A stretch of DNA of 64,000 nucleotides from assembly GCF_029639405.1 (NCBI RefSeq), contig NZ_CP121273.1:1-64000 (forward strand), given 5' to 3'. The stretch is from Microbacterium proteolyticum. Its GTDB lineage: Bacteria > Actinomycetota > Actinomycetes > Actinomycetales > Microbacteriaceae. A program made the translations under genes and the position numbers. How positions within the stretch are numbered: the stretch's first letter is position 1; each line of letters opens with the position of its first letter. Shown piece after piece: positions 1-64,000 of the stretch. The notes beneath the pieces are model-generated. The model was given only the letters and a program-made list of their open reading frames with translations, had not been told where the DNA came from and made no database searches.

Positions 1-288
1 GTGAAACGGTTCGCGTCCCTGCAGATCCAACGCGACCCCAGCAGCGGCTGGGTCCTCGCGTTCTCTGTGCTGGCCTGCGTCGGGCTGTTCACCGGACTTC
101 TCATACCTCGCCGCCGAATCTGGGTGAAAGTCCACCACTCGGCGACCACAACCGACTCGACGATCCACGTGGAGTACGCCGCCCTCGCCCGAGGAGACGA
201 CCCGGGGCTTGCCCGCGCGGTCCAGCACCTAGCGGAGGCTCACACAGAAGTGTGTGAGCGGGCGAATACGGCCGCGCAGCCACGATAG
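1..288 (+). CDS. resB: ResB-like cytochrome c biogenesis protein, C-terminal end (partial)
   Basis: Open from the first base, so this is the tail of a longer gene and the GTG at base 1 is probably internal. It shows one membrane helix followed by the basic RRRIWVKV stretch and a short soluble tail, the usual end of ResB/Ccs1, the haem-handling partner of CcsB in system II cytochrome c maturation. A CcsB gene lies 5 kb downstream on the same strand, which supports the call. The stop is 10 bp before the CtaG-like start. Upstream domains cannot be seen. Confidence 0.7.
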   Translation: MKRFASLQIQRDPSSGWVLAFSVLACVGLFTGLLIPRRRIWVKVHHSATTTDSTIHVEYAALARGDDPGLARAVQHLAEAHTEVCERANTAAQPR

Positions 289-298
289 GTCCACAGCT

Positions 299-1225
299 AT
301 GAACGCCCCCCTCGACCTTGGCGACTACCTGCTGCCCGCAGCGCACCCCTTTACCCTTTTGCCGGGCGCCGCAACGGTGATGGCCACCATCTACCTCCTC
401 GGGGCGCTGCGTCTGTGGCGGCAGCATCGACGGTGGTCGGTGTTGCGCACGGTGAGCTTCGTCTCCGGCTGCGCAGCCCTCGCCGCCGTCACCGGCCTCG
501 CTGTAGAGGACTACGGCAAAGCCCTGCTTTCGGTGTTCATGTTTCAGCAGCTGACATTGATGATGGCCATCCCACCGCTGCTCGTGCTCGGTTCCCCGGG
601 AACCCTTCTGCTGCGTGCCACCCCGCACCGCGGCGTCGGAAAAAGTGTCCTCAAAGTGGCGCACGGCGCGTTGCGGTGGCGAGGGTCAAGATGGGCCCTA
701 AGCCCCTGGGTCGCATTACCCGCCTACCTCGCGGCCTTCTACGGCCTGTACATCGCAGATCTGCTCGATCCCGTCCTAGCCCTCCCCGGCGGTCACACCG
801 CCTTAGAATCGGCGTTCCTGATCAGCGGGATCCTGTTCACCATCCCGGTGCTCTCCACAGATCCACTACCGGTCCGCATGAGCCACGGAGGACGGGCACT
901 CGACCTTTTCGCTGAGGCAGCGTTGCACGCCTTCTTCGGGGTGTTCCTCATGATGGCGACCAGTCTGGTAGTAGGAACATTCGCTGAATCGACCATTGCC
1001 CTAGGGATCGACCCCATCGAGGACCAACGCGTAGCCGGCGGTCTTGCATGGTCCTATGGCGAGGCGCCCACACTCATCATGATCCTGATCGTGATGCACC
1101 GGTGGTTCCGGCACGACTCCGTTCGTGACGCCGCCGCAAGCAGATGGGCGGACGCGCACGGGGATCCAGAGCTCGACGAGTACAACGAGTACCTGCGCCG
1201 TCTAGAGAAAGGCGGGTCCGCATGA
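299..1225 (+). CDS. CtaG-like cytochrome c oxidase assembly protein
   Basis: A 308-residue polytopic membrane protein with about seven hydrophobic helices and the HPFTLLPG start and MMAIPPLLVLGSPGTLLLRA stretch typical of the caa3_CtaG family, which helps copper-centre (CuB) assembly in haem-copper oxidases. The ATG at 299 is preferred over a GTG at 254 because it follows the ResB stop directly and begins with the family-like N-terminus. The last codons overlap the next start (ATGA), so it is probably co-translated with lnt. A second CtaG domain sits in the fusion at 6508. Substrate specificity is inferred. Confidence 0.75.
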   Translation: MNAPLDLGDYLLPAAHPFTLLPGAATVMATIYLLGALRLWRQHRRWSVLRTVSFVSGCAALAAVTGLAVEDYGKALLSVFMFQQLTLMMAIPPLLVLGSPGTLLLRATPHRGVGKSVLKVAHGALRWRGSRWALSPWVALPAYLAAFYGLYIADLLDPVLALPGGHTALESAFLISGILFTIPVLSTDPLPVRMSHGGRALDLFAEAALHAFFGVFLMMATSLVVGTFAESTIALGIDPIEDQRVAGGLAWSYGEAPTLIMILIVMHRWFRHDSVRDAAASRWADAHGDPELDEYNEYLRRLEKGGSA

Positions 1226-2787
1226 CAGCACTTCGAGGGGCAACCGGCGCGCTGCGCATGCCCTCTATGTGGACCAGCGGCACGGATTCCTTGCCCGTGA
1301 CGGCGGCGTTGCCCTTGGCGGCAGCGGCGGGGTTGCTGATGGATGCGGCCACACCGGACCTCGGATGGTGGCCGCTTGCTTTCGTGAGCGTGACGATCCT
1401 GCTCGCGGCTCTCCTCGGAAGAGGCACGCTCGCTTCCTTCGTCGTGGGTTGCGTCTTCGGGGCCGTGTTCAACCTTGCCCACCTCGTATGGGTGGCGCAA
1501 TTCCTCGGACCAGTGCCCTGGTTGGCCCTCAGCGCCCTGCAGACAGTCCTGATCGGTGTCAGCAGCATAACCATCACCCTCACCTACCGTTGGGTGAAGG
1601 TACGTAGGCTCGGCGGGGCCTTAGACCTGCTGGGTATCCCCGCGCTGGTAGCAGCCCTGTGGGCCGCGCGGGAAGTACTTGTCGGAATGTGGCCGTACTC
1701 GGGCTTCCCCTGGGCACGGGTAGGAATGACGCAAGTGTCGGGACCATTTCCTGAAGTGGCGTCCTGGGTGGGAACGACGGGTGTGACCTTCCTCGTCGTG
1801 GGCGTGTGCGCCGCCCTCGTGCAGGCCCTCAGACCGGGGCGTCGCACTCTGCGTGCCGGCGTGCCGGCGCTCGTGGGAGTCCTGCTCATGGCGGTCACAC
1901 CCCAGTACGCCACCCGGAGTATCGGAACGTTCACCGTCGGGTGGGTCCAAGGCAACGGGCCGGCAGGCTATTTCGACGACCGCAACGAAGGCGACATGCT
2001 CCGAGCCCAAGCATCAACATCGAAAACGATTCGGGGCCAGCAGATGGACGTGCTCGCCTGGCCAGAGGGCTCCGTGGACATCGACCCGGCGTCTTCAGAA
2101 CCCACACGTCGAGTGCTGAGTGAAATCTCCGCCGCGTACGGTGCCCCGCTCCTAATGAACGCCGCAACCACGAGAGGCGAGCAAACGTTCAACTCAACCA
2201 TGCTGTGGACGACGGACGGTAGCGAGCAGAGCTACGACAAACTCAACCCCGTCCCGTTCGGCGAATACGTGCCCGACCGGTGGCTGTTTGAACGTCTCGC
2301 ACCTGACCTTGTCAGTCTGATCCAGAGGGAGTACACCCCAGGCAGATCGGCGCCAGTGATGGATATAGGAGGCACCCGCGTCGGGCTGGCGATCTGTTTC
2401 GACGTCATCTACGACGACGTGATCTTCGATGCAGCACGGCAAGGCGCGCAGGTCTACATCTTCCAGACAAACAACGCCGACTTCCGCGGAACAGACGAGA
2501 ACGTGCAGCAGCTCGCCATCGCGCGAATGCGAGCCATCGAAACCGGGCGCGCAGTGGTCAACGTCTCCACCGTGGGAACAAGCCAAGTGATCAACCCCGA
2601 TGGGTCGACCGAAGAGACCATCGGGGTGGACACGGCCGCTGGCCGAGTGAGCGAGGTGCCGCTACGGGCGGGGATCACGCCGGCGAGCTGGCTCAGCCCC
2701 ACCATCGAAATTGCAATGGTCGTTGCATCGGCCGGTGTGCTGTTGTGCGTTCGTCTGCGCATCCACGTTCGTGCGCGGAAACGGTGA
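1222..2787 (+). CDS. lnt: Apolipoprotein N-acyltransferase
   Basis: 521 residues: about six N-terminal membrane helices, a periplasmic carbon-nitrogen hydrolase domain, and a final helix. The nitrilase-type triad is visible as E282 (WPEGS), K340 (YDKLNPVPFGEY) and C392 (ICFDVIY). The enzyme N-acylates the lipid-modified cysteine of lipoproteins at the outer face of the membrane. The start overlaps the CtaG stop (ATGA). Its presence in a copper/cytochrome block suggests it serves metal-binding lipoproteins encoded here (DUF305 at 15885, F510 at 16551), but that link is inference. Confidence 0.9.
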   Translation: MTALRGATGALRMPSMWTSGTDSLPVTAALPLAAAAGLLMDAATPDLGWWPLAFVSVTILLAALLGRGTLASFVVGCVFGAVFNLAHLVWVAQFLGPVPWLALSALQTVLIGVSSITITLTYRWVKVRRLGGALDLLGIPALVAALWAAREVLVGMWPYSGFPWARVGMTQVSGPFPEVASWVGTTGVTFLVVGVCAALVQALRPGRRTLRAGVPALVGVLLMAVTPQYATRSIGTFTVGWVQGNGPAGYFDDRNEGDMLRAQASTSKTIRGQQMDVLAWPEGSVDIDPASSEPTRRVLSEISAAYGAPLLMNAATTRGEQTFNSTMLWTTDGSEQSYDKLNPVPFGEYVPDRWLFERLAPDLVSLIQREYTPGRSAPVMDIGGTRVGLAICFDVIYDDVIFDAARQGAQVYIFQTNNADFRGTDENVQQLAIARMRAIETGRAVVNVSTVGTSQVINPDGSTEETIGVDTAAGRVSEVPLRAGITPASWLSPTIEIAMVVASAGVLLCVRLRIHVRARKR

Positions 2788-2908
2788 TGAGCTGGACAAA
2801 CGGCAGACCGCATCGCGCACCCCGCGCGAGCAGCGCACGCTTGGCCTCCGATGCCAGGCTGCCCCGGCTTGGCTGTGACGGCCAGTTCGGATTGGTACCA
2901 TCGCTGCG

Positions 2909-3349
2909 ATGCCGGTAAGCACGGGACGCGCCCCACTTGGGGCCAGTACCGCCTCCGTCGTGAGAATGAGGATCATCGCCAGCCTCGTCCTAATCTTGAT
3001 GTGTCTGCTCGCTGTATGGTCAAGCAGCCACTCTGATGCTTCCACGACCTCCGATGCGGCGTCCGCGACCCACACGTGGGAGAGCGATCAAGGTAGTCGA
3101 ACAGTCCTCGATGAGCCCGCCGGTGACGTTGTCAACAGCCTGACGCAGGCTCTCCCAGCGGCGGCCGTAGCGCTATGCCTGGTAGGCGTGTGTGTGGCGG
3201 GAATGCTGCTGGAGCATCGCTTCCGTCTCATGCGGTCGAATCTCAATGTCATCCGCTCACCTCGACGCGATCAGCCTCACGTTTTACGTACCGTCCGCTC
3301 ACACACCACGACGCTGAGCTTGACCGAACTGTCTCTCTCACGGACCTGA
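2909..3349 (+). CDS. DUF6153-like small membrane protein (copy 1 of 3)
   Basis: 146 residues with an N-terminal signal/anchor helix, a Ser/Thr-rich linker, a second membrane helix near residues 80-100 and a basic cytoplasmic tail ending in SRT. The same two-helix design and SRT terminus recur at 15329 and 61899, so the three belong to one family; I compare it to DUF6153, often found beside copper genes. A start at 2966 (MRIIASLVLIL) is possible and would make a tighter signal sequence. There is no strong ribosome site for either start. Function unknown; a copper-linked envelope role is inferred from context. Confidence 0.6.
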   Translation: MPVSTGRAPLGASTASVVRMRIIASLVLILMCLLAVWSSSHSDASTTSDAASATHTWESDQGSRTVLDEPAGDVVNSLTQALPAAAVALCLVGVCVAGMLLEHRFRLMRSNLNVIRSPRRDQPHVLRTVRSHTTTLSLTELSLSRT

Positions 3350-3536
3350 CCCGTACCGGGGCTCCGAAAATCACACCTTCTCGGCTGATCTGACGCCAAC
3401 GAAGTTGTAGTCGAACGCAACTTCCCACCCCTTCGGGCGCGGCCGTACAGGTGCACTCGGAGCGTTTCTGATCCGACGCTCGACGACTGCCGTGGGCGCC
3501 CAATCCCCGGGCGCCGCAGTCCCACTGAAAGACGCC

Positions 3537-4202
3537 ATGCACACACTTTTCGCCCCCCGTTCGCCTCGCTGGTTCGCAGCCGCCGGCATTGCCGTGGCGG
3601 CACTATCCCTGATGTTCGTTCTACCCGGTTCGCCGCCGGCTCGTGCTCACGACGCTTTGGTCCAGTCCTCCCCAGCAGCGGACTCAGTCGTCTCAGCGAC
3701 GCCCGCTGAGGTGTCAATGACATACAGCGGGGAGGTCTTCGACGCCTCCAGCGCCATCGCGGTCGAAGTGATTGACTCCTCAGGAGCGAACGTTGCACTG
3801 ACGCCTCCGGTCGTCGCTGACACGACGGTGACCCAGGCAGTGAAGCCAGTCACGTCTCCAGGCGTAGTCACGGTGCGATGGCGCGTGGTCTCCAGCGACG
3901 GTCACCCCATCAGCGGTGAGTACGCGTTCACGGTTGACGCTCCCGTAACGCCCACGGCGTCCGCCGAACCGGACCCCTCTGCAACCACGGGTGCCCCCTC
4001 CTCATCTGAGCAGAGCCCGGCCATCTCGTCGACACCAGAACAAAGCGCGACAGCAGACGCCGTGGCGGAGGTCGAAGAGCCACGGAGCGGAATCGGTCTT
4101 CCGCTGTTAGTGACTGGCGTCGCTGTCGTCATTCTGGGCGCGGCGGCGCTTGTGCTTTTCTCGTCCGGACGGCGTCGACGACAGCAGCAGGTGGGGCAGT
4201 GA
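3537..4202 (+). CDS. copC: CopC-domain copper resistance protein, membrane anchored
   Basis: 221 residues. A cleavable signal ends near ARAHDALV, giving the N-terminal His of the CopC copper site after cleavage. The CopC beta-barrel follows (AADSVVSATPAEVSMTYSGE, SDGHPISGEYAF), then a Ser/Thr/Glu-rich linker and a C-terminal helix with a basic tail. The layout fits YobA/CopC proteins that bind Cu(II) outside the membrane and work with CopD; a CopD fusion lies at 6508. The ATG at 3537 is preferred over GTG 3492 because it opens directly into the signal peptide. Confidence 0.85.
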   Translation: MHTLFAPRSPRWFAAAGIAVAALSLMFVLPGSPPARAHDALVQSSPAADSVVSATPAEVSMTYSGEVFDASSAIAVEVIDSSGANVALTPPVVADTTVTQAVKPVTSPGVVTVRWRVVSSDGHPISGEYAFTVDAPVTPTASAEPDPSATTGAPSSSEQSPAISSTPEQSATADAVAEVEEPRSGIGLPLLVTGVAVVILGAAALVLFSSGRRRRQQQVGQ

Positions 4203-4215
4203 AGGAACACCGTCA

Positions 4216-5064
4216 ATGAGCAGTGAGATTTGGTCGACACACCAGTCACGCCCTCTAACGCGCAGGGAACGGCGCCACGCTGATGAGTTCAGGATGCGTG
4301 AGGCGCGGAGCTCCCACGGTCCTGAGGCCGCGCGCGCAATGCGCGCCCGCCCGCTTGTTGCGAGTGCGTTGGCGCTGGCGCTCATGTGTCCTCTGGCGCT
4401 GCCGGCGTACGCGGCCTCACCTGTCACGGACTCCGAGCCGACCTTGCAGCAAGCCGCTGCGGACGACTCACAACAATTCACCGTGTCCTCCGCGCTCCCC
4501 GCTTCGCCCCTGGACAGGCAGAGCTACGCAGCGACGTCTCAGGAAGAAATTCATCAGAAAAAGGCGCGAGAGGCTGCGGCGGCCGCGGCCGCCGCAGCAC
4601 GCGCAGCTCGGCCCGCTACCACCTTCGCTGCTGAACGCGCAGTCCCCGTCCTCGCCGCCGGTAGCGGGGTTGTGCGCTGGCCATTGACCTCGACGTTCAG
4701 AGTCACGGACCAATTCGGAGCAAGAGGCGGGGCGCACATGGGCACCGACATGGTGACCGCGGGCGGCACGCCAATCTACGCGTCCGTGGCCGGGACAGTC
4801 GATGTCTCGAGCGAGAGCTATGGCGCCTACGGCGTCGCTGTCACCGTTGAGTCCGTCGTCAACGGCCAACGTATCCGGGCCGTCTACCCGCACATGCAGT
4901 ACAACACCCGGCAGGTCGGCAGCGGCCAGGAAGTGCAGGCGGGCCAACTCCTCGGACTCGTCGGAAGCACAGGCCGCTCCACCGCAAACCACTTGCATTT
5001 CGAGGTGTCCGTCAACGACGTCACCGTGGATTCCCTGGCGTGGTTGGAAGCGAATGCTCAGTGA
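4216..5064 (+). CDS. M23 family metallopeptidase, secreted
   Basis: 282 residues with a signal-like hydrophobic segment near residues 40-60, an Ala/Arg-rich linker, then a C-terminal peptidase domain. The LytM zinc ligands are visible as HMGTD and HLHFE. Such enzymes cut peptidoglycan cross-bridges. The start has an AAGGA site 8 bp upstream, and the end overlaps the next gene (GTGA). A direct role in copper handling is not evident; wall remodelling around the redox machinery is a guess. Confidence 0.85.
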   Translation: MSSEIWSTHQSRPLTRRERRHADEFRMREARSSHGPEAARAMRARPLVASALALALMCPLALPAYAASPVTDSEPTLQQAAADDSQQFTVSSALPASPLDRQSYAATSQEEIHQKKAREAAAAAAAAARAARPATTFAAERAVPVLAAGSGVVRWPLTSTFRVTDQFGARGGAHMGTDMVTAGGTPIYASVAGTVDVSSESYGAYGVAVTVESVVNGQRIRAVYPHMQYNTRQVGSGQEVQAGQLLGLVGSTGRSTANHLHFEVSVNDVTVDSLAWLEANAQ

Positions 5065-5513
5065 CTAAACGCGCCATTACAAAGCGCGGCGGCAGGCGCC
5101 GCGCCGCACCGCAGCGAACGGCACTGCAAAAGAAACTCGACGATCGATACGGCCGCACTTCGCTTCCCTGGCGTCGCCGAGCTTTCTGGATCAGTGTTGC
5201 TGTGTTCGCGGTGGCTGCCATTGCCTACCTGGTCTGGATCACACTTCAAAATAGCTTGGACGACATCTCCATCGCCGAGACCGGCTACCTCGTCGTCGAT
5301 GAGCGGGCTGTGACGGTGTCCTTTCAAGCCACCCCTCCCTCCGGCGCACGGTTCGCGTGCGCCATCCAAGCCCTGGACGAGGATTTCGGCGTCGTGGGGT
5401 GGCGGGTCGTCGAGTACGCCCCCTTCCCCGAGACCACTCGATCCTTCACCGAGCGCGTTCCGACTCTCGCCCTGGCAACCACCGGCACCGTCAAAGAGTG
5501 CTGGACAATCTAA
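5061..5513 (+). CDS. DUF4307 domain membrane protein
   Basis: 150 residues: an Arg/Lys-rich N-terminus, the motif LDDRYGRTSLPWRRR, one membrane helix, and a small exported beta domain with two cysteines (FACAIQAL, KECWTI). This matches DUF4307, a family common in Actinobacteria and of unknown function. The GTG start overlaps the M23 stop, so the two are probably translationally coupled. The paired extracytoplasmic cysteines may form a disulfide. Confidence 0.8.
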   Translation: MTKRAITKRGGRRRAAPQRTALQKKLDDRYGRTSLPWRRRAFWISVAVFAVAAIAYLVWITLQNSLDDISIAETGYLVVDERAVTVSFQATPPSGARFACAIQALDEDFGVVGWRVVEYAPFPETTRSFTERVPTLALATTGTVKECWTI

Positions 5514-5524
5514 GGATTCCACCC

Positions 5525-6508
5525 GTGACCGAATCATCCGCCCTCACCCTTGATGGGCTGTCCCTGCTGATGGTGTGGACGGCCATCGGCGTTTACGCGC
5601 TCGCCTTTGCGGCGTATGCCATCGACCTTGCCGTGCGCGTGTCTCGCGTCGAGGCGCCCGCTGCGGAACTCGTGACGGTCGGGGACGTGGCTCCACCGGT
5701 GGCGCCCCCGGCGGCCGCGGTGCAATTGCAAGTGCCGCCACGTGAGCGCGAACGTCTCGTATGGGCACGTATCGGAACCGCCCTCACCATTTTGGGATTC
5801 GCGCTGCAGCTGAGCGGGGATGTCCTCCGAGGCATCGCCGCAGCTCGTGTGCCGTGGGCGAACATGTACGAATTCGCACTCACCGGCACTCTTCTCATCG
5901 TCGGCGTGTTCCTTTTCGCCCTTCGGCGGTACGACCTGCGTTTCCTCGGCTCCTTCTTGCTTGGGATGGTCGTCCTTCTTCTGGGTGGTGCGACCTTGGG
6001 GTTCTACGTCGAGGTCACCCCTCTGATGGACCCGCTGCGTAGCGTGTGGCTTGTCATCCACGTCTTCGTGGCCTCCCTTGCGACTGCGCTGTTCGCCATC
6101 GCGTGCGGCCTGTCCGTGACGCAACTTCTGCAACACCGGCGTGAGAGTCGCCCCTCCGTCAACACGCGGCGGGGCCTGCTTCGAACCCTGCCCACCTCTG
6201 AAGATCTGGAAGCCCTGGCTTACCGGTTCGCCATCATTGGCTTCATCTTCTGGACCTTCACCCTGATTGCCGGCGCGATTTGGGCAAACGACTCCTGGGG
6301 ACGCTTCTGGGGTTTTGATACCAAAGAGGTGTGGACTTTCATCATCTGGGTGCTGTACGCCGGGTACATCCACGCTCGTGCCACCCGTGGATGGCGCGGT
6401 AACCGTTCTGCGTGGCTGTCTATCGTGGGGTTCGCTGCGGTGCTGTTCAACTTCACCGCCGTGAACATGTTCTTCAAGGGTCTGCATGCCTATTCGGGGC
6501 TGAACTGA
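5525..6508 (+). CDS. ccsB: System II cytochrome c biogenesis protein CcsB
   Basis: 327 residues, multi-spanning, carrying the tryptophan-rich WGRFWGFDTKEVWTFIIWVL segment that handles haem in CcsA/CcsB proteins, plus conserved His residues in flanking helices. It works with ResB (end seen at 1-288) to deliver and attach haem to apocytochromes c. GTG 5525 follows an AAGGA site and is chosen over an upstream start that would overlap the previous gene by 150 bp. The stop overlaps the next ATG (TGATG). Confidence 0.9.
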   Translation: MTESSALTLDGLSLLMVWTAIGVYALAFAAYAIDLAVRVSRVEAPAAELVTVGDVAPPVAPPAAAVQLQVPPRERERLVWARIGTALTILGFALQLSGDVLRGIAAARVPWANMYEFALTGTLLIVGVFLFALRRYDLRFLGSFLLGMVVLLLGGATLGFYVEVTPLMDPLRSVWLVIHVFVASLATALFAIACGLSVTQLLQHRRESRPSVNTRRGLLRTLPTSEDLEALAYRFAIIGFIFWTFTLIAGAIWANDSWGRFWGFDTKEVWTFIIWVLYAGYIHARATRGWRGNRSAWLSIVGFAAVLFNFTAVNMFFKGLHAYSGLN

Positions 6509-8451
6509 TGCCTACTTCCGGCGCTAAGCTCGGGCACGCCCACTCGACGGTAAGGGTGGGGGCACCTGGCTCCACGCGGCTTCCGTCTCTGCAACCGCGC
6601 CGGTGGAACGTGTACCGCGTGATTGCGCTCATCATCCTCGTCGTCAGCGCAGTCGCTGCCTTGGTGTGCGCTCTCGCAGTCGGCGGTGGCGCTGCCCCCT
6701 TGCAACTGGCCGACGCCGGGCCCCTCGCACGGTGGGGGCTGCCAGTGTCAAAGCTCGTCGTGAACATGAGCGCCGCGGGAATGGGAGGGGCGCTCTTTGT
6801 CGCCTTGTTCTCGTTGCGCGTCGAACAGCGCGGGTTTGAATTGGCGTTGGATGTTGCTGCGCTATCTGCCGCCATCTTCACCGTGGCATCTGCTGCTACT
6901 GGCTTCTTCAGCTTCATGGTCATCTTCAACCCCGCTTTGAATGCCGGTCCCGAATTTGGGTCTCAGCTTGGCCGGTACCTCGTGCAGACCGAGGGGGGAC
7001 GTGTGTGGTTGATGACGACCATCGCGGGTGCCATTCTCGCGGTGCTCACATTTGCGGTGCGTTCGTGGGGCGGGACAGCAACCGTGGCACTTCTCGCGCT
7101 GGCAGCGCTTGTCCCGATGGGAACACAAGGCCATTCAGGTGATGAGGCCTCTCACCAGCAAGCCACGACAGCCATCGTCATACACCTCATCGCCGCAGCG
7201 GTCTGGCTCGGTGGTCTGCTGCTGCTGGCGATCATTCGTTCCGTCACTTCCAAGAGTGAGATGGCGACAGTTCTGATGCGGTACTCCACCATCGCCGTTA
7301 TTGCCTTCGCGCTCGTCGCGTTCTCGGGCACGGTTCGAGCCGCCATCGGCCTAGAAACTCTCGGTGCTCTCGCCTCCCCTTACGGCCTCATCCTCATCGT
7401 CAAGGTTGTAGCCCTCACCGCCATCGGTGTTCTGGGGGCGATCTACCGACTGCGTCTACTCCGAAGGATGCGCGCCAACCCCAGCGACGCCAAGACTTTC
7501 TGGCTGCTGTTGTGTGCGGAGTTGGGATTGATGGGGATGGCTAGTGGAGCGGCTGCCGCTCTCGCGAGAACACCGCCGCCGATTCTCCCCGAACCTGCAG
7601 GCGCGCTCACACCCGCTGAGGTACTCACCGGCGCTCCGCTACCTCCTGAGTGGACTATGTCGCGTTGGTTCACGGCGTGGAGCCCCGACCTGCTGTGGTT
7701 AGTTGCCGCCGTGCTCGGACTCATCTTCTACGTGAGCGCTGTGCTGCGGCTAAAGGCGCGTGGGTACCGATGGAACCCCTGGCGGGCGACCGCGTGGGTG
7801 GCAGGGACGCTCCTCTTGGTATGGGTCACTAGCGGAGCGTTGGGCGCTTACCGTAGCTACATCTACAGTGCGCACGTTCTTGGGATAGTCATTCTCCTTG
7901 TCGGGGTGGTGCCCCTTCTCGCAGCCGGGGCGCCAATCGAGCTCGCCCGCAAGGCAGCCCATCGCCGCGAAGACGGCAGCAGGGGAGGGTATGAATGGGC
8001 GCAGGTGCTCATGCATTCGCGAGGTGTGCGTTTCGCTTCGGCACCCGTGGTCGCTGTCCCGGCCACCGCGATGTTGATTTGGCTGCTTTTCAGTTCTGAC
8101 CTCCTCCGTTGGACAGTAGGGGATCTCCTAGGGCGGCAAATGGCGACGGCAGCAACCCTCGTCGTGGGATCTCTGCTCGTGCGTGGCTTGATAGGTGGTG
8201 ACGGGTCCAGCCGCCGGCCGACACAGATGAAGCTGCTGATGGTCGTCGGTTTAGCTGTGGCGATGGCGGTTGTATCTGTGTACATCTCTACTGCCGGTCT
8301 AGTAGCCGCCGACTGGTTCGGTGCGATGGGCCGCACCTGGGGTAGAGCACCAGCCGAAGACCAAGACTTCGGTGGAGTGGTGCTGGCTGCTGGCTCCGCG
8401 ATCGCGGTCGTTCTGGGTGGGTGGGTGGTGTTCCTCTCCCGTGCGCGGTAG
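6508..8451 (+). CDS. CopD-CtaG fusion: copper import / oxidase assembly protein
   Basis: 647 residues with about 13-14 predicted helices. The first ~370 residues resemble CopD (GHSGDEASHQQATTAIVIHL and WLGGLL motifs with conserved His). The second half is a caa3_CtaG-like domain beginning near YRSYIYSAHVLGIVILLVGV. Two-domain CopD-CtaG proteins are common in Actinobacteria and are thought to move copper for oxidase assembly. It follows ccsB without a gap. The last gene of the block, it converges on the CDF transporter at 8523. Confidence 0.85.
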   Translation: MPTSGAKLGHAHSTVRVGAPGSTRLPSLQPRRWNVYRVIALIILVVSAVAALVCALAVGGGAAPLQLADAGPLARWGLPVSKLVVNMSAAGMGGALFVALFSLRVEQRGFELALDVAALSAAIFTVASAATGFFSFMVIFNPALNAGPEFGSQLGRYLVQTEGGRVWLMTTIAGAILAVLTFAVRSWGGTATVALLALAALVPMGTQGHSGDEASHQQATTAIVIHLIAAAVWLGGLLLLAIIRSVTSKSEMATVLMRYSTIAVIAFALVAFSGTVRAAIGLETLGALASPYGLILIVKVVALTAIGVLGAIYRLRLLRRMRANPSDAKTFWLLLCAELGLMGMASGAAAALARTPPPILPEPAGALTPAEVLTGAPLPPEWTMSRWFTAWSPDLLWLVAAVLGLIFYVSAVLRLKARGYRWNPWRATAWVAGTLLLVWVTSGALGAYRSYIYSAHVLGIVILLVGVVPLLAAGAPIELARKAAHRREDGSRGGYEWAQVLMHSRGVRFASAPVVAVPATAMLIWLLFSSDLLRWTVGDLLGRQMATAATLVVGSLLVRGLIGGDGSSRRPTQMKLLMVVGLAVAMAVVSVYISTAGLVAADWFGAMGRTWGRAPAEDQDFGGVVLAAGSAIAVVLGGWVVFLSRAR

Positions 8452-8522
8452 AACGACGTCCTAGATTCCTCATGCGGCGTGCGACAGAAGCCGTCATGGC
8501 TGATCTGAGGTGCTCTACCCGC

Positions 8523-9194
8523 TCAGCGGTGATGGTCGTCGTCGTGCTCCTCCTCGAGGAGCATCCCCACGGAGGTGGCGCAGGCGTCACCGCGCCATGC
8601 CTCGATACCCTCTCGGATTGCGAAGGCGGCGATGACGAGTCCGGCGATCGCATCGGCCCACCACCAGCCGAACAGGCTGTTGACAATGAGGCCGACGAGA
8701 ACCGCGGCGGACAGGTAGGTGCAGATGAGGGTCTGCTTGGAGTCGGCCACAGCGGTTGCCGATCCCAGCTCGCGGCCCGCGCGTCGTTCCGCCAGCGAGA
8801 GGAATGGCATGATGACGACGCTGAGCGCGGTGAGCACGATTCCGACAGTGGAGTGCTGCACGTCGACCTGGCCCACGAGCGCGAGCACCGACGTCGCGGT
8901 GACGTAGGCGGCGAGGGCGAAGAACGCCACGGCGATGACGCGCAGCGTGCCCTTCTCCCACCGCTCGGGGTCGCGGCGGGTGAACTGCCAGGCCACGGCT
9001 GCCGCCGAGAGGACCTCGATCGTGGAGTCCAGGCCGAACCCGATCAGCGCAGCCGATGAGGCGACGGTGCCGGCGGTGATCGCGACGACGGCCTCAATGA
9101 GGTTGTAGGCGATCGTCGCGGTGACGATCCACTTGATGCGGCGTTGGAGAGTGTGCCGGCGGTCGTCTGTGGGGCGAGAGGTCGTGGTGGTCAT
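8523..9194 (-). CDS. Cation diffusion facilitator-like metal transporter
   Basis: 223 residues with about six helices. Metal-site motifs of the CDF fold are visible as FGLDS in helix 2 and DSKQT in helix 5. The C-terminus ends in acidic/His-rich EEEHDDDHHR instead of the long ZT-dimer domain, so it is a short CDF form. The start overlaps the stop of the upstream ArsR gene (ATGA), making a sensor-pump operon. Expected to expel divalent metal (Zn, Cd or Co); the exact ion is unknown. Confidence 0.85.
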   Translation of the reverse strand: MTTTTSRPTDDRRHTLQRRIKWIVTATIAYNLIEAVVAITAGTVASSAALIGFGLDSTIEVLSAAAVAWQFTRRDPERWEKGTLRVIAVAFFALAAYVTATSVLALVGQVDVQHSTVGIVLTALSVVIMPFLSLAERRAGRELGSATAVADSKQTLICTYLSAAVLVGLIVNSLFGWWWADAIAGLVIAAFAIREGIEAWRGDACATSVGMLLEEEHDDDHHR

Positions 9195-9535
9195 GCGCAG
9201 GTGCAGCTTTCTCCGGCGCAGCAGCCCGGTTCGACATAGAGGACGACGCGTAGCAGCTCGTCCAAGGCGGGTGAGAGGTGAGAGTCAGCAAGCCGATACC
9301 AGGTGCGCCGCCCATCCGGCACAGCCTCCACGAGCCCGCACCCTCGAAGGCACGCGAGCTGGTTCGACATGACCTGTCGGGAGACGCCGAGAGCGTCCGC
9401 TAGGTCGGAGGGGTAGGCGGGTGCTTCCCGCAGTGCCAGCAGCACGCCCGCGCGCGTGGAGTCGGAGAGCGCGTGGCCGAGGCGCGCGAGCGCGGCGGTA
9501 TGCGTCACGGTGGCAGTCGCAGTGGCTGTGGACAC
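9191..9535 (-). CDS. ArsR/SmtB-family metal sensor (CmtR-like)
   Basis: 114 residues: a winged helix (SDLADALGVSRQVMSNQLAC) with a cysteine in the recognition region (LACLRGCGLV) and a cysteine-rich C-terminus (CCAGESCTC). The Cys layout recalls Cd/Pb sensors such as CmtR. GTG 9535 gives the family-like N-terminus; an ATG 33 bp further upstream is also in frame. It is probably an autorepressor of the ArsR-CDF pair and sits back to back with csoR. Confidence 0.85.
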   Translation of the reverse strand: MSTATATATVTHTAALARLGHALSDSTRAGVLLALREAPAYPSDLADALGVSRQVMSNQLACLRGCGLVEAVPDGRRTWYRLADSHLSPALDELLRVVLYVEPGCCAGESCTCA

Positions 9536-9622
9536 GTGTCGACAGTACAGGACTTGCTGAATAATCATCCCCGGTTGGGCGGCCCACTCCGGTGGACGCG
9601 CGCAGGGGGATGAATAGGAGTG

Positions 9623-9657
9623 TTGCGCTACATACCCTAGGGGGGTATGGTATCTAG
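9623..9657 (+). promoter_or_regulatory. csoR promoter with CsoR-type operator
   Basis: TTGCGC (9623-9628) and TATGGT (9646-9651) are spaced 17 bp apart. Between and across them lies the GC-rich inverted repeat CATACCCTAGGGGGGTATG (9631-9649), the form of known CsoR operators. The predicted start site falls at about 9658, the GTG itself, so the csoR message is probably leaderless. Apo-CsoR binding here would block polymerase and Cu(I) would release it. Confidence 0.7.
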
Positions 9658-9939
9658 GTGAACGGATACGAGGGCAACAAAGACGACCTCCAGAAGCGGC
9701 TGCGTCGCGTCGAGGGTCAGGTACGAGGGATCGCCCGAATGGTCGATGAAGACAAGTACTGCATCGACATCCTTACGCAGGTCTCCGCCGCGACGAAGGC
9801 TTTGGAGACGGTTGCTCTATCCCTGCTCGGGGATCACCTCCGCCACTGCGTCGCGGAGGCGAGCGCAGAGGGCGGCCAGGTTGCCGCAGAGAAGATTCGT
9901 GAGGCCAACGACGCGATTGCACGGCTCGTCCGTTCCTGA
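9658..9939 (+). CDS. csoR: Copper-sensing repressor CsoR
   Basis: 93 residues of all-helical DUF156/CsoR type. The Cu(I) ligands are C35, H60 and C64 (DKYCIDIL, GDHLRHCVAE), matching the family's Cys-His-Cys set. It heads the csoR-copZ-copA-copB transcription unit and should repress it until Cu(I) binds. The GTG start has no separate ribosome site and lies where transcription is predicted to begin. Confidence 0.93.
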   Translation: MNGYEGNKDDLQKRLRRVEGQVRGIARMVDEDKYCIDILTQVSAATKALETVALSLLGDHLRHCVAEASAEGGQVAAEKIREANDAIARLVRS

Positions 9940-9967
9940 TCCCGCACCGACCCCAGAGGAGCAAATC

Positions 9968-10291
9968 ATGACCGACCGCATCGACCTCGGCCTGAAAGAC
10001 ACCAACGCCGGCTGCGCTTGCTGCGCCACGTCCGCAGCGACAGACGCACCCGCGTCCACCGCGGCGACGGTGACAGAAGACGTCCTGGTGACCGGAATGA
10101 CATGCTCGCACTGCGTGTCGAGCGTCACGGAGGAGCTGACTGCGATCGACGGTGTCGAGAATGTCACGGTAGACCTCAACGCCGGCGGTACGTCGCGCGT
10201 CACCATCCACAGCTTGACCCCGATCGATGCCGCCGCAGTGCGGGCCGCGGTGGAGGAGGCCGGCTACACCCTGGCCGGCGCACCCGCATGA
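9968..10291 (+). CDS. copZ: CopZ-like heavy-metal-associated domain protein
   Basis: 107 residues. The C-terminal two thirds are one HMA fold with the Cu(I) motif MTCSHC (C46, C49). The N-terminal 35 residues add a second cysteine cluster (C16, C18, C19 in GCACC), which is extra relative to minimal CopZ chaperones. An AGAGGAG site lies upstream. The stop overlaps the copA start (ATGA). It likely passes Cu(I) to CopA and to CsoR. Confidence 0.88.
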
Positions 10292-12594
10292 GCGCGGTCG
10301 ACGTCGAACTCGATATTTCCGGGATGACATGCGCGTCGTGTGCGACCCGGATTGAACGCAAGCTGAACAAGCTTCCCGGTGTGGAAGCAACGGTGAACTA
10401 CGCCACCGAAAAAGCACGTGTTCGCGGGAACGACGTCGACCCTGCCACCCTGATCGCCGCCGTCGAATCCGCGGGGTACCAGGCGGCTCTCCCCGCACCG
10501 CCACCGAGCGGTGATATCGATGAGAACACCCCAAACCGAGAGGACGGCGAGGTCGGGGCGCTACGGCGGCGTCTGCTGATTAGTGCCGCCCTGTCGCTGC
10601 CGGTGGCAGTGTTGTCGATGGTCCCGGCGTTGCAGTTCGAGTACTGGCAGTGGCTTGCCCTCACTCTCACCGCCCCGGTGGCGGTCTGGGGCGCGTGGCC
10701 GTTCCACCGGGCCGCGGCCGTCAACGCCCGACACGGCGCGGCGACCATGGACACCCTCATCAGCGTTGGCGTCATCGCCGCATTCGGGTGGTCCCTTTAC
10801 GCGCTGTTCTTCGGTGGCGCAGGCGTGCCCGGCATGACGATGACGTTCACCCTCGTCGGTACCCCGCAGGCCGGGGGCCACGAAATCTATCTGGAAGTGG
10901 CCGCGCTGGTCACCGTCTTTATCCTGGCCGGGCGGTATGCCGAAGCGCGCGCGAGGAAATCATCGTCGGAGGCGTTACGGGCGCTGCTGGAGATGGGCGC
11001 GAAGCACGCCACGCAGCTCGTCGACGGCGCCGAACGGATGGTGCTGGTCGCGCAGCTGTCGGTCGGAGACACTGTGCTCGTTCGACCGGGGGAGAAGATT
11101 CCCTCCGACGGGCTGGTGATCGATGGTGCCTCCGCCGTCGATGCCAGCATGCTCACCGGAGAATCAGTCCCCGTCGAGGTGACGACTGGGTCGCGTGTCG
11201 TAGGAGCGACGGTGAATGTCGGCGGCCGCCTCACCGTAGAAATCACCCGGGTCGGCGCCGACACCGAGCTCGCGCGCATGCGCCGGCTGATGGAGGAAGC
11301 CCAAACCGGCAAGGCCAAGGTGCAACGCATCGCTGACCGGGTGTCGGCCGTGTTCGTCCCGATCGTCATCGGACTTGCCGCCGCCGCCTTCGTCGGCTGG
11401 ATGATCGCTGGGGCATCGCTGGAACAAGCGTTCACCGCCGCGGTCGCGACACTAATCATCGCGTGCCCGTGCGCGCTTGGCCTCGCCACCCCCACCGCCC
11501 TCTTGGTGGGCACCGGCCGGGGCTCGCAGCTGGGAATCTTGATCCGTGGACCGCAGGTGCTGGAGCAGACCCGCACCGTCGACACCATCGTGCTCGACAA
11601 GACCGGCACCGTGACCACCGGCAAGATGACCGTCACCACCGTTCACCCCGCCCCTGGTGTCACCCGGGACGAGCTGCTGCGGGTCGCCGCTGCGGTCGAG
11701 GCGGGCTCCGAGCATCCCGTCGCCCGCGCGATCACCGCCACCGCGCCTGGTGCATATGCGGACAGCTTCGCCTCGCACGCCGGGTTCGGTGTGCAGGGGA
11801 TCGTGGACGGCGCCGCGGTGGTCGCGGGCCGCGCCTCCTGGCTGGCCGAGCAGTGGGGCATCCACCCACCGTCGGAGGCCGCAGCGGAGCTGAACACGCT
11901 CGCTCGTACCAGTACCGCAATCGCGGTCGGCCGCGACGGGCGGTACCTGGGCGCGATCGGCGTGGCGGACACGGTGAAGCCGACCAGCTCGACCGCCATC
12001 GCACTGTTCCGCGCACTCGGGCTGCGCCCGGTGCTCCTCACCGGCGACAACGACACCACGGCCGCACGGATCGCCGCTGAGGTCGGCATCTCCGACGTGC
12101 ACGCCGGCGTCACCCCCGCCGGGAAGCTCGAAGTGATCCGCCGGCTCCAAAACGATGGCCACGTGGTCGCAATGGTCGGTGACGGCGTCAACGACGCCGC
12201 GGCCCTCGCCGCAGCCGACCTCGGCCTTGCGATGGGGGGCGGCACGGACGCGGCGATCGCCGCCAGTGACATCACGATCGTCTCCGGCGACCTGACCGTC
12301 GTGGCCGACGCGATCCGACTCTCCCGCCGCACCCTCCGCACCATCAAGAGCAATCTGTTCTGGGCCTTCGCCTACAACGTCGCCGCCATCCCGATCGCCA
12401 TGGCCGGGCTGCTGAACCCGCTCGTCGCCGCGGCGGCCATGGCGCTGTCGTCGGTGTTCGTCGTGACCAACAGCCTCCGGCTGCGCCGGTTCCGCCCCGA
12501 GCCGGCACCCGTGCACATCGCCCGCACTCCCATGCCCCAACCGAACCTGAATCGTGCGCCGTGGCGGCGCACCCAGCGAAGGAGGCTCCCATGA
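10288..12594 (+). CDS. copA: Cu(I)-exporting P1B-type ATPase CopA
   Basis: 768 residues: an N-terminal HMA domain (MTCASC, C15/C18), eight-helix core with the CPC metal motif in helix 6, TGES actuator loop, phosphorylated DKTGT, SEHP nucleotide-site motif and MVGDGVNDA hinge. These mark a P1B-1 Cu(I) exporter. It is coupled by ATGA overlaps to both copZ and the next ATPase. The tail ends in a basic stretch. Full length for the family. Confidence 0.95.
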
Positions 12595-14741
12595 GCCAGC
12601 ACGAACATCACAACCACTCGGCCCGCACGAACCACCAGGGCCACAACGCTCCGGCGGCAACGGCAGTACACGACCACGTAGCGATGGGCCACCCGCACGG
12701 CACGGATGATCGGGCACCTGCGGCGGGGCACGCCGGGCACGGTCACGCCGACCACGGCGGTCACGCCGGTCACGGTGATCACGTCGCCCGGTTCCGGCGG
12801 CTGTTCTGGATCATGCTGGTTCTCGCGGTGCCGGTCGTGGCTTTCTCCAGCATGTTCTCGATGCTGATCGGCTACCCGCTGCCGGACGCGGCGTGGGTGG
12901 GATGGGTGTCCCCGATTCTCGGGACCGTCATGTATGTCTGGGGTGGCGCCCCGTTCCTTACCGGCGCCGTCAGCGAGCTGCGCGCCCGCAAGCCCGGCAT
13001 GATGCTTCTCATTGCCCTCGCGATCACCGTCGCGTTCCTCGCGTCCTGGGGGGCAAGCCTCGGGCTGTTGCACCACGAGTTGGACTTCTGGTGGGAGCTG
13101 GCGCTGCTGGTCGTAATCATGCTTCTCGGGCACTGGATCGAGATGCGATCCCTCGCCCAGACCACCTCCGCCCTCGACTCCCTCGCCGCGCTCCTGCCCG
13201 ACGAGGCCGAGAAGGTGGACGGGGAAACCACCGTCACCGTCGCCCCCGCTGAGCTGCAGGTCGGTGACGTGGTTGTGGTCCGCCCCGGTGGGCGGGTTCC
13301 CGCGGACGGGCGGATCGTGCAGGGCTCGGCCAGCATGGACGAGTCGATGATCACCGGAGAATCCCGCCCCGTTCGCCGCGGCGACGGCGATCAGGTCGTC
13401 GCCGGCACGGTCGCCACCGACTCCGGAGTTCGCGTAGAAATCACCGCGGTCGGGCAGGACACCGCCCTCGCGGGCATCCAAAAGCTCGTCACTGAGGCTC
13501 AAAACTCCTCCTCTCGCGCGCAGCGGCTCGCGGACCGTGCTGCGGGGTGGCTGTTCTGGTTCGCGCTCGGCGCGGCCGCGGTCACCGCCTTGGTGTGGTC
13601 CCTGGTGGGATTCCCCGACGAAGCGGTCATCCGCACCATCACCGTTCTGGTCATCGCCTGCCCGCACGCCTTGGGACTGGCGATCCCGCTCGTCGTGTCG
13701 ATCGCCACGGAGCGTGCCGCGCGCGGCGGTGTTCTGATCAAGGACCGTCTCGCGCTGGAAAGCATGCGCACCGTCGACACGGTGCTGTTCGACAAGACCG
13801 GCACACTCACCAAGGGAACGCCGGCCGTCACCGCGATCGACCCTGCCGAAGGGGTCGATGCAGACGAACTGCTGGCCTTGGCCGCCGCCGCCGAGGCGGA
13901 CTCTGAACACCCCCTTGCTCGGGCGATCGTGAACGCCGCGAAAGAGAAGCAGCTCACCGTCCCCTCCTCCAACGACTTTGAATCGTCACCGGCCGTCGGT
14001 GTCCGCGCGCAGGTCACCGGGCGCACCGTCCAGGTCGGCGGCCCCTACATGCTCGAGCAGGAGAAGGCCGCTGAGCGGTCGATCGCGAACGAGTGGCGCA
14101 ACGAGGGTGCGATCATCCTCCACGTCCTCATCGACGGGCAGGTGGCAGGAGCGCTGCGCCTGGCGGACGAGATCCGCCCTGAATCGCGCGCCGCGGTCGA
14201 CGCGCTGCACCAGCGGGGCGTGCAGGTGGTCATGATCACCGGAGACGCCGAAGCGGTTGCCGCATCCGTCGCCGCCGACCTCGGCATCGACCGCTACTTC
14301 GCCGGGGTCCGCCCCGAAGACAAAGCATCCAAGGTCAAGCAGCTTCAGAACGAATCCCGCAAGGTCGCCATGGTTGGTGACGGGGTGAACGACGCACCCG
14401 CCCTCGCGCAAGCCGATGTCGGTATCGCCATCGGCGCGGGCACCGATGTCGCCATCGCGTCCGCCGGGGTCATCCTCGCCAGCGACGACCCCCGCTCCGT
14501 GCTGTCCGTGATCGACCTGTCGCGGGCCAGCTATCGGAAGATGAAGCAGAACCTGTGGTGGGCCGCCGGATACAACCTCGTCTCCGTCCCCCTCGCCGCC
14601 GGAGTGCTCGCCCCTATCGGGTTCGTCCTCCCCATGTCCGTCGGAGCGATCCTGATGTCGCTGTCCACGATCGTCGTCGCACTCAACGCGCAACTTCTTC
14701 GCCGGCTCGACCTCAGCCCGCAAGCCGTCGCCGCGAAGTAG
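12591..14741 (+). CDS. copB: CopB-type P1B ATPase with His-rich N-terminus
   Basis: 716 residues. Instead of an HMA domain the first ~65 residues are rich in His ([25 protein letters not shown]). The core carries CPH in place of CPC, TGES, DKTGT, SEHP and [10 protein letters not shown], which places it with P1B-3 CopB pumps linked to Cu(II)/Cu(I) or silver efflux. A GGAGG site precedes the ATG, which overlaps the copA stop. A tandem CopA plus CopB gives two efflux routes of different metal preference. Confidence 0.93.
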
Positions 14742-14833
14742 TTTCCCCGCGCCCGCAACCCCCGGGTCGCGCTCGGCGCCCGCTTTTATCGTGGCAGGCG
14801 CCGGGGACGGTCCCCGGGAAAGGACCAGCGACC

Positions 14834-15238
14834 ATGACTGCTGTTGACCAGATGCTCACCACGCACCCCAAGGCCGGAACCATTGACGCTGCGGACGCCC
14901 TCGCCCGCTGTATCCAGGCGTGCATCGAGTGCGCGCAGACCTGCACCGCGTGTGCCGACGCTTGCTTGTCGGAGGACATGGTGGCCGAGCTGGTGACGTG
15001 CATCACCAAGAACGCCAACTGCGCCGACGTATGCGCCGCGACCGGTGCGGTGCTTTCTCGACAGACGACGATGGACGCCGATGTGGTTCGCGCTGTTGTG
15101 GAGGCGTGCCGCACCGCGTGTGCCTCCTGCGCGCAGGAATGCGAGCAGCACGCCGACATGCACGAGCACTGCCGCGTCTGCGCAGAGGCGTGCCGTCGCT
15201 GTGAGCAGGCGTGCACCGACCTTCTCGCGGCGTTGTAA
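14834..15238 (+). CDS. Cytosolic copper storage protein, Csp3-like (DUF326)
   Basis: 134 residues with no signal peptide and 18 cysteines, nearly all facing one way in a four-helix pattern (CIQACIECAQTCTACADAC; CRVCAEACRRCEQAC). This is the DUF326/Csp design in which a four-helix bundle is filled with Cu(I) ions; lack of a leader points to the cytosolic Csp3 type. It follows copB by 92 bp and would store copper that escapes export. Confidence 0.9.
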   Translation: MTAVDQMLTTHPKAGTIDAADALARCIQACIECAQTCTACADACLSEDMVAELVTCITKNANCADVCAATGAVLSRQTTMDADVVRAVVEACRTACASCAQECEQHADMHEHCRVCAEACRRCEQACTDLLAAL

Positions 15239-15328
15239 CCGCGGCACACCAACGACCCACCCCGACGGGTCCAGAGCCCGCCGTCACTGCCGGGAAAAGT
15301 TAGCCTAGAAATCCATCAGGAGGTGAGA

Positions 15329-15796
15329 ATGTCGCTGATTGCCCTTGCACACCAGTTGCGTGGCCAGCGCGCGGTCACCCGCACCCTCCTGATGATGGTG
15401 GCTGTCGTCGGCGCCGTCATCGCGGGGCTCCTGGCCATGCACTCCCTCAACACCCACGCCACCACCGCCGGCCACGGCGGCACGGTGGCCGTCAGCGCCG
15501 AGCCGGCACCACCCAGCGCCCACCACGACGCCTCTCCCGGTACCGCAGCGGTGAACACCACCACCGCCGCCACGGATCATGCAGGCTGCACCGGCTGCGG
15601 CGACGATCACGCGATGACCTGGATGGTCTGCGTTCTCGCGCTGCTTGTCAGCGTGATCCTGTTCGCGCGGCTGCGCATCGGCTGGCGGATCACCCTGCGA
15701 GACGACGTACTCGCCATGATCCACCCCCGATCGCCCGCATCGGCCCACCCGGTTCCGCCACCCTCACTTACCGTTCTCTGCATCAGTCGCACGTGA
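15329..15796 (+). CDS. DUF6153-like small membrane protein (copy 2 of 3)
   Basis: 155 residues: an N-terminal helix, a His-rich exported linker (HATTAGHGG, PSAHHDASPG, DHAGCTGCGDDHAM), a second helix and a cytoplasmic tail ending LCISRT. Likely metal ligands are the His cluster and the CxxC. AGGAGG at 15318-15323 decides the ATG at 15329. Same family as 2909 and 61899, but this copy has the most His/Cys. It sits between the copper storage protein and the DUF305 lipoprotein, so a periplasmic copper role is probable but unproven. Confidence 0.7.
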   Translation: MSLIALAHQLRGQRAVTRTLLMMVAVVGAVIAGLLAMHSLNTHATTAGHGGTVAVSAEPAPPSAHHDASPGTAAVNTTTAATDHAGCTGCGDDHAMTWMVCVLALLVSVILFARLRIGWRITLRDDVLAMIHPRSPASAHPVPPPSLTVLCISRT

Positions 15797-15884
15797 TGAC
15801 GCGTCCGCCCGCCTCCATGCGGGCAACGCACCTTCCGGCTCGACAACCGTCGCGCCTCATCACTGACTAATGGAGAACACCACC

Positions 15885-16487
15885 ATGAACACCCGCGCCG
15901 CGGCGACCGCCGCGCTCACCCTCACCAGCCTTCTCGTCCTCGCCGGATGCTCCGGCGGAACCACCTCCGGCGGCAGCATGCCCGGAATGGACCACGGAAG
16001 CAGCAGCAGCGCTACCCCCGCGCAATCTGCTGACGCCAACGAAGCGGACGTCATGTTCGCCACCATGATGATCGAGCACCACACGCAAGCGATCGAGATG
16101 TCCGACACCCTCCTGGCCAAAGACGGCATCGACGAGCGGGTGACCGCGCTGGCGGAGCAGATCAAGGCCGCCCAGGAACCTGAAATCGCGCAGATGGAAG
16201 GCTGGTTGGAGGACTGGGGCGCCAGCGCCCCCGACACCGGCAGCATGGACCACGGCGGCGGCATGATGAGCGAAGAAGACATGCAGTCGCTCGAGCAGGC
16301 CACCGGTACGGACGCTGCCCGCCTGTTCCTCCAGCAAATGATCGAGCACCACCGCGGTGCGATCGAGATGGCGCAAGAAGAAACCGGCAACGGCCAAAAC
16401 AGTGACGCCGTCGCCCTGGCCAACCAGATCGTCGAATCGCAAACGTCCGAGATCGCCACCATGGAGGAGCTTCTGGCCACTCTCTGA
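15885..16487 (+). CDS. DUF305 lipoprotein, copper-binding type
   Basis: 200 residues with a lipoprotein signal (lipobox LAGC) and two DUF305 ferritin-like repeats, each with the metal-ligand-like MIEHH motif (MMIEHHTQAIEM; QMIEHHRGAIEM). His/Met-rich patches (MPGMDHG, MDHGGGMM) fit copper binding. ATG 15885 is preferred over 15870 because it opens directly into the signal and follows GGAGA. Its second half is duplicated as a fragment at 59957. Confidence 0.88.
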   Translation: MNTRAAATAALTLTSLLVLAGCSGGTTSGGSMPGMDHGSSSSATPAQSADANEADVMFATMMIEHHTQAIEMSDTLLAKDGIDERVTALAEQIKAAQEPEIAQMEGWLEDWGASAPDTGSMDHGGGMMSEEDMQSLEQATGTDAARLFLQQMIEHHRGAIEMAQEETGNGQNSDAVALANQIVESQTSEIATMEELLATL

Positions 16488-16550
16488 TCACCCGTGGTGG
16501 GGTGCGAAAACCACCGCGCCCCACCACCCGATCAGACGAAACGCACCCCC

Positions 16551-17423
16551 ATGCAGCACCACCACACCAACCTCACCGCGCCGGGCTCCCGCACCCGCGC
16601 CCTGTCCTTGGCCGCCCTCGTCCCCATGGTCGCGCTTGCTCTCGCAGGCTGCGCCACTTCACCGTCCCTCACCGGTGACGACCACCCCGAGCAGCCGCTC
16701 ACGCACGTGCACGGCATCGTTGATGACCCCGCCACCGATGGATTCCTTATCGGAACCCACGAGGGCATCTTCACCGTCACCCGTGACGGTGAGCTGGGCG
16801 CCCGCCTGGCGAAGACGGACTTCGATGCGATGGGCCTGACCGTCCTCGACGACACACTCGTGGCATCCGGCCACCCCGGTCGGACCACCCCGCCCGAGCT
16901 GGGAGCCCCCAACCTGGGCATCATCCGAAGCTCCGACAACGGGCAGAGCTGGCAACCCACCGCATTCACAGGCGAGAAAGACTTTCACGCCCTCGCCGCG
17001 GACCCCCGCGGAACGCTCTACGGCGTCGCCACCGACGCCAATGAAATGCTCACCAGCACAGACGGCGGTGTCTCCTGGCAGCCCACCGGGGCACCCGTCT
17101 ATGCCATGTCGCTTGCCGTTGACGCAGCGGGGCGAGTGATGGCCTCCACCGCGGACGGTCTGCTGGTCAGCACCGATCGGGCTGCCACATTTCAGGCGTG
17201 GCCGGATGCTCCCCTTCTTGCCGGGCTCAGCGCCTCCCCGGACCACAACCGCGTGGTCGGTATCGGCACCCAGGGACGGATCTGGGCCACAACCGCGGGA
17301 GCGCAGAACTGGTTCGAAGTCGGAACGATCCACGGCACCGCCCAAGCCGTCACCATCACCAACAACGGCGACATCCTCGTCGTCGATGACAGCGGCCTGA
17401 GCCTCATCCCCTACCAGCAGTAA
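16551..17423 (+). CDS. F510_1955-family lipoprotein, sialidase-like beta-propeller
   Basis: 290 residues: lipobox LAGC, then BNR/Asp-box type repeats (RSSDNGQSW, TSTDGGVSW) that form a beta-propeller, with an early THVHGIVDD His motif. Proteins of this family are annotated as glycosyl hydrolase-like but occur beside DUF305 and copper genes, so a metal-related envelope role is more likely than sugar cleavage. It ends the copper unit ahead of a strong hairpin. Confidence 0.75.
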   Translation: MQHHHTNLTAPGSRTRALSLAALVPMVALALAGCATSPSLTGDDHPEQPLTHVHGIVDDPATDGFLIGTHEGIFTVTRDGELGARLAKTDFDAMGLTVLDDTLVASGHPGRTTPPELGAPNLGIIRSSDNGQSWQPTAFTGEKDFHALAADPRGTLYGVATDANEMLTSTDGGVSWQPTGAPVYAMSLAVDAAGRVMASTADGLLVSTDRAATFQAWPDAPLLAGLSASPDHNRVVGIGTQGRIWATTAGAQNWFEVGTIHGTAQAVTITNNGDILVVDDSGLSLIPYQQ

Positions 17424-17461
17424 CGCGCATCGCGGCGGGCACCGCCCTCCGCCACCCGCGA

Positions 17462-17491
17462 AGGGCCCGCACGAATACCCGTGCGGGCCCT
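17462..17491. terminator. Strong hairpin between converging copper and cadmium operons
   Basis: A perfect 12-bp stem (AGGGCCCGCACG at 17462-17473 pairing with 17480-17491) closes a 6-nt loop. It lies between two gene sets that converge, so it probably serves both strands. Confidence 0.8.
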
Positions 17492-17504
17492 CCTCGTTCC
17501 CAGA

Positions 17505-18032
17505 TCAGCCGCGGTGCTGGGAACCGTCACCGGTGCTCCCGCTGATGGGAGCGTGGTCTCGACGGAGCAGATACAAGGCTGCCCACCCGAGCAGGCCGAG
17601 GGTTGTGAAGATGTCAGCCACGTTGAAGATGGCGAACCAGTCGACAGCGATGAAGTCGACGACCTCTCCGCTGAGCGGTCCGGTTTCAGCGCGTGTGGTG
17701 CGGTCCCACAGGTTGCCGATCGCGCCGCCGGCGGCGGCAGCCAGCAGCGCAGTAGCGCCCATGCTCTGCCTCCGCAGCACTCGGATGACGATCCACGTGA
17801 GCAGCGCGGCGACAAGGACCATAACGCCGACGACAAGCGGCGCTCCTACATCGCCGCCGAGACCGAATGCGACCCCAGGGTTGAACACGAGGCGCAGGGA
17901 TACGCCCAGCCCAAGGTCGATATCACGGCCTCCGTCGAGGTAGGACAGGGCCCACGCTTTGGTGAGTTGGTCGACCGTGAAGGCGGCAACTACGGCAGCA
18001 GTGGCAGCGAGGAGGCGTGTGAATCTGCTCAC
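17505..18032 (-). CDS. lspA: Lipoprotein signal peptidase II
   Basis: 175 residues, four helices, with the two catalytic aspartates D110 (NLWDR) and D140 (FNVADI) of signal peptidase II. The GTG at 18032 overlaps the cadD stop (GTGA) and gives a normal length; longer readings into cadD are excluded. LspA copies are often found in Cd/Pb resistance operons. It probably processes the metal-binding lipoproteins encoded alongside. Confidence 0.9.
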   Translation of the reverse strand: MSRFTRLLAATAAVVAAFTVDQLTKAWALSYLDGGRDIDLGLGVSLRLVFNPGVAFGLGGDVGAPLVVGVMVLVAALLTWIVIRVLRRQSMGATALLAAAAGGAIGNLWDRTTRAETGPLSGEVVDFIAVDWFAIFNVADIFTTLGLLGWAALYLLRRDHAPISGSTGDGSQHRG

Positions 18033-18640
18033 GACAGGACTTCGATGAGGCGAACGATCACGCCGGACTCGATCAGGATGTACAGGCCCAGCCCGATGAA
18101 CACGGCCGGCACGAGCCAGTGCTCGATCTTCTCGAGGGCTTCTGTGACGGCTTTGCTGGTACCTACGAAGCGGGCGACAAGGCACCACACGGCGACCAGG
18201 ACCAAGAACACGATGATGGTGACGATGGTGTCCGGAACAGGGTTGGTGCGGAACACAGGGGTGTACAGCGAGATGTTGTCGGCGCCGTTTGCGATGGTGA
18301 TGCCGGCAACTCCGAGCAGGCCCCCGGCGCTGATGGAGCTTTCGTCGTCGCCGTCATCGTCGCCGCGACGTCGGAGCGTACGAATCAGCCCGTAAACACC
18401 GATCGCAAGTGGGACCAGGCCCAGCAGCCCGACCCATTCGTCCGGGACGATGGTCAGGCCCGCGGCGGCGAGGCTGCTGATTGCGACCAGGGCGATGAAG
18501 CCGAGGTACTGCCCGGCCACGACCTTCCATCCCGGGAGGGCTCCGCGTGCGGACGCGAGAAACAGAACGGTGAGGACGACGATGTCGTCGATGTTCGTCG
18601 CCGCGAACAGGCCGATGGCGGCCACGATGGTTCCGATCAT
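18029..18640 (-). CDS. cadD: CadD-family cadmium resistance transporter
   Basis: 203 residues with about five to six helices. Family signatures include NIDDIVVLTVLF near the N-terminus and ITIANGADNISLYTPVF in the middle. Members export Cd(II). The ATG overlaps the ArsR stop and the end overlaps lspA, giving a tight three-gene operon. An Asp-rich loop (DDDGDDE) lies between the two halves. Confidence 0.9.
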   Translation of the reverse strand: MIGTIVAAIGLFAATNIDDIVVLTVLFLASARGALPGWKVVAGQYLGFIALVAISSLAAAGLTIVPDEWVGLLGLVPLAIGVYGLIRTLRRRGDDDGDDESSISAGGLLGVAGITIANGADNISLYTPVFRTNPVPDTIVTIIVFLVLVAVWCLVARFVGTSKAVTEALEKIEHWLVPAVFIGLGLYILIESGVIVRLIEVLS

Positions 18641-18969
18641 CGGGCGTCGCTCCCGTACGTCTTGCACAGATCGACCTTGAAACCCGTCGCGGCGAGGAGT
18701 CGCTCGGCCGCTTCGAGAACATCGATCACCTCAGGAGTGGAGACAGAGTAAAAGTTCTGCCGGCCCTCACTGCGGGCAACGACAAGCCCGCATTCGCGGA
18801 GGCATCCAACGTGCTCCGACACGGTCGATTGCGCCAAGCCGAGCTCATCGGTCAGGTCCCTCACCCGAGCTTCACCGGCTGACAGCCGACGCAGTATCGA
18901 CAGGCGACTGTGATCGGCAAGAGAGTGGAACAGGGAGACAGCAGCTGCAAGATCTTGTGTCATCGTCAC
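18637..18969 (-). CDS. ArsR/SmtB-family sensor of the cadD operon
   Basis: 110 residues: winged helix with LGLAQSTVSEHVGCLRECGL and a C-terminal dimer helix ending VDLCKTYG. Cys residues in the recognition region and near the C-terminus match metal-thiolate sensors. Closely similar in layout to the sensor at 60466. ATG 18969 coincides with the predicted transcription start. It should repress ArsR-cadD-lspA until Cd(II) or similar ions bind. Confidence 0.88.
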   Translation of the reverse strand: MTMTQDLAAAVSLFHSLADHSRLSILRRLSAGEARVRDLTDELGLAQSTVSEHVGCLRECGLVVARSEGRQNFYSVSTPEVIDVLEAAERLLAATGFKVDLCKTYGSDAR

Positions 18970-18975
18970 TCGCCG

Positions 18976-18996
18976 ATCATATCGGTTTTCACCGAT
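18976..18996 (-). promoter_or_regulatory. Promoter/operator of the cadD operon
   Basis: On the minus strand a TATGAT -10 (18981-18976) lies seven bases before ATG 18969, so the message may be leaderless. It overlaps the inverted repeat ATCGGT-tttc-ACCGAT (18981-18996), a fitting operator for the ArsR protein. No clear -35 was found. Confidence 0.5.
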
Positions 18997-19007
18997 GAAT
19001 ACCGGGC

Positions 19008-19097
19008 GTGCAAAACCGATCGGTTTTGCACCACCCCCGAGGTCGTCGGCAAGATCCCGTGGATTGGCGGGTAGATGTGATGCGAAACCCCGGTGCG
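19008..19097 (+). repeat. Palindrome plus 70-bp repeat, copy 1 (res-like site)
   Basis: A perfect 24-bp palindrome centred on CCGATCGG (19008-19031, arms GTGCAAAACCGA) runs into a 70-bp stretch (19028-19097) that is identical, in the same orientation, to 41676-41745. The second copy lies just upstream of a serine recombinase. Palindromic crossover plus accessory region is the layout of a resolvase site. Confidence 0.65.
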
Positions 19098-19255
19098 TGT
19101 GAGCTTTGGCGCTCCTCCGCGGCGTTCTGTGATCGCTTTATGTCGGCTGATTGGAGAGAGAAGTGTCCTGCGATGAAGGAAGTCGCTTCTACGGCGGGTT
19201 GACCGCGGCCGCCGTCCAAAGGCTTACGCCTCTGGCGATGGAGCGCGCCACGTCT

Positions 19256-19377
19256 TCACTCCGGTGACGTCGAGTGCAGCGCTTTGATCAGCGCCGCCTT
19301 ATTGAGGCGGTAGTACTGGGGATTTTCTGCGCCTTGGCGCGCTCACGCAGCTCGGCCAGTGTCGACTCAGTGGGCAT
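19256..19377 (-). pseudogene. Rho N-terminal-domain-like small gene, frameshifted
   Basis: From the minus-strand ATG at 19377 the frame reads TLAELRERAKAQKI and then, after a one-base shift, PQYYRLNKAALIKAL before a TGA at 19256. The joined peptide resembles the SAP-like Rho_N domain found in small actinobacterial proteins. The span is 122 bp, one base short of an open frame. It abuts a truncated DUF7882 gene on the other strand, so the spot is a mosaic of broken pieces. Confidence 0.4.
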
Positions 19378-19579
19378 GTTCGAGGTCGACATGCGCGACG
19401 GCAGCGGCTACCGCAGCTTCTGGATCCACTCCGGCGTCCCGTTACAGTTCCTGTTCTTCGCCACCCAGTACCCACCCATCAACCGGGCCTGGGTGGAGGC
19501 GATGTTGACCGCGGCGAGCGGACCCCACGGCCTCACCCTGCTGCCGGAACCACCGGCCGAACAGCCTCCGCCTGCCTGA
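19376..19579 (+). pseudogene. DUF7882-like protein, 5'-truncated
   Basis: Sixty-seven codons matching only the second half of the DUF7882-like genes at 34764, 40441 and 41033 (DGSGYRSFWIHSGVPLQFLF; PPINRAWVEAML; LTLLPEP). The family's first ~40 residues (MGRLIY...IDDR...KLRRGE) are missing: homology begins at the edge of the Rho_N-like remnant. An open frame continues upstream to 19274 but without similarity. Probably non-functional. Confidence 0.6.
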
Positions 19580-19712
19580 ACATCGCCTCAACGCGGCTTG
19601 GCGTTCCAGCGGGGCTCGCCGGAACGGCGGGGACCTCATTGCACGGGTGCGGGGAGGACCGTCAGGTCTCGGAGCCCCCCTGACGACATGCTGCCTGGCC
19701 CGGGACCACTGG

Positions 19713-20417
19713 TTACTGTGACAGTTCGCGGTCGAGCCGGTCCAGGAGCACTTCGAGGGACACTTCGAATTCTTCTTGGCTGCGGTCCTGACTGAGCAGG
19801 GGACGCAGCCGCACCACTTCATCGGCGTTGTCCAGCGAGATGCTGCCGTCGTGTTGCGGGATGCTCGCGTCCCCTTCGTCCAGCGGTTCCTCCACCGGGC
19901 CCGTCTGAGCCCCACGGACCGCGGATTCCAGAAGGAGTTGTCCGAGCAGGAAGCTGCTGAAGGACCGGTAGGCGCCGACGGCCTGCGCGTCGGTGAACCC
20001 TTGGCCGATCAGGGCGGTCAGGAACGTGTTGACGACCTCGACGCTGCGCAGCGGAGGGCGCAGCCAGGGCGCCGCCGGGTGCCGGGTGGCCACCAGGGGG
20101 AAGGCCATGGGGTGGTCCATCGCGATCCGGCGGACCTCGTGGGCAACGGTCTGCAAGAAGGCCTGCCAATGCGCCCCGGTCTCTTTCTCGAGCGCGGATG
20201 TCAGGTCGCTCATCAGCAGCGCGACCACCGCCTCAAGGAGGTCCTCCTTGCCATGCACGTGCCGATACAGCGACATCGCTTCGGTATCCAGTCGGTGCGC
20301 CAGGGTCCGCATCGACAAGCCCTGCGCGCCCGATTCGTCGATCATCTCCAGCGCGTTCTTCACGATCAGCTCGCGGCTGAGTCCTTTGGGCGACGATCCC
20401 GCCGCGCTTTTACTCAC
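19713..20417 (-). CDS. TetR-family regulator (TetR_C type)
   Basis: 234 residues: N-terminal TetR helix-turn-helix (LSMRTLAHRLDTEAMSLYRH) and a long C-terminal ligand-binding domain like that of tetracycline-type TetR proteins. GTG 20417 follows GGAGGT by seven bases. No drug pump lies beside it; the nearest divergent gene is the membrane protein at 20665, with a perfect palindrome between. Ligand and targets unknown. Confidence 0.85.
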   Translation of the reverse strand: MSKSAAGSSPKGLSRELIVKNALEMIDESGAQGLSMRTLAHRLDTEAMSLYRHVHGKEDLLEAVVALLMSDLTSALEKETGAHWQAFLQTVAHEVRRIAMDHPMAFPLVATRHPAAPWLRPPLRSVEVVNTFLTALIGQGFTDAQAVGAYRSFSSFLLGQLLLESAVRGAQTGPVEEPLDEGDASIPQHDGSISLDNADEVVRLRPLLSQDRSQEEFEVSLEVLLDRLDRELSQ

Positions 20418-20508
20418 AAAGCACCTCCATGTCAATCCTCGCCTCACGGTCGCCGCAGGCCGCTTACGGTGTACGCAGGGCGCGGACCCTCCGGAACCCG
20501 GCCAGCCG

Positions 20509-20542
20509 GAACTAGGTGCGAAGAGACGTTCGCACCTAGTTC
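20509..20542. promoter_or_regulatory. Probable TetR operator
   Basis: A perfect 14-bp inverted repeat, GAACTAGGTGCGAA (20509-20522) and its complement (20529-20542), with a 6-bp spacer. It lies between the TetR gene and the divergent gene at 20665, the expected place for an operator controlling both. Confidence 0.65.
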
Positions 20543-20664
20543 ACACGCATCACAAATGAATCACAACGTCAGCGACGCGCGGTCCTTCCCGGCGTCGTGA
20601 TCCTCGACAAGGCAGCGTCCGCGTCATCTCGCATGGGCCGCGGAACGAGAAGTGAGAAGAGCTC

Positions 20665-21321
20665 ATGTCAGATAACCGCACGAACGACTCTTACGACCGG
20701 CGGGACACGACGTCCCCGTCCGCGACTGCCGCTCATGCGGTCGGTGGCGGGGGCAGCACCCGTGAGGAGGTGCTGGAGAGGGAAAAGGAACAGTTCGGGG
20801 GGATGAAGTTCGGTTCCGCGTTCTTCGGCTGGCTGACCGCCACCGGCACCGCCGTCCTCCTCACCGCGCTGCTGGCTGCGACCGGCACCGCCGTCGGATT
20901 GGGCAACCAGGTCGACCCGGGCGAGGCCGCCGATGCCGCAGCGGAGAACGCGGCCACGATCGGCATCATCGGCGGGATCGTGATTGCCCTGATCCTGCTG
21001 ATCGCGTATTTCTGCGGCGGATATGTCGCCGGGCGGATGGCACGTTTCGACGGCGTCAAGCAGGGAATCGCGGTGTGGCTGTGGGCCATCATCATCGCCG
21101 TGGTGCTGGCGATCATCACCGCCGTCGCCGGTGCCCAGTTCAACGTGCTCGGCAACCTGAACAGCTTCCCCCGCATCCCCATCGGCGAGGGCGATCTCAC
21201 CGCGGGCAGCATCATCACCGCCATCGTCGCGGCGCTGATCGCGCTCGGCGGTGCGATCCTCGGCGGCCTCGCCGGGATGCGCTACCACCGCCGTGTCGAT
21301 AGGGCCGGCCTCGGCCGCTGA
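20665..21321 (+). CDS. Four-helix membrane protein of stress cluster, unknown function
   Basis: 218 residues: a polar N-terminal ~50 residues (EEVLEREKEQFGGMKFGSAF) then four membrane helices rich in Gly/Ala/Ile with a YFCGGYVAGRMARFDG loop, and a short basic tail. Similar proteins occur next to PRC-barrel and DUF2382 genes in soil actinobacteria; no enzymatic motif is visible. It starts a plus-strand set running to 24018. Confidence 0.75.
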   Translation: MSDNRTNDSYDRRDTTSPSATAAHAVGGGGSTREEVLEREKEQFGGMKFGSAFFGWLTATGTAVLLTALLAATGTAVGLGNQVDPGEAADAAAENAATIGIIGGIVIALILLIAYFCGGYVAGRMARFDGVKQGIAVWLWAIIIAVVLAIITAVAGAQFNVLGNLNSFPRIPIGEGDLTAGSIITAIVAALIALGGAILGGLAGMRYHRRVDRAGLGR

Positions 21322-21380
21322 CCCACCACACCCTGAGCTCCCGGGCGCCCGTATCGGGAAGAAAGAAGAGAACCATCACC

Positions 21381-22172
21381 ATGATTGACACCACCAACAT
21401 CAACGACCTGATCGGCGCCGACGTGTACGGCTCCGACGACGAGAAGATCGGCTCGGTCGGCCAGGTATATGTCGACGCCGAAGCACAGACCCCGACGTGG
21501 GTCACCATCAAGACCGGCCTGTTCGGCACCTCGGAAACCTTCGCCCCGCTGGACGACGCGTCTTTCGATGGTTACCAGGTCCGTGTCGCATACCCGAAAG
21601 ATACGGTCAAGGACGCCCCGCGAATTGACAGCGACGGGGAGATCAGCCGCGAAGAAGAAGACGCGCTATACACCTACTACGGCAACGGCACCGCCGCCCC
21701 TGACGCGGCACTGTATGACCAGGACATCGACCGGGGCAACGCCGCTCCCCGTGACACGGAGGGCTACGACACCTCCGGTCCCACCACCGGCGATGCGATG
21801 ACCCGGTCTGAGGAGCAGCTGCACGTCGGAACAGAGAAGGTCGAGACCGGCCGAGCCCGGCTGCGCAAGCACATCGTCACCGAGCAGGTCACCAAGACCG
21901 TCCCGGTCAGCCACGAAGAGATCACCGTCACCCGCGAACCCATCACCGACGCCAACCTCGGCGACGCGATGGCCGGCGGGGAGCTCACCTCGGAGGAGCA
22001 CGAAGTGGTCCTCACCGGGGAGCGAGTCGTCACCAGCAAGGAAACCGTCCCGGTCGAGCGCGTCAGACTCGGCACCGAGACGGTCACCGACCAGCAGCAG
22101 GTCACCGAAGACGTGTCTCACGAAGAGATCGAGCTGATCGACCCCGACGCGGACAGCACCCCTTCGAAGTAG
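21381..22172 (+). CDS. PRC-barrel and DUF2382 (YsnF-like) stress protein
   Basis: 263 residues. Residues 1-90 form a PRC-barrel (LIGADVYGSDDEKIGSVGQV); residues ~150-255 form DUF2382 with repeated RLRKHIVTEQVTKTVPVSHE and EEVVLTGERVV-like strands; the linker is acidic. AGAAAGAAGAGA precedes the ATG. Two-domain PRC/DUF2382 proteins are linked to general stress response. A second DUF2382 protein is at 23283. Confidence 0.88.
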   Translation: MIDTTNINDLIGADVYGSDDEKIGSVGQVYVDAEAQTPTWVTIKTGLFGTSETFAPLDDASFDGYQVRVAYPKDTVKDAPRIDSDGEISREEEDALYTYYGNGTAAPDAALYDQDIDRGNAAPRDTEGYDTSGPTTGDAMTRSEEQLHVGTEKVETGRARLRKHIVTEQVTKTVPVSHEEITVTREPITDANLGDAMAGGELTSEEHEVVLTGERVVTSKETVPVERVRLGTETVTDQQQVTEDVSHEEIELIDPDADSTPSK

Positions 22173-22181
22173 ACCCCCCCT

Positions 22182-22223
22182 GTCGTGCCGGTCAGTTCAG
22201 AGCGGGCTCCTGGCCGGCACGAC
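22182..22223. terminator. Terminator-like hairpin after PRC/DUF2382 gene
   Basis: A perfect 10-bp stem GTCGTGCCGG (22182-22191) pairs with 22214-22223 around a 22-nt loop, starting 10 bp after the stop. There is no long T-run. Confidence 0.55.
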
Positions 22224-22323
22224 TTCACCCACCCCTGACCCCGCCGCAACAATCGCAATTCCGTTGACACCCTCGAGCCCACTCGGTGTGCGTCACCAAT
22301 CCCTCTGAAAGAGAGTCACCACT

Positions 22324-23100
22324 ATGAATATCCCTGTCATCCTGCAGGACGCGTTGGCCGCGGTCATCACGTTCGTCCCGCTCGCCCTGTTGTTCCTGCT
22401 GATCCTGATCGTCGGCCTCATCGTCGCGAAGCTCATCTCCAAGGGGCTGGAGAAGCTCCTCGAAAAGGTCGGCTTCGACCGTCTTGTCGAACGCGGCGGA
22501 ATCAAGAAGGCACTGGCCAAGTCGAAACTGGACGCGTCCGACATCGTCGGGAAGATCGTCTACTACACGCTCGTGCTGTTCGTGCTGCAGTTCGCGTTCG
22601 GTGTGTTCGGACCCAACCCGGTCAGCGACCTGCTGGAAGGCATCATCGGGTTCCTGCCGAAGATCATCGTCGCGATCATCATCATCGTGATCGCCGCCGC
22701 CATCGCCGCCGGCGCGAAGGGGCTCATCCAGAACACCCTGGGCGGGCTGTCGTACGGGAAGATCCTCGCCAACATCGTCGCGATCTTCATCCTGTTCCTC
22801 GGTGTCACCGCCGCGCTGAACCAGATCGAGGTCGCCACGACCGTCACCACCCCGATCCTCATCGCCGTGCTCGCGATCATCGCCGGTGTGATCATCGTCG
22901 GCGCCGGTGGTGGACTGATCAAGCCCATGCAGCAGCGTTGGGAAGCGATGCTGACCAAGGCCGAAGAAGAGGCGCCGAAGATCCAGCAGGAAGCCAAGAA
23001 CGCGCCCAGCGTTACGGAGCAGGCCAAGCAGGCGAAGGACCAGGTCCAGAACGCCACCCGCACCCAGCCGCAGCGTCCCACGCTGCCGCCCCGGGTCTGA
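22324..23100 (+). CDS. Membrane protein with mechanosensitive-type TM helix repeats
   Basis: 258 residues with about four long helices spaced by amphipathic segments (SKGLEKLLEKVGFDRLVERG; AKGLIQNTLGGLSYGKILAN), the pattern of CmpX/MS_channel TM-helix proteins. It ends in a Glu/Lys/Gln-rich tail that may be coiled coil. No MscS pore domain is present, so gating is not assured. Probably an envelope-stress protein given its neighbours. Confidence 0.75.
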   Translation: MNIPVILQDALAAVITFVPLALLFLLILIVGLIVAKLISKGLEKLLEKVGFDRLVERGGIKKALAKSKLDASDIVGKIVYYTLVLFVLQFAFGVFGPNPVSDLLEGIIGFLPKIIVAIIIIVIAAAIAAGAKGLIQNTLGGLSYGKILANIVAIFILFLGVTAALNQIEVATTVTTPILIAVLAIIAGVIIVGAGGGLIKPMQQRWEAMLTKAEEEAPKIQQEAKNAPSVTEQAKQAKDQVQNATRTQPQRPTLPPRV

Positions 23101-23117
23101 TCGCCCCGGAACACCGC

Positions 23118-23155
23118 GTGGTGCTGGTCCCGCTCCCTGGCGGGGCCAGCACCAC
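23118..23155. terminator. Terminator-like hairpin
   Basis: GTGGTGCTGG (23118-23127) pairs perfectly with 23146-23155, and further GC pairs extend inward. It follows the 22324 gene by 17 bp and precedes the small gene at 23179. Confidence 0.55.
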
Positions 23156-23178
23156 CCCTCTCTGACAGGAAACCACCC

Positions 23179-23286
23179 ATGCACAAGCTGATCCGCTTAC
23201 TTCCGATCCTTCTTCCCCTGGCGCTGAAGCTGTTCCGATCGCGGCCGGGTGGTCGCCAGGCCGGCCCGCCCGCACCGCGGCGATGA
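23179..23286 (+). CDS. 35-residue membrane-type small protein
   Basis: Reads MHKLIRLLPILLPLALKLF then a basic tail (RSRPGGRQ). One amphipathic or membrane helix with positive ends. It has an ACAGGAAA ribosome site and its stop overlaps the next start (ATGA), so it is probably translated and coupled to the DUF2382 gene. No family recognised. Confidence 0.55.
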   Translation: MHKLIRLLPILLPLALKLFRSRPGGRQAGPPAPRR

Positions 23287-23663
23287 CCCCGACCGACGAT
23301 CCGGAACTGGTGCGACACGAGGAACACCTTCACGTCAGCACCGAAACAGTCCCCGTCGAGGCGATCCGAATCGAGAAGGTCATCGTCACCGAAACGCGCA
23401 CGTTCACCGCAGACGTGCGCCGCGAGGAACTCCGCATCACCCGCGCACCCATCACCGGCCAGAACAGTCGGAGCTCGGTATCGTCGAACGCACCGACGCT
23501 ACCGATCGTGATCGTCTTGCGCGAAGAACAGCTGACCGTCACCACCCGCATCGTTCCGGTCGAGAAGATCACCGTGAACGTCGCCAACGTCATTAGCGAA
23601 CAGCACGTCAGCGAACCCATCCGACATGAACACGTCGACGTCGTCGAACACCGCCTTCCATGA
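23283..23663 (+). CDS. DUF2382 (YsnF/AvaK-like) protein, single domain
   Basis: 126 residues containing two beta-rich repeats with the DUF2382 pattern (EEHLHVSTETVPVEAIRIEK; EEQLTVTTRIVPVEKITVN). It lacks the PRC domain of its relative at 21381. Coupled to the small protein upstream. Likely a stress-response protein of unknown activity. Confidence 0.75.
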   Translation: MTPTDDPELVRHEEHLHVSTETVPVEAIRIEKVIVTETRTFTADVRREELRITRAPITGQNSRSSVSSNAPTLPIVIVLREEQLTVTTRIVPVEKITVNVANVISEQHVSEPIRHEHVDVVEHRLP

Positions 23664-23808
23664 CCGCGGCGTGGGCTAGTGCCGCCGGCCATCAGTCGTC
23701 AGCTCCGCCCGGAGACCCGCGGAATCACCATGTCCGGGTGAGGTTCTACGAAGGTTGCAGGCAAGCATGGAACACCACCGGCTGGCACGGACGAGCGCGG
23801 GAGGCGAA

Positions 23809-24018
23809 ATGAGTGCGCGCATCTACCAGGTCATGGTTCGTGGCCGGATGAGCCCCGCGCTGACGGACTCGTTCACTGCGTTTGAGATCGACACCGACAC
23901 GGACGGACTGACACGACTGATTGGCGACGTGCCCGACCAGTCGCACCTCCTGGGGCTGCTTACCGCCTTGAACGACCTCCACATCGAGATCGTCTCCGTC
24001 AACCCCGTAGCCCGCTGA
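23809..24018 (+). CDS. Small conserved actinobacterial protein, unknown function
   Basis: 69 residues, beginning MSARIYQVMVRGRMSPAL and ending DQSHLLGLLTALNDLHIEIV. This matches a widespread short family in Actinobacteria (anti-parallel sheet, DQaxLxGLL motif) that I know only as hypothetical. ATG 23809 is chosen because GGGAGG lies 5 bp upstream; an in-frame ATG at 23755 is less likely. Confidence 0.6.
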   Translation: MSARIYQVMVRGRMSPALTDSFTAFEIDTDTDGLTRLIGDVPDQSHLLGLLTALNDLHIEIVSVNPVAR

Positions 24019-24066
24019 CACCAAGACCTGCGCTGACAAACACCACCGCCCGCCGGACCCCATCGG

Positions 24067-24160
24067 TGTCTCGAATATGTACAGCTAAATGAGACATGAT
24101 GAGCGATGCGTCAAAGGGTGCCGTCGTCACACAATTTCGGGCGCTGAGAACGTCTCGAAA
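24067..24160 (+). repeat. Transposon-end or res-like repeats upstream of recombinase
   Basis: GTCTCGAA occurs at 24068 and 24152 in the same direction. The first copy is part of a spaced inverted repeat, GTCTC to GAGAC (24068-24095). Such repeats fit either transposase sites at the end of a Mu/Tn552-type element or subsites for the serine recombinase at 24226. The opposite end of an element was not found. Confidence 0.4.
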
Positions 24161-24225
24161 AGTTGCCTCATCGCGCTCTGCCTCACGGGGTCGCGCGACA
24201 GGAGTTTGTGAGGCATGCTGATCGG

Positions 24226-24822
24226 GTGAGGCTTCTCGGGTACACGCGCGTGAGCACCGTCAGTCAGGACGCGCGCCTGCAACTCGACGCCCTGGGCGCG
24301 ACGGGTGTTGAGGCGAGGGACGTCTTCTCAGACGTGACCTCGGGCAGCCGTGCCGCGGTGCAGCGGCCAGGGATGAAGAGACTTCTGGAGTACGCGGAGC
24401 CCGGCGACACGGTGGTCGTCTGGCGCATCGACCGACTCGGGCGCTCCCTCATCGACGTGCTGAACACGGTGAACCTGCTGCGCGAGAAGGACGTGAAGGT
24501 TCGATCGATTTCGGATGGCATCGACCCCGAGACCTCGTCCGGGCGGATGATGCTGGGCATGCTCGCGACGCTGGCGGAGTACGAGCGTGAACTGATCACC
24601 GAGCGAGTCAACGCCGGCATCGCCGCGGCGAAGCAGGCTGGCACGCGCTTCGGCCGGCCACCCGTGGATCCGGGCGTCGTGAAGGAGAAGCTTGCGATCG
24701 TGCGAGACGCGCGCGCGAAGGGACGCACCGCCGAAGACGCAGCCCGACTGGTCGGATGGTCCAGAGCGACGCTCTACCGTCATCAGCACGCCACCGGCAC
24801 CCCGGCAGCGGTCGGCGACTAG
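24226..24822 (+). CDS. Serine recombinase (resolvase/invertase type)
   Basis: 198 residues. The catalytic serine is S10 in GYTRVSTVSQD; the RIDRLGRSL arginines, the ATLAEYERELITERVNAG helix and a C-terminal helix-turn-helix (TAEDAARLVGWSRATLYRH) complete the small resolvase fold. GTG 24226 gives the standard N-terminus. It precedes a truncated Mu-type transposase by 8 bp, as in Tn552-like elements where a resolvase accompanies the transposase. Confidence 0.9.
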   Translation: MRLLGYTRVSTVSQDARLQLDALGATGVEARDVFSDVTSGSRAAVQRPGMKRLLEYAEPGDTVVVWRIDRLGRSLIDVLNTVNLLREKDVKVRSISDGIDPETSSGRMMLGMLATLAEYERELITERVNAGIAAAKQAGTRFGRPPVDPGVVKEKLAIVRDARAKGRTAEDAARLVGWSRATLYRHQHATGTPAAVGD

Positions 24823-24829
24823 ATGTGCC

Positions 24830-25264
24830 ATGGACGCGCTGGCCCGGTGGCGGATCCTGCGTCTCCATGTCGAGGATGACATTCCCCTGGCCACGCTGGT
24901 CAGGGAGACCGGAATCGGTCTGCGCACCCTTCAACGCTGGAACCATGACTACGCGGTGGCGGGGATCGACGGGCTGAAACCGAGCGCGCGAGCGGACGCG
25001 GGGACCCGGCGCACCGACCCAGACCTGGTCGCGTTCGTTGAGCAGCTCGGACTCACCAAACCGCGTCCCGGGATGACGGCCTTGCACCGGCTCGCCATGG
25101 CCGAGGCCGACCGCATCGGGTGCGCCCGTCCAAGCTATTCGACGGTCCGGTCGATCCTGCACCGCCTTGACCCGGCACTCGTGACCCTCGCGCTGGACGG
25201 CCCAGCCGCGTACCGGGACCGACACGAGCTAGTGTTCCGCCGCCGACCGCGAGCCTACAAGTAA
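24830..25264 (+). pseudogene. Mu/Tn552-type transposase, N-terminal fragment
   Basis: 144 residues covering only the DNA-binding region: a helix-turn-helix (TLVRETGIGLRTLQRWNHDY) and a second HTH (MTALHRLAMAEADRIG...SYSTVRSIL). The catalytic DDE domain that should follow RDRHELVFRRRP is absent; the frame stops six codons after that point. The gene was cut when the fatty-acid module downstream was joined or when the element decayed. Confidence 0.7.
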
Positions 25265-25278
25265 GGTGACCCTTACTT
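25259..25278. repeat. Inverted repeat at transposase/TetR-module junction
   Basis: AAGTAAGG (25259-25266) and CCTTACTT (25271-25278) around a 4-bp centre. It straddles the end of the transposase fragment. It could be an operator or a junction scar; there is no T-run to make a convincing terminator. Confidence 0.4.
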
Positions 25279-25357
25279 CAACCCATCGCGGCGGCCCGCG
25301 GACGCGGAGTGAGCAGAAGCGGGCACGAAGGCACCGAACGCAAGACGTCCACCCCCA

Positions 25358-25387
25358 TTGCGGCGTGCACTCATTAATGAGTACGAT
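25358..25387 (+). promoter_or_regulatory. Promoter and TetR operator of the oleate hydratase operon
   Basis: TTGCGG (25358-25363) and TACGAT (25382-25387) are 18 bp apart. The spacer contains the perfect palindrome ACTCATTAATGAGT (25369-25382). A TetR protein bound there would block the promoter that drives its own gene and the two lipid genes. Confidence 0.6.
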
Positions 25388-25408
25388 CCATTTCAGAAGG
25401 AGGAACGG

Positions 25409-26062
25409 ATGTCCGCTACGAACGCAGTCAGTCGAAGGTCGAGGTCGATGGAGGCCAAGCAGCGGCGGATCTCCGAGGCGGCAGCCGAACTGTTCGACGC
25501 CGAGGGCTTCAGCGCCGTGACCACCCAGCAGATCTCGGACCGGGCAGACGTGGCCGCAGGCACTCTGTTCCGGTACGCCGCTTCGAAGAGCGAGTTGCTG
25601 TTGATGGTCTACAACTCCAAGCTCGACGAGGCGCTTCGCGAGGGCCTGGAGCGCGCCGAATCGGTCAGCGACCCGGTCGAGGCCGTGGTCGCGTTGGTCG
25701 AGCCGCTCGTGACACGGGCGAGCGAGTCGCCGGAGAACGCGGCCACCTACCAGCGCGAGCTGCTCTTCGGGTCGCCGTCCGAGAGATTCCGGCTCGAGGG
25801 CCTCGCTCACGTGCAGGCCTTCGAGGAAGCACTCGCCGCGCGCCTGGTCGACAGCGACCGAGGACGCGGGGTGACCGACGACCACGACGCCGCACGCGTC
25901 GCGAGCAGCTCCGTCTTCGCCGTGGTCCATCTCGCAATCGCTCGGCTGTACACCGGCGCCCACCGCGGACACGATCTGCGAGACGACCTCCGCCACCAGA
26001 TCGCGCAGATCGTGCGGGGGCTGGCGGCGACCCGCGAGGCAACCGGCGAACGTCGACCATGA
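25409..26062 (+). CDS. TetR/AcrR-family regulator of fatty acid module
   Basis: 217 residues with an N-terminal HTH (VTTQQISDRADVAAGTLFRY) and a variable C-terminal ligand domain. AGAAGGAGG precedes the ATG by 6 bp. It is first in a plus-strand set with a 3-hydroxyacyl-CoA dehydrogenase-like gene and oleate hydratase, so an acyl-CoA or fatty acid is the probable effector. Confidence 0.85.
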   Translation: MSATNAVSRRSRSMEAKQRRISEAAAELFDAEGFSAVTTQQISDRADVAAGTLFRYAASKSELLLMVYNSKLDEALREGLERAESVSDPVEAVVALVEPLVTRASESPENAATYQRELLFGSPSERFRLEGLAHVQAFEEALAARLVDSDRGRGVTDDHDAARVASSSVFAVVHLAIARLYTGAHRGHDLRDDLRHQIAQIVRGLAATREATGERRP

Positions 26063-26096
26063 CAACCACACAGAACAGGAAATGAAGGAGAGCAGA

Positions 26097-26954
26097 ATGA
26101 GCAGCATCCACAAGGTCACAGTCCTCGGCACCGGCGTCCTGGGATCGCAGATCGCGTTCCAGACGGCGTTCAGCGGCTTCGACGTCGTCGCCTACGACAT
26201 CAGTGACGAGATTCTCGAGAAGGCGAAGTCACGTTTCTCGTCACTGGCAGAGACCTACAAGCAGGACGGCGTCGCCGGGGCCGCCGAGGGGAAGGCGGAG
26301 AAGGCGCTCGAGAACCTGACGTATTCCTCCGACCTGGCAGACGCCGTCAAGGACGCGGATCTGGTGATCGAGGCGATCCCCGAGGTCTTGAAGCTGAAGC
26401 AGGAGACCTACGAGAAGCTCGCCGAGGTGGCGCCGGAGAAGACGATCTTCGCGACCAATTCCTCGACGCTGCTGCCCAGCGACATGAAGGACTTCACCGG
26501 CCGGCCGCAGAAGTTCCTCGCTCTGCACTTCGCCAATCAGGTCTGGAAGTTCAACACCGGAGAGGTGATGGGAACGGACGAGACCGACCCCGCCGTCTTC
26601 GATGAGATCGTCGACTTCGCGGCCGAGATCGGCATGGTGCCGATTCCGATCCACAAGGAGAAGGCAGGTTACGTCCTGAACTCTCTCCTGGTGCCCTTCC
26701 TGAACGCCGCAGCCGAGCTCGCCGCCGGCGGATACGCGGAGCCGCATGACGTCGACAAGGTCTGGCGCATCGCGACCGGCGCCCCCATGGGGCCGTTCCA
26801 GATCTACGACGTCATCGGGCTGACCACGCCGTACAACATCATGTCGCACGGCAGCCCGGAGGCTCAGAAGATCGCCGCCTGGTTGAAGGAGAACTACATC
26901 GACAAGGGCAAGCTCGGCATCTCGACGGGCCACGGCTTCTACGACTACGAGTGA
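26097..26954 (+). CDS. 3-hydroxyacyl-CoA dehydrogenase family protein
   Basis: 285 residues: Rossmann domain with GTGVLGSQIA at the N-terminus, the FATNSSTLLPSDM and LHFANQVWKFN segments near the active site, and the helical C-terminal domain (EKAGYVLNSLLVPFLNAA). Typical length for a single-function NAD-dependent enzyme oxidising 3-hydroxyacyl substrates. AAGGAGAG gives the ATG at 26097. Paired with oleate hydratase it could act on hydroxy fatty acid derivatives, but this is inference. Confidence 0.85.
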   Translation: MSSIHKVTVLGTGVLGSQIAFQTAFSGFDVVAYDISDEILEKAKSRFSSLAETYKQDGVAGAAEGKAEKALENLTYSSDLADAVKDADLVIEAIPEVLKLKQETYEKLAEVAPEKTIFATNSSTLLPSDMKDFTGRPQKFLALHFANQVWKFNTGEVMGTDETDPAVFDEIVDFAAEIGMVPIPIHKEKAGYVLNSLLVPFLNAAAELAAGGYAEPHDVDKVWRIATGAPMGPFQIYDVIGLTTPYNIMSHGSPEAQKIAAWLKENYIDKGKLGISTGHGFYDYE

Positions 26955-26980
26955 CCAAGGAACAGAGAAGGAAGAAAAAG

Positions 26981-28774
26981 ATGCGTTATACGAGCGGGAA
27001 TTACGAAGCGTTCGCGCGGCCCCGCAAGCCGGCGGGTGTCGATGAGAAGTCGGCCTGGTTCGTCGGATCAGGGCTCGCGTCCCTATCCGGTGCCGCGTTC
27101 CTCATCCGCGACGGCCAGATGCCCGGGAACAAGATCACCATTCTCGAGGAGCTGAAGCTGCCCGGTGGCGCGCTCGACGGCATCAAGGAGCCGAAGAAGG
27201 GATTCGTGATCCGCGGCGGCCGCGAGATGGAGGACCATTTCGAGTGCCTGTGGGACCTGTTCCGCTCGATCCCGTCCCTCGAGGTAGAAGGAGCGAGCGT
27301 CCTGGACGAGTTCTACTGGCTCAACAAGGACGACCCGAACTACTCCCTGCAGCGCGCCACGATCGACCGAGGCCAGGACGCACACACCGACGGCAAGTTC
27401 GGCCTGAGCGAGAAGGCGCAGAAGGACATCGTCAAAGTCTTCCTCGCCACTCGCGAGGAGATGGAGAACAAGCGGATCGACGAGGTGTTCGGCAAGGACT
27501 TCCTCGAGAGCAACTTCTGGCTCTACTGGCGGACGATGTTCGCCTTCGAGGAGTGGCACTCCGCACTGGAGATGAAGCTGTACCTTCACCGGTTCATCCA
27601 CCACATCGGCGGCCTGCCCGATTTCTCGGCGTTGAAGTTCACCAAGTACAACCAGTACGAGTCCCTCGTCCTGCCCCTGTACACGTGGCTGCTCGACCAG
27701 GGCGTGACGTTCCACTTCTCCACGCAGGTCACGGATGTCGACTTCGACATCTCCGCCGACGGTGCGCGCAAGCAGGCCACGCGTCTGCACTGGGTCTCGG
27801 GGCCGGAGGGAGCACCGGGAGACGGCGTCGACCTGTCGGAGAACGACCTGCTGTTCATGACGATCGGATCGCTGACGGAGAACTCGAACGAGGGAGACCA
27901 GCACACCCCCGCACGTCTGGACGAGGGCCCCGCACCCGCCTGGGACCTGTGGCGGCGGATCGCGCAGAAGGACCCCGCGTTCGGGCGTCCGGGAGTCTTC
28001 GCCGATCACATCCCGCAGACGAAATGGGAGTCGGCCACCGTCACCACCCTAGACGCGCGGATCCCGGCGTACATCGAGAAGATCGCCAAGCGCGACCCCT
28101 TCAGCGGGAAGGTGGTCACGGGAGGTATCGTCACCGCGCGGGACTCCCGCTGGCTCCTGTCATGGACCGTCAACCGGCAGCCCCACTTCAAGCAGCAGAA
28201 GCCCGACGAGATCGTGGTGTGGGTTTACGCCCTGTTCTCCGACGTGCCCGGGGACTACACGGGAAAGACCATTCAGGAGTCCACCGGTGAGGAGATCGCG
28301 CAGGAGTGGCTCTATCATCTCGGCGTCCCCGTCGAGGAGATCCCCGAGCTCGCGGCCAATGCTGCGAAGACCGTTCCGGTGATGATGCCCTACGTGACCG
28401 CGTTCTTCATGCCGCGGCAGGCCGGAGACCGCCCGGATGTCGTCCCGGAAGGATCGGTGAACTTCGCCTTCATCGGGCAGTTCGCCGAGTCCAAGGAGCG
28501 CGACTGCATCTTCACGACGGAGTACTCGGTGCGCACGCCGATGGAGGCCGTCTACACCCTGCTGGACATCGAACGCGGCGTGCCCGAGGTCTTCAACTCC
28601 ACGTACGACGTGCGGAAGCTGCTCTCGGCGACCAGCCGGCTGCGCGACGGCGAGGAGGTGCATCTCCCCGGCGGCCCTATCGCCCGGAAGCTGCTTCACA
28701 ACAAGGTGGACGACACGGAGATCGGTGCACTCCTCAGCGAGTACGGCCTGATCGCCGATCACAGCGACCACTGA
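26981..28774 (+). CDS. ohyA: Oleate hydratase
   Basis: 597 residues of the MCRA/oleate hydratase family: FAD-binding GSGLASLSGAAFLIRDG near the N-terminus, then RGGREMEDHFECLWDLFRS, whose E82 matches the glutamate proposed to activate water, and a late FIGQFAESKERDCIFTTEYS segment. It adds water to the cis-9 bond of oleate, which can detoxify unsaturated fatty acids. AAGGA before ATG 26981 decides the start over an upstream GTG. Ends before a strong terminator. Confidence 0.95.
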   Translation: MRYTSGNYEAFARPRKPAGVDEKSAWFVGSGLASLSGAAFLIRDGQMPGNKITILEELKLPGGALDGIKEPKKGFVIRGGREMEDHFECLWDLFRSIPSLEVEGASVLDEFYWLNKDDPNYSLQRATIDRGQDAHTDGKFGLSEKAQKDIVKVFLATREEMENKRIDEVFGKDFLESNFWLYWRTMFAFEEWHSALEMKLYLHRFIHHIGGLPDFSALKFTKYNQYESLVLPLYTWLLDQGVTFHFSTQVTDVDFDISADGARKQATRLHWVSGPEGAPGDGVDLSENDLLFMTIGSLTENSNEGDQHTPARLDEGPAPAWDLWRRIAQKDPAFGRPGVFADHIPQTKWESATVTTLDARIPAYIEKIAKRDPFSGKVVTGGIVTARDSRWLLSWTVNRQPHFKQQKPDEIVVWVYALFSDVPGDYTGKTIQESTGEEIAQEWLYHLGVPVEEIPELAANAAKTVPVMMPYVTAFFMPRQAGDRPDVVPEGSVNFAFIGQFAESKERDCIFTTEYSVRTPMEAVYTLLDIERGVPEVFNSTYDVRKLLSATSRLRDGEEVHLPGGPIARKLLHNKVDDTEIGALLSEYGLIADHSDH

Positions 28775-28793
28775 TGATCTCCTGATCCCTGGG

Positions 28794-28840
28794 AAAGGGG
28801 AGATCGGAGCCGGCAGAGCCGGTCCCGATCTCCCCTTTTT
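28794..28840 (+). terminator. Rho-independent terminator of the ohyA operon
   Basis: AAAGGGGAGATCGG (28794-28807) pairs perfectly with 28825-28838, CCGG pairs inside it, and the stem ends in TTTTT. The ISL3 element begins two bases later. Confidence 0.9.
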
Positions 28841-28844
28841 CGGC

Positions 28845-30048
28845 TCATCGCGAATGAGAGTGTAGGAGCGGTCTGAATCCGCCGGCTTCGAGGAGCGATC
28901 TGGCGACGTAGTGCGTGAGGTTCCGGAAGCCGAGGGCGGAACCGCGAAGGTGCTCGAGCCGGCCGTTGATGGCCTCCGTTGGGCCGTTGCTCGTTCCGGG
29001 GCGGTCGAAGAACGCGAGGATGTCCGCGGCGCGCTGCTTCAGTGTGCGGCCGAGGCGACGGACCTCTTTGAGCAGCGCGGGGACGCCGTTGCTGACAGAG
29101 TCGATCACCGCCCGCATCATCTCCTTCGCCTTGTTCTTGTCGGGTTCGCGGTAGGCGGCGACGATGCGCTGGTAGATGCCCCAGGTCGCTTCGACCTCGA
29201 CGTGCTCCTCGGCGGCGAACACCGCGTCGAGCCGCGCGGTCTGCTTCTCGGTGAGGAAGCTCGCGCCGGTGTGGAGGGTGCGGCGGACCCCGTAGAGCGG
29301 GTCGCCGGCGTGACCGCGGTGCCCGAGGGTGTCTTGTTGGACGCGCTGCCTGGTCCGGTCGAGCGCGTCGCCGGCGAGGCGGACGACGTGGAACGGGTCC
29401 ATCACCGGGACCGCGTCGGGGAGCTCTTCGGCCGCGGCGGTCTTGAACCCGGAGAACCCGTCCATCGCGACCACCTCGATCCGGCTCGACCACTCCGCAG
29501 GCCGGGCGGCGAGCCACTCCTTGAACACCTGCTTCGAGCGGCCCTCGACCATGTCCAGCAGCCTGGCCGGGCCCGTCTTGTTCCTCGTGGGGGTGAGGTC
29601 GATGATCACGGTCACGTACTTCTCGCCAAACCGTGTGTGACGCCAGACGTGCTCGTCGACACCGATCGTGGTGACCCCGTCGAACCTCGCCGGGTCGTCG
29701 ATCAGGCGACGCTTGCCTTCGGCGATGATCGCGGTGTTCGCGGTATGCCACGACACCCCGAGCCCTGCTGCGGCGCGGGAGACGGTGAGGTGGTCGACCA
29801 CGATCGCCGTGAGTGCCCACCCGATCCCGCCGCGGGAGATCTTCTCCCTCGGCGCCGCCGCCTTCGACGTGTCCTGCCGCCAGGTCCGGCGGCAGTGCGT
29901 GCACCGGTAGCGGCGCACCCGGACCAGCAGCGTCGTCGGCCGATGCCCGAACGGCTCACGCGCCAGCGGCCGCGTCACCGTGTCACGCGGCACGCCCTCC
30001 GCGCCGCACTTCCGACACCACGGGTCGTCCTCGACGACGCGGCACTCC
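28845..30048 (-). pseudogene. ISL3 transposase, main (3') part
   Basis: About 400 codons with the zinc-binding CRKCGAEG...YRCTHCRRTW region, an HTH (SRAAAGLGVSWHTANTAI) and the DDE domain (VDEHVWRH, AMDGFSGFK, TSNGPTEAINGRL). The first 35 codons are missing here because an IS21-family element inserted at 30054; they lie at 34256-34362. Joining 107 and 1204 bp gives exactly 437 codons in frame, so the split is a clean insertion. The current gene could only start from an internal GTG. Confidence 0.9.
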
Positions 30049-30191
30049 AGCACCTGGCTCTGTCACGCTTAGCTGGCCCAGGCTTGTCGCTTTGATTTGG
30101 CCCAGCTCGTCGGCTGCCGGGGTGTCGTTGTCGGTCTGATTTGGCCCAGGGCTGAGGGTGTCCTCGTTCGGTATCGAGCGAGGAGGGGCCT

Positions 30192-31847
30192 GTGAGGTCG
30201 AGGGTGGAAGAGTTCGCCGAGATTCGTCGTGCGGCGCGGGTCGAGGGGTTGTCGATCAACGCGCTGGCGAAACGGTTCCGAGTGCATCGACGCACGGTCC
30301 GTCAGGCGTTGGAGTCCGCAGAGCCGCCGGCGCGGAAGACCCCGGTCCGGGCAGCGCCGAAGCTCGATGGGGTGCGGGAGCTTATCGACGGGATGCTGCG
30401 GCAGGACATCGACGCGCCGCGGAAGCAGCGGCAGACCGCGACCCGGATCTGGCACCGGCTCCTGGACGAGCACGGCGCCGATGTCGGCTACCCGACGGTG
30501 CGTGACTACGTGCGGTGGCGGCGGCCGGAGATCCTTGGCACCAGCGGGGTGTCGCGAGCGATGGTCCCGCAGGAACACGCGCCCGGCGCTGAGGCGGAGG
30601 TCGATTTCGGGGAGCTGTGGGTGATCCTCGCTGGGGTGAAGACAAAGTGCTACATGTTCGCGTTCCGCCTCTCCCACTCGGGGCGTGCCGTGCACCGCGT
30701 CTACCCGACGCAGGCGTTGGAGGCGTTCCTGGAAGGCCATATCGACGCGTTCGAGGAACTCGGCGGTGTCCCAACGCTGCAGATCAAGTACGACAACCTC
30801 TCACCCGCAGTCACGCAGGTTCTCTCCGGCCGGGCGCGGGTAGAGACCACACGGTGGGCGTTGTTCCGATCGCATTACGGGTTCGACGCGTTCTACTGCG
30901 AGCCCGGGATCAACGGGGCGCACGAGAAGGGCGGCATCGAGGGCGAGGTTGGCAGGTTCCGCCGCACCTGGCTCTCACCCATGCCCGTCGTCGCGTCCCT
31001 CGCCGAGCTCAACGCCCGGATCCGTGAATGGGATCTGCGGGATGAGAGACGGCGGATCGGGCAGAAGATCAGCACTGTCGCCCAGGACCTCTCCTCCGAT
31101 CGGGAGCATCTCGCGCAGCTGCCGAGGGATCGGTTCGACCCGGGCCTGGAGCTCTACCCGCGGGTCGACAGGTCCGGGCTGGTGACGGTGCGGCAGGCGA
31201 AGTACTCCGTCCCGGTCCGGCTCATCGGCCGCAAACTCCGCGTCTCGCTGCGCGCGTCTGAGCTCGTCGTATTCGACGGCCGGCAGGTCGTGGCCCGGCA
31301 TGAGCGGGTCATCGAACGCTACGGGCAATCCGTCCAGCTCGATCACTACCTCGAGGTGCTCCAGCACAAGCCCGGCGCTCTCGGCGGCTCCACCGCCCTC
31401 GCCCACGCCCGCAACACGGGCGCGTTCACTGGGCTGCATGAGGGGTTCTGGGCGGAATCGAGGAAGGTCAACGGTGATGCAGCCGGCACGAGAGAGCTCA
31501 TCGACGTGCTCCTGCTGCACCGCACTATGCCGACCCCGGCGGTGCTCGCTGGAATCAGTGCCGCGCTCACCGTCGGCGCGGTCACTGCCGACGTCGTCGC
31601 CGTGGAAGCGCGCCTCGCGGCGGCCCAGCTCGAGAAAAATGACATCGCGCTCATCGAGGCGCCGACGTTGCCGAAGGTGGTGTCGCTCACGCAACGTCGT
31701 CTCACCGACCCGGCCGCGGTCATCGCCGGCCTCCCGCAAGACAACCGGCCCCTCCCGTCCGTCGCCGGCTACGACGCATTGCTGACCAAGAGAGCCGCGA
31801 AACACGCGGTTACCGCATCCATGAGTGAAGGAGCCTCCGGCGCATGA
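30192..31847 (+). CDS. istA: IS21-family transposase IstA
   Basis: 551 residues: N-terminal HTH (LSINALAKRFRVHRRTVRQA), DDE catalytic core with D138 (EVDFGEL), D201 (IKYDNLS) and E250 (GGIEGEVG), and a C-terminal beta domain. GTG start follows AGGAGGGG. Its stop overlaps the istB start. All catalytic residues are present, so it looks functional. Confidence 0.95.
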   Translation: MRSRVEEFAEIRRAARVEGLSINALAKRFRVHRRTVRQALESAEPPARKTPVRAAPKLDGVRELIDGMLRQDIDAPRKQRQTATRIWHRLLDEHGADVGYPTVRDYVRWRRPEILGTSGVSRAMVPQEHAPGAEAEVDFGELWVILAGVKTKCYMFAFRLSHSGRAVHRVYPTQALEAFLEGHIDAFEELGGVPTLQIKYDNLSPAVTQVLSGRARVETTRWALFRSHYGFDAFYCEPGINGAHEKGGIEGEVGRFRRTWLSPMPVVASLAELNARIREWDLRDERRRIGQKISTVAQDLSSDREHLAQLPRDRFDPGLELYPRVDRSGLVTVRQAKYSVPVRLIGRKLRVSLRASELVVFDGRQVVARHERVIERYGQSVQLDHYLEVLQHKPGALGGSTALAHARNTGAFTGLHEGFWAESRKVNGDAAGTRELIDVLLLHRTMPTPAVLAGISAALTVGAVTADVVAVEARLAAAQLEKNDIALIEAPTLPKVVSLTQRRLTDPAAVIAGLPQDNRPLPSVAGYDALLTKRAAKHAVTASMSEGASGA

Positions 31848-32653
31848 GTCCGACCCTCACGAACGTTACGACCACGCTCCGCCACCGCCGCGGCCTGACT
31901 GAGGAAGCCGCCGCGGCCGCCGTCGACTCCGCCTGCCGACGGCTCCGGCTGCCGACGATCCGGGCGGTGATGGAAGAGGCGACGCAGACCGCGAAACGGG
32001 AGCAACTGTCCTACCTCGGCTACCTCGCCGAGCTGCTCCTCGCCGAGGTCGACGACCGGGACCGCCGCTCCATCACGCGCCGGGTCCAGAACGCCGGCTT
32101 CCCGCGGCAGAAATGGTTGGGCGACTTCGACTACGACGCGAACCCGAACATCAACCCCGCCACCATCCACACCCTCGCGCAAGGCGACTGGATCCGCCGC
32201 GGGGAACCCCTCTGCCTCATCGGCGACTCCGGCACCGGCAAGTCGCATCTCCTGATCGGGCTCGGCACCGCCGCAGCCGAAAAGGGCTACCGGGTCCGAT
32301 ACACGCTCGCGACCCGGCTCGTGAACGAGCTCGTCGAAGCCGCCGACGATATGCAACTGAACCGCACCATCGCCCGCTACGGTCGCGTCGACCTGCTCTT
32401 GATCGATGAACTCGGCTACATGGAACTCGATCGCAGAGGCGCCGAACTCCTGTTCCAAGTCCTCACCGAGAGAGAAGAGAAGGCATCCGTGGCGATCGCG
32501 ACCAACGAAGCCTTCAGCGGATGGACGAAGACATTCACCGACCCGAGACTCTGCGCGGCGATCGTCGACCGACTCACCTTCCACGGCACCATCATCGAGA
32601 CCGGGACCGACTCATATCGACTCAACCACACCAGGAAGACGCCAGCGCGCTAG
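31844..32653 (+). CDS. istB: IS21-family helper ATPase IstB
   Basis: 269 residues of DnaC/IstB type with Walker A GDSGTGKSH, Walker B LLLIDELGY and sensor ATNEAFSGW. It assembles on target DNA and stimulates IstA. ATGA-coupled to istA. Full length. Confidence 0.95.
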   Translation: MSPTLTNVTTTLRHRRGLTEEAAAAAVDSACRRLRLPTIRAVMEEATQTAKREQLSYLGYLAELLLAEVDDRDRRSITRRVQNAGFPRQKWLGDFDYDANPNINPATIHTLAQGDWIRRGEPLCLIGDSGTGKSHLLIGLGTAAAEKGYRVRYTLATRLVNELVEAADDMQLNRTIARYGRVDLLLIDELGYMELDRRGAELLFQVLTEREEKASVAIATNEAFSGWTKTFTDPRLCAAIVDRLTFHGTIIETGTDSYRLNHTRKTPAR

Positions 32654-32703
32654 CGGTCCAGACGGCCGCCAGCATCCAGATCTTGTGCTCCTCATCTGGT
32701 ACA

Positions 32704-32720
32704 ACTTGTGATAGACAAGT
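32704..32720 (+). promoter_or_regulatory. Probable GntR/YtrA operator
   Basis: ACTTGT (32704-32709) and ACAAGT (32715-32720) form a spaced palindrome 23 bp before the passenger membrane gene. Short YtrA-type GntR proteins repress their own operons through such sites, and one is encoded two genes down. Confidence 0.5.
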
Positions 32721-32742
32721 GGCACAAGAGATTGGATGAGTG

Positions 32743-33786
32743 ATGTTGATGAGCGGTGCGCGCATGTTCGACCCAGCCCAGTTGATCGCAGGAGCGTTCT
32801 CGCTACCTGCAGTCTCGTTCTTCGTGGCATTGGTCCTTGCGGCAGGTATAGGTCTCTACACGTCACGGGCTTCTGCTGCTGCACGGCCGCTTACCGCAGA
32901 GCCGCGATCAGTTCGAGCGCGATACGCACCCGAGCGGCGTGCGATTGGATGGGCCGCGGCCGGGGTGCTCGTCTTTTTCTTCGTTGACTACGTGATCCGC
33001 GGCTACATCCTCACTGGTGCGGATCGTCTTCATTGGTGGCGATTCACCACCCCGATCGCGTGCGCCATCATCGGTCTCGGCATCGTCCTCGCTTTCATCG
33101 TGACGAGGGGGACGACCCCGGCGGAGGTTCCCGTGATTTCGGCCGAACGTCGAAGCTGGGTGAGCTTCAGCTCCCGGTTCGCGCTCATCAGCCTGGGGCT
33201 CACGGCTCTGATCCTCGTGGTGACGACCGTTGCTGCCGGTCTCGCATCGTCACCCAACGTGCAGGGCCAATACGTCTGGCTCGTCATTCCCATCCCCAAC
33301 GAAAGCACGATCGACCCGATCCGTCTGCCCTTCTACGGGTGGACCTACGGGCTGCCGGTGCTCACCAGCCTGGGTGCCCTGCTCGCCGTCGCCTGGTCCG
33401 CGTTCGATCGCAATGCGGCGCGCCCATACCTCCACACCGAGACCCTCATCGCCGAGCGGGCTGCGCGTCGAGAGGCCGCGCGCAACGTCACACGCGTGAC
33501 AACGGCGGCGGTTCTTCTCACACTCGCCGGCGCCTGGCGTTTCATCGCAAACTCGGGATCGGTTTCCCACCTGACCGTCACGGGGCAGAACGGGGACAAC
33601 CCCTACGACGCCGCCTGGCGATACGCCGAGCTCGCCGTCGCCGCGGGATGGTGCGCTCCCATTCTCGAGATCACCGGGTTCGTGCTGCTACTCCTCGTCG
33701 CTGGCAGTGGCCTGCGACGCCGCCCAGCGACCCGCCAACCATCGGCTCCGACCGAGACACCGGCGACCCTGGAGGCAACGCGATGA
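32743..33786 (+). CDS. Polytopic membrane protein carried by the IS21 element
   Basis: 347 residues with about seven helices in two groups, no recognised motif. The exported loop near residue 200 and the HLTVTGQNGDNPYDAAWRY segment are the most polar parts. Start is uncertain among GTG 32740, ATG 32743 and ATG 32749; no strong ribosome site is visible. It is ATGA-coupled to the GntR gene, and both lie inside the IS21 boundaries. Function unknown. Confidence 0.65.
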   Translation: MLMSGARMFDPAQLIAGAFSLPAVSFFVALVLAAGIGLYTSRASAAARPLTAEPRSVRARYAPERRAIGWAAAGVLVFFFVDYVIRGYILTGADRLHWWRFTTPIACAIIGLGIVLAFIVTRGTTPAEVPVISAERRSWVSFSSRFALISLGLTALILVVTTVAAGLASSPNVQGQYVWLVIPIPNESTIDPIRLPFYGWTYGLPVLTSLGALLAVAWSAFDRNAARPYLHTETLIAERAARREAARNVTRVTTAAVLLTLAGAWRFIANSGSVSHLTVTGQNGDNPYDAAWRYAELAVAAGWCAPILEITGFVLLLLVAGSGLRRRPATRQPSAPTETPATLEATR

Positions 33787-34172
33787 CATCGCACGTCGTC
33801 GTCACCACACCCGAAGAGAGCAACCCAGCGATCGACATCTACCGGCAGCTTCGCGGGCTCATCGTCTCAGGCCAATTGGGCGCGAACGAGCGGCTTCCCA
33901 CGGTGCGCCAGACCGCCGCAGACCTCAAAGTCGCGCAGGGCACCGCGGCGAAGGCCTACAAGATGCTCGAGCAGGATGGACTCGTCGTCACCCGGACCGC
34001 GGCCGGGACGCGCGTGGCAGACTCCGCCGCAGTGCTGCCTCAATCGGTGATCCGGCGAATCCGCGAACTCGTCGACGAAGCCGCCGCCACGAACACGGAC
34101 CACGACGACGTGATCAATGTCCTCCGCGCGATACTGCAAACTCGATCCGGCAACGCGCACCATCCAGCCTGA
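33783..34172 (+). CDS. GntR-family regulator, short YtrA type, IS21 passenger
   Basis: 129 residues: a winged helix (AIDIYRQLRGLIVSGQLGAN; TVRQTAADLKVAQGTAAKAY) and only a short C-terminal dimer helix, the YtrA subgroup layout. These usually regulate a neighbouring membrane protein or ABC transporter operon. Overlaps the membrane gene stop. The right end of the IS21 element begins within 35 bp of its stop. Confidence 0.85.
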   Translation: MTSHVVVTTPEESNPAIDIYRQLRGLIVSGQLGANERLPTVRQTAADLKVAQGTAAKAYKMLEQDGLVVTRTAAGTRVADSAAVLPQSVIRRIRELVDEAAATNTDHDDVINVLRAILQTRSGNAHHPA

Positions 34173-34255
34173 CGAACACAGCCCTTCAGAAGACACCATC
34201 TTGGATGGGCCAAATCAGGCCGTCCCCCCTGGGCCACAAGACGTTGACAAAGCCA

Positions 34256-34362
34256 AGCACCGCCCGATCAGGCTCGAGCAGCTGCCCGACGGCTTGAAGG
34301 CCGAGCTCGTCGAGACGGCAGAACGTGGTCAGGTCAGGGGTCGCGAACGTAGGGTGGTGCAA
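34256..34362 (-). pseudogene. ISL3 transposase, 5' part separated by IS21 insertion
   Basis: From a TTG at 34362 the minus strand reads MHHPTFATPDLTTFCRLDEL and continues to GQLLEPDRAVL, the standard ISL3 N-terminus. It joins in frame to the fragment ending at 30048 once the IS21 copy and one AGCACC are removed. The TTG start and the adjacent hairpin suggest weak, controlled translation in the intact element. Confidence 0.85.
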
Positions 34363-34419
34363 GTCGAGGTCTTCCGGCGGATGGTGAGCGTGAGAACTTC
34401 CATCCTGGAAGACCTCGAC
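34363..34419 (-). promoter_or_regulatory. Hairpin covering the ISL3 transposase ribosome site
   Basis: GTCGAGGTCTTCC (34363-34375) and its exact complement (34407-34419) form a 13-bp stem with a 31-nt loop. On the transposase message the 3' arm contains GGAAG and ends one base before the TTG start, so read-through transcripts from outside would hide the ribosome site. Confidence 0.55.
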
Positions 34420-34474
34420 GCCTATCCGCGAACCAGCCGGCGGTCCCGGGCTACACCCTCAACTGCGAAGAGCC

Positions 34475-34659
34475 TCGAATGGACCAGGCTCGTGAGCCCT
34501 GAACTGTCGGTCGTCTCTCAACCGGTATTGGGGATGAAACAAAGTGCGGCAACCGAACTACTGCGCCGCATCGACGGTGATGAAGACGAGTTCCGCACAA
34601 CCTTCTGTGACACAGAATTCGTGTATCGGGCCTCGACCGCACCGCCTCCTTCGGGGTAA
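34475..34659 (+). pseudogene. LacI-family regulator, C-terminal fragment
   Basis: In frame with the stop at 34657-34659 the sequence reads SPELSVVSQPVLGMKQSAAT, then LLRRIDGD and EFVYRASTAPP. This is the standard end of LacI/GalR proteins (VVxQP, LLxRI, LVVRxSTxPP). It starts at the ISL3 right end; the missing part is not on the other side of the element, so the gene was broken with loss of sequence. Confidence 0.65.
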
Positions 34660-34690
34660 CGGCCAGGTCAACCGACGGTACATCCTGTTG

Positions 34691-34713
34691 GTGCAAAACC
34701 GATCGGGTTTTGC
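34691..34713. repeat. CCGATCGG palindrome, imperfect copy
   Basis: GTGCAAAACCGATCGG followed by GTTTTGC repeats the palindrome at 19008 with one extra G. It lies between the LacI fragment and the next DUF7882-like gene. Related cores are at 40019 and 41661. Confidence 0.5.
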
Positions 34714-34763
34714 TCCAATACGGTTGTCGAAGGACATGTAGTCGCGCCTGCCGGGGCTGGCCT

Positions 34764-35096
34764 TCACCGAGATGCGGCGTGTGCTTGCTGAGCGGGGGCG
34801 GGTTCGGTCCAGTGGTCGAGGTCGATTATGAGGCCGCTGGTGCTGTTTGCTTGGGCGGCGAGTTGCTGGAGGTATGCGCCTACGAGGGGTGTTGCTTCGG
34901 GTGTGGTGTAGGTGAAGCGGAGGGGGATGTTGGGGTTCATCCAGATTGTGATGCGAGGTTCGGGGTTGGCACGTTGGGTCAGGGTGAGGGTGAAGTTCTC
35001 GCCGCGGCGGAGCTTGGTCGCGGCGATGACTTGGATGTAGTGCAGGAGGCGATCGTCGATGATGGCGTCGCTGTTGCTGTAGTAAAGGTTTCCCAT
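34764..35096 (-). CDS. DUF7882-like small protein
   Basis: 110 residues: MGNLYYSNSDAIIDDRLLHY, a basic KLRRGENFTLTL strand, then RITIWMNPNIPLRFTY and a helical end. The same order (IDDR, KLRRGE, IW/VY strand, hydrophobic strand, helix) recurs at 40441 and 41033 and in the fragment at 19376. Known to me as a Microbacteriaceae family of unknown role. Longer upstream readings are not supported. Confidence 0.65.
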   Translation of the reverse strand: MGNLYYSNSDAIIDDRLLHYIQVIAATKLRRGENFTLTLTQRANPEPRITIWMNPNIPLRFTYTTPEATPLVGAYLQQLAAQANSTSGLIIDLDHWTEPAPAQQAHAASR

Positions 35097-35237
35097 GGGC
35101 CCTATCAGTCGGATGGTGGGCGCGCGCAGGGAGTGACGGGCCTGTCGCACGAGACGGCGGTGCCGCTCACATATAGAAGAGCACGACAGGGCCTGCTCCG
35201 TCACAAAAATGTTCGGACCCCGGGCGGAGGGTGTTCC

Positions 35238-35567
35238 TCAGATGGTGATGCTCGCGATTTGCACCGTGATGCGTGCGGATTTGTCGGGGTGTGCGGATCG
35301 CAGATGATCAGCGATGTCGCGGGCAATAGTGGGGGCGGGGCTGCTGTGGGTGGCGACTCGGGCCGATATGGTCGTTCGCTCGTTCGTGGTGCGTAGATTC
35401 ACGATGGGCTCTGGGGCTGGTGAGGTGCCGAGGGTGGCAGCGATCGCTCGTGCGATTCGTGTTGGTGTGGGCGCTGAGGGGTACACGGCGGTAACTCCCG
35501 GAACGCTGAGGACGAGGGTGGTCAGGTCCTCCGGCTGCGGAGAGGGGGTGGGTTGTTCGCTACTCAT
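35238..35567 (-). CDS. Small Asp23-like accessory protein
   Basis: 109 residues, beta-alpha pattern with LVLSVPGVTAVYPS at the start and ITVQIASITI at the end, like a reduced Asp23/Gls24 domain. The start overlaps the stop of the larger Asp23 gene (ATGA). Third gene of the sigma-factor operon. Function unknown. Confidence 0.6.
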   Translation of the reverse strand: MSSEQPTPSPQPEDLTTLVLSVPGVTAVYPSAPTPTRIARAIAATLGTSPAPEPIVNLRTTNERTTISARVATHSSPAPTIARDIADHLRSAHPDKSARITVQIASITI

Positions 35568-36166
35568 CTGGCGTCGTCTCCTGCAGCCGCGTCGTGGATG
35601 TTTTCGACAGTGATGTTGAGGGCGTCGATGTGCAGCTCGGTGTGTTCGTGAAGGACCTTCATTACCTGTTCGCGGAGCTGGGTGAGCAGTGGTGGCATCG
35701 GCGTGCGTGTGGCGATGCTGACGGTGATGTTGACATGTACGGGGGCGTGTGGTGTGTCGGCTTCACCGGTGATTCGACATGCTCCGACCAGGATGCCGGG
35801 GATGGTGTCGCTGACGTCACGGATGAGGGCACGTACGGCTCCTTCGGTGATGCTGAGGCTCACCAAGGGGTCGGGGTGGTGCAGGGGGAGGTCGCGTCCG
35901 GCCCGAAGCTCGGCGCCGATGTTGTTGATGATGTCGTTCAGCCAGGACGGGGGAGGAGCAGGCACGGTATCGGCGTCGTGTGCGATCAGATCGCGGGAGA
36001 GGTGGGAGACACGCTCGAGAGCGCGCAGCGCGTTGACGCACTCCGGGCACTCCTCGATGGCGGGGTCGTAGGGGGTGCGGTCGTGGGCGAGGTAGGTGCT
36101 GAGCTCGTCGAGGGTTTTGCCGCAGTCCAGGACGGTGCGGTCGGAGTTGGTGTTGGTGTCGGTCAT
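35564..36166 (-). CDS. Asp23/Gls24 protein with N-terminal zinc-finger-like segment
   Basis: 200 residues. Residues ~1-55 contain a Cys/His set (LDCGKTLDELSTYLAHD, EECPECVNAL) that resembles the zinc anti-sigma-factor fold. The C-terminal ~110 residues resemble Asp23/Gls24 envelope-stress proteins (VHVNITVSIATRTPMPPLLT, LREQVMKVLHEHTEL). ATG 36166 has GGAGGG at good spacing and overlaps the sigma stop. Direct coupling to an ECF sigma suggests that the N-terminal part restrains the sigma factor. Confidence 0.7.
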   Translation of the reverse strand: MTDTNTNSDRTVLDCGKTLDELSTYLAHDRTPYDPAIEECPECVNALRALERVSHLSRDLIAHDADTVPAPPPSWLNDIINNIGAELRAGRDLPLHHPDPLVSLSITEGAVRALIRDVSDTIPGILVGACRITGEADTPHAPVHVNITVSIATRTPMPPLLTQLREQVMKVLHEHTELHIDALNITVENIHDAAAGDDAR

Positions 36167-36738
36167 CGCCATCCCTCCATTCGGACTGTGATGTTCACTC
36201 GTGCTCGTGCGAGTTTGCCGCGTGCTTGGCCGGTGGTGACCCCCATTGCATCGGCAATGTCTTGGTAGCTCAGTCCCGCCACTTCGCGAAGGAGCCAGCA
36301 TTGCCGCTGATCCTCGGGCAAGGCGTCCAACGCTTTGGAGAGTTCGCGCAGTTGCGCGTTGCGTATTGTCGTCTCCTCCGGGTCGTGTCCGGTGGCTGCA
36401 TGGTCGGCCGGGAAGACTGTTTCCGGGGGGCGTTTTTTGAGGTGGGCGAATGCGCGTCTCGTGGCGATACGCATCATCCATGGCTTGGCTTGGCTCGGGT
36501 CACGCAGGGTGGGCAGTTTCTTCCAGGCGACGACGTAGGTGTCTTGGAGGATGTCGTCGGCGTCGGTGTAGCTGCTGACGATGCGAGCGATGTAGGCGCG
36601 CATGATGGGTGCGTGTCGGGTGATGAGGGTGCGAAAAGCGGCCACGTCCCCGTCGACTGCTCGCTGGACAAGCAAGTCGTCGGCTGCGGCGGCCAATCCT
36701 TGATTGGACGGAGAACCGCTGGTCGTGGTTGGGGGCAT
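36163..36738 (-). CDS. ECF-type RNA polymerase sigma factor
   Basis: 191 residues: sigma region 2 (ADDILQDTYVVAWKKLPTLR), linker, and region 4 (LPEDQRQCWLLREVAGLSYQ, IADAMGVTTGQARGKLARAR). It leads an ATGA-coupled operon with two Asp23-type genes. The likely regulon includes envelope genes such as 36900 and 37274 on the other side, but no promoter motif was proven. Confidence 0.92.
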   Translation of the reverse strand: MPPTTTSGSPSNQGLAAAADDLLVQRAVDGDVAAFRTLITRHAPIMRAYIARIVSSYTDADDILQDTYVVAWKKLPTLRDPSQAKPWMMRIATRRAFAHLKKRPPETVFPADHAATGHDPEETTIRNAQLRELSKALDALPEDQRQCWLLREVAGLSYQDIADAMGVTTGQARGKLARARVNITVRMEGWR

Positions 36739-36899
36739 GGACTCCGCTTACCTTTTTTGTGACGATCGCACCGTGTCCGCGCTCATGTGTGTGACGGTGC
36801 CGCTGCACATGCAGCGAGTGAATTTATACCGTAAGTCGACCGGCTAAGTGCTGCTTGCCCGTCCAAGCCCTCGATCCACTCGTGGAAGGACCACCAGCT

Positions 36900-37220
36900 G
36901 TGACCACCTCCGACAACGACGCTGCTGCGGCGGCGAAAGACCGCTTCGAAGACGCCACCGACGCGCTGCAACACGCCTCCACGAACGGCAGCGACGGCAC
37001 CGCTCGTTCCGGCAGTCACGTCGCTGACCATGTCTCCGTCGAGATCGACGAGGCGAAACAGCAGGCCGAATCCGCCATCGACACGACCCTGCAGTCTGCA
37101 GTGAACGCCGTGGAGGGAGCGCGCGCCACCTACCAGCGGGACCCGAAGAAGGCACTCATCACGGCCGGCGCCGTCGCGATCGGACTCGTGGCCCTCGTCA
37201 CACTGCTACGCCGCCTCTAA
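36900..37220 (+). CDS. Tail-anchored helical protein (stress type)
   Basis: 106 residues: a polar Ala/Asp/Glu-rich helical N-terminus, then YQRDPKKALITAGAVAIGLV and a short basic end, a C-terminal membrane anchor of the ElaB/DUF883 style. GTG 36900 has AGGA nine bases upstream. Divergent from the ECF sigma operon, so shared control is plausible. Confidence 0.6.
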   Translation: MTTSDNDAAAAAKDRFEDATDALQHASTNGSDGTARSGSHVADHVSVEIDEAKQQAESAIDTTLQSAVNAVEGARATYQRDPKKALITAGAVAIGLVALVTLLRRL

Positions 37221-37273
37221 CAACTCCAGACCACCTATCGACCTCAGTCACACCCATAACGAAGGAGCAACCC

Positions 37274-37489
37274 ATGTCCACTCCCACCAACGACGACGCG
37301 CAGCTGTCCGCCGACGAAGACTCCTACGAAGGCGCAGACGTCGAAGTCTCAACCGAGACCGACACCACCTCCAAGCCCGGCGGGCTCGGTGAAGACGGAA
37401 CCATTCCGAGCGACCCTAACGGTGTCGCCGCCGGGCACACCGGCACCGCCTCCAACTTCAACCCGGAAGAGGATGAGGACGCGCACTGA
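37274..37489 (+). CDS. Small acidic protein, unknown function
   Basis: 71 residues, strongly acidic (SADEDSYEGADVEVSTETD, NPEEDEDAH) and probably disordered. A clear CGAAGGAG ribosome site supports translation. Follows the tail-anchored protein by 53 bp. No family recognised. Confidence 0.65.
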   Translation: MSTPTNDDAQLSADEDSYEGADVEVSTETDTTSKPGGLGEDGTIPSDPNGVAAGHTGTASNFNPEEDEDAH

Positions 37490-37505
37490 CTGTACGCTGC
37501 GCTGA

Positions 37506-37566
37506 CAGCTCGACGAGCACGGAGAAGTTCGATGTCCCCGGTGTGGGGCCCGTGCTCGTCGAGCTG
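37506..37566. terminator. Long perfect inverted repeat (hairpin)
   Basis: A perfect 17-bp stem, CAGCTCGACGAGCACGG (37506-37522) with 37550-37566, and a 27-nt loop. It begins 16 bp after the acidic-protein stop. There is no T-run, so it may end transcription poorly or act as an RNA stabiliser. Confidence 0.55.
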
Positions 37567-37701
37567 TGCGCGCATCACTTCACCCTCACGAACGAACGGA
37601 TGATGCTGCTCGGCACCGTGACCCGCCTCACGGGCCGAGCCGTCGACGTCGTCGACTACGAACGTGTCGCGCAACACCTGCACGACATGGGGGTCATTTG
37701 A
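37543..37701 (+). CDS. Possible 52-residue gene
   Basis: From GTG 37543 the frame reads VGPVLVELCAHHFTLTNERM and continues through LLGTVTRLTG to YERVAQHLHDMGVI. The residue pattern looks like a folded helical domain, but the start lies inside a hairpin and no good ribosome site is seen. The opposite strand is also open here. Reported as uncertain. Confidence 0.25.
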   Translation: MGPVLVELCAHHFTLTNERMMLLGTVTRLTGRAVDVVDYERVAQHLHDMGVI

Positions 37702-37732
37702 GGCTGCGCCAACGGGAGCGTCTGAGGGTGTG

Positions 37733-38863
37733 TTATCGGCGTAGTTGCCACCACTTTCGCCGGGGGTGTGGGCGTGGCGTTGACGGCTTTGGTGGGGAGG
37801 GCGCGTCAGGACCGTCGGCTGCTTCTTCGAGCCGGATTTGGCGGCCTTCTTTGACGTCGCTGCGCTCATTCTCGGCCTGTTTTTTGCTCTTTCGGGTGTC
37901 GCGGGCGGGCAGCTGAATGTCTTCTTCGGCGGCGATGCCGCCTTGCAACTGGCGGCCGCGTTCGAGTTCGGCGTCGAACTCGGCGCCGAACAGGAGGGCG
38001 AGGTTGGCGATCCACAGCCAGAGCAGGAAGATGATGACCCCGGCGAGCGAGCCGTAGGTGCGGTCGTAGTTGGAGAAGTTGGCGACGTAGATCCCGAAGC
38101 CGGCGGTCGCTATAGCGAGGGCAGCGATGGCGATGATGGCGCCGAGGCTGATCCAGCGGAACTTCGGCTGTTTGGCGTTGGGGGTGGCGTAGTACAGCAC
38201 CGCGACGAGGAACACGATGACGAAGAGCATGACCGGCCATTTCGCGATGTCCCATGCGATTTGCACGCCCTGACCGAGGCCAAGGGCGTTGCCGATAGCG
38301 GTAGTGACATCACCCGAGATGACGAGACCGAGCGCGACGAGGACAAGCGCTACCACGGCAATGACGGTGACCAGCAGCTGCATCGGGCGCAGCTTCCAGA
38401 AGGGGCGTCCTTCGTCGATTTCGTAGATGCGGTTCATTGCACGGCTGAAAGCGCCCACGTATCCGGATGCTGACCAGAGTGCGAGGGCGATACCGGTGAC
38501 GAGTGCGATACCGGCGCCTCGAGATGACGCGATCTGCTCGATCGGTTCGCGGAGCGTGTCAGCGGCGTTGGGGGCGACGTCTTGGATGATGCCGATGATG
38601 GCGTTGGCGGCGGCGTCGCCTTGGCCAACGACACCCAGTACGGAGAAGATCGCAATCAGCGCCGGAAATAGTGCGAGGACGGCGTAGTACACCAGGCCCG
38701 CGGCGGCGTCTGTGCACTGGTCAGCGGAGAATTCCCGCACTGTCTTTCGCAGCACGTACTTCCATGACCGCTTCGTCAGCTCGGTGGGAGAGTCTGGCTT
38801 CTCGTCAGCGTCCGGGTGCGGCGCATCCGCGCTGGTCTTATTGCCTGGTTTTTGCTTCAGCAT
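37733..38863 (-). CDS. YihY/virulence factor BrkB family membrane protein
   Basis: 376 residues with about six helices and the family marks AAGLVYYAVLALFPALIAIF, SGYVGAFSRAMNRIYEIDEG and TYGSLAGVIIFLLWLWI. The C-terminal ~70 residues are charged and Pro/Arg-rich. Often wrongly called ribonuclease BN; its real role is an inner-membrane protein of unknown transport function. Confidence 0.9.
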   Translation of the reverse strand: MLKQKPGNKTSADAPHPDADEKPDSPTELTKRSWKYVLRKTVREFSADQCTDAAAGLVYYAVLALFPALIAIFSVLGVVGQGDAAANAIIGIIQDVAPNAADTLREPIEQIASSRGAGIALVTGIALALWSASGYVGAFSRAMNRIYEIDEGRPFWKLRPMQLLVTVIAVVALVLVALGLVISGDVTTAIGNALGLGQGVQIAWDIAKWPVMLFVIVFLVAVLYYATPNAKQPKFRWISLGAIIAIAALAIATAGFGIYVANFSNYDRTYGSLAGVIIFLLWLWIANLALLFGAEFDAELERGRQLQGGIAAEEDIQLPARDTRKSKKQAENERSDVKEGRQIRLEEAADGPDAPSPPKPSTPRPHPRRKWWQLRR

Positions 38864-39187
38864 GTCCGTCCCGAGGGTTCAGAGCACACCGCGCGTGTGC
38901 GGGCGCATTTCAGTGTCCGACATCAGGTGCCCCCACTGCAGGGGCTTGCCTGCCCACAGGCACCGCGTCCCGTGGGCTCAAGAGTCCTCGAGGCCGGTTC
39001 GCGAACGCGCAGCGTCTACGAGCTGATTTGCCTCGCGTCGCGAGTAGCCAGTACGGAGAATCTGGCGGAAATGACGCCGTTGATGCCGGGGTGTAGGGGT
39101 CGGCCATAAGCGATAGGGAGGTGTTCCGCCGTGCGGGCGGCCCGAGTTTGGCGGGCTCCCTTTGCCCGAGCATCGGCCTAGCCTCCC
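38864..39187. other. Intergenic stretch without a recognised gene
   Basis: 324 bp between the YihY start and the response-regulator stop, both on the minus strand. Open frames here lack ribosome sites and recognisable protein pattern. A promoter for the YihY gene should lie near 38864-38930 but no convincing hexamers were found. Confidence 0.5.
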
Positions 39188-39877
39188 TTATTTCCTTGGC
39201 GCTTCCATCACGTAGCCGGCGCCGCGAACGGTGCGAATGAGCGGCTCCTGGCCGGCGTTGGTCTTCCTGCGCAGGTGATGGATGTAGAGCTCGACGACGT
39301 TGGAGCTTCCGCCGAATTCGTAGTTCCAGACGCGGTCGAGGATCTGCTCCTTCGACACCACGCGGCGTTGGTTGCGCATGAGGAAGCGCAGCAGCTCGAA
39401 CTCCGTCGCCGTCAGCTGGATCTCGCGGTCGCCACGCACGACTTCGTGGCTGTCCTCGTTCAGCGAGAGGTCGCCGACGCGCAGGATGGGCTCGGAGTCG
39501 CGGGTGAGGGCGGTGCCCGCGCGTCGCATGAGCCCGCGGAGGCGTGCGACGACCTCCTCGAGGCTGAAGGGCTTGGTGACGTAGTCGTCGCCGCCGGCGG
39601 TGAGGCCGGCGACACGGTCGGCCACGGAGTCCTTCGCGGTGAGGAAGAGCACGGGGACGTCGTTGCCCGAGTGCCGCAGTCGCTGCAGGACCGCCATGCC
39701 GTCGAGGTCGGGCATCATGACGTCGAGCACGAGGGCGTCAGGTTCGAAGTCGCGGGCGGCCTGCAGGGCGTTGAAGCCGGAGCCGGCGGTGCGCACTTCC
39801 CAGCCCTCCATGCGCAGTGCCATCGACAGCAGGTCGGTGAGCATCTGCTCGTCGTCGATGACGAGCACGCGCGTCAT
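39188..39877 (-). CDS. OmpR/PhoB-type response regulator, orphan
   Basis: 229 residues: receiver domain with acidic DDE pocket, phospho-acceptor D52 (LVLDVMMPD) and KPF lysine, then a winged-helix output domain (LTATEFELLRFLMRNQRRVV, ELYIHHLRRK, TVRGAGYVM). Complete at both ends, but no histidine kinase follows or precedes it, unlike most of its class. Its kinase must be elsewhere or was lost in recombination. Confidence 0.93.
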   Translation of the reverse strand: MTRVLVIDDEQMLTDLLSMALRMEGWEVRTAGSGFNALQAARDFEPDALVLDVMMPDLDGMAVLQRLRHSGNDVPVLFLTAKDSVADRVAGLTAGGDDYVTKPFSLEEVVARLRGLMRRAGTALTRDSEPILRVGDLSLNEDSHEVVRGDREIQLTATEFELLRFLMRNQRRVVSKEQILDRVWNYEFGGSSNVVELYIHHLRRKTNAGQEPLIRTVRGAGYVMEAPRK

Positions 39878-40018
39878 TTCGCAACCACGACGGTGCCGGG
39901 GCTTTCTGCCAGATACGTCACAGACGAAGCATATGAGTGTCGGGCGGTCGTAATGCTGGCTTCAAGCGGCGCGAGGTCTGCACTGCTACCGCTTTGCGCC
40001 CCGGATTATTCGAAGCGG

Positions 40019-40030
40019 AACCGATCGGTT
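40019..40030. repeat. AACCGATCGGTT palindrome
   Basis: A 12-bp perfect palindrome matching the core of the sites at 19008, 34691 and 41661. It lies between the response regulator and the DUF7882-linked genes, again at a module border. Confidence 0.45.
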
Positions 40031-40047
40031 ACGTGCCGTCGTGACGG

Positions 40048-40359
40048 TCAGATGATGTCGTAAGGCGACTCCTCATCGTCGAACACCTGCCCAGAATGGT
40101 TGCGCCACCCGCCGCCGCCGCCGTCGGCGAGGCCGCTATCAAGGCGCACTGTGGAGGAAGCGATGGTGATCGAACTTGCCGCCGCCGACACGAAGATGCT
40201 GAGACGTTCGCCCCCGTCCAGCGTGACCGTGATGAAGCCACCGCCGGCGCGCGTGGCGCCGAGAACCTGAGCCTCGATATCCCCGACGCTCTCCAACGGC
40301 GCGAGAGCATGGGTGGCACCATTCACGGTCAGCTGAACCCGTTCGATGCTCTGAGTCAT
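40048..40359 (-). CDS. Small conserved protein near DUF7882 genes, unknown
   Basis: 103 residues: MTQSIERVQLTVNGATHALA, a GGGFITVTLDGGERLSIFVS beta stretch, and an acidic end DDEESPYDII. It looks like a small all-beta domain. Start 40359 is favoured over 40368. It shares a strand and region with the DUF7882-like gene at 40441; no function known. Confidence 0.55.
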   Translation of the reverse strand: MTQSIERVQLTVNGATHALAPLESVGDIEAQVLGATRAGGGFITVTLDGGERLSIFVSAAASSITIASSTVRLDSGLADGGGGGWRNHSGQVFDDEESPYDII

Positions 40360-40440
40360 GCGGTACAACGTAGATGTCGCTAGGTCTCACCGGCATCGGG
40401 GTTGCACCATCGGAAAGCGCGTTGCACACTGCGACTGTTG

Positions 40441-40797
40441 TCACGCCTCTACCGGGTGATTCCGTCGGTCGGCGTCGCGCGCGAGTTGGTCCGGAGTGCG
40501 CCCGGCCGGCTCATCAAGCACGTGAAGTCCCTGTGGCGAGTTGGCGGCGTCGGTCAGCATCCGCAGCCAGGACGGGTTGAGCTGCGGTGTGTGGCCACCC
40601 TCGTATCTAAACGCCAGCTTGACTCCGGGGTACAGGTAGACGCTTGTCCGGCCACCGCCGAGGCTGATGTCGATCTTCCATGTGAAGGTGAACCGCTCCC
40701 CGCGGCGGATCTTCGCCACGATGACCGCCTGCAGGTGAGCGAGCTCCCGGTCATCGAAGTCGGCACTGACACTCGAGTCGTACGTGAATCTCCCCAT
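40441..40797 (-). CDS. DUF7882-like small protein
   Basis: 118 residues: MGRFTYDSSVSADFDDRELA, IVAKIRRGERFTFTWKID, GGRTSVYLYPGVKLAFRY, then a helix (NPSWLRMLTDAANSPQGL) and a charged tail. Same order of elements as 34764 and 41033. Divergent from 41033 across 235 bp, so a two-way promoter region is likely. Confidence 0.65.
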   Translation of the reverse strand: MGRFTYDSSVSADFDDRELAHLQAVIVAKIRRGERFTFTWKIDISLGGGRTSVYLYPGVKLAFRYEGGHTPQLNPSWLRMLTDAANSPQGLHVLDEPAGRTPDQLARDADRRNHPVEA

Positions 40798-41032
40798 CGG
40801 AAACCTCCAACATCGGGACCCCCGGCGCGACCATCATGGCGAGAGGTCCCACACGCCGGAGGAACGACGTCCGTGTCAGCGTCTCAGACGACACGTTCAC
40901 CCCTGGACCCTTGCGAAAACCTTCCCGGGCTGTTGTGCAAATGTGAGCAACATCGCGGGTGCGATAATTCGGAGCGGCCGGGCGATTTCGCGATGGCCCA
41001 GCCTCGAACGAGATGAAGGACACGCTCGCCCC

Positions 41033-41317
41033 GTGGGACGACTGATCTACACGCAAGACTCCAGCTACGACATCGACGACCGTATCCTCGCGCACCTCCG
41101 CGTCGTCATGATGAACAAGCTCCGCCGCCGTGAAGGCTTCATGCTCCAGATGCCCACCACCGGCGGCGGCCGCTCCTCCATCTGGATCAGCCCCACACGG
41201 GCCCTGCTCATGCAGTTCTACGGCGGCCGCGCACCGCAGCTCGACCGTGAGTTGATCGACAAGATGATGCACGACGCGAGTAGCGCCGACGGGCTCACCC
41301 TCTCGAACCGTCTGTAA
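41033..41317 (+). CDS. DUF7882-like small protein
   Basis: 94 residues starting at GTG: MGRLIYTQDSSYDIDDRILA, MMNKLRRREGFMLQM, GGGRSSIWISPTRALLMQFY, DRELIDKMMHDAS. The shortest intact copy and the clearest reference for the family in this window. AAGGA lies 12 bp upstream. Function unknown. Confidence 0.65.
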   Translation: MGRLIYTQDSSYDIDDRILAHLRVVMMNKLRRREGFMLQMPTTGGGRSSIWISPTRALLMQFYGGRAPQLDRELIDKMMHDASSADGLTLSNRL

Positions 41318-41398
41318 CGGCATCGCCACAGGTGATGTGGCGGGTGAATCTCGGACCGATCCGTTCTGTCTCCCCGGCGTCCGCGTTAGCGTGACGCC

Positions 41399-41569
41399 GT
41401 GACGAAGCCCCACCGCATCAGCCATCCTGCGGCAGCCCGCCTCGCCGGCGTCCCCCTCGAAAGCCTCGACGCATGGGCAGCCGTCGACCGGCAAGGACGC
41501 TACGACACCGCCGAGTTCAAACTCTGGACCGAAATACACGTGGCCGTCCGCTCAATCGATGGGCGCTAA
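41399..41569 (+). CDS. 56-residue protein, unknown function
   Basis: GTG start, reads MTKPHRISHPAAARLAGVPL then LDAWAAVDRQGRYDTAEF and ends VRSIDGR. Compact, helical, with balanced charges. It follows a DUF7882-like gene by 82 bp. Similar short reading frames occur beside that family in related genomes as far as I recall; confidence is modest. Confidence 0.4.
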   Translation: MTKPHRISHPAAARLAGVPLESLDAWAAVDRQGRYDTAEFKLWTEIHVAVRSIDGR

Positions 41570-41654
41570 GCCGGCGCCATCCCCGCGTCGAAATAGGAGA
41601 CGGGTCCGAATGCCCCCTCTCGATGATCTGTTGCGCCTTGTAGGTTTCCTCATT

Positions 41655-41747
41655 GGTGCGATTCCGATCGGTTTCGCACCACCCCCGAGGTCGTCGGCAA
41701 GATCCCGTGGATTGGCGGGTAGATGTGATGCGAAACCCCGGTGCGAA
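41655..41747 (+). repeat. Palindrome plus 70-bp repeat, copy 2 (res-like site)
   Basis: An imperfect palindrome GGTGCGATTCCGATCGG (41655-41671) with its right arm running to 41680, then 41676-41745, identical to 19028-19097. The 75 bp from 41673 to 41747 also carry short terminal repeats TTCGCACC/GGTGCGAA. It lies 150 bp before a serine recombinase, the normal place for a res site. Confidence 0.65.
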
Positions 41748-41834
41748 TGGTGTCCGGATGGGGATCGCTATCCGGTACGGCAGGGGCCGGCGGCCCAGCG
41801 ACACGGATTCCGCGAAATCCCGCGGGGGACACTC

Positions 41835-41887
41835 GTACCGCATAGGCGTCCGGTTGCCCATACCGTTAAGGGTAACCTATGCGGTAC
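41835..41887. promoter_or_regulatory. Inverted repeat upstream of serine recombinase
   Basis: GTACCGCATAGG (41835-41846) and its exact complement (41876-41887), with an imperfect inner repeat GTTGCCC/GGGTAAC. It ends 10 bp before the recombinase start and probably is a recombinase binding site that also controls the gene. Confidence 0.55.
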
Positions 41888-41896
41888 GCTCCGCTT

Positions 41897-42487
41897 ATGA
41901 GGGTGGGATACGCGCGAGTCTCGACAATCGAGCAGGACGCCGAGCGGCAAGTGGCTCGGCTGCTCGAGCTCGGCGTGCCAGAGGACCGCATCTACAGCGA
42001 TGTCGGTTTTAGCGGCGCGAAAATGACCCGGACCGGGCTGGACAACGCCCTGGCCGCGGTGCGCGAGGGCGACACCTTCGTCGTTCCCGCACTCGACCGT
42101 CTCGCGCGGAACACCGAAGGAGCGCTCGAGGTGATCCGCCGACTGACGGATGCCGGGGTGATCTTCCAGAACGGCACCACGCCATACGATCCGAAGGACC
42201 CGATGGCGAAGCTGTTCTTCACCATCCTCGCCGCCGTCGCCGAGGCGGAAGGCGGGTGGATCAGCTTGCGCACGCGCGAGGCTATGGCGCGACCAAAGGT
42301 CCGCGCGAAGCTGAAAGGCCGGCGCCCGAAACTGACCGAACGCCAGGACGAGAACATCGCCAAGCACATGGCCGCGGGCGATCTCGCGGTCGCGGAGATC
42401 GCGCAGATGTTCAACACGTCACGCACGGGCGTCTACCGAGCCCAGGCGCGCCATCAGGCGCGCAGCGCTCAGAGGGTGGGGGAGTGA
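41897..42487 (+). CDS. Serine recombinase (resolvase/invertase type), second
   Basis: 196 residues: catalytic S9 in VGYARVSTIEQD, PALDRLARNTEGAL, dimer helix FFTILAAVAEAEGGWISLRT and a C-terminal HTH (LAVAEIAQMFNTSRTGVYRA). The usual ER/ERT part of the dimer helix is altered to EGGWISLRT, so activity should be tested. ATG 41897 is favoured; an ATG at 41879 lies inside the upstream inverted repeat. Only distantly like the recombinase at 24226. Confidence 0.88.
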   Translation: MRVGYARVSTIEQDAERQVARLLELGVPEDRIYSDVGFSGAKMTRTGLDNALAAVREGDTFVVPALDRLARNTEGALEVIRRLTDAGVIFQNGTTPYDPKDPMAKLFFTILAAVAEAEGGWISLRTREAMARPKVRAKLKGRRPKLTERQDENIAKHMAAGDLAVAEIAQMFNTSRTGVYRAQARHQARSAQRVGE

Positions 42488-43011
42488 TGGAAACGCTCAG
42501 GATCGTCGGCCTCGTCGTCGGCGGGATCATTCTCCTGGGTGCTCTGGCGACCATGGGCGTGTGGGTGCCGAAGGTGCTCTATCGCAGCCCGGAACCGGGC
42601 AAGCTCGACGGCCTCACGGTGAAGTTCACCGATGCCCGGGTGTCCAAGGACCGCGTCATCGACCGCACGTGGGCGGTGTCGGTGTACATGCAGAACGAGG
42701 GCAGCCGCCCGCGGGAGATCCCGCGCATGGCCTACGACACCGCGTTCTGGTCGAACAGGCGGACGGGCATGACCCGGGCCCGCACCGAGTACAAGGGGCA
42801 CCTCGAGCACGATTTTCAGTACGAGGTTGTCCAGGGCAACGGCGTCGTCGCCAATCGCGTGCTCAATCCCGGCGACACCCCTGCCGTGTTCACCGCCTAC
42901 GTCACAATGCCGGGGGACCAGTACCCCGAAGCGCTGGATATCGCGTCATTCGACGGGTCCCAGGCCGTCAAGCATCTGCGCGGGCGCCTACAGGTGAGCG
43001 CGGACGCATGA
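42487..43011 (+). CDS. Membrane-anchored extracellular protein, unknown
   Basis: 174 residues: an N-terminal helix (IVGLVVGGIILLGALATMGV) then an exported beta-rich domain with TVKFTDARVSKDRVIDRTWA and a late VFTAYVTMPGDQYPEALDIA. The ATG overlaps the recombinase stop. DUF4352-like immunoglobulin folds have this look, but I do not assign one. First of four envelope genes up to 46072. Confidence 0.6.
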   Translation: METLRIVGLVVGGIILLGALATMGVWVPKVLYRSPEPGKLDGLTVKFTDARVSKDRVIDRTWAVSVYMQNEGSRPREIPRMAYDTAFWSNRRTGMTRARTEYKGHLEHDFQYEVVQGNGVVANRVLNPGDTPAVFTAYVTMPGDQYPEALDIASFDGSQAVKHLRGRLQVSADA

Positions 43012-43095
43012 TCTCTTCCCCAAGGGGCCAGGCCCCGCGCCTTTCCGGAGGGCTGTCGATAGCCTCGATCACACGGCTGATCGAGGGGGGCAGAG

Positions 43096-43848
43096 ATGGC
43101 ACCACGTCGTCGCGCGCAGCGGCCACACGAAGGGCAAGGCGTCTTCGACCTGTGGGGGCTGTCCGAGCAACAGGCCGACCAAAGCATCGAGCAGGCGCGG
43201 AACGCGCCGCCCGCGCCCGTCGAGCAGCAGCTCGTCGACGGGCAACTGGACTTCAACTTCGACGAGGACACGGAGGTTCGCGATGAACCGGTACGGGATG
43301 CTCGCACGCGAGCACTGGACGAAGTACGCACCCAGCAGAGTGGCGCAGCTGGAGAACCCGGACGAGTTCTTCGAGAGCCTGGGGGAGCAGGTACCGTCCC
43401 TGACGGCATCATTCCCGGCGGGATCAACGAACCCGGCCCGTGGGGCGGGTACGAGAACGGCCGTATCCCCGAGAACACGCTCTCGCCGATCCCGTGGAAA
43501 CCCGAGTACGTTCTTCGCGCCGACGCGACTCAGGCGCTCATCGCGCTGAACAACGCCTACCGCGCTCAGTTCGGTCAGGACCTCGTCGTCAACGACGGGT
43601 ACCGCGACTACGACGAGCAGGCCAGAGCCAAGGAAATCTACGGCAGCGATGCCGCCACACCCGGACAGTCCAACCACGGGTGGGCACTCGCTGTCGATGT
43701 CGGCATCTTCAGTTTCTACAGCCTCGAGTACACGTGGATGGACCAGAACGCCCCTCGTTTCGGGTGGCGTAACCCCGACTGGGCACGGCCTGGGGGGCGC
43801 GGTCCGATCGAATCATGGCACTGGGAATTCTGGGGAGTAGCAGCATGA
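43096..43848 (+). CDS. M15 (VanY-type) D-alanyl-D-alanine carboxypeptidase-like protein
   Basis: 250 residues. The C-terminal ~120 carry the M15 zinc motifs: SNHGWALAVDVG (H...D) and ESWHWEFWG (final His), with NDGYRDYDEQ upstream. The N-terminal ~100 are charged and low complexity, without a signal peptide, so export would need another route or the protein acts inside. Overlaps the next gene (ATGA). Confidence 0.85.
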   Translation: MAPRRRAQRPHEGQGVFDLWGLSEQQADQSIEQARNAPPAPVEQQLVDGQLDFNFDEDTEVRDEPVRDARTRALDEVRTQQSGAAGEPGRVLREPGGAGTVPDGIIPGGINEPGPWGGYENGRIPENTLSPIPWKPEYVLRADATQALIALNNAYRAQFGQDLVVNDGYRDYDEQARAKEIYGSDAATPGQSNHGWALAVDVGIFSFYSLEYTWMDQNAPRFGWRNPDWARPGGRGPIESWHWEFWGVAA

Positions 43849-45299
43849 GCGACGAACAATTCGACCCGACGACCGTTCCGGCATTCCCAGTTCTCACCCT
43901 CGCGATGGAAGGTGAGCAGCTGGTGACCCTCAACGGCCTGCCGGTCGACGTACCCGAAGGCTCCACCCCTACCGAGGCGGGAGTCGCCGCCGCGGCCCAG
44001 CAGGCGGCCCAACTTGGTCTTCACGCGGTGCGAGTGCGTGCTGTCGTTGACGACACGGAGCACCGGATGGTTGTCACCGCAGACGGCACCGCTCACGAGC
44101 TCGCCATGCCGGCGCCTGAAACAGAGCAAAAGCGCTCACGTTTGCCGCTGCTGCTCGCGCTAGGACTTGCTGTAGTGATCGTCGTCGGAGGAACCGTCGC
44201 GACTCTCGCTGTCGTGTTGCAGTCGGCGCCGGCCCCCGTGGCCACCGCCGACCCCGGCCCCCCAGGTGCCGGGGCGAACATCCCGGTCCTGGTCCCGCCC
44301 GGGTTCTCCGAACAAGCAGCGTGGTCGCTGCCGATCGCCCCACGCAGCGAACCACGGCTCATCGACGACCAGCGGCTGCTGATCACCACGGACAGCGGCG
44401 AGCTGAATCTCGTCGACGCCGCGACCGGCGCCGTCACATGGCGCGGCGCCCAGGCACCTCGCGCGAACGACGTCGTACACGCCTCCGAAGTGCAGGGACG
44501 CCCGGTCCTCGCCACGGGCGAGTCCTCGCTCACCCTCTGGCCGCTCGATACGGATCGGTCCCCGGTGGCTCCTGTGGAAGTCAACGTCGGCCGCAGCGCA
44601 GAGGTGACTTACCTCGGCTCACAGCCGCTAATCACCTTGCCTAACCAGACCGCGGGCCTGTTCACCGGCGACGGTCTCACGTTGACGGACGTGCCCGTCA
44701 CAGCGGTCCCCATCCTGTCGGGCCGCGAAGGGATCATCGCGGCCAACGAAGAGTCGTGGTGGACGCTCACCGCCGATCAAGCGCCCGTGAAGAAGCCGCT
44801 CCCCCGGCCCGAAGGTGTCGAAGGGGCCCCGCTGCTGATCTCCGCGGCCGACGACGACACTCTCATCGTCGTGTGGTCTCAGCGACCGGCTCTCACCGTG
44901 ACACTGGTCGACCTCCCGTCGAACACGATCACGCTTACCGCCCCGATGAACGCCCGGATCACCGCCCAGGACGTTCCCATCCACGCCGCCGACGCCGAAA
45001 CGCTCACCCTCGGCGAAGCGTTCATCGACTACAGCGCCGCCCCACGTGCCGTCGCGCTCCCGAGCCGCATGACCCCCGTCGCCGTATCCGGCTCCACCGT
45101 CTACGGCACCGAGAGCAACGAGGCCGTCCTCGTCGACGCCAGCGCGACGACGCCGAGCTCGGAGCCGTTCACCACTCTCACCACCGGAGTATCCGAGTCG
45201 CCGCTCGCAGCGCTCACCACGACGGTCTACGTCATCAGCGAGAAGGTCGACGAGACACTCGTCTACGCCTCGACCGCAACGGAAGGAGATGCCCCATGA
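43845..45299 (+). CDS. Single-pass membrane protein with PQQ-like beta-propeller
   Basis: 484 residues: a ~90-residue cytoplasmic module (LTLAMEGEQLVTLNGLPVDV, HRMVVTADGTAHEL), one membrane helix (LPLLLALGLAVVIVVGG), then an exported domain of repeated strands such as LLITTDSGELNLVDAATGAV typical of PQQ-like propellers. The cytoplasmic module is similar to the N-terminus of the FHA protein that follows. Probably part of a trans-envelope complex; no known system matched. Confidence 0.65.
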   Translation: MSDEQFDPTTVPAFPVLTLAMEGEQLVTLNGLPVDVPEGSTPTEAGVAAAAQQAAQLGLHAVRVRAVVDDTEHRMVVTADGTAHELAMPAPETEQKRSRLPLLLALGLAVVIVVGGTVATLAVVLQSAPAPVATADPGPPGAGANIPVLVPPGFSEQAAWSLPIAPRSEPRLIDDQRLLITTDSGELNLVDAATGAVTWRGAQAPRANDVVHASEVQGRPVLATGESSLTLWPLDTDRSPVAPVEVNVGRSAEVTYLGSQPLITLPNQTAGLFTGDGLTLTDVPVTAVPILSGREGIIAANEESWWTLTADQAPVKKPLPRPEGVEGAPLLISAADDDTLIVVWSQRPALTVTLVDLPSNTITLTAPMNARITAQDVPIHAADAETLTLGEAFIDYSAAPRAVALPSRMTPVAVSGSTVYGTESNEAVLVDASATTPSSEPFTTLTTGVSESPLAALTTTVYVISEKVDETLVYASTATEGDAP

Positions 45300-46072
45300 T
45301 GAACGTCAGCATCGATACAGACGGCACGGGCGTAGTCACGCTCCCCGGCCAGAGTGTGCCCATCACCGCAGCGGACTCTGACGCCGCGCGAGCGCAAGCC
45401 GTCGAGGTGCTGGTGGCGTACACCGCCACCACCGGTCAACGGCAGTACGCCCACGCGATCGACACGGGCACCTCCCTCATGCTCACCATCGACCCAGACG
45501 GCGCCGTCACGGTCGACAGGGAGCACGCCCGCGCCCTCGCCCCCGTGGTCGAACCCGCGGTGGACGAGGAACCCGCACAGCCAATCCGCGAAACCGTCGA
45601 CGAACTCCCGGCGACACCAGCAGTCCTCCCCGAGCCTGCCGCCGACACAGTGCCGGCGCCCACGCCCCACATTGATCCCGACTTCGACCTCACCAGCGGT
45701 GGTGAACGTCGCTCGCGCGTGCGCAGCGCCATGATCACCTTTGACGACGGTTCCACGGAAATCATCCGCGGCACCATCCTGCTCGGGCGCCGGCCTCCCG
45801 AGGACGCCGAAGGTGTCGACGCGACCGTCACCGTCGATGACCCCGCGCGCTCAGTGTCGAAATCCCACTGCATCCTGTCGTTCCACGACGGCACACTCTG
45901 GGTCACCGACCAGTCTTCGGCCAACGGCACCACCGTCACCGAACCCGGAAAAGACCCCATCGACCTGACCCCCGGACACGCCCGAACGGTCGTTACCGGC
46001 ACGCGCCTTCAAATCGGCGATCGCTCATTCACTGTAACCATTCCGGCTCCTCGAGCAACGCGGGCGCGGTAA
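45296..46072 (+). CDS. FHA-domain protein
   Basis: 258 residues: an N-terminal module (GVVTLPGQSVPITAADSDAA, TSLMLTIDPDGAVTVD), a Pro/Ala/Glu linker, and a C-terminal FHA domain with GRRPPED, SVSKSHCILSF and SSANGTTV motifs that bind phosphothreonine. AAGGAGA precedes the ATG, which overlaps the propeller stop. It may recruit phosphorylated partners to the membrane propeller protein. No Ser/Thr kinase gene is in the window. Confidence 0.85.
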   Translation: MMNVSIDTDGTGVVTLPGQSVPITAADSDAARAQAVEVLVAYTATTGQRQYAHAIDTGTSLMLTIDPDGAVTVDREHARALAPVVEPAVDEEPAQPIRETVDELPATPAVLPEPAADTVPAPTPHIDPDFDLTSGGERRSRVRSAMITFDDGSTEIIRGTILLGRRPPEDAEGVDATVTVDDPARSVSKSHCILSFHDGTLWVTDQSSANGTTVTEPGKDPIDLTPGHARTVVTGTRLQIGDRSFTVTIPAPRATRAR

Positions 46073-46218
46073 CCGGGCGCGGGCATTTCTCCCACACCCG
46101 GTGCAGGTCTTTGCGTACCCTACGAAGACCAGCATCCCGCGTTGTCGAATCTGCGCACCCCCGCATTGAGTCGGCAAGCTCCCTCGCTTTGCCATACCCA
46201 GAATCCAGGAGCCCCGAA

Positions 46219-46518
46219 GTGCCAGCACCGACAGTTCCAGCTGACGCGATCGCACTGCTGGCCCGCACCGGCCCCCGCAACATCATCAACTACCTGGTGA
46301 AGCACCCCGGCAGCTACTACGGCGAGATCCGTGAAGCGACCGTCACAGCGGTGAGTTCACTCACCCGCGACCTGCGTCTGCTCGAATCCATCGGAGTCAT
46401 TCGCACCGACGTAGAACAGCCAATCGGAGCCCGCCGCGGCCGCGCTCCCCGTTACACGGTCGACGTCGACCGCATCGACGCGCTCATCGGCGAGCTCCGC
46501 GCGCAGCTGCTCGGCTAA
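46219..46518 (+). CDS. Winged-helix DNA-binding protein of plasmid backbone
   Basis: 99 residues with an ArsR-like winged helix: GPRNIINYLVKHPGSYYGEI, VSSLTRDLRLLESIGVIRTD, RAPRYTVDVDRI. GTG 46219 follows AGGAG at a good distance; a longer reading from 46111 overlaps a promoter-like region. No metal cysteines. It could be the regulator that reads the 17-bp repeats further on, but this is a guess. Confidence 0.65.
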   Translation: MPAPTVPADAIALLARTGPRNIINYLVKHPGSYYGEIREATVTAVSSLTRDLRLLESIGVIRTDVEQPIGARRGRAPRYTVDVDRIDALIGELRAQLLG

Positions 46519-46565
46519 GCACCCTCCCCCGAGGGGCCACCAACGTCCGACCGGCCAGCTAATGA

Positions 46566-46609
46566 TGGCGCTACTACCGGCGTGTCAGCGTGTTAACGGT
46601 GGCGCTACC
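46566..46609. repeat. TGGCGCTAC direct repeats upstream of small DNA-binding-like gene
   Basis: TGGCGCTAC occurs at 46565-46573 and 46601-46609, 36 bp apart, ending 15 bp before the start at 46625. The spacing puts both on one face or a few turns of DNA, as for an autoregulatory operator or iterons. Confidence 0.4.
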
Positions 46610-46624
46610 CAATACGTTCGCCCT

Positions 46625-46864
46625 ATGGCAGTTCGTCGACTCCCCCGAGGCACGCGCGTGGATACCGTCGCGCTCGGTTGGAAGGTTGAGAAGGCTCAGA
46701 AGGAACGCTTCGAGCGCCTTGCCGCGCACGCCGGCGTTTCCTCCGCCGTGTTCTTCGAAGCGGTCGTGGACCATCTCAACACCGAACTGACCTCTCGCGG
46801 TCTGCCCGAATGGTGGCCCGCACAAGAACTCACGGACGGGGAGTTGCCTATCGACTCGCCCTAA
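46625..46864 (+). CDS. Small ribbon-helix-helix-like protein
   Basis: 79 residues: RRLPRGTRVDTVALGWKVEK, then FERLAAHAGVSSAVFFEAVV, a pattern of one strand followed by two helices like RHH plasmid regulators. It lies behind direct repeats and before the replication gene, the usual site of copy-control or partition accessories. Not assigned to a named family. Confidence 0.5.
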   Translation: MAVRRLPRGTRVDTVALGWKVEKAQKERFERLAAHAGVSSAVFFEAVVDHLNTELTSRGLPEWWPAQELTDGELPIDSP

Positions 46865-46870
46865 AGAGAA

Positions 46871-46892
46871 GAGGCCCGCCGAAGCGGGCCTC
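46871..46892 (+). terminator. Terminator hairpin
   Basis: GAGGCCCGC-cgaa-GCGGGCCTC, a perfect 9-bp stem 6 bp after the stop of the preceding gene. Confidence 0.75.
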
Positions 46893-47006
46893 AAAGCTCA
46901 TGTGCCTCATCTGACTTGCTTGGCGGCGGGTCCCAGATGAAGCGGTTTTCAAGAAGTACCGGTGGAACCGGGCCTTCGTCGTTCCCTGACGCTGACCAGG
47001 AGAACA

Positions 47007-48230
47007 ATGCACACTTTAGCGCGCCCGCGCGCCCATACGCATTCTCTAAACGCAAATTCGTCCCGCGTGTCGCGGGAATCTCCCCCTGCGCGCCCCCAGG
47101 ACGCCGCACAGCGCAGCAGGTCACCCAGAGGCGGCAGCTGGGCACTCCCCGCGCCCGAGGGCGTCTATGGCCCTCTGAGGGCCTGGCCCAGTGCATCCGT
47201 CTGGTTCGACGCAGTGATGGACATCCTCCGCACCCCGGAGGGTGAAGAAGCCCGTCGACGCGCGAAAGTCGCCCCCGACACGCTCCTGCGCGTCGCACAC
47301 GCCGACCGCACGGCCGCAGACCAATCCACGGGCCGCGGCGTCACCACCGCACACGACACCGTGGCGGGCGTGCTCGGCATGAGCGGAAAGACCGTCCAGC
47401 GAGCCCGGCAGCTGCTCGAGGTGCTCGGCCTGGCGGTGACCGTCGCTGAGGGCCGCTACCTGACCACAACCGAGCGCGCGCAAGCCCACGCTAAGCACGG
47501 TGGCCAACAGCTCCGGGCAGCGTCCACTCGTGCCCTGACACTCCCCCGCGGCTACACGCCCCCCACCGGCAACGCCGTCGCCGGCATCGATTCCACTGCT
47601 GTGGAAAATGTCCAGCTACCCACCCGTAGGGGGGTTAAGAACTTCTCTCCCGTTGGTAAAAAATCACCAAGGCGCGCGCATCCGCGCACGCGAGAAGACG
47701 CCGCTACGCGGCGCCCAGCTTCGACAAAAACCCGGCAAAAACCGGCTTCGCAGCAACCTCGCCCGATCGACGTTCAACGTCTTGCCGCGGGCCTGTGTGC
47801 GCGGATGTCGTGGCTGGACCGTGCGACCTCGCACCTCGGCAAGCTCTGCGACGTGCTGATCGCCCACGGCCTCACAGGGCGCGGATGGACTGCTGAATCG
47901 TTACTCGACGCAATCCAGCGCGGCCGCCTTGAGCGGCGTATCCCTCTCGTCGACGTCGCATCCCAGCGTGATCCGTTCGGGTACTTCGTATGGCTGCTTC
48001 GCGCCACCGTCGACGCCGGCTCTCCCGCTCCGTTCCTGCAGCTGCAGGTTGAGAGTCGGCGGCGTGCCGAGCGTCAGGCGCTCGAAGCTGCACACGAGGC
48101 CGCACGCCGAGCCGAGATCCGCGCCAACGCGGACGAGATCGCCGCGGTGATCGCGCGCATGCGCGAGCACTTCCCCTCCCGCCCGCGCCCAAGCCGTAGG
48201 CACTTCACCCCGCCTCACTCCGCGAGGTGA
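47007..48230 (+). CDS. Plasmid replication initiator-like HTH protein
   Basis: 407 residues. The N-terminal half holds a winged helix (VAGVLGMSGKTVQRARQLLE, LGLAVTVAEGRYLTTTERAQ); the C-terminal half is helical with WTAESLLDAIQRGRLERRIP and an Arg-rich coiled end. This plan matches Rep-like HTH proteins of actinobacterial plasmids. AGGAG at 46998 supports ATG 47007. A short AT-rich inverted repeat (TTGGT/ACCAA, 47654-47671) lies inside the gene and could belong to an origin. Confidence 0.65.
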   Translation: MHTLARPRAHTHSLNANSSRVSRESPPARPQDAAQRSRSPRGGSWALPAPEGVYGPLRAWPSASVWFDAVMDILRTPEGEEARRRAKVAPDTLLRVAHADRTAADQSTGRGVTTAHDTVAGVLGMSGKTVQRARQLLEVLGLAVTVAEGRYLTTTERAQAHAKHGGQQLRAASTRALTLPRGYTPPTGNAVAGIDSTAVENVQLPTRRGVKNFSPVGKKSPRRAHPRTREDAATRRPASTKTRQKPASQQPRPIDVQRLAAGLCARMSWLDRATSHLGKLCDVLIAHGLTGRGWTAESLLDAIQRGRLERRIPLVDVASQRDPFGYFVWLLRATVDAGSPAPFLQLQVESRRRAERQALEAAHEAARRAEIRANADEIAAVIARMREHFPSRPRPSRRHFTPPHSAR

Positions 48231-48256
48231 TCGAGCCGGCTACGCCGACCAGCTGG

Positions 48257-48493
48257 GGCCTGACGGCCCGTTTGTTTGCCGTGAAGCCTTCGGCGGCTCC
48301 CTCCGCTTCGCTGCGGTCGTAGCTACCTCCGGGCTCCGTTCAAGTGGCTACGCCACCGGCTCCCCCGAGACTTTCGGCACGCGGTCGCTACGCTCCCTTA
48401 TTTCGCGCCGAAACTCTCTCCTCCCCCGCCCTTCGGGTTGCACTGCACCCTTCGGTTGCTAAGGCGGAAAACCGCCTTCACGGCAAAAAAACG
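48257..48493 (+). ncRNA. Candidate structured RNA leader, copy A
   Basis: Starts with hairpin GGCCtgacGGCC. TTTGCCGTGAAG (48275-48286) pairs perfectly with CTTCACGGCAAA (48476-48487) across ~190 nt. Inside are a GCCttcGGC hairpin next to the 5' strand and AAGGCGG-aaaa-CCGCCTT next to the 3' strand, with further CUUCG-type loops between. It ends 22 bp before a start codon. The same frame of elements recurs at 49634. No protein is encoded here. Confidence 0.55.
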
Positions 48494-48515
48494 TGGAGGA
48501 GAAAGGAAAGAGACC

Positions 48516-49163
48516 ATGACGCTGATGGACATGATCAACGACCTGATGCACGAAGACCACGTTGCGGGTCTGCCGCAATGGACGGGGATGCCGCTGGGAC
48601 AGCTGGTCACCGATTACCACCACCCCGACGAGCTCGACGCGGCCTGGCGCCGCTGGGTCGAAATCAACGGCCACTTCAACAGCGTCTTCCTGTCCAAGAT
48701 GTGGCACCGCAGCTACACCGTCCGTCACATGGATATCGGCGAGCACACGTTCGACCTGTACGACGTCGACCTCCGGTGCGCTGCAGGAGCCCACGACTCG
48801 CGGAAGATTGGCGACCCTCTCGGCCCGCTCTGCCAGTGCGTCGGCAGCATCACCGCCCAGGCCATCTGCTCCCGCTGCTCCTGGCACCACATCGGCACCG
48901 AAGCCGAATGCGTCGAGGCCTGGCACGACCACGCATTCCCCGGCTGGCGCGACCTTCCCACCCTTCCCGGCAAGCTCCGCGGCGGAATGGGCCCCACCAG
49001 CATGACGCCGAAGCTCGAGGCCTGGCTCGAGGACAACTACACGCCCGCGTTCCGCGTTCCGGGCGCCCCCATCCTCACCGAACGCCCCAGCTACGGCAGC
49101 CGCCACATACCCAACTACAGCCCCTTCGGCGGATTCGACCTCTCCGCCCCCAACAAGCCCTAA
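48516..49163 (+). CDS. Plasmid-borne protein with Cys/His-rich centre, unknown
   Basis: 215 residues. N-terminal helices (MTLMDMINDLMHEDHVAGLP), a central segment with possible zinc ligands (CAAGAHD, CQCVGSITAQAICSRCSWHH) and CVEAWHDHAFPGW, and a Pro-rich end (RHIPNYSPFGGFDLS). GGAGGAGAAAGGA precedes the ATG. Similar proteins are found on actinobacterial plasmids as hypotheticals. It is the gene served by structured leader A. Confidence 0.6.
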   Translation: MTLMDMINDLMHEDHVAGLPQWTGMPLGQLVTDYHHPDELDAAWRRWVEINGHFNSVFLSKMWHRSYTVRHMDIGEHTFDLYDVDLRCAAGAHDSRKIGDPLGPLCQCVGSITAQAICSRCSWHHIGTEAECVEAWHDHAFPGWRDLPTLPGKLRGGMGPTSMTPKLEAWLEDNYTPAFRVPGAPILTERPSYGSRHIPNYSPFGGFDLSAPNKP

Positions 49164-49164
49164 T

Positions 49165-49181
49165 AGTACTAATCCCGTTAC
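49165..49181 (+). repeat. 17-bp plasmid motif, site 1
   Basis: AGTACTAATCCCGTTAC, 14 bp before the start at 49196. Identical copies are at 56951 and 57292, variants at 49509, 49541, 56991 and 57368. Position suggests an operator or a -10-overlapping control site (TACTAAT). Confidence 0.65.
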
Positions 49182-49195
49182 AGATTGGATCGACC

Positions 49196-49501
49196 ATGAC
49201 GAACCTCACCCCCCGCGACGTCGAAACCCTGCTCGACGATCTCGCCCAGCTGCTCCCGTTCCCGACGACCCTCTACGTGGACATGGGCGCCGAAGAGTGG
49301 ACCGCCCAGCTCTACTACGGCCCCGTCGACCCCGACAGCGAACTGCCCATCCACCGCGTCGGCATCGACGCCCACACCGTTCGCCCCGTCTGGTGGATCG
49401 ACCTGGACGAAGGAAGCCGCACCATCCTGCTCGAGGAAGTCACCCCCGACGACGTATGCGCGGTCGCCGCGCGCGTCGCTGAGACACAACAACATGACTA
49501 A
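49196..49501 (+). CDS. Small acidic plasmid protein, unknown function
   Basis: 101 residues: LTPRDVETLLDDLAQLLPFP, TTLYVDMGAEEWTAQLYYGP, VWWIDLDEGSRTILLEEVTP and a final helix. Alternating strands and helices, acidic, no known motif. Preceded by one 17-bp motif and followed by two more. Confidence 0.6.
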   Translation: MTNLTPRDVETLLDDLAQLLPFPTTLYVDMGAEEWTAQLYYGPVDPDSELPIHRVGIDAHTVRPVWWIDLDEGSRTILLEEVTPDDVCAVAARVAETQQHD

Positions 49502-49508
49502 CCCCATT

Positions 49509-49557
49509 AGTACTGTTTCCGTTACACGACTGGCGGGAACAGTACTAATCCCGGCAG
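49509..49557 (+). repeat. 17-bp plasmid motif, sites 2 and 3
   Basis: AGTACTGTTTCCGTTAC at 49509-49525 and AGTACTAATCCCG at 49541-49553, where the GTTAC end is lost. They lie ahead of structured leader B and the glutaredoxin-like gene. Confidence 0.6.
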
Positions 49558-49633
49558 AAGAGCATCATGGGACCCAGCGGCAGACGGAGCAGCCGCCGGC
49601 ATCGGACGATCGGACGGAGCCGATCGGCAGTCA

Positions 49634-49811
49634 AGGCCTGTCGGCCCGTTCTTTTGCCGTGAAGCCTTCGGCAGCATACGGTCGACCACCCTGCGCGCCA
49701 GAGCTTTCGCGGCATATCCTCGCTCGCTTCGCTCCCTCCGGTATTCCACGGTCACTGGCACTACGGCCGCTCTTCCTAGCGGCGATAAATCGCCTTCACG
49801 GCAAGAAAACG
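49634..49811 (+). ncRNA. Candidate structured RNA leader, copy B
   Basis: GGCCtgtcGGCC hairpin, then TTTGCCGTGAAG (49652-49663) pairing with CTTCACGGCAAG (49794-49805; one G-T pair), enclosing GCCttcGGC and GGCG-ataaat-CGCC hairpins. Order and pairing match copy A at 48257 while the middle differs in length and sequence, which points to a conserved fold. It ends 22 bp before the start of the glutaredoxin-like gene. Confidence 0.55.
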
Positions 49812-49833
49812 ATTGGGATGGGAGGATCACGAA

Positions 49834-50121
49834 ATGGACAAGCTCACGGTCTACACGACGGGCCCCAGCTGCGGAAAGTGCTCGATGACCAAGATGATGC
49901 TGAAAGGCAAAGGCATCCCATTCGTCGAGGTCGACATCACTCAGAACCCGGCCGCACACGAGTACGTGACGGAAGAGCTCGGCTACAGCATGGCCCCGGT
50001 TGTCGTCGTGGACGACGACGATCACTGGTGCGACATGCGCCCCGACCAGATCGACCGGATCGCCAAACGGGCGATATTGCCATCCGATGCAACGCGCGAA
50101 GCGCGATCGCCCGCGCGGTAG
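49834..50121 (+). CDS. Glutaredoxin/NrdH-like protein
   Basis: 95 residues: LTVYTTGPSCGKCSMTK with redox pair C13/C16, cis-Pro segment SMAPVVVVDDDDHW, and a short C-terminal helix. GGGAGG precedes the ATG. NrdH-type redoxins supply electrons to ribonucleotide reductase; plasmid and phage copies are common. Preceded by structured leader B. Confidence 0.85.
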   Translation: MDKLTVYTTGPSCGKCSMTKMMLKGKGIPFVEVDITQNPAAHEYVTEELGYSMAPVVVVDDDDHWCDMRPDQIDRIAKRAILPSDATREARSPAR

Positions 50122-50214
50122 AGCCTGAGCTCAAGAAGGATGTCGAGGGGGCCGGGGGTCTCTGCGCCACTCTTGATCACCCAGAGTACTTCATTTGCAT
50201 CAATGTTGTATTGG

Positions 50215-51357
50215 ATGCATCATGAGGATGTGCTTGAAGTTGATCCATCGTCTGCGCAGCGGCTCGTCTCCGCGCGGAATGTCATTCATCTTGACCCTGA
50301 GGGAGCCGTGCTCGACGGGATGTTGAATGGGTGGCGAGCCCAGCAGATTGCTCGCTTCTTGAAGGCTCCGACGATTGCGGCGAGAGAGCGGCTCGTGCGC
50401 CGGTTCGTGGACTTCACGGGTATGTACCCGTGGCAATGGACGCCGGCGGAGGCGGAGGCGTGGATCAGTGAGCTGCGCTCGGGCGTGAAGCCGTTGCGGC
50501 TATCGACGCTGCGTGGATACGAGATCGACATCAAGATGTTCTGCGAGTACATCACTGATCCTCGATATCCCTGGCTGTCCGAGTGTGAAGCGCGTTTTGG
50601 CGCTGCACCCAGACAGGTGTTCCATGAGGACAACTCGATTGTGCATGTCAGCGAGTACGAGGGCGATGCCGCGCGGCGACCGTTGACATTCGACGAAGTC
50701 CAGGCGCTGTTCGATGCGGCCGACGGGCTCGCCGCCCGGATCCTGTCGCGACGGCGAAAGGGTGCGGTTCAGGCCGTGCGGGACGCCGCGCTTCTCAAGT
50801 GCGTCTATGCGTTCGGGTTGCGAAGACGTGAGGCGGTCATGCTTGATCTCGTGGATCTCCGCCGCAACGCGAAGCTGCCGCACCTAGACCGATTCGGTGC
50901 ACTGTCGGTGCGCCATGGCAAAGCGAGCCGCGGGGGCCCGTCGAAGCGGCGCACGGTGCTCACCGTTCCGGAGATGGGCTGGATCGCGGAGACGCTGGCG
51001 CACTACCTCGATGAGGTTCGGCCGGCGTTGTCGTCATCGTCGAGTTCGTCGCCTGCTCTGTGGGTGACCGAACGGGGCACGAGGCTGAGCAGGCGTGCGG
51101 CGAACGAAGCGTTCTGTACAGCTCGTGATGCCGCGGGGATCGACTCTTCGTTGGATCTGCATTCGTTGCGGCACTCGTACGTGACGCACCTGGTGGAGTT
51201 CGACTACCCGGAGCGGTTCATTCAGGAGCAGGTGGGGCACTCGTTTTCCTCGACGACCGCGATCTACGTCGGCGTCTCTAACGAGTACCGGAACCGGCTG
51301 CTCACCCAAGCTATTCACACCCGCTACGGCGCCGACTTCGAGGAGGCAGCACGGTGA
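50215..51357 (+). CDS. Tyrosine recombinase/integrase
   Basis: About 380 residues: N-terminal SAM-like core-binding domain (GWRAQQIARFLKAPTIAARE), catalytic domain with arginine in YAFGLRRREAVML, HSLRHSYVTHL (HxxR) and the nucleophile in GHSFSSTTAIYVGVSN. All key residues are present. The start is uncertain (GTG 50140, ATG 50203 or ATG 50215). The stop overlaps the next gene (GTGA), opening a coupled three-gene module. Confidence 0.88.
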   Translation: MHHEDVLEVDPSSAQRLVSARNVIHLDPEGAVLDGMLNGWRAQQIARFLKAPTIAARERLVRRFVDFTGMYPWQWTPAEAEAWISELRSGVKPLRLSTLRGYEIDIKMFCEYITDPRYPWLSECEARFGAAPRQVFHEDNSIVHVSEYEGDAARRPLTFDEVQALFDAADGLAARILSRRRKGAVQAVRDAALLKCVYAFGLRRREAVMLDLVDLRRNAKLPHLDRFGALSVRHGKASRGGPSKRRTVLTVPEMGWIAETLAHYLDEVRPALSSSSSSSPALWVTERGTRLSRRAANEAFCTARDAAGIDSSLDLHSLRHSYVTHLVEFDYPERFIQEQVGHSFSSTTAIYVGVSNEYRNRLLTQAIHTRYGADFEEAAR

Positions 51358-51683
51358 AAGAGATGGACTACGTCTGGCATCTGCGAGCGAAGATGGCGGA
51401 GCGTGGAATGTTCGCCACGACGGACCTGCAGCCGCTGCTCGCTGAGCGTGGTGTCGCGCTCTCCCGGGAGCAGACCTACCGGCTGGTGACGGGTCAGCCG
51501 CAGCGCCTGAGCATGGTTACGCTGATCGCGCTGTGCGACATCCTTGAGTGCACACCCAACGACCTCATCGAACCCCGCATCGTCGAGGCGTCCGCCAGGA
51601 AGGCTTCCGGGGAAGTCATCCCGCGGAAGAGCCGAGTATCCGCCCGCCGAACGACGATCAATCGGCCCGGGCATTCGAAATGA
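51354..51683 (+). CDS. XRE-family helix-turn-helix protein of integrase module
   Basis: 109 residues: a Cro/C1-type HTH (GVALSREQTYRLVTGQPQRL, VTLIALCDILECTPNDLIEP) and a basic C-terminus. Coupled at both ends by overlapping start and stop codons. It could control the module or act as an excision/accessory factor. Confidence 0.85.
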   Translation: MKEMDYVWHLRAKMAERGMFATTDLQPLLAERGVALSREQTYRLVTGQPQRLSMVTLIALCDILECTPNDLIEPRIVEASARKASGEVIPRKSRVSARRTTINRPGHSK

Positions 51684-53521
51684 CCGTGGTGCCGGAGCAT
51701 CCTTGCTCCGAGTGCGGAAGCCGCGCCCCGCGGGTGAAACGACTCCCCGACGGTGGAGGGCTCTGCCGACCGTGCTACAACGTCAGCCGACGTATGGAGT
51801 GCTCGCGCTGTGGTCGCATCCGTGCGCCCAGCGCTCGAGCCGAGGACGGCGCACCACTCTGCGGGCACTGCGCGCGCCCTAAGCGGGCGTGTGCGGGATG
51901 CGGCCGTGTCGATCACGTCACCGCCATCGTGGACGGTCAGGATCTCTGCCAGCGCTGCTACTCCGCACCGGTCAGAGCGTGCGGACAATGCGGACGGGAG
52001 CGACGCGTCGCAACCCGCCACCAGAATGGCGTAGCAGATCTGTGCCACAGCTGCTACCGCACCCCCATCGCCGAGTGCGCCATCTGCGGTGAGAAGCGCG
52101 CGGTTCATACGACCTGGCCCCTCGGGTCTATATGCGGCGTGTGCTATCGACGCGAGCTCCGCCACCCCGACGGCTGCGGGTCTTGTGGGCAGGTGAAAGC
52201 GCTCATCGGTCGCGATGACCGAGGGGAGCGCGTTTGCGGGCCGTGTGCAGGGTCGACGCGCGACTACGTCTGTGCCACGTGTGGCGCCCCGGGTGAGCAG
52301 CACTTCGAGAACACCTGCATCCGCTGCTCCGTCGTTCGAGCCGCCGGCGACCTCCTCGCGTCCGCGACGGGGGTGATCCCCGGGCGTTTGGCCGGGCTCC
52401 CGGACGCGCTCGTTTATCGAGGTCGCGTGGACTCGACCATGAGATGGCTGCTCAAGCCCACCCCGAGAGCTCTGCTCCGAGCGATCGGGTCGGAAGAGTC
52501 GATCACGCATGCGCGCGTTGACGCGTGTCCGCCTGGGCAGGCGCGACATCATCTCCGTGCGCTCCTGGTCGACGTCGGCGTTCTCCCGGTACGAGATGAG
52601 CAGACTGAGCGGCTCGAAACATGGGTCGACGAGTACCTGATCCAGCTTCCTTCACACCATGCCGCCGAGATCACTCCCTATGCACAATGGAAGGTGCTGC
52701 GGACTGTGCGGCGGCGGGCAGGACGCCGCCGTACCACGGTCGGTGTCGCAGATTCCGCGCGTGAACGGATCCGCGCGGCCGCGCGACTCCTGCAGCACGT
52801 CGAGCAAGAAGGGGCGGGCTTCTCCGCGCTGACACAGGAGGTCCTAGACCGGTGGGTCGGCGGCAACGCAGCCCGCACCGGCGACATCGCACCGTTCATC
52901 TCGTGGCTCAGGTCCACCGGCCAGTATCCGGGACTCCGCGTCGAGCGCGGACAGCAGGCCAGGCCGAGCGAGGTCAGCGGGGAGGACGAGCATCACGCTC
53001 TGGTCCGCACGTTTATCGCCGGGTCGGACGACACGGTGAGCCTCGCGACCAGGGTTGCCGCGCTGCTCGTGCTCCTTTACGGAGCTCGAACCGACCGCAT
53101 CCACCGGCTCACCACTGTCGACACCAGTACAGCCGGAGGACGAACGTATCTCGCGCTATCGACAGAACCCATCGAGATCCCGAACTCGGTCGCTCAACTC
53201 TTCGCGCAGCTCGTGAAAGAAGCTGAGCAGAATCCGGGGGCGACTCGGCGAGCCGGTGAGGGATCGTATCTATTCCCATCTCCCCGACGACACCACGAGC
53301 CGATCCATCCCACGACCCTCGGACGGTGGATAGCGCGGGCCGGGGTCAGCCCGCGGATCGCCCGGAACTACGCCATGCTCGCCCTCGCTAGCGACCTCCC
53401 CGCCGCTATCGTGGCCGTTCAGATGGGAATCACGCCGCAGACAGCGAGCCGATGGTCGCAGTTCTCGCAACGCGACAATTCCGAGTTCGTCGCCGCGAGA
53501 GCAGATTTCCTCCCCCGCTGA
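51680..53521 (+). CDS. Seven-zinc-ribbon protein with degenerate integrase domain
   Basis: 613 residues. Residues ~9-230 hold 14 CxxC pairs forming seven tandem zinc ribbons (CSECG, CRPCY, CSRCG, CGHCA, CAGCG, CQRCY and so on). The rest resembles a tyrosine-recombinase fold (LLVLLYGARTDRIHRL; FPSPRRHHEPIHPTTLGRWI), but HxxR is replaced by SPRIARNYA and the tyrosine region by TASRWSQFS. It is probably a non-catalytic partner of the integrase at 50215. ATG 51680 overlaps the XRE stop. Confidence 0.75.
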   Translation: MTVVPEHPCSECGSRAPRVKRLPDGGGLCRPCYNVSRRMECSRCGRIRAPSARAEDGAPLCGHCARPKRACAGCGRVDHVTAIVDGQDLCQRCYSAPVRACGQCGRERRVATRHQNGVADLCHSCYRTPIAECAICGEKRAVHTTWPLGSICGVCYRRELRHPDGCGSCGQVKALIGRDDRGERVCGPCAGSTRDYVCATCGAPGEQHFENTCIRCSVVRAAGDLLASATGVIPGRLAGLPDALVYRGRVDSTMRWLLKPTPRALLRAIGSEESITHARVDACPPGQARHHLRALLVDVGVLPVRDEQTERLETWVDEYLIQLPSHHAAEITPYAQWKVLRTVRRRAGRRRTTVGVADSARERIRAAARLLQHVEQEGAGFSALTQEVLDRWVGGNAARTGDIAPFISWLRSTGQYPGLRVERGQQARPSEVSGEDEHHALVRTFIAGSDDTVSLATRVAALLVLLYGARTDRIHRLTTVDTSTAGGRTYLALSTEPIEIPNSVAQLFAQLVKEAEQNPGATRRAGEGSYLFPSPRRHHEPIHPTTLGRWIARAGVSPRIARNYAMLALASDLPAAIVAVQMGITPQTASRWSQFSQRDNSEFVAARADFLPR

Positions 53522-53622
53522 GGGCACATCGGAGTGGGTTCAGGCAGCCGCGGCCCGAGAACTCCAAGCCGAGTCAATTCCTTCCAGGACGCTAACAATC
53601 AGGGACGCAGTGCGGCGCTGGG

Positions 53623-54888
53623 TCAAGTGTCCAGGGGGTGTCTCGTCTCGACGTCCCGCATGCGTCCGGCTAGAAGCGCGACGATGGCGAGCAGCGTCGG
53701 CGCGACGCCGGCCACGATGAAGATGGCTGGTATCGGCACGATCAGCGATAGGGGCCCGGCGATGGCGATCGAGACGGGCATGAACGCGATGGAGACGAAG
53801 AAGTCGAGACTGGCGACACGGCCGATCATTTCGGGTGGCACGAGGCGTTGAAGCAGTGTGCCCCAGATCACCACGCCGGCTCCTGTGGCAGCTCCGACCG
53901 CGAACAGTGTGGCGAGCATCACTATTAGGTTGTTGGCGAGGCCGATGAGCACGAGCGGGAGGGTTCCGCCGCCCCAGAGGCCGATCATCAGTGTCAGGTA
54001 TCGCCGGGGCAGTTTGAGTGACGACACGATGAGCGATCCGATGGCGCCTCCGATTCCGTAGGCGGCGAGTAGTAGTCCGAACGTTGCTTCGGCGTCGTCG
54101 AATCGGTCGCGGGTGAGGAAGGGGAGAAGTACCTCGATTGGGCCCTGGATGATGAGCGCGAGGGATGATCCGAAGATCAGGGTCCATAGCAGCCAGCGGG
54201 TGCGGGCGACGTAGCGGACCCCGGCTTTGAGGTCGCCCCACACGCTCGTGCGTTGCTGCGACTGTTCCGGTTCGGTGGTTTCCTCCCGGCGGCTGAGGAA
54301 CAGTGTGATGACGAACGCGACTGCGTAGGACGCGGCGACGATGACCGCTCCGATGGCGGGGAAGAACGCCCCGACGATGATCCCTCCGAGGGCGGGTCCG
54401 AGGCCCTGCCCCATCGAGGGCCGGAGAGCCCCTTCGAGCCCGTTTGCGGCGAGCAGTTGTTCGGGCGGTAGTACTTGGGGGAGGTAGGCGCTGTAGGCCG
54501 GGTAGAAGAACGCACTACCCGCGCCCATGGCGAACGAGGCGAGCCCGACATGCCACAACTCGATCGCGCCCGTGAGGGACAGCACCGCGACGGCGGCCAT
54601 GACCGCCGCGGTGAGTCCCTGCACGGTGATGATGATCCGCCGCTTCGAGAAGCGATCGGCTACCACCCCGCCGAGGACCGAGAAAGCGAAGAGGCCGAGG
54701 CTGAGCCCGGTAGCGACGGCTGACAGGGCAAGGGGGCTGTCGTCGAGTGCGAGCACCTGAAACACCATGACGATGGTCCACATGCCGGTGCCGAAGACTT
54801 CGATACCGACGGCCGCGAACAGCAGCCGGTAGTCGCGGGTAGCGAGAGGGCGCAGCGCCCGCAGCCGGTCGGGAGTCTCGCGGGTCAT
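53623..54888 (-). CDS. MFS efflux transporter (DHA3 type)
   Basis: 421 residues with about twelve helices and the MFS loop signature GGVVADRFSKRRIII. Similar to macrolide/tetracycline-type drug antiporters of the DHA3 group. The start overlaps the stop of the ABC-F gene, so the two form an operon; such pairs point to antibiotic resistance. Substrate not determinable here. Confidence 0.85.
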   Translation of the reverse strand: MTRETPDRLRALRPLATRDYRLLFAAVGIEVFGTGMWTIVMVFQVLALDDSPLALSAVATGLSLGLFAFSVLGGVVADRFSKRRIIITVQGLTAAVMAAVAVLSLTGAIELWHVGLASFAMGAGSAFFYPAYSAYLPQVLPPEQLLAANGLEGALRPSMGQGLGPALGGIIVGAFFPAIGAVIVAASYAVAFVITLFLSRREETTEPEQSQQRTSVWGDLKAGVRYVARTRWLLWTLIFGSSLALIIQGPIEVLLPFLTRDRFDDAEATFGLLLAAYGIGGAIGSLIVSSLKLPRRYLTLMIGLWGGGTLPLVLIGLANNLIVMLATLFAVGAATGAGVVIWGTLLQRLVPPEMIGRVASLDFFVSIAFMPVSIAIAGPLSLIVPIPAIFIVAGVAPTLLAIVALLAGRMRDVETRHPLDT

Positions 54889-56525
54889 ACGAGCGCCTCG
54901 CTTTCGGTCGTAGCTTCCAGTTGCAGTGCCGGCCAGCCTTCGACGTCGCGGAGAAGCTGCCGGTCGTGGGTGGATACGACAACAGCCGCTTGGGTGGCGT
55001 TGAGCGCGTCGGTCAGTTCGTCGACGAGCGCGATCGATAGGTGGTTGGTCGGTTCGTCGAGCAAGAGCACGTGCGGCTTGGTGGCGAGCACCAGGGCCAG
55101 CTCGAGGCGCCGTTGCTGGCCCATCGACAGCTCACCTATCCGCTTGCTCGATTCGCGGGCGCGCAGGAGCCCGAGCTGCGAGAGACCGACTGCCTCACGC
55201 GATGGAACGAGCGCGTCGACGTGGGCTGCGTAGAACTCGCTCGCGCGACGATCCAGCGGCAGCTCCGACTCTTGGCGCAGAAAAGCGAGCCGCACGTTCT
55301 GCGGGCGACGAACGGTGCCGGTGTCCGGGCGGAGGTCTCCCGCTGCGACGCTCAGCAGTGTGGACTTGCCGGCCCCGTTGGGTCCGGTCACTACGAGACG
55401 CCCGCGGTGTGACAAAGAGAACGCCGCCGGGCGCGTAAGCCTGCCGGTCACGGTCACGTCCTCCACGCTCAACAGCACCGCTCCGGTTCGGGTCGCAAGC
55501 TCCGGGAAGCGAAACACTTGCGGCGGCTCGGGAACAGTCACCGCGTGCGCTTCGAGTTGCTCCTGCCGGCGATGCACGCTCTGCACGAGCCCGCCCGCGC
55601 GCGTGGCCCGTCCGTGCTTGTTGGTTCCCTTCTCTGGTCGCCACCCCGAGACGAGTCGGTTCTGCGCCGAGCTGAGACTGTCCTGCAGCCGCGCGAGCTC
55701 GGTCTGCTGTCGCTCGAATTCGTGCTCCCACCGTTCGCGCTCGGCGCGCCGGCCCTCGCGGTAGCCGGCATAACCGTTGCCGTACACGCGCACCCGGTCA
55801 TCCGGGGTCGGGTCGAGGTCCACGATCGTCTCCGCGACGTCGGAGAGCAGCGCGCGATCATGGGTGACGACGACCACGCCGCCGTTTCGCGACCGCAGTT
55901 GCGTGGTCAGAAACTCGAGGCCGCTTCGATCGAGGTGATTTGTGGGTTCGTCGAGGAGCAGGAAATCGTCGTCGGCGCCGAGCAGGCACGCCAGACGGAC
56001 TCGATAGCGCTGCCCGACGGAGAGGTCGTCCAGGCGCCGGGATGGCTCCGTTTCGGCGTCGAGTGCTTCCAACGCGATCTGCACCCGCCGTTCGGCATCC
56101 CACGCATCGAGGACTTCGGCGTGTTCCAATGCGGCGGCGTATCGTTCTTCGGCGCCGGGGACGCCTGCGGCGAGTGACACCGCGGCCGAATCGAGGGCCG
56201 CAACGGCGGCGAGCGGCTGCGCGATCGCTTCCGCGACCGCCTGGCCCACTGTGCGGTTGCCGCCGGTCGGCATCTCTTGTTCGGCTATGCCGACCGTCCC
56301 GAGTCGCTGCACTACTCCGCTGTCCGGGGTGAGAGCGCCGCTGAGGACGTGCAGGAGCGTCGACTTCCCCCGGCCGTTCTCGCCCACGATCGCTACTCGC
56401 GAGGTGGCCGTGACCGTGAGGTCGACGTGGCTGAGGACGGGGGTGGCTCCGCGCGTTACGGAGACGTCGGAGGCGATGAGCTGCGCGCGATGGCGCGCTG
56501 ATAGAGGGGTGTTGAGGGAGAGCAT
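54885..56525 (-). CDS. ABC-F family ribosome-protection-type ATPase
   Basis: 546 residues, two ABC domains in one chain and no membrane helices: Walker A GENGRGKST and GPNGAGKST, signatures LSVGQRYR and LSMGQQRR, Walker B LLLDEPTNHLD and LLLDEPTNHLS. The linker (EFERQQTELARLQDSLSSAQ...) is the antibiotic-resistance-domain position. GAAGGA supports ATG 56525. ABC-F proteins of this kind remove macrolide, lincosamide or pleuromutilin drugs from ribosomes. A leader peptide lies upstream. Confidence 0.9.
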   Translation of the reverse strand: MLSLNTPLSARHRAQLIASDVSVTRGATPVLSHVDLTVTATSRVAIVGENGRGKSTLLHVLSGALTPDSGVVQRLGTVGIAEQEMPTGGNRTVGQAVAEAIAQPLAAVAALDSAAVSLAAGVPGAEERYAAALEHAEVLDAWDAERRVQIALEALDAETEPSRRLDDLSVGQRYRVRLACLLGADDDFLLLDEPTNHLDRSGLEFLTTQLRSRNGGVVVVTHDRALLSDVAETIVDLDPTPDDRVRVYGNGYAGYREGRRAERERWEHEFERQQTELARLQDSLSSAQNRLVSGWRPEKGTNKHGRATRAGGLVQSVHRRQEQLEAHAVTVPEPPQVFRFPELATRTGAVLLSVEDVTVTGRLTRPAAFSLSHRGRLVVTGPNGAGKSTLLSVAAGDLRPDTGTVRRPQNVRLAFLRQESELPLDRRASEFYAAHVDALVPSREAVGLSQLGLLRARESSKRIGELSMGQQRRLELALVLATKPHVLLLDEPTNHLSIALVDELTDALNATQAAVVVSTHDRQLLRDVEGWPALQLEATTESEALV

Positions 56526-56660
56526 TCGTATCCTTCGGAAACGACGCACCGCACGGCTATGAAGCGTGCGAGGGTGCGCAAGGTGACGGCGACCCGTGCA
56601 GGGTCGAGAACGAGCGGCCGCCGCAGGCTCGGATGACTCAACGAGCGCGGTAGGCCTTAC

Positions 56661-56690
56661 TCAGCCGTCACAGGAAGTACAAATGCACAT
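56661..56690 (-). CDS. Possible 9-codon leader peptide of the ABC-F operon
   Basis: Reads MCICTSCDG and stops, 135 bp before the ABC-F start. Its ATG coincides with the predicted transcription start. Between it and the gene lie GC-rich inverted repeats, such as CGACCC/GGGTCG at 56591-56607. Drug-stalled translation of such a peptide can switch an attenuator; that mechanism is inferred. Confidence 0.4.
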   Translation of the reverse strand: MCICTSCDG

Positions 56691-56694
56691 TCCG

Positions 56695-56722
56695 AGTGTA
56701 TCGAACGACGTGATCAGAGCAA
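56695..56722 (-). promoter_or_regulatory. Promoter of the ABC-F/MFS operon
   Basis: On the minus strand TTGCTC (56722-56717) and TACACT (56700-56695) with a 16-bp spacer. Transcription should begin near 56690, the first base of the leader peptide. Confidence 0.55.
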
Positions 56723-56950
56723 CCACCGAAGAGACTCCGCCTGGAGTTTGTGGCTCTCGTCAGCGGGACGCGCCTGCCCGGAGATCTCCGCAACAGAGGA
56801 GAGGTACAAGCCCACCACACTCGGCGGACGACGATCTGCTAGCTGTCGCTCAAAGGCATGAGCGGATCGACGCGTGCTTGCGAATAGCGCAACCTTCAAT
56901 ATTGCTTCTCCGCCAGTCGCGAAGTTCGCCGCGTGACCCCCAGCCAAAAC
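56723..56950. other. Stretch with a possible gene remnant on the minus strand
   Basis: The minus strand stays open through this stretch and reads ILKVALFASTRRSAHAFERQ and then SVVGLYLSSVAEISGQARP up to a stop at 56714. The residue pattern is protein-like but lacks a credible start (the frame runs back through the 17-bp motifs). It may be the tail of a lost gene. Nothing is assigned. Confidence 0.25.
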
Positions 56951-57007
56951 AGTACTAATCCCGTTACCACTAACCGAAAACACCCCTAATAGTACTAATA
57001 GGGGTAC
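56951..57007 (+). repeat. 17-bp plasmid motif, sites 4 and 5
   Basis: AGTACTAATCCCGTTAC at 56951-56967 and AGTACTAATAGGGGTAC at 56991-57007. The second is centred in a near-palindrome, CCCCTAATAGTACTAATA followed by GGGG. They precede the gene at 57039. Confidence 0.65.
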
Positions 57008-57038
57008 AGGCGCAAAGCGCACGACCGAAGGAGACACC

Positions 57039-57275
57039 ATGGAGAAGATCGCCGTTACCCGCCTCGCAGACCTTCGCGCAGGGGACCGCCTCGTAAGCCT
57101 GGACGGCCGCGCATATATTCCGGTGCGGATCGTTGCGCAGGGGCTCGGGTGCATCGGCGCAGGAACCGTTCAAGGTGTGCGCCTGGTGAACCCGTTCCCA
57201 AGTAGCGACGTCGAGCACGTGTTCTACCCGTCGCAGATGGACGGGCACCGCATCGAGGTTGAGCGCAGCAACTAA
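57039..57275 (+). CDS. Small plasmid protein, unknown function
   Basis: 78 residues: MEKIAVTRLADLRAGDRLVS, DGRAYIPVRIVAQGLGC, a Val-rich strand and a short end. A small beta-barrel is likely. CGAAGGAG gives a good ribosome site. Flanked on both sides by 17-bp motifs, just before parA. Confidence 0.55.
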   Translation: MEKIAVTRLADLRAGDRLVSLDGRAYIPVRIVAQGLGCIGAGTVQGVRLVNPFPSSDVEHVFYPSQMDGHRIEVERSN

Positions 57276-57291
57276 CCCTAATACCCCTAAC

Positions 57292-57384
57292 AGTACTAAT
57301 CCCGTTACTATGGAGTGAGATCCCAGACTCGCAGGGGTGCGCCGCCACGGCAAAGCGCACCCCTAAGAGTACTATTACCGTTAC
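57292..57384 (+). repeat. 17-bp plasmid motif, sites 6 and 7 (parA upstream region)
   Basis: AGTACTAATCCCGTTAC at 57292-57308 and AGTACTATTACCGTTAC at 57368-57384, the latter 16 bp before the parA start. A cluster of repeats directly upstream of parA is the usual place of a centromere (parC/parS) that the small ParB binds and through which it represses the operon. Confidence 0.65.
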
Positions 57385-57400
57385 AAGGAAGGTGCCTCAC

Positions 57401-58057
57401 ATGACTCTTCGCATCCTCGCCGTCGTCGGGCAGAAGGGCGGCGTCGGTAAGACGACGACCGTCATGAACCTCGCCGCAGTGCTGTCAGATCATGCCCGCG
57501 TACTCGTCGTCGACGTCGACCCGCAGCGCAGCGCAACCGACTGGGCGGAGGCGGGAGGGGACAATGTGCCCTTCGACTTCGCTACCGAGTCAGACCCCCA
57601 AGTCCTCGCCGGTCTACGGCGCACCAACGAGTACGACGTGATCGTCGTCGACACCCCGGGAAGCTTGCGGGACACCGACGTTCTCGGCGCGGTCCTCGAC
57701 AACAGCGATTTCGTCATCCTGCCCATGGAACCCGCGACCATGAGCGTGAAGCCCGCAGTTCGCGTCATTCGCCAGCTGATCGAGCCGCGGAACCTGCCCT
57801 ACCGAGTCCTGGTGAGCCGTGTGAAGCGCGATCCCTCCGCGGTGCGCCGCAAAGACGACGCGCTCGAACTCCTCGACGAGATGCACCTCCCACGCTTCCG
57901 CAGCGTCATCCGCGAATACGTCATGCACACGGACGCACCGCTGACCGGGGAAGTGGTCACCACCTACCCCCGCAGCCGAGCCACCGCCAACGCCATCGAC
58001 GACTACAAAGACCTCGCCCTGGAGCTCACGAGCCTCTGGGCCAACGGAAAGAGATAG
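57401..58057 (+). CDS. parA: ParA-family partition ATPase
   Basis: 218 residues, no N-terminal HTH, so a type Ib-like ParA. Deviant Walker A KGGVGKTT, Walker A' VVDVDPQRSATDW, Walker B VIVVDTPG. AAGGAAGG precedes ATG 57401. Followed after 10 bp by a small ParB-like gene, the standard two-gene plasmid partition operon. Confidence 0.93.
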   Translation: MTLRILAVVGQKGGVGKTTTVMNLAAVLSDHARVLVVDVDPQRSATDWAEAGGDNVPFDFATESDPQVLAGLRRTNEYDVIVVDTPGSLRDTDVLGAVLDNSDFVILPMEPATMSVKPAVRVIRQLIEPRNLPYRVLVSRVKRDPSAVRRKDDALELLDEMHLPRFRSVIREYVMHTDAPLTGEVVTTYPRSRATANAIDDYKDLALELTSLWANGKR

Positions 58058-58067
58058 GGGATCTCCC

Positions 58068-58445
58068 ATGGCACGCAAAACCCTCTCCTCCCTCGTCGGG
58101 CGCCTCGAGGACGATCAGCCCGCTGAGACCCCACAGCCGGCGCCCGCCGCCGCCCCCGTGGAGAAGACCGCCGAGGCGGCCCCCGCGGCCGAGGCACCCG
58201 CGCCGAAGAAGCGCACCAAGTACCCGCCGAAGGTGTCGTTCTACCAGGAGCTTGAAGACACCGACCGCATCCGCGGTGCAATCCTGCACACGTTCGCACA
58301 AGAAGGGTTCCGCAACCTCTCGCAATTCCTCAACGCTGCCGCGATGAAAGAGGTCGAGCGCCTCGAGGCCAAGTACAACGACGGCAAGCCGTTCCCGCCC
58401 GTCAAGGCCCGCGAACTGCCCCAGGGGCGCCCAATGGGGGTATGA
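58068..58445 (+). CDS. parB: Small ParB-like centromere-binding protein
   Basis: 125 residues: basic start MARKTLSSLVGRL, a Pro/Ala/Glu linker, and a conserved end with KYPPKVSFYQELEDTDRIRG, FRNLSQFLNAAAMKEVERLE and LPQGRPMG. This C-terminal pattern is typical of small ribbon-helix-helix-type ParB proteins of actinobacterial plasmids. It probably binds the repeats upstream of parA. Confidence 0.8.
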   Translation: MARKTLSSLVGRLEDDQPAETPQPAPAAAPVEKTAEAAPAAEAPAPKKRTKYPPKVSFYQELEDTDRIRGAILHTFAQEGFRNLSQFLNAAAMKEVERLEAKYNDGKPFPPVKARELPQGRPMGV

Positions 58446-58446
58446 C

Positions 58447-58962
58447 GTGAGCGCTCGAGCGCGGCGCGGCTGGGCGCTGGCCGGGATCATCCTCGCAAGC
58501 GGGGGTGTCGGATACGGCCTTCGCAGCGCCTTCCCGCCCTACCCAGCGCTGACCACACCCGTTGTCATCGACGAAGCTCTCTGGCGCGCGATTCTGAGCG
58601 GGCCCCCGATGGCCGGCGTCTTCGCTGTCATCGCCGCCGTCATCGCCTTCACTCCCGCCATCCGCTCAACCAAAATCGCCCGCGAGAACGCCGCGCGCGA
58701 ACAGTGGTGGAACCGCGCGCAATGGGCCCTAGGGCTGGCCGCATCCGATGACCAGGAAGACCGCGAGGTCGCAAACGACGCCCTCCAGGCCCTGCTCGAG
58801 GACGCGACCCCCACCGAAGGCAAGATGATCTACCGCACGATCAAGAACCTTCAACGCCCAGCCGCCGTAGACACGCCCGCAATCGCGACGGAAAATAGAC
58901 CGAGAAGGAAGGTGATCAGATGGCTCGGCATTCCCGCTCGTCCTTCACCGGACGCTTCGTGA
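58447..58962 (+). CDS. Membrane protein with cytoplasmic helical tail, unknown
   Basis: 171 residues: two N-terminal helices (GWALAGIILASGGVGYGL; MAGVFAVIAAVIAFTPAI) then a charged helical region (AREQWWNRAQWALGLAASDD) and a basic tail. GTG start one base after parB. Its end overlaps the next small gene by 43 bp. Similar plasmid genes are hypotheticals. Confidence 0.6.
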   Translation: MSARARRGWALAGIILASGGVGYGLRSAFPPYPALTTPVVIDEALWRAILSGPPMAGVFAVIAAVIAFTPAIRSTKIARENAAREQWWNRAQWALGLAASDDQEDREVANDALQALLEDATPTEGKMIYRTIKNLQRPAAVDTPAIATENRPRRKVIRWLGIPARPSPDAS

Positions 58963-59117
58963 CATCGCACAAGGGCAGCCTCCAGCGCCGCATCGCGGCA
59001 GGCGAGGCCGACCCGATCAGCGATCGCGAGCGCGCACAGCTTCAAGAGATCCGCCAGACCTACATCCGCAGATTCGGCGTCGACCCCGAGGCCCAGACGG
59101 TCTCCAAGACCGCCTGA
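58920..59117 (+). CDS. Small basic plasmid protein
   Basis: 65 residues, basic at the N-terminus (MARHSRSSFTGRFVTSHKGS) with one helix (SDRERAQLQEIRQTYIRRFG). GAAGGAAGG precedes the ATG. Last gene of the par cluster, before a hairpin. Function unknown. Confidence 0.55.
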   Translation: MARHSRSSFTGRFVTSHKGSLQRRIAAGEADPISDRERAQLQEIRQTYIRRFGVDPEAQTVSKTA

Positions 59118-59128
59118 CACGCGCTGAG

Positions 59129-59158
59129 AAGGGACCGTGCCCACGGGGCCGGTCCCTT
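59129..59158 (+). terminator. Terminator hairpin after par cluster
   Basis: AAGGGACC (59129-59136) pairs with GGTCCCTT (59151-59158); the loop can pair further. Followed by CCTTCGTTCT, a weak T-rich tail. The next 270 bp to 59432 show no gene; they contain a short palindrome AGACATTTGTCT (59385-59396). Confidence 0.7.
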
Positions 59159-59432
59159 CCTTCGTTCTCGAGCATCACCACATCAGCCGCTCGCACCGGA
59201 TACATGCCGATCTTGCGCAAGGGAGAGCACGGTCCAGGGTGCGGCAACGCCGCATCGCATCGCGACGCGCAGCGCCCTTGACGGTGATCGACCGCGTGCC
59301 ACGATCCCAGCATCCGGGGGAGGGGTGAATCACTTTCCGGACTCGCTCCCGGGGGCGCGCCCGAAGATGACTTACGGTCCATCTAGACATTTGTCTCATG
59401 GAGTCCGTCTTCGTTCTCAAAGGAGAAACGTC

Positions 59433-59630
59433 ATGCCCCGACAGCGTCCGCAACCGCGGCCTTCCCTGATAAGTGAGCGTCCCGCCAGTTCCGACAACGC
59501 CCCTCACGCGGGGAGCTCGCCCCGTCGCCGGTCAACGCTGGCTGGTGGGAGCATTTTCGATCCCCCGTTTATGCCAACGGCACACGGGGACATTCCTGTG
59601 GCCGAAGGTGATGAGGGCCGAGCGCGATAG
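59433..59630 (+). CDS. Small Pro/Arg-rich protein, unknown
   Basis: 65 residues of low complexity (MPRQRPQPRPSLISERPASS, PHAGSSPRRRSTLAGGS). AAAGGAGA lies 7 bp before the ATG, one of the better ribosome sites in the window, which is the main support. Probably disordered. No family recognised. Confidence 0.4.
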   Translation: MPRQRPQPRPSLISERPASSDNAPHAGSSPRRRSTLAGGSIFDPPFMPTAHGDIPVAEGDEGRAR

Positions 59631-59633
59631 TCC

Positions 59634-59882
59634 TCACTTCCGGTTGCTCGTCGAGGGACCGGTGTGCTTGACGTACTCCGCCCAGGTGCATTCCACTGCG
59701 AGCTTCATCCCGTCCTCGGGAAAATAGCCGATTAGTTGCCGCTGAGCCGGATCGTCGTGAAACGTCACCGAGCGCAGCAGCTTCCGCCCCTGCACCTCGA
59801 CCACGCGCACAATCGCGATTCGTCTGCTGCGGTCGAAGACGAGCCACACCCCCGGCTCGGGGGAGCGCTGCAGCTGAGACAT
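59634..59882 (-). CDS. Small protein, unknown function
   Basis: 82 residues: MSQLQRSPEPGVWLVFDRSR, a strand-rich middle (IAIVRVVEVQGRKLLRSVTF) and TWAEYVKHTG. Looks like a compact beta domain. A GTG at 59903 is an alternative start. It lies next to the decayed DUF305 duplicate. Confidence 0.45.
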   Translation of the reverse strand: MSQLQRSPEPGVWLVFDRSRRIAIVRVVEVQGRKLLRSVTFHDDPAQRQLIGYFPEDGMKLAVECTWAEYVKHTGPSTSNRK

Positions 59883-59956
59883 CGGAGACCAAACCTGTAC
59901 CACGCGCGGCCCTCACGCCCCGTTGACGGTCATGAGCCGTTGATCCCGCCACCGGC

Positions 59957-60202
59957 AGCATGGACCACGGCGGCGGCATGATGAGCGAAGACGACATGCA
60001 ATCGCTCAAGCAGGCCACCGGAACCGACGCCGCCCGGCTGTTCCTCCAGCAGATGATCGAGCACCACCGCGGTGCCATCGACATGGCCCTGGAAGAAGCG
60101 ACCAACGGCCAGAACAGCGACGCCGTCGCACTCGCCAACACCATCATCGAGGCGCAGACCTCCGAGATCGCCACGATGGAGGAGCTTCTCGCCACTCTCT
60201 GA
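59957..60202 (+). pseudogene. DUF305 lipoprotein, C-terminal fragment (duplicate of 15885)
   Basis: Reads MDHGGGMMSEDDMQSLKQAT through QMIEHHRGAIDM to EELLATL, about 89% identical by eye to the second half of the protein at 15885. Signal peptide and first repeat are gone. The similarity starts abruptly near 59948, so this is a recombination remnant, not a full gene. Confidence 0.8.
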
Positions 60203-60365
60203 TCCCGCCCGGGGTGGGGCGCGGAAAGCCCACCGCGCCCCACCACCTGATCAGACGAAACGCACCCTGTGGCGCGACTACAACTACCACCGCGCGCCGG
60301 TCTCCGGCCCCGCGCCTTGTCCTTCACCACCCTCACCGCAATCGTCGCGCTTGCTCTGTGGGCGA
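60203..60365 (+). pseudogene. Remnant of F510_1955 gene start (duplicate of 16488-16650)
   Basis: The spacer and the beginning of the propeller gene at 16551 recur here in decayed form: shared CACCGCGCCCCACCAC and GATCAGACGAAACGCACCC, then a damaged signal-peptide region. The ATG is replaced and the frame is broken; similarity fades near 60365. Confidence 0.65.
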
Positions 60366-60448
60366 GCATTCGGGTGGCCCACTGATCCGGCGAGAATGAG
60401 CATGGTTCCCAGTTGGATGCAGACGTGACGGACACGGCATTTGACGAT

Positions 60449-60469
60449 ATCATCGCTATGTGGCGATGA
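60449..60469 (+). promoter_or_regulatory. ArsR-type operator over the start of the sensor gene
   Basis: TCATCGC (60450-60456) and GCGATGA (60463-60469) form a spaced palindrome that covers the start codon. TATCAT (60449-60454) could be the -10, which would make the message nearly leaderless. Confidence 0.5.
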
Positions 60470-60846
60470 ATAAAGAGGGTGGTCTACTCGATCCTGACGC
60501 GACCGCTGTGTACGCGCACCTATTCGACGCGCTTGGGGACCCCACGCGATTGGCGGTTCTCCAGCATCTGGCGTCCGGCGAGCATCGCGTCCGGGATCTC
60601 GTCCAGCACCTCGGATTGGCGCAATCAACCGTAAGTAAGCACCTCAGCTTCCTGCGGGACTGCCGACTAGTCACTGTTCGCTCGGAGGGTCGGGCTTCCT
60701 GGTTCGATCTTGCGCAACCTGTGGCGACTGCGGCTCTCATTAACGCCGCCGAACTCCTGCTGAGAGACACCGGCACGCGTGTCACGCTATGCGCTCACCT
60801 TCATCAGCCTGGTGAAGACTTCGCCCTTGGAACGGACGCGGCCTGA
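60466..60846 (+). CDS. ArsR/SmtB-family metal sensor
   Basis: 126 residues: winged helix (VRDLVQHLGLAQSTVSKHLS, FLRDCRLVTVRSEGR) and a C-terminal helix ending VTLCAHLHQPGEDF. Layout is close to the cadD sensor at 18637. Ligands may be the Cys in RDC and the Cys/His group near the end. ATG 60466 or GTG 60460 are both possible. The stop overlaps the transporter start (TGATG). Confidence 0.88.
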   Translation: MNKEGGLLDPDATAVYAHLFDALGDPTRLAVLQHLASGEHRVRDLVQHLGLAQSTVSKHLSFLRDCRLVTVRSEGRASWFDLAQPVATAALINAAELLLRDTGTRVTLCAHLHQPGEDFALGTDAA

Positions 60847-61787
60847 TGGGCGCCGGTCACACGCACGCACCGTCTACCGGCGCGGCCGGGCATCCGACCG
60901 ACCATCGGGCGCGTCTCTGGATTGCGTTTGCAATCACCGCGGCAATCGCCGTGACTCAAGCGGTTGGATCCTTCTTTACCGGCAGTCTTGCCCTCCTCAC
61001 GGACACGGCCCACGCACTCACTGACGCATCCGGACTTCTCGTTGCACTCATCGCCGCGACGCTGGTGCTGCGGCCGGCTAGTGCGCGACGCACGTGGGGG
61101 TTCCGTCGCATCGAAGTTATCGCTGCCTTCGGGCAAGCGGCTCTGTTGATGGCGGTAGGGGGTTACACAGCCATCGAGGGGGTACGCCGGCTCTTCGAGC
61201 CCCCGGAGGTGCCAGCTGCGGAACTGCTGGGTTTTGGAGTCGTTGGGTTAGTCGCGAACGTCATCGCCATCTTCGTGCTGTCTTCCAGTCGCGGAGCTAA
61301 CTTCAACATGCGGGCAGCGTATCTGGAAGTGCTGAATGACGCGCTGGGATCACTGGGGGTTATCGTCGCGGCTGTCGTCATCTGGACGACGGGTTTCTTT
61401 CAAGCGGACGCCATCGCCGGTCTTTTCATCGCCGCTCTCATCGTGCCGCGTGCGTTCAAGTTGCTACGCGAGACGTCGTCGGTGTTGATGGAGTTCACCC
61501 CCGACGGTTTGGACTTGGACGATGTGAGATCTCACATTCTCCAACTCGACCACGTCATAGACGTCCATGACCTACACGCCTCGACAGTCGCCACCGGCCT
61601 GCCGACAATCAGCGCGCATGTCGTGGTTGAAGACGAATGCTTCACGGACGGACACGCAGCCGCTGTCCTTAAGGACGTCAGAGCATGTGTGGCTCAACAC
61701 TTCGAGGTGTCCGTGCTGCACTCCACCTTCCAGATTGAGACAGCCGACCTGCAAGATTCGGAACCCGGGGATGTCCGTCACGCTTAA
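60846..61787 (+). CDS. CDF transporter, CzcD/ZitB type
   Basis: 313 residues: His-rich N-terminus (HTHAPSTGAAGHPTDH), six helices with the metal-site motifs HALTD in helix 2 and LNDALGS in helix 5, and a C-terminal ZT-dimer cytoplasmic domain (HVIDVHDLHASTVATGLPTI). Exports Zn, Cd or Co in exchange for protons. Forms an operon with the ArsR sensor. Longer than the CDF at 8523 and not a close copy. Confidence 0.93.
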   Translation: MGAGHTHAPSTGAAGHPTDHRARLWIAFAITAAIAVTQAVGSFFTGSLALLTDTAHALTDASGLLVALIAATLVLRPASARRTWGFRRIEVIAAFGQAALLMAVGGYTAIEGVRRLFEPPEVPAAELLGFGVVGLVANVIAIFVLSSSRGANFNMRAAYLEVLNDALGSLGVIVAAVVIWTTGFFQADAIAGLFIAALIVPRAFKLLRETSSVLMEFTPDGLDLDDVRSHILQLDHVIDVHDLHASTVATGLPTISAHVVVEDECFTDGHAAAVLKDVRACVAQHFEVSVLHSTFQIETADLQDSEPGDVRHA

Positions 61788-61898
61788 TCGCGGGCGCCGA
61801 ACCGCTCGAACGGGCGTGTTCGCAGCCCGATCGCATATCGGCACACCGTCGGCCGTTCCCAGCCATTCGCCCAGAACCTCTCCGTACACTGGCTGCTG

Positions 61899-62333
61899 AT
61901 GTATACCGACGCTCACGCCCGGCGCTCAGCGCTGGCGAAAGAGCACGGAGCGATAACGCGACTCATTACCATCATCGCCCTCGGGGCCCTCCTGCTGCTC
62001 GGAGTCGTGGCCCTCAACCATGGCGACAACGCCCCGGTAAGCGGTGTGGTCGCGACGGCATCTGACACTGCGCCGCACGACCCGGCCGCACCCGTCGCTA
62101 CCTCTATCGTCGAGGCGAGCGTGTACGACGTATCGCCCGGAATGGCGCTGTGCGTTCTCGGCGTCGTCTGCGGATTCGTGCTGTACCTCGTTGTTCATCT
62201 CCTGGTGCGCCGCGGACCGGCTGGGATCACACTCGTCTGGCGCGCCCTCCCGCCGTCTTTGATCCACCCGGTGTCCGGCAGGCCTGAGGGCCACGCCCTC
62301 ACAATCGCGCAACTGGGTATCTCTAGAACCTGA
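61899..62333 (+). CDS. DUF6153-like small membrane protein (copy 3 of 3)
   Basis: 144 residues: N-terminal helix (ITIIALGALLLLGVVAL), a Ser/Thr/Ala linker with few metal ligands, second helix (GMALCVLGVVCGFVLYLVVH) and a tail ending LGISRT. Same plan and SRT end as copies at 2909 and 15329. It follows the CDF operon and precedes a DsbA-type gene. Confidence 0.6.
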   Translation: MYTDAHARRSALAKEHGAITRLITIIALGALLLLGVVALNHGDNAPVSGVVATASDTAPHDPAAPVATSIVEASVYDVSPGMALCVLGVVCGFVLYLVVHLLVRRGPAGITLVWRALPPSLIHPVSGRPEGHALTIAQLGISRT

Positions 62334-62364
62334 CATCGGCACGTCGCCCCCGCGGCGACACTCA

Positions 62365-62384
62365 TCCCGGGCAACCCGGGCTTT
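62365..62384 (+). terminator. Terminator-like hairpin
   Basis: CCCGGG-caa-CCCGGG followed by C and TTTT (62381-62384). It separates the DUF6153-like gene from the DsbA-type gene. Confidence 0.6.
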
Positions 62385-62412
62385 TCTTGTGCCGTCAAGT
62401 GTTGGAGTACCC

Positions 62413-63081
62413 ATGAAAATCAACTGGAAGGCGACGGTCATTACCGCCGCCGTCGCCGTCGCGGTCGTCGCGGGGGCTGTCATCTATGTCCTAGTCGATC
62501 AGAACAACACCCGCGTTGCCGCCGAGGAACGGGGAGGAGGGTCGATAGCGGTTGTTAGAGACGACTCCCACGTCCTCGACGACGCCGGCGACGGCGCCAT
62601 CACCATCGTGGAGTTCTTGGACTTCGAGTGCGAAGCCTGCGGCGCCTACTACCCCGTCGTCGAAGAGCTTCGTGTGAAGTATGAGGGACAGATCAACTAC
62701 GTCGTTCGCTACTTCCCCCTTCCCGGCCACATCAACTCCGAAAACTCAGCGGTCGCTGCGGAGGCCGCGGCAGCCCAGGGACGCTTCGAAGACATGTACA
62801 ACCGTCTCTTTGAGACGCAAGCACAGTGGGGGGAGTCTCAGCAAAGCCAAGCGGAGCTGTTCCGCTCGTACGCGACCGAGTTGGGCTTGGATATGACGGC
62901 CTACGACGAAGCTGTCGCCGACCCTGCCACTCTCGAGCGCGTTCGATCCGACCTCGACGACGGACGCGCCCTCGGCGTGGACCGAACCCCTACGTTCTTC
63001 GTCGACGGCGAACCTCTTGTCATTGAACGATGGAACGACCTTGAAAGTGCCATCACCACCCGCTTGGACGGCACCCCCTAG
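62413..63081 (+). CDS. DsbA-family thiol-disulfide oxidoreductase, membrane anchored
   Basis: 222 residues: N-terminal signal/anchor helix, thioredoxin fold with redox motif C73-E-A-C76 (DFECEACGAYY) and the cis-Pro region RTPTFFVDG. Oxidises or isomerises exported thiols, useful for cytochrome c and copper-protein assembly. ATG 62413 opens into the anchor. The stop overlaps the next GTG (TAGTG). Confidence 0.9.
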   Translation: MKINWKATVITAAVAVAVVAGAVIYVLVDQNNTRVAAEERGGGSIAVVRDDSHVLDDAGDGAITIVEFLDFECEACGAYYPVVEELRVKYEGQINYVVRYFPLPGHINSENSAVAAEAAAAQGRFEDMYNRLFETQAQWGESQQSQAELFRSYATELGLDMTAYDEAVADPATLERVRSDLDDGRALGVDRTPTFFVDGEPLVIERWNDLESAITTRLDGTP

Positions 63082-64000
63082 TGGCGGGCCTGTCACACCG
63101 ACGAGTCATCATCGTGGGCGCAGGGCAGGCTGGATTGGCAACTGCAGCGGCACTGATCGCTCGCGGCATGGAACCGCAGCGTGACTTCGTGGTCATCGAC
63201 AGTTCCGCGCGGGGACAACGCACGTGGAGTGCGCGCTGGCCTTCTATGCGGTTGCTCAGCAATGCTGAGCACTCCAGCTTCCCCCGCAGACCACTGGAGG
63301 GTGACCCGTATCGGTACCCCACCCCGGGAGACATCGAAGGCTATCTACACAGATTCGAAGCGGAGCTCGGGGTAAACCCCGTCTGGGGTGTCCAGGCCCT
63401 CGCCGTGACTCGCCACGGCAACGGCCCAACCCTGCTCTTGAGCACCACGGTTGGCGAAGTGCAGACCCGCAACGTCGTGTGCGCTACCGGCGCCGCAGCA
63501 CGTCCCCGATTTCCGAAATGGGCCGCGGACGCCGAAGTCGAAGGAGTACAGATGCACACCAACGCCTACAGAACACCCGAGCAGATTCCGCGAGGCCGGG
63601 TACTTATTGTCGGCGGTGGTATCGCCGGGACGGAAGTTGCTTCCGACCTCGCGAAGTCGCACGACGTCACTCTGGCGGTCCGCACCCGACGGGCTGAAGC
63701 GCATCCGCGGCAATTCCCCACCCAGCCGCGCGTCTCACCGTGGCGGCGCGTGAAGATCGCCCCAGAACCCCTCTACGACGCACTCCGAGATAAAGGCGTC
63801 TCCATTCGAGCCGAGACGATTGGGGTGGACGGGGCCAAGTTCGCCTTCGCGGATGGCTACCGGCAGGCCTACCAGTCAGTCGTGTTCGCCACCGGGTACG
63901 AAGCGGGCGACGAGTGGTTGCCCACGCAGCCGCAGCTTCAGCGACGCATCCCCACCGCGACGACGCTACCCGGTCTGTTCGTTGCCGGAATCCCCGTGCA
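63081..64000 (+). CDS. FAD/NAD(P)-dependent oxidoreductase, partial (3' end outside)
   Basis: From GTG 63081 the frame is open to the window end (306 codons). FAD-binding GAGQAG at residues 13-18, a second nucleotide motif GGGIAG at 178-183, and VVFATGYEAGDEWLP mark a flavin monooxygenase/CzcO-like pyridine nucleotide oxidoreductase. Coupled by one base to the DsbA-type gene, suggesting a joint redox role. Proteins of this type are often found beside metal-resistance genes; the substrate is unknown. Confidence 0.85.
   Translation, partial: MAGLSHRRVIIVGAGQAGLATAAALIARGMEPQRDFVVIDSSARGQRTWSARWPSMRLLSNAEHSSFPRRPLEGDPYRYPTPGDIEGYLHRFEAELGVNPVWGVQALAVTRHGNGPTLLLSTTVGEVQTRNVVCATGAAARPRFPKWAADAEVEGVQMHTNAYRTPEQIPRGRVLIVGGGIAGTEVASDLAKSHDVTLAVRTRRAEAHPRQFPTQPRVSPWRRVKIAPEPLYDALRDKGVSIRAETIGVDGAKFAFADGYRQAYQSVVFATGYEAGDEWLPTQPQLQRRIPTATTLPGLFVAGIPV

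What the first reader, a model, noticed from the sequence alone, without database searches (positions are those of the whole stretch)
48257..49811. Two copies of a candidate structured RNA in front of two different plasmid genes
Stretches at 48257-48493 and 49634-49811 encode no protein, share the same ends and the same order of pairings, and differ in the middle. Shared parts: GGCC hairpin with TGAC/TGTC loop, a long-range 12-bp stem TTTGCCGTGAAG/CTTCACGGCAAA (one G-T pair in copy B), GCCttcGGC next to the 5' strand and a GGCG/CGCC hairpin next to the 3' strand. In copy A the last hairpin overlaps the closing stem by three bases (48476-48478), so the two could compete like a switch. Both end 22 bp before a start codon with a strong ribosome site. 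Leader RNA is the preferred reading; a MITE-like DNA element with 12-bp terminal repeats is the alternative.
Basis: partly seen in the sequence, partly recalled or inferred. Interest (0 to 1): 0.82.

Follow-up and report, generated by a model that had tools for sequence, protein, structure and literature searches.

The report
Single-stranded DNA promoters on actinobacterial plasmids
Two folded DNA stretches on this plasmid look like promoters that work only while a plasmid enters a new cell as a single DNA strand, so that its first genes can be switched on at once; this kind is known from gut-bacterium plasmids, and we found no report of it in actinobacteria.

Summary
Both copies are real and belong to a family: 61 distinct copies on 36 contigs, nearly all Micrococcales, some on long contigs that may be chromosomes. 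Covariation supports the hairpin. Three results point to single-stranded DNA of the minus strand, not a plus-strand leader RNA. (1) Closing-stem wobbles are G·T on the minus strand: 10, against 0 A·C. (2) A sigma70-like promoter, TTGNNN-15/16-TANNNT, lies in the minus-strand 3' arm pointing to the stem base, away from the gene; 54 of 61 copies have TANNNT. No plus-strand promoter is enriched in 110 nt upstream. (3) On seven relaxase-bearing relatives, 12 of 12 stem-type copies point the same way as the relaxase gene; an MOBP7-like nic site lies opposite mobC in 6 of 6 MOBP plasmids, so the transferred strand should be the template of the gene behind the element. That is the geometry of Frpo of plasmid F, with unrelated sequence. 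Against: the window's plasmid has no PF03432 relaxase or recognisable oriT, each window copy has one weak box, and one related module is turned round. Nothing was tested at the bench.

The parts
48256..48269 (.). GGGCC-TGAC-GGCCC hairpin upstream of copy A
   Evidence: sequence; closes as a separate hairpin in the minus-strand fold
48276..48486 (-). copy A: candidate ssDNA promoter, folded strand = minus; variant with an extra hairpin in the 3' arm; promotes plus-strand transcription towards 48516
   Evidence: closing stem, covariation in the A-type alignment, identical copy in L097, 93.7% identical match on plasmid NZ_CP120713, which carries a MobF relaxase
48275..48286 (.). copy A closing stem, plus-strand 5' arm (TTTGCCGTGAAG)
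48476..48487 (.). copy A closing stem, plus-strand 3' arm (CTTCACGGCAAA)
48286..48294 (-). copy A mini-hairpin GCC-GAA-GGC (minus strand)
   Evidence: loop GAA, GCA or GCCA in 60 of 61 copies; the last A of the loop was fixed by the retrieval pattern
48316..48321 (-). copy A -10-like box TACGAC (deviates from TANNNT)
48338..48343 (-). copy A -35-like box TTGAAC, 16 nt from the -10-like box
48367..48418 (-). copy A apical stem (A-type module)
   Evidence: helix 4
48463..48476 (.). copy A GGCGG/CCGCC hairpin on the template arm, beside the closing stem
48516..49163 (+). gene behind copy A: DUF6349 (PF19876) protein, 215 aa; on two other plasmids read it stands near ardC or nrdH
   Evidence: Pfam E 5.7e-25; neighbours in Janibacter and Gordonia plasmids
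49196..49501 (+). small ORF between the two elements, 101 aa, no Pfam family
49654..49804 (-). copy B: candidate ssDNA promoter with the B-type apical module; promotes plus-strand transcription towards 49834
   Evidence: alignment A1 and covariation
49664..49672 (-). copy B mini-hairpin GCC-GAA-GGC (minus strand)
49673..49678 (-). copy B -10 box TATGCT
49695..49700 (-). copy B -35-like box TGGCGC, 16 nt from the -10 box (deviates from TTG)
49704..49752 (-). copy B apical module GTGGAATACC...GGATATGCCGCGAAAG, also found on proteobacterial plasmids and one Parageobacillus plasmid
49781..49794 (.). copy B GGCGA/TCGCC hairpin on the template arm
49834..50121 (+). gene behind copy B: NrdH-like glutaredoxin, 95 aa
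   Evidence: PF00462 E 7.9e-15; TIGR02194 E 2.3e-18, below its curated cut-off

Best explanation
The two elements are single-stranded DNA promoters of the Frpo kind, or inherited remnants of them, belonging to a sequence family for which I found no description. When such a plasmid enters a recipient as a single strand (the minus strand here), the element folds. Its 3' arm then carries a sigma70-type promoter read from the tip of the hairpin towards its base: -35 in a paired stem, -10 in a region about half open already in the predicted folds, then a junction with two small hairpins, then the closing stem as downstream duplex. RNA polymerase would start near the junction and run out along the single strand 5' of the hairpin, copying it into mRNA for the gene behind (DUF6349 protein; NrdH glutaredoxin; on relatives ArdC, a ParB-like protein and small genes). 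Once the second strand is made the hairpin is lost and expression ends. Shown: the structure, the strand asymmetry of its wobbles, the promoter-like boxes, co-orientation with relaxase genes, and a nic-like site on the opposite strand of MOBP relatives. Inferred: folding in the cell, recognition by RNA polymerase, the start point, timing, and use in this particular plasmid.
For: Strand: 10 G·T and 0 A·C among 671 cells of the 11-bp closing stem, about 8 separate changes by my count (8 to 0, sign test 0.008); composition alone predicts both kinds equally (0.108 and 0.107, worked out from the counts). Over the structures counted: B-type GT 89, AC 2; A-type GT 44, AC 1; 13 against 2 and 8 against 1 base pairs with any such cell (these pairs were partly chosen by a predictor that favours GT). 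Structure: B-type, 10 of 38 pairs with changes on both sides, covariation score 0.184 against 0.082 in shuffles, 0 of 500; A-type, 12 of 37 pairs, 0.132 against 0.056, 0 of 500. Promoter: TANNNT in 54 and CACAAT in 1 of 61 copies, ten hexamers in all, T1-A2-T6 nearly fixed and the middle free; TTG 15-16 nt away in 43 of those 55; chance of TANNNT at one place 0.004; mean score of the minus 3' arm 6.5 against 1.02 shuffled (39 representatives). The retrieval pattern did not contain these boxes. The -35 is mostly paired (mean unpaired 0.22) and the -10 more open (0.51; element mean 0.35) in 34 representatives. Plus strand, 110 nt upstream: 0.04 against 0.98 shuffled. Place: 12 of 12 stem-type elements on seven relaxase-bearing plasmids co-oriented with the relaxase gene (annotation; elements). 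Nic: inverted repeat then GCTTG|CT on the strand opposite mobC in 6 of 6 MOBP plasmids, like TGCTTG|CCA of pRJ6 (MOB P7) and RYGCTTG|C of Tn1549 (PMC7755788 Table A3, passage seen). Of three DUF6349 loci on other plasmids, one (47% identical protein) has such a hairpin with TTGTGT-15-TACAAT and a re-paired stem in the gap before the gene.
Against: No experiment. The window's plasmid has no PF03432 relaxase (the only relaxase family searched) and no convincing oriT-like site, so its copies may be relics. Copy A has TACGAC in place of TANNNT plus an extra hairpin (six of 61 copies are of this type), and copy B has TGGCGC in place of TTG. Plasmid pJ353-116 (L162) carries a B-type module beside its oriT in the orientation opposite to that predicted. 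Of the other two DUF6349 loci, Gordonia pKB1 has no minus-strand promoter hit and a good plus-strand one in the gap tested (which lies before nrdH), and Janibacter is ambiguous (large fold, minus-strand hits of odd spacing or weak -10). Positive control: in F's Frpo regions my score does not single out a promoter on the expected arm (fifth-ranked hit TTGTGG-17-GACAGT in Frpo2, none in Frpo1), so the score is not a general detector. The minus strand folds better than the plus strand in 61 of 61 copies, but composition-matched shuffles do so in 98%, so that says nothing, and the weaker plus-strand consensus folds share that weakness. The closing stem and the last A of the mini-loop were partly fixed by the search pattern. 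TTG also lies in a paired stem, so its conservation may be structural. My promoter weights were set by hand. Five of the 36 contigs are 490 kb or longer, so not all copies are on plasmids.
Confidence: 0.75

Rival explanations
1. Structured leader RNA (riboswitch-like or attenuator) transcribed from the plus strand and regulating the gene behind it.
For: The hairpin also pairs on the plus strand, with a weaker consensus; it sits just before open frames; the last hairpin overlaps the closing stem in copy A.
Against: Wobbles lie on the wrong strand, no promoter enrichment in the 110 nt upstream (further upstream not tested), no Rfam family, the plus strand is C-rich rather than G-rich (composition), and the boxes on the minus strand would remain unexplained.
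Confidence: 0.1
2. Single-strand initiation site only: a folded T-strand site at which a primer for second-strand synthesis is made, with no role in gene expression. Frpo itself is reported to do both.
For: The B-type module also occurs on plasmids of 2,361, 2,569 and 3,571 bp (listing; the 2,569-bp Salmonella one was fetched, annotated with RepL only and typed as mobilizable), where a leading region is unlikely; and beside oriT in pJ353-116.
Against: Up to five copies per plasmid in one orientation; an open frame starts behind 60 of 61; -10 and -35 conservation.
Confidence: 0.09
3. Double-stranded regulatory repeat such as the establishment-gene repeats of pLS20 (EGeRS1), controlling genes by a repressor, RNA or terminator mechanism in duplex DNA.
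For: Gram-positive plasmids do control establishment genes by long upstream repeats (PMC8708921, passages seen). In duplex DNA the minus-strand boxes would fire leftwards and might make a regulatory RNA.
Against: In pLS20 the transferred strand is the non-template strand, which excluded ssDNA promoters there; here it is the template by nic homology. Leftward firing does not explain the hairpin or the fixed place before genes.
Confidence: 0.05
4. Mobile DNA repeat: MITE-like element or integron attC-like recombination site, perhaps used by the tyrosine recombinase encoded at 50140-51357.
For: Inverted ends, several copies per plasmid, a tyrosine recombinase next door.
Against: No exact flank repeat over 3 bp and no attC end boxes in 61 copies (attC boxes recalled); the ends co-vary. 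In the annotated Glutamicibacter and Gulosibacter plasmids no tyrosine recombinase is listed beside the copies.
Confidence: 0.01

Closest known systems
Frpo1/Frpo2 of plasmid F and ssi2/ssi3 of ColIb-P9 (single-stranded promoters of the leading region)
   Same: Hairpin on the transferred strand before leading-region genes; -10 and -35 boxes reported in the fold (PMC9849209, passages seen); more than one copy per plasmid; anti-restriction, SSB and ParB-like genes nearby. F's copy before ssb was found again as an 89.6% repeat.
   Different: Similarity is at chance level (best E 0.047 for 14 bases, opposite strand), so the BLAST searches at E 1e-6 described in print (PMC11541004, PMC12826799; passages) would not be expected to find it. 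Length 151-220 nt against 328 bp for Frpo (PMC9024699, passage seen); the tip is not AT-rich as in F; a junction with a GNA mini-loop at the base; found in Actinomycetota.
EGeRS1 of pLS20-family plasmids
   Same: Repeated structured region before establishment genes of Gram-positive plasmids, ArdC homologues among them.
   Different: There the transferred strand is the non-template strand and no promoter was found in the fold (PMC8708921, passages seen).
Frpo-like candidates of Samuel et al. 2024 (PMC11541004)
   Same: Candidate ssDNA promoters before anti-defence and establishment genes in leading regions.
   Different: The passages seen name Salmonella, Serratia, an insect metagenome, Streptococcus, Enterococcus, Shigella and Klebsiella; 'actino' occurs 0 times in the main text. 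Supplements were not seen.
Conserved apical module on Burkholderia and Pseudomonas conjugative plasmids
   Same: GTGGAATACC...GGATATGCCGCGAAAG with TTG 4 nt further on in 12 of 13 module copies read, several of them near-identical; two Burkholderia copies continue TTG-16-TATGCG.
   Different: Closing part differs; most lack a clear -10; function unknown. None of the ten paper searches used its sequence, so a published name may have been missed.

Membership tests
Frpo-type single-stranded promoter | lies in the leading region of a conjugative plasmid, before establishment genes | tested here: met
   Met on seven relaxase-bearing relatives. Not met for the window's own plasmid: no PF03432 relaxase, no oriT-like site.
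Frpo-type single-stranded promoter | transferred strand is the template of the gene | tested here: met
   By homology of the nic site in 6 of 6 MOBP plasmids; not mapped experimentally; for the two MobF plasmids only co-orientation with the relaxase gene. Contrary: pJ353-116 module.
Frpo-type single-stranded promoter | single strand folds so that -35 and -10 boxes lie in the stem and point to its base | tested here: met
   55 of 61 copies have the -10 form YANNNT, 43 of these also TTG; the six insert-type copies, window copy A among them, deviate.
Frpo-type single-stranded promoter | sequence homology to the known Frpo/ssi | tested here: not met
   It is therefore filed as working like Frpo, not as an Frpo homologue.
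Frpo-type single-stranded promoter | RNA polymerase starts from the ssDNA form and not from duplex | not testable with these tools
   needs in vitro transcription
Frpo-type single-stranded promoter | early, transient expression in the recipient | not testable with these tools
   needs mating experiments
cis-regulatory leader RNA | conserved structure with G-U pairs on the sense strand | tested here: not met
   closing stem 0 sense-strand wobbles against 10 on the other strand; one pair further out, copy B has one sense-strand wobble
cis-regulatory leader RNA | promoter upstream of the leader | tested here: not met
   no enrichment in 110 nt upstream, 39 representatives; further upstream not tested
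Rfam families | match at gathering score | tested here: not met
   window 0 matches; 48000-50100 only an isrG hit at E 2.5 elsewhere; L013-L015 none at E 1
MITE | target-site duplication | tested here: not met
   no exact flank repeat over 3 bp in 61 copies, four with 3 bp
integron attC site | RYYYAAC/GTTRRRY core boxes at the ends (recalled) | tested here: not met
   0 of 61

The most novel reading that the evidence does not exclude
One ancient single-stranded DNA platform is shared across phyla. The apical module GTGGAATACC...GGATATGCCGCGAAAG, with a T·G pair on the folded strand that never varies in the 24 aligned copies and a TTG at a fixed distance, is a docking site for RNA polymerase (or a partner) on folded single strands. 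Conjugative and small plasmids of Actinomycetota, Pseudomonadota and Bacillota use it to start mRNA or primer RNA before the second strand exists, and swap the closing part to make promoter or priming versions.
Probability: 0.28. Interest if true: 0.88.

Novelty: new variant of a known kind. Interest (0 to 1): 0.75.

Why it matters
Single-stranded promoters have been shown in an enterobacterial plasmid; for Gram-positive plasmids the case read here (pLS20) argues against them. If these work, actinobacterial plasmids turn on anti-restriction and establishment genes before second-strand synthesis by the same logic with an unrelated sequence; they include an erm(50)/tet(W) plasmid of Cutibacterium with one copy at the start of its ArdC gene. 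The conserved boxes and stem give a search model for leading regions and for the direction of transfer in plasmids that similarity to Frpo does not reach, and the half-open -10 makes a simple test of how sigma reads folded DNA.

Tried and rejected
Rfam: nothing. Phage records: no match. Viral contigs with an exact 20-mer: none. Fold energy of one strand against the other: 61 of 61 in favour of minus, but composition-matched shuffles show the same in 98%, so it was discarded as evidence. A class-wide scan with a short closing-stem pattern: 14 of 394 genomes matched with up to 1 mismatch, the own genome and 13 others with one hit each that look like chance; not used. Relaxase PF03432 in the own genome: none. 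oriT-like site in the 68-kb plasmid: one weak site inside a predicted P-type ATPase gene. MITE and attC. F as a positive control for my promoter score: not informative. A start codon behind a loose Shine-Dalgarno-like pattern occurs 16-85 nt behind all 61 copies, but that had no control; the open-frame count with a control (60 of 61 against 35 of 58) is used instead. YTR before the GGC hairpin in 57 of 61, no control.

Rows dropped before counts: of 107 stem pairs, one search kept 78 (66 distinct); seven loci were dropped as false by eye (L040, L068, L083, L089, L109, L113, L144), leaving 71 (59 distinct); two reversed ones (L017, L095) were added back, giving 73, 61 distinct. The window's own two copies are counted under the identical L033 and L097. 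Representatives: 39 by shared 8-mers. The finder also returned chance hits in coding sequence and empty wrap-around hits; only hits with the stem-type ends were counted. L150 (TPU 3598) has no stem-type element; a similar hairpin before its nrdH was seen by eye and not counted. L017 has two further A-type hairpins with other closing stems, not counted. BLAST saw two places on the Agreia plasmid, the finders one. The module count leaves out one L014 place with two mismatches that looks like coding sequence.
Full report
What was checked. The contig is 136,212 bp, exactly twice 68,106, so the window is most of one circular plasmid written twice. The gene behind copy A encodes a DUF6349 protein and the one behind copy B an NrdH-like glutaredoxin.

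A family. BLASTN of copy A finds 100 plasmid records, led by Clavibacter, Curtobacterium, Microbacterium and Arthrobacter; copy B finds 379, only 3 of them over 80% of the query. A Glutamicibacter plasmid carries five copies in one orientation among a DprA-like gene, ArdC, NrdH and small genes; Gulosibacter pARLON1 carries four. With four plasmid records already read, 61 distinct copies in 41 loci passed inspection. The 41 loci lie on 36 contigs. All bear names of Micrococcales except L127, a metagenome bin labelled Planctomycetota. Five contigs (of L018, L048, L090, L105/L126, L133) are 490 kb to 2.2 Mb long and may be chromosomal, so integrated elements probably carry the family too. An open frame of at least 60 codons starts within 110 nt behind 60 of 61 copies, against 35 of 58 on the other side (Fisher 7e-8).

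Structure. Two main types share the basal part and differ at the tip. On alignment A1 (24 B-type copies, the window's included) 98.4% of cells pair and 10 of 38 pairs show changes on both sides; on A2 (26 A-type copies) it is 97.3% and 12 of 37. No shuffle of 500 reached either covariation score, and sliding the partners destroys it. Stems are re-paired: TTGCCGTTGAT/ATCAACGGCAA, TGCCCGGGAAG/CTTCCCGGGCA, GCCATTGAAG/CTTCAATGGC.

Which strand. A G·T pair is tolerated in a fold, an A·C pair is not, and a G·T on one strand is an A·C on the other. In the 11-bp closing stem 658 of 671 cells are Watson-Crick, 10 are G·T on the minus strand, none is A·C and 3 are other mismatches. By base composition both kinds are equally likely (0.108 and 0.107, from the counts). 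Three of the ten look like one inherited change, so I count about eight. Over the whole structures: B-type GT 89 and AC 2, A-type GT 44 and AC 1, with the caveat that the pairs came partly from a predictor that favours GT. One pair further out the window's copy B is an exception (T·G on plus, A·C on minus); over the first six outward pairs of all copies the counts are GT 39, AC 4, other mismatches 43, where the arms are unevenly composed. The plus strand gives a weaker consensus fold, but fold energies alone are not evidence, since composition-matched shuffles show the same difference.

The promoter on the other strand. Read 5' to 3' on the minus strand, most copies end TTGNNN, 15 or 16 nt, TANNNT, GCC-GNA-GGC and the closing stem. 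TANNNT occurs in 54 and CACAAT in one of 61; ten hexamers occur, with the first two and the last base nearly fixed and the middle free, as expected of a -10 box; TTG stands 15-16 nt upstream in 43 of those 55. Six copies, window copy A among them, have an insert hairpin and no such box. Window copy A reads TTGAAC-16-TACGAC and copy B TGGCGC-16-TATGCT, so each has one weak box. A hand-set sigma70 score averages 6.5 for the minus 3' arm against 1.02 in shuffles, and 0.04 against 0.98 in the 110 nt upstream on the plus strand (39 representatives). The same score does not single out F's own promoters, so it is not a general detector. In duplex DNA these boxes would send polymerase away from the gene; in a folded minus strand they send it off the base of the hairpin along the template of the gene. 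In the predicted folds the -35 is mostly paired (0.22 unpaired) and the -10 more open (0.51, its second base 0.75) than the element on average (0.35).

Direction of transfer. In MOBP relatives an inverted repeat followed by TATGCTTG|CTACC, TTTAGCTTG|CTCC or TATAGCTTG|CTCC lies upstream of mobC on the opposite strand, in 6 of 6 plasmids; on the mobC strand the core occurs in one of them. OriT lists in PMC7755788 (Table A3, passage seen) give TGCTTG|CCA for pRJ6 (MOB P7) and RYGCTTG|C for Tn1549. MOBP nick regions have the repeat 5' of nic (PMC3772185, passages seen). The strand that leaves is then the template of every gene that points towards mobC. On seven relaxase-bearing plasmids (L012, L016, L017, L151, L152, L153, L154; two with MobF, where nic was not sought) all 12 stem-type elements point that way. 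This is the test that ruled out single-stranded promoters for pLS20 (PMC8708921, passages seen), and here it comes out the other way. One counterexample: in Arthrobacter pJ353-116 a B-type module near oriT is turned round.

A small prediction. Three plasmids with DUF6349 genes found by protein similarity were looked at. In Microbacterium amylolyticum the gap before the gene holds the element with a re-paired stem and TTGTGT-15-TACAAT. In Janibacter a large fold with doubtful boxes stands two genes upstream. In Gordonia pKB1 the gap between the DUF6349 operon and nrdH has no minus-strand hit and a good plus-strand promoter-like site. So one of three fits clearly.

Known relatives. Frpo of plasmid F is needed for early transient expression of leading genes (PMC9849209, passages seen) and is widespread by similarity (PMC11541004, passages; PMC12826799, passages). 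The original Frpo and ssi3 papers were not read. F's two copies are found as an 89.6% repeat. Their similarity to the present family is at chance level. Searches for ssDNA promoters or Frpo with actinobacterial terms listed no paper that describes this; only one of the five papers holding both Frpo and Actino, a general review, was looked into, and its passages do not connect them. These searches cover open-licence PMC texts only.

The shared tip. The B-type tip is about 80-92% identical over roughly 45-78 bases in listed plasmids of Burkholderia, Pseudomonas, Arsenophonus, Vibrio, Salmonella and a Parageobacillus (a spread of 60 of 330 records). In 13 module copies read outside the closing-stem family (12 on Pseudomonadota and Bacillota plasmids, 1 on Arthrobacter; some near-identical to each other) TTG stands 4 nt after it in 12. 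Two Burkholderia copies continue TTG-16-TATGCG before a leading-type gene, and most others have no clear -10. On plasmids of 2.4 to 3.6 kb it can hardly serve a leading region, so priming of second-strand synthesis is likely there.

Limits. Nothing here shows transcription. The window's own plasmid lacks a PF03432 relaxase and an oriT-like site; other relaxase families were not searched in it. A 93.7% identical relative of copy A lies on Microbacterium plasmid pMspBDGP8A, which has a MobF relaxase.

Noticed in passing
whole window; G000:C1: The contig is an exact head-to-tail dimer (136,212 = 2 x 68,106) of one circular plasmid, most likely an assembly artefact; both junction ends and the second copy's first 2 kb were compared.
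   Followed up: partly
53623-56549, minus strand: MFS transporter closest to Tet(V), with weaker Mef matches (below cut-offs), next to an ABC-F protein closest to the TlrC/CarA ribosomal-protection group (below cut-offs): a possible resistance pair.
   Followed up: partly
12561-14741 and 18029-18667: Copper/heavy-metal P-type ATPase and a CadD-family cadmium transporter (the latter below its cut-off): metal-resistance cargo.
   Followed up: partly
50140-51357 and 51548-53521: Tyrosine recombinase (phage integrase family, XerC/D-like) directly behind the NrdH gene, followed by a predicted 657-aa protein with no Pfam or NCBIfam family.
   Followed up: no
49160-49190 and 49505-49555: Repeated AGTACTAATCCCG and CGTTACA words between genes; AATAGTACTAATCC also stands behind elements of L043 and L057. 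Not explained.
   Followed up: no
L162 2700-3160: B-type module within about 200 nt of the nic-like site of Arthrobacter pJ353-116, in the orientation opposite to that predicted for a T-strand promoter.
   Followed up: partly
L150 23237-23671: Before nrdH of Microbacterium MST3P: a similar hairpin with an unrelated closing stem (CGTTCCTGA/TCAGGAACG) and no GNA mini-hairpin.
   Followed up: partly
L105, L126 (contig of 2.2 Mb), L018, L048, L090, L133: Copies on contigs of 490 kb and more, perhaps in integrated conjugative elements; their surroundings were not annotated.
   Followed up: no
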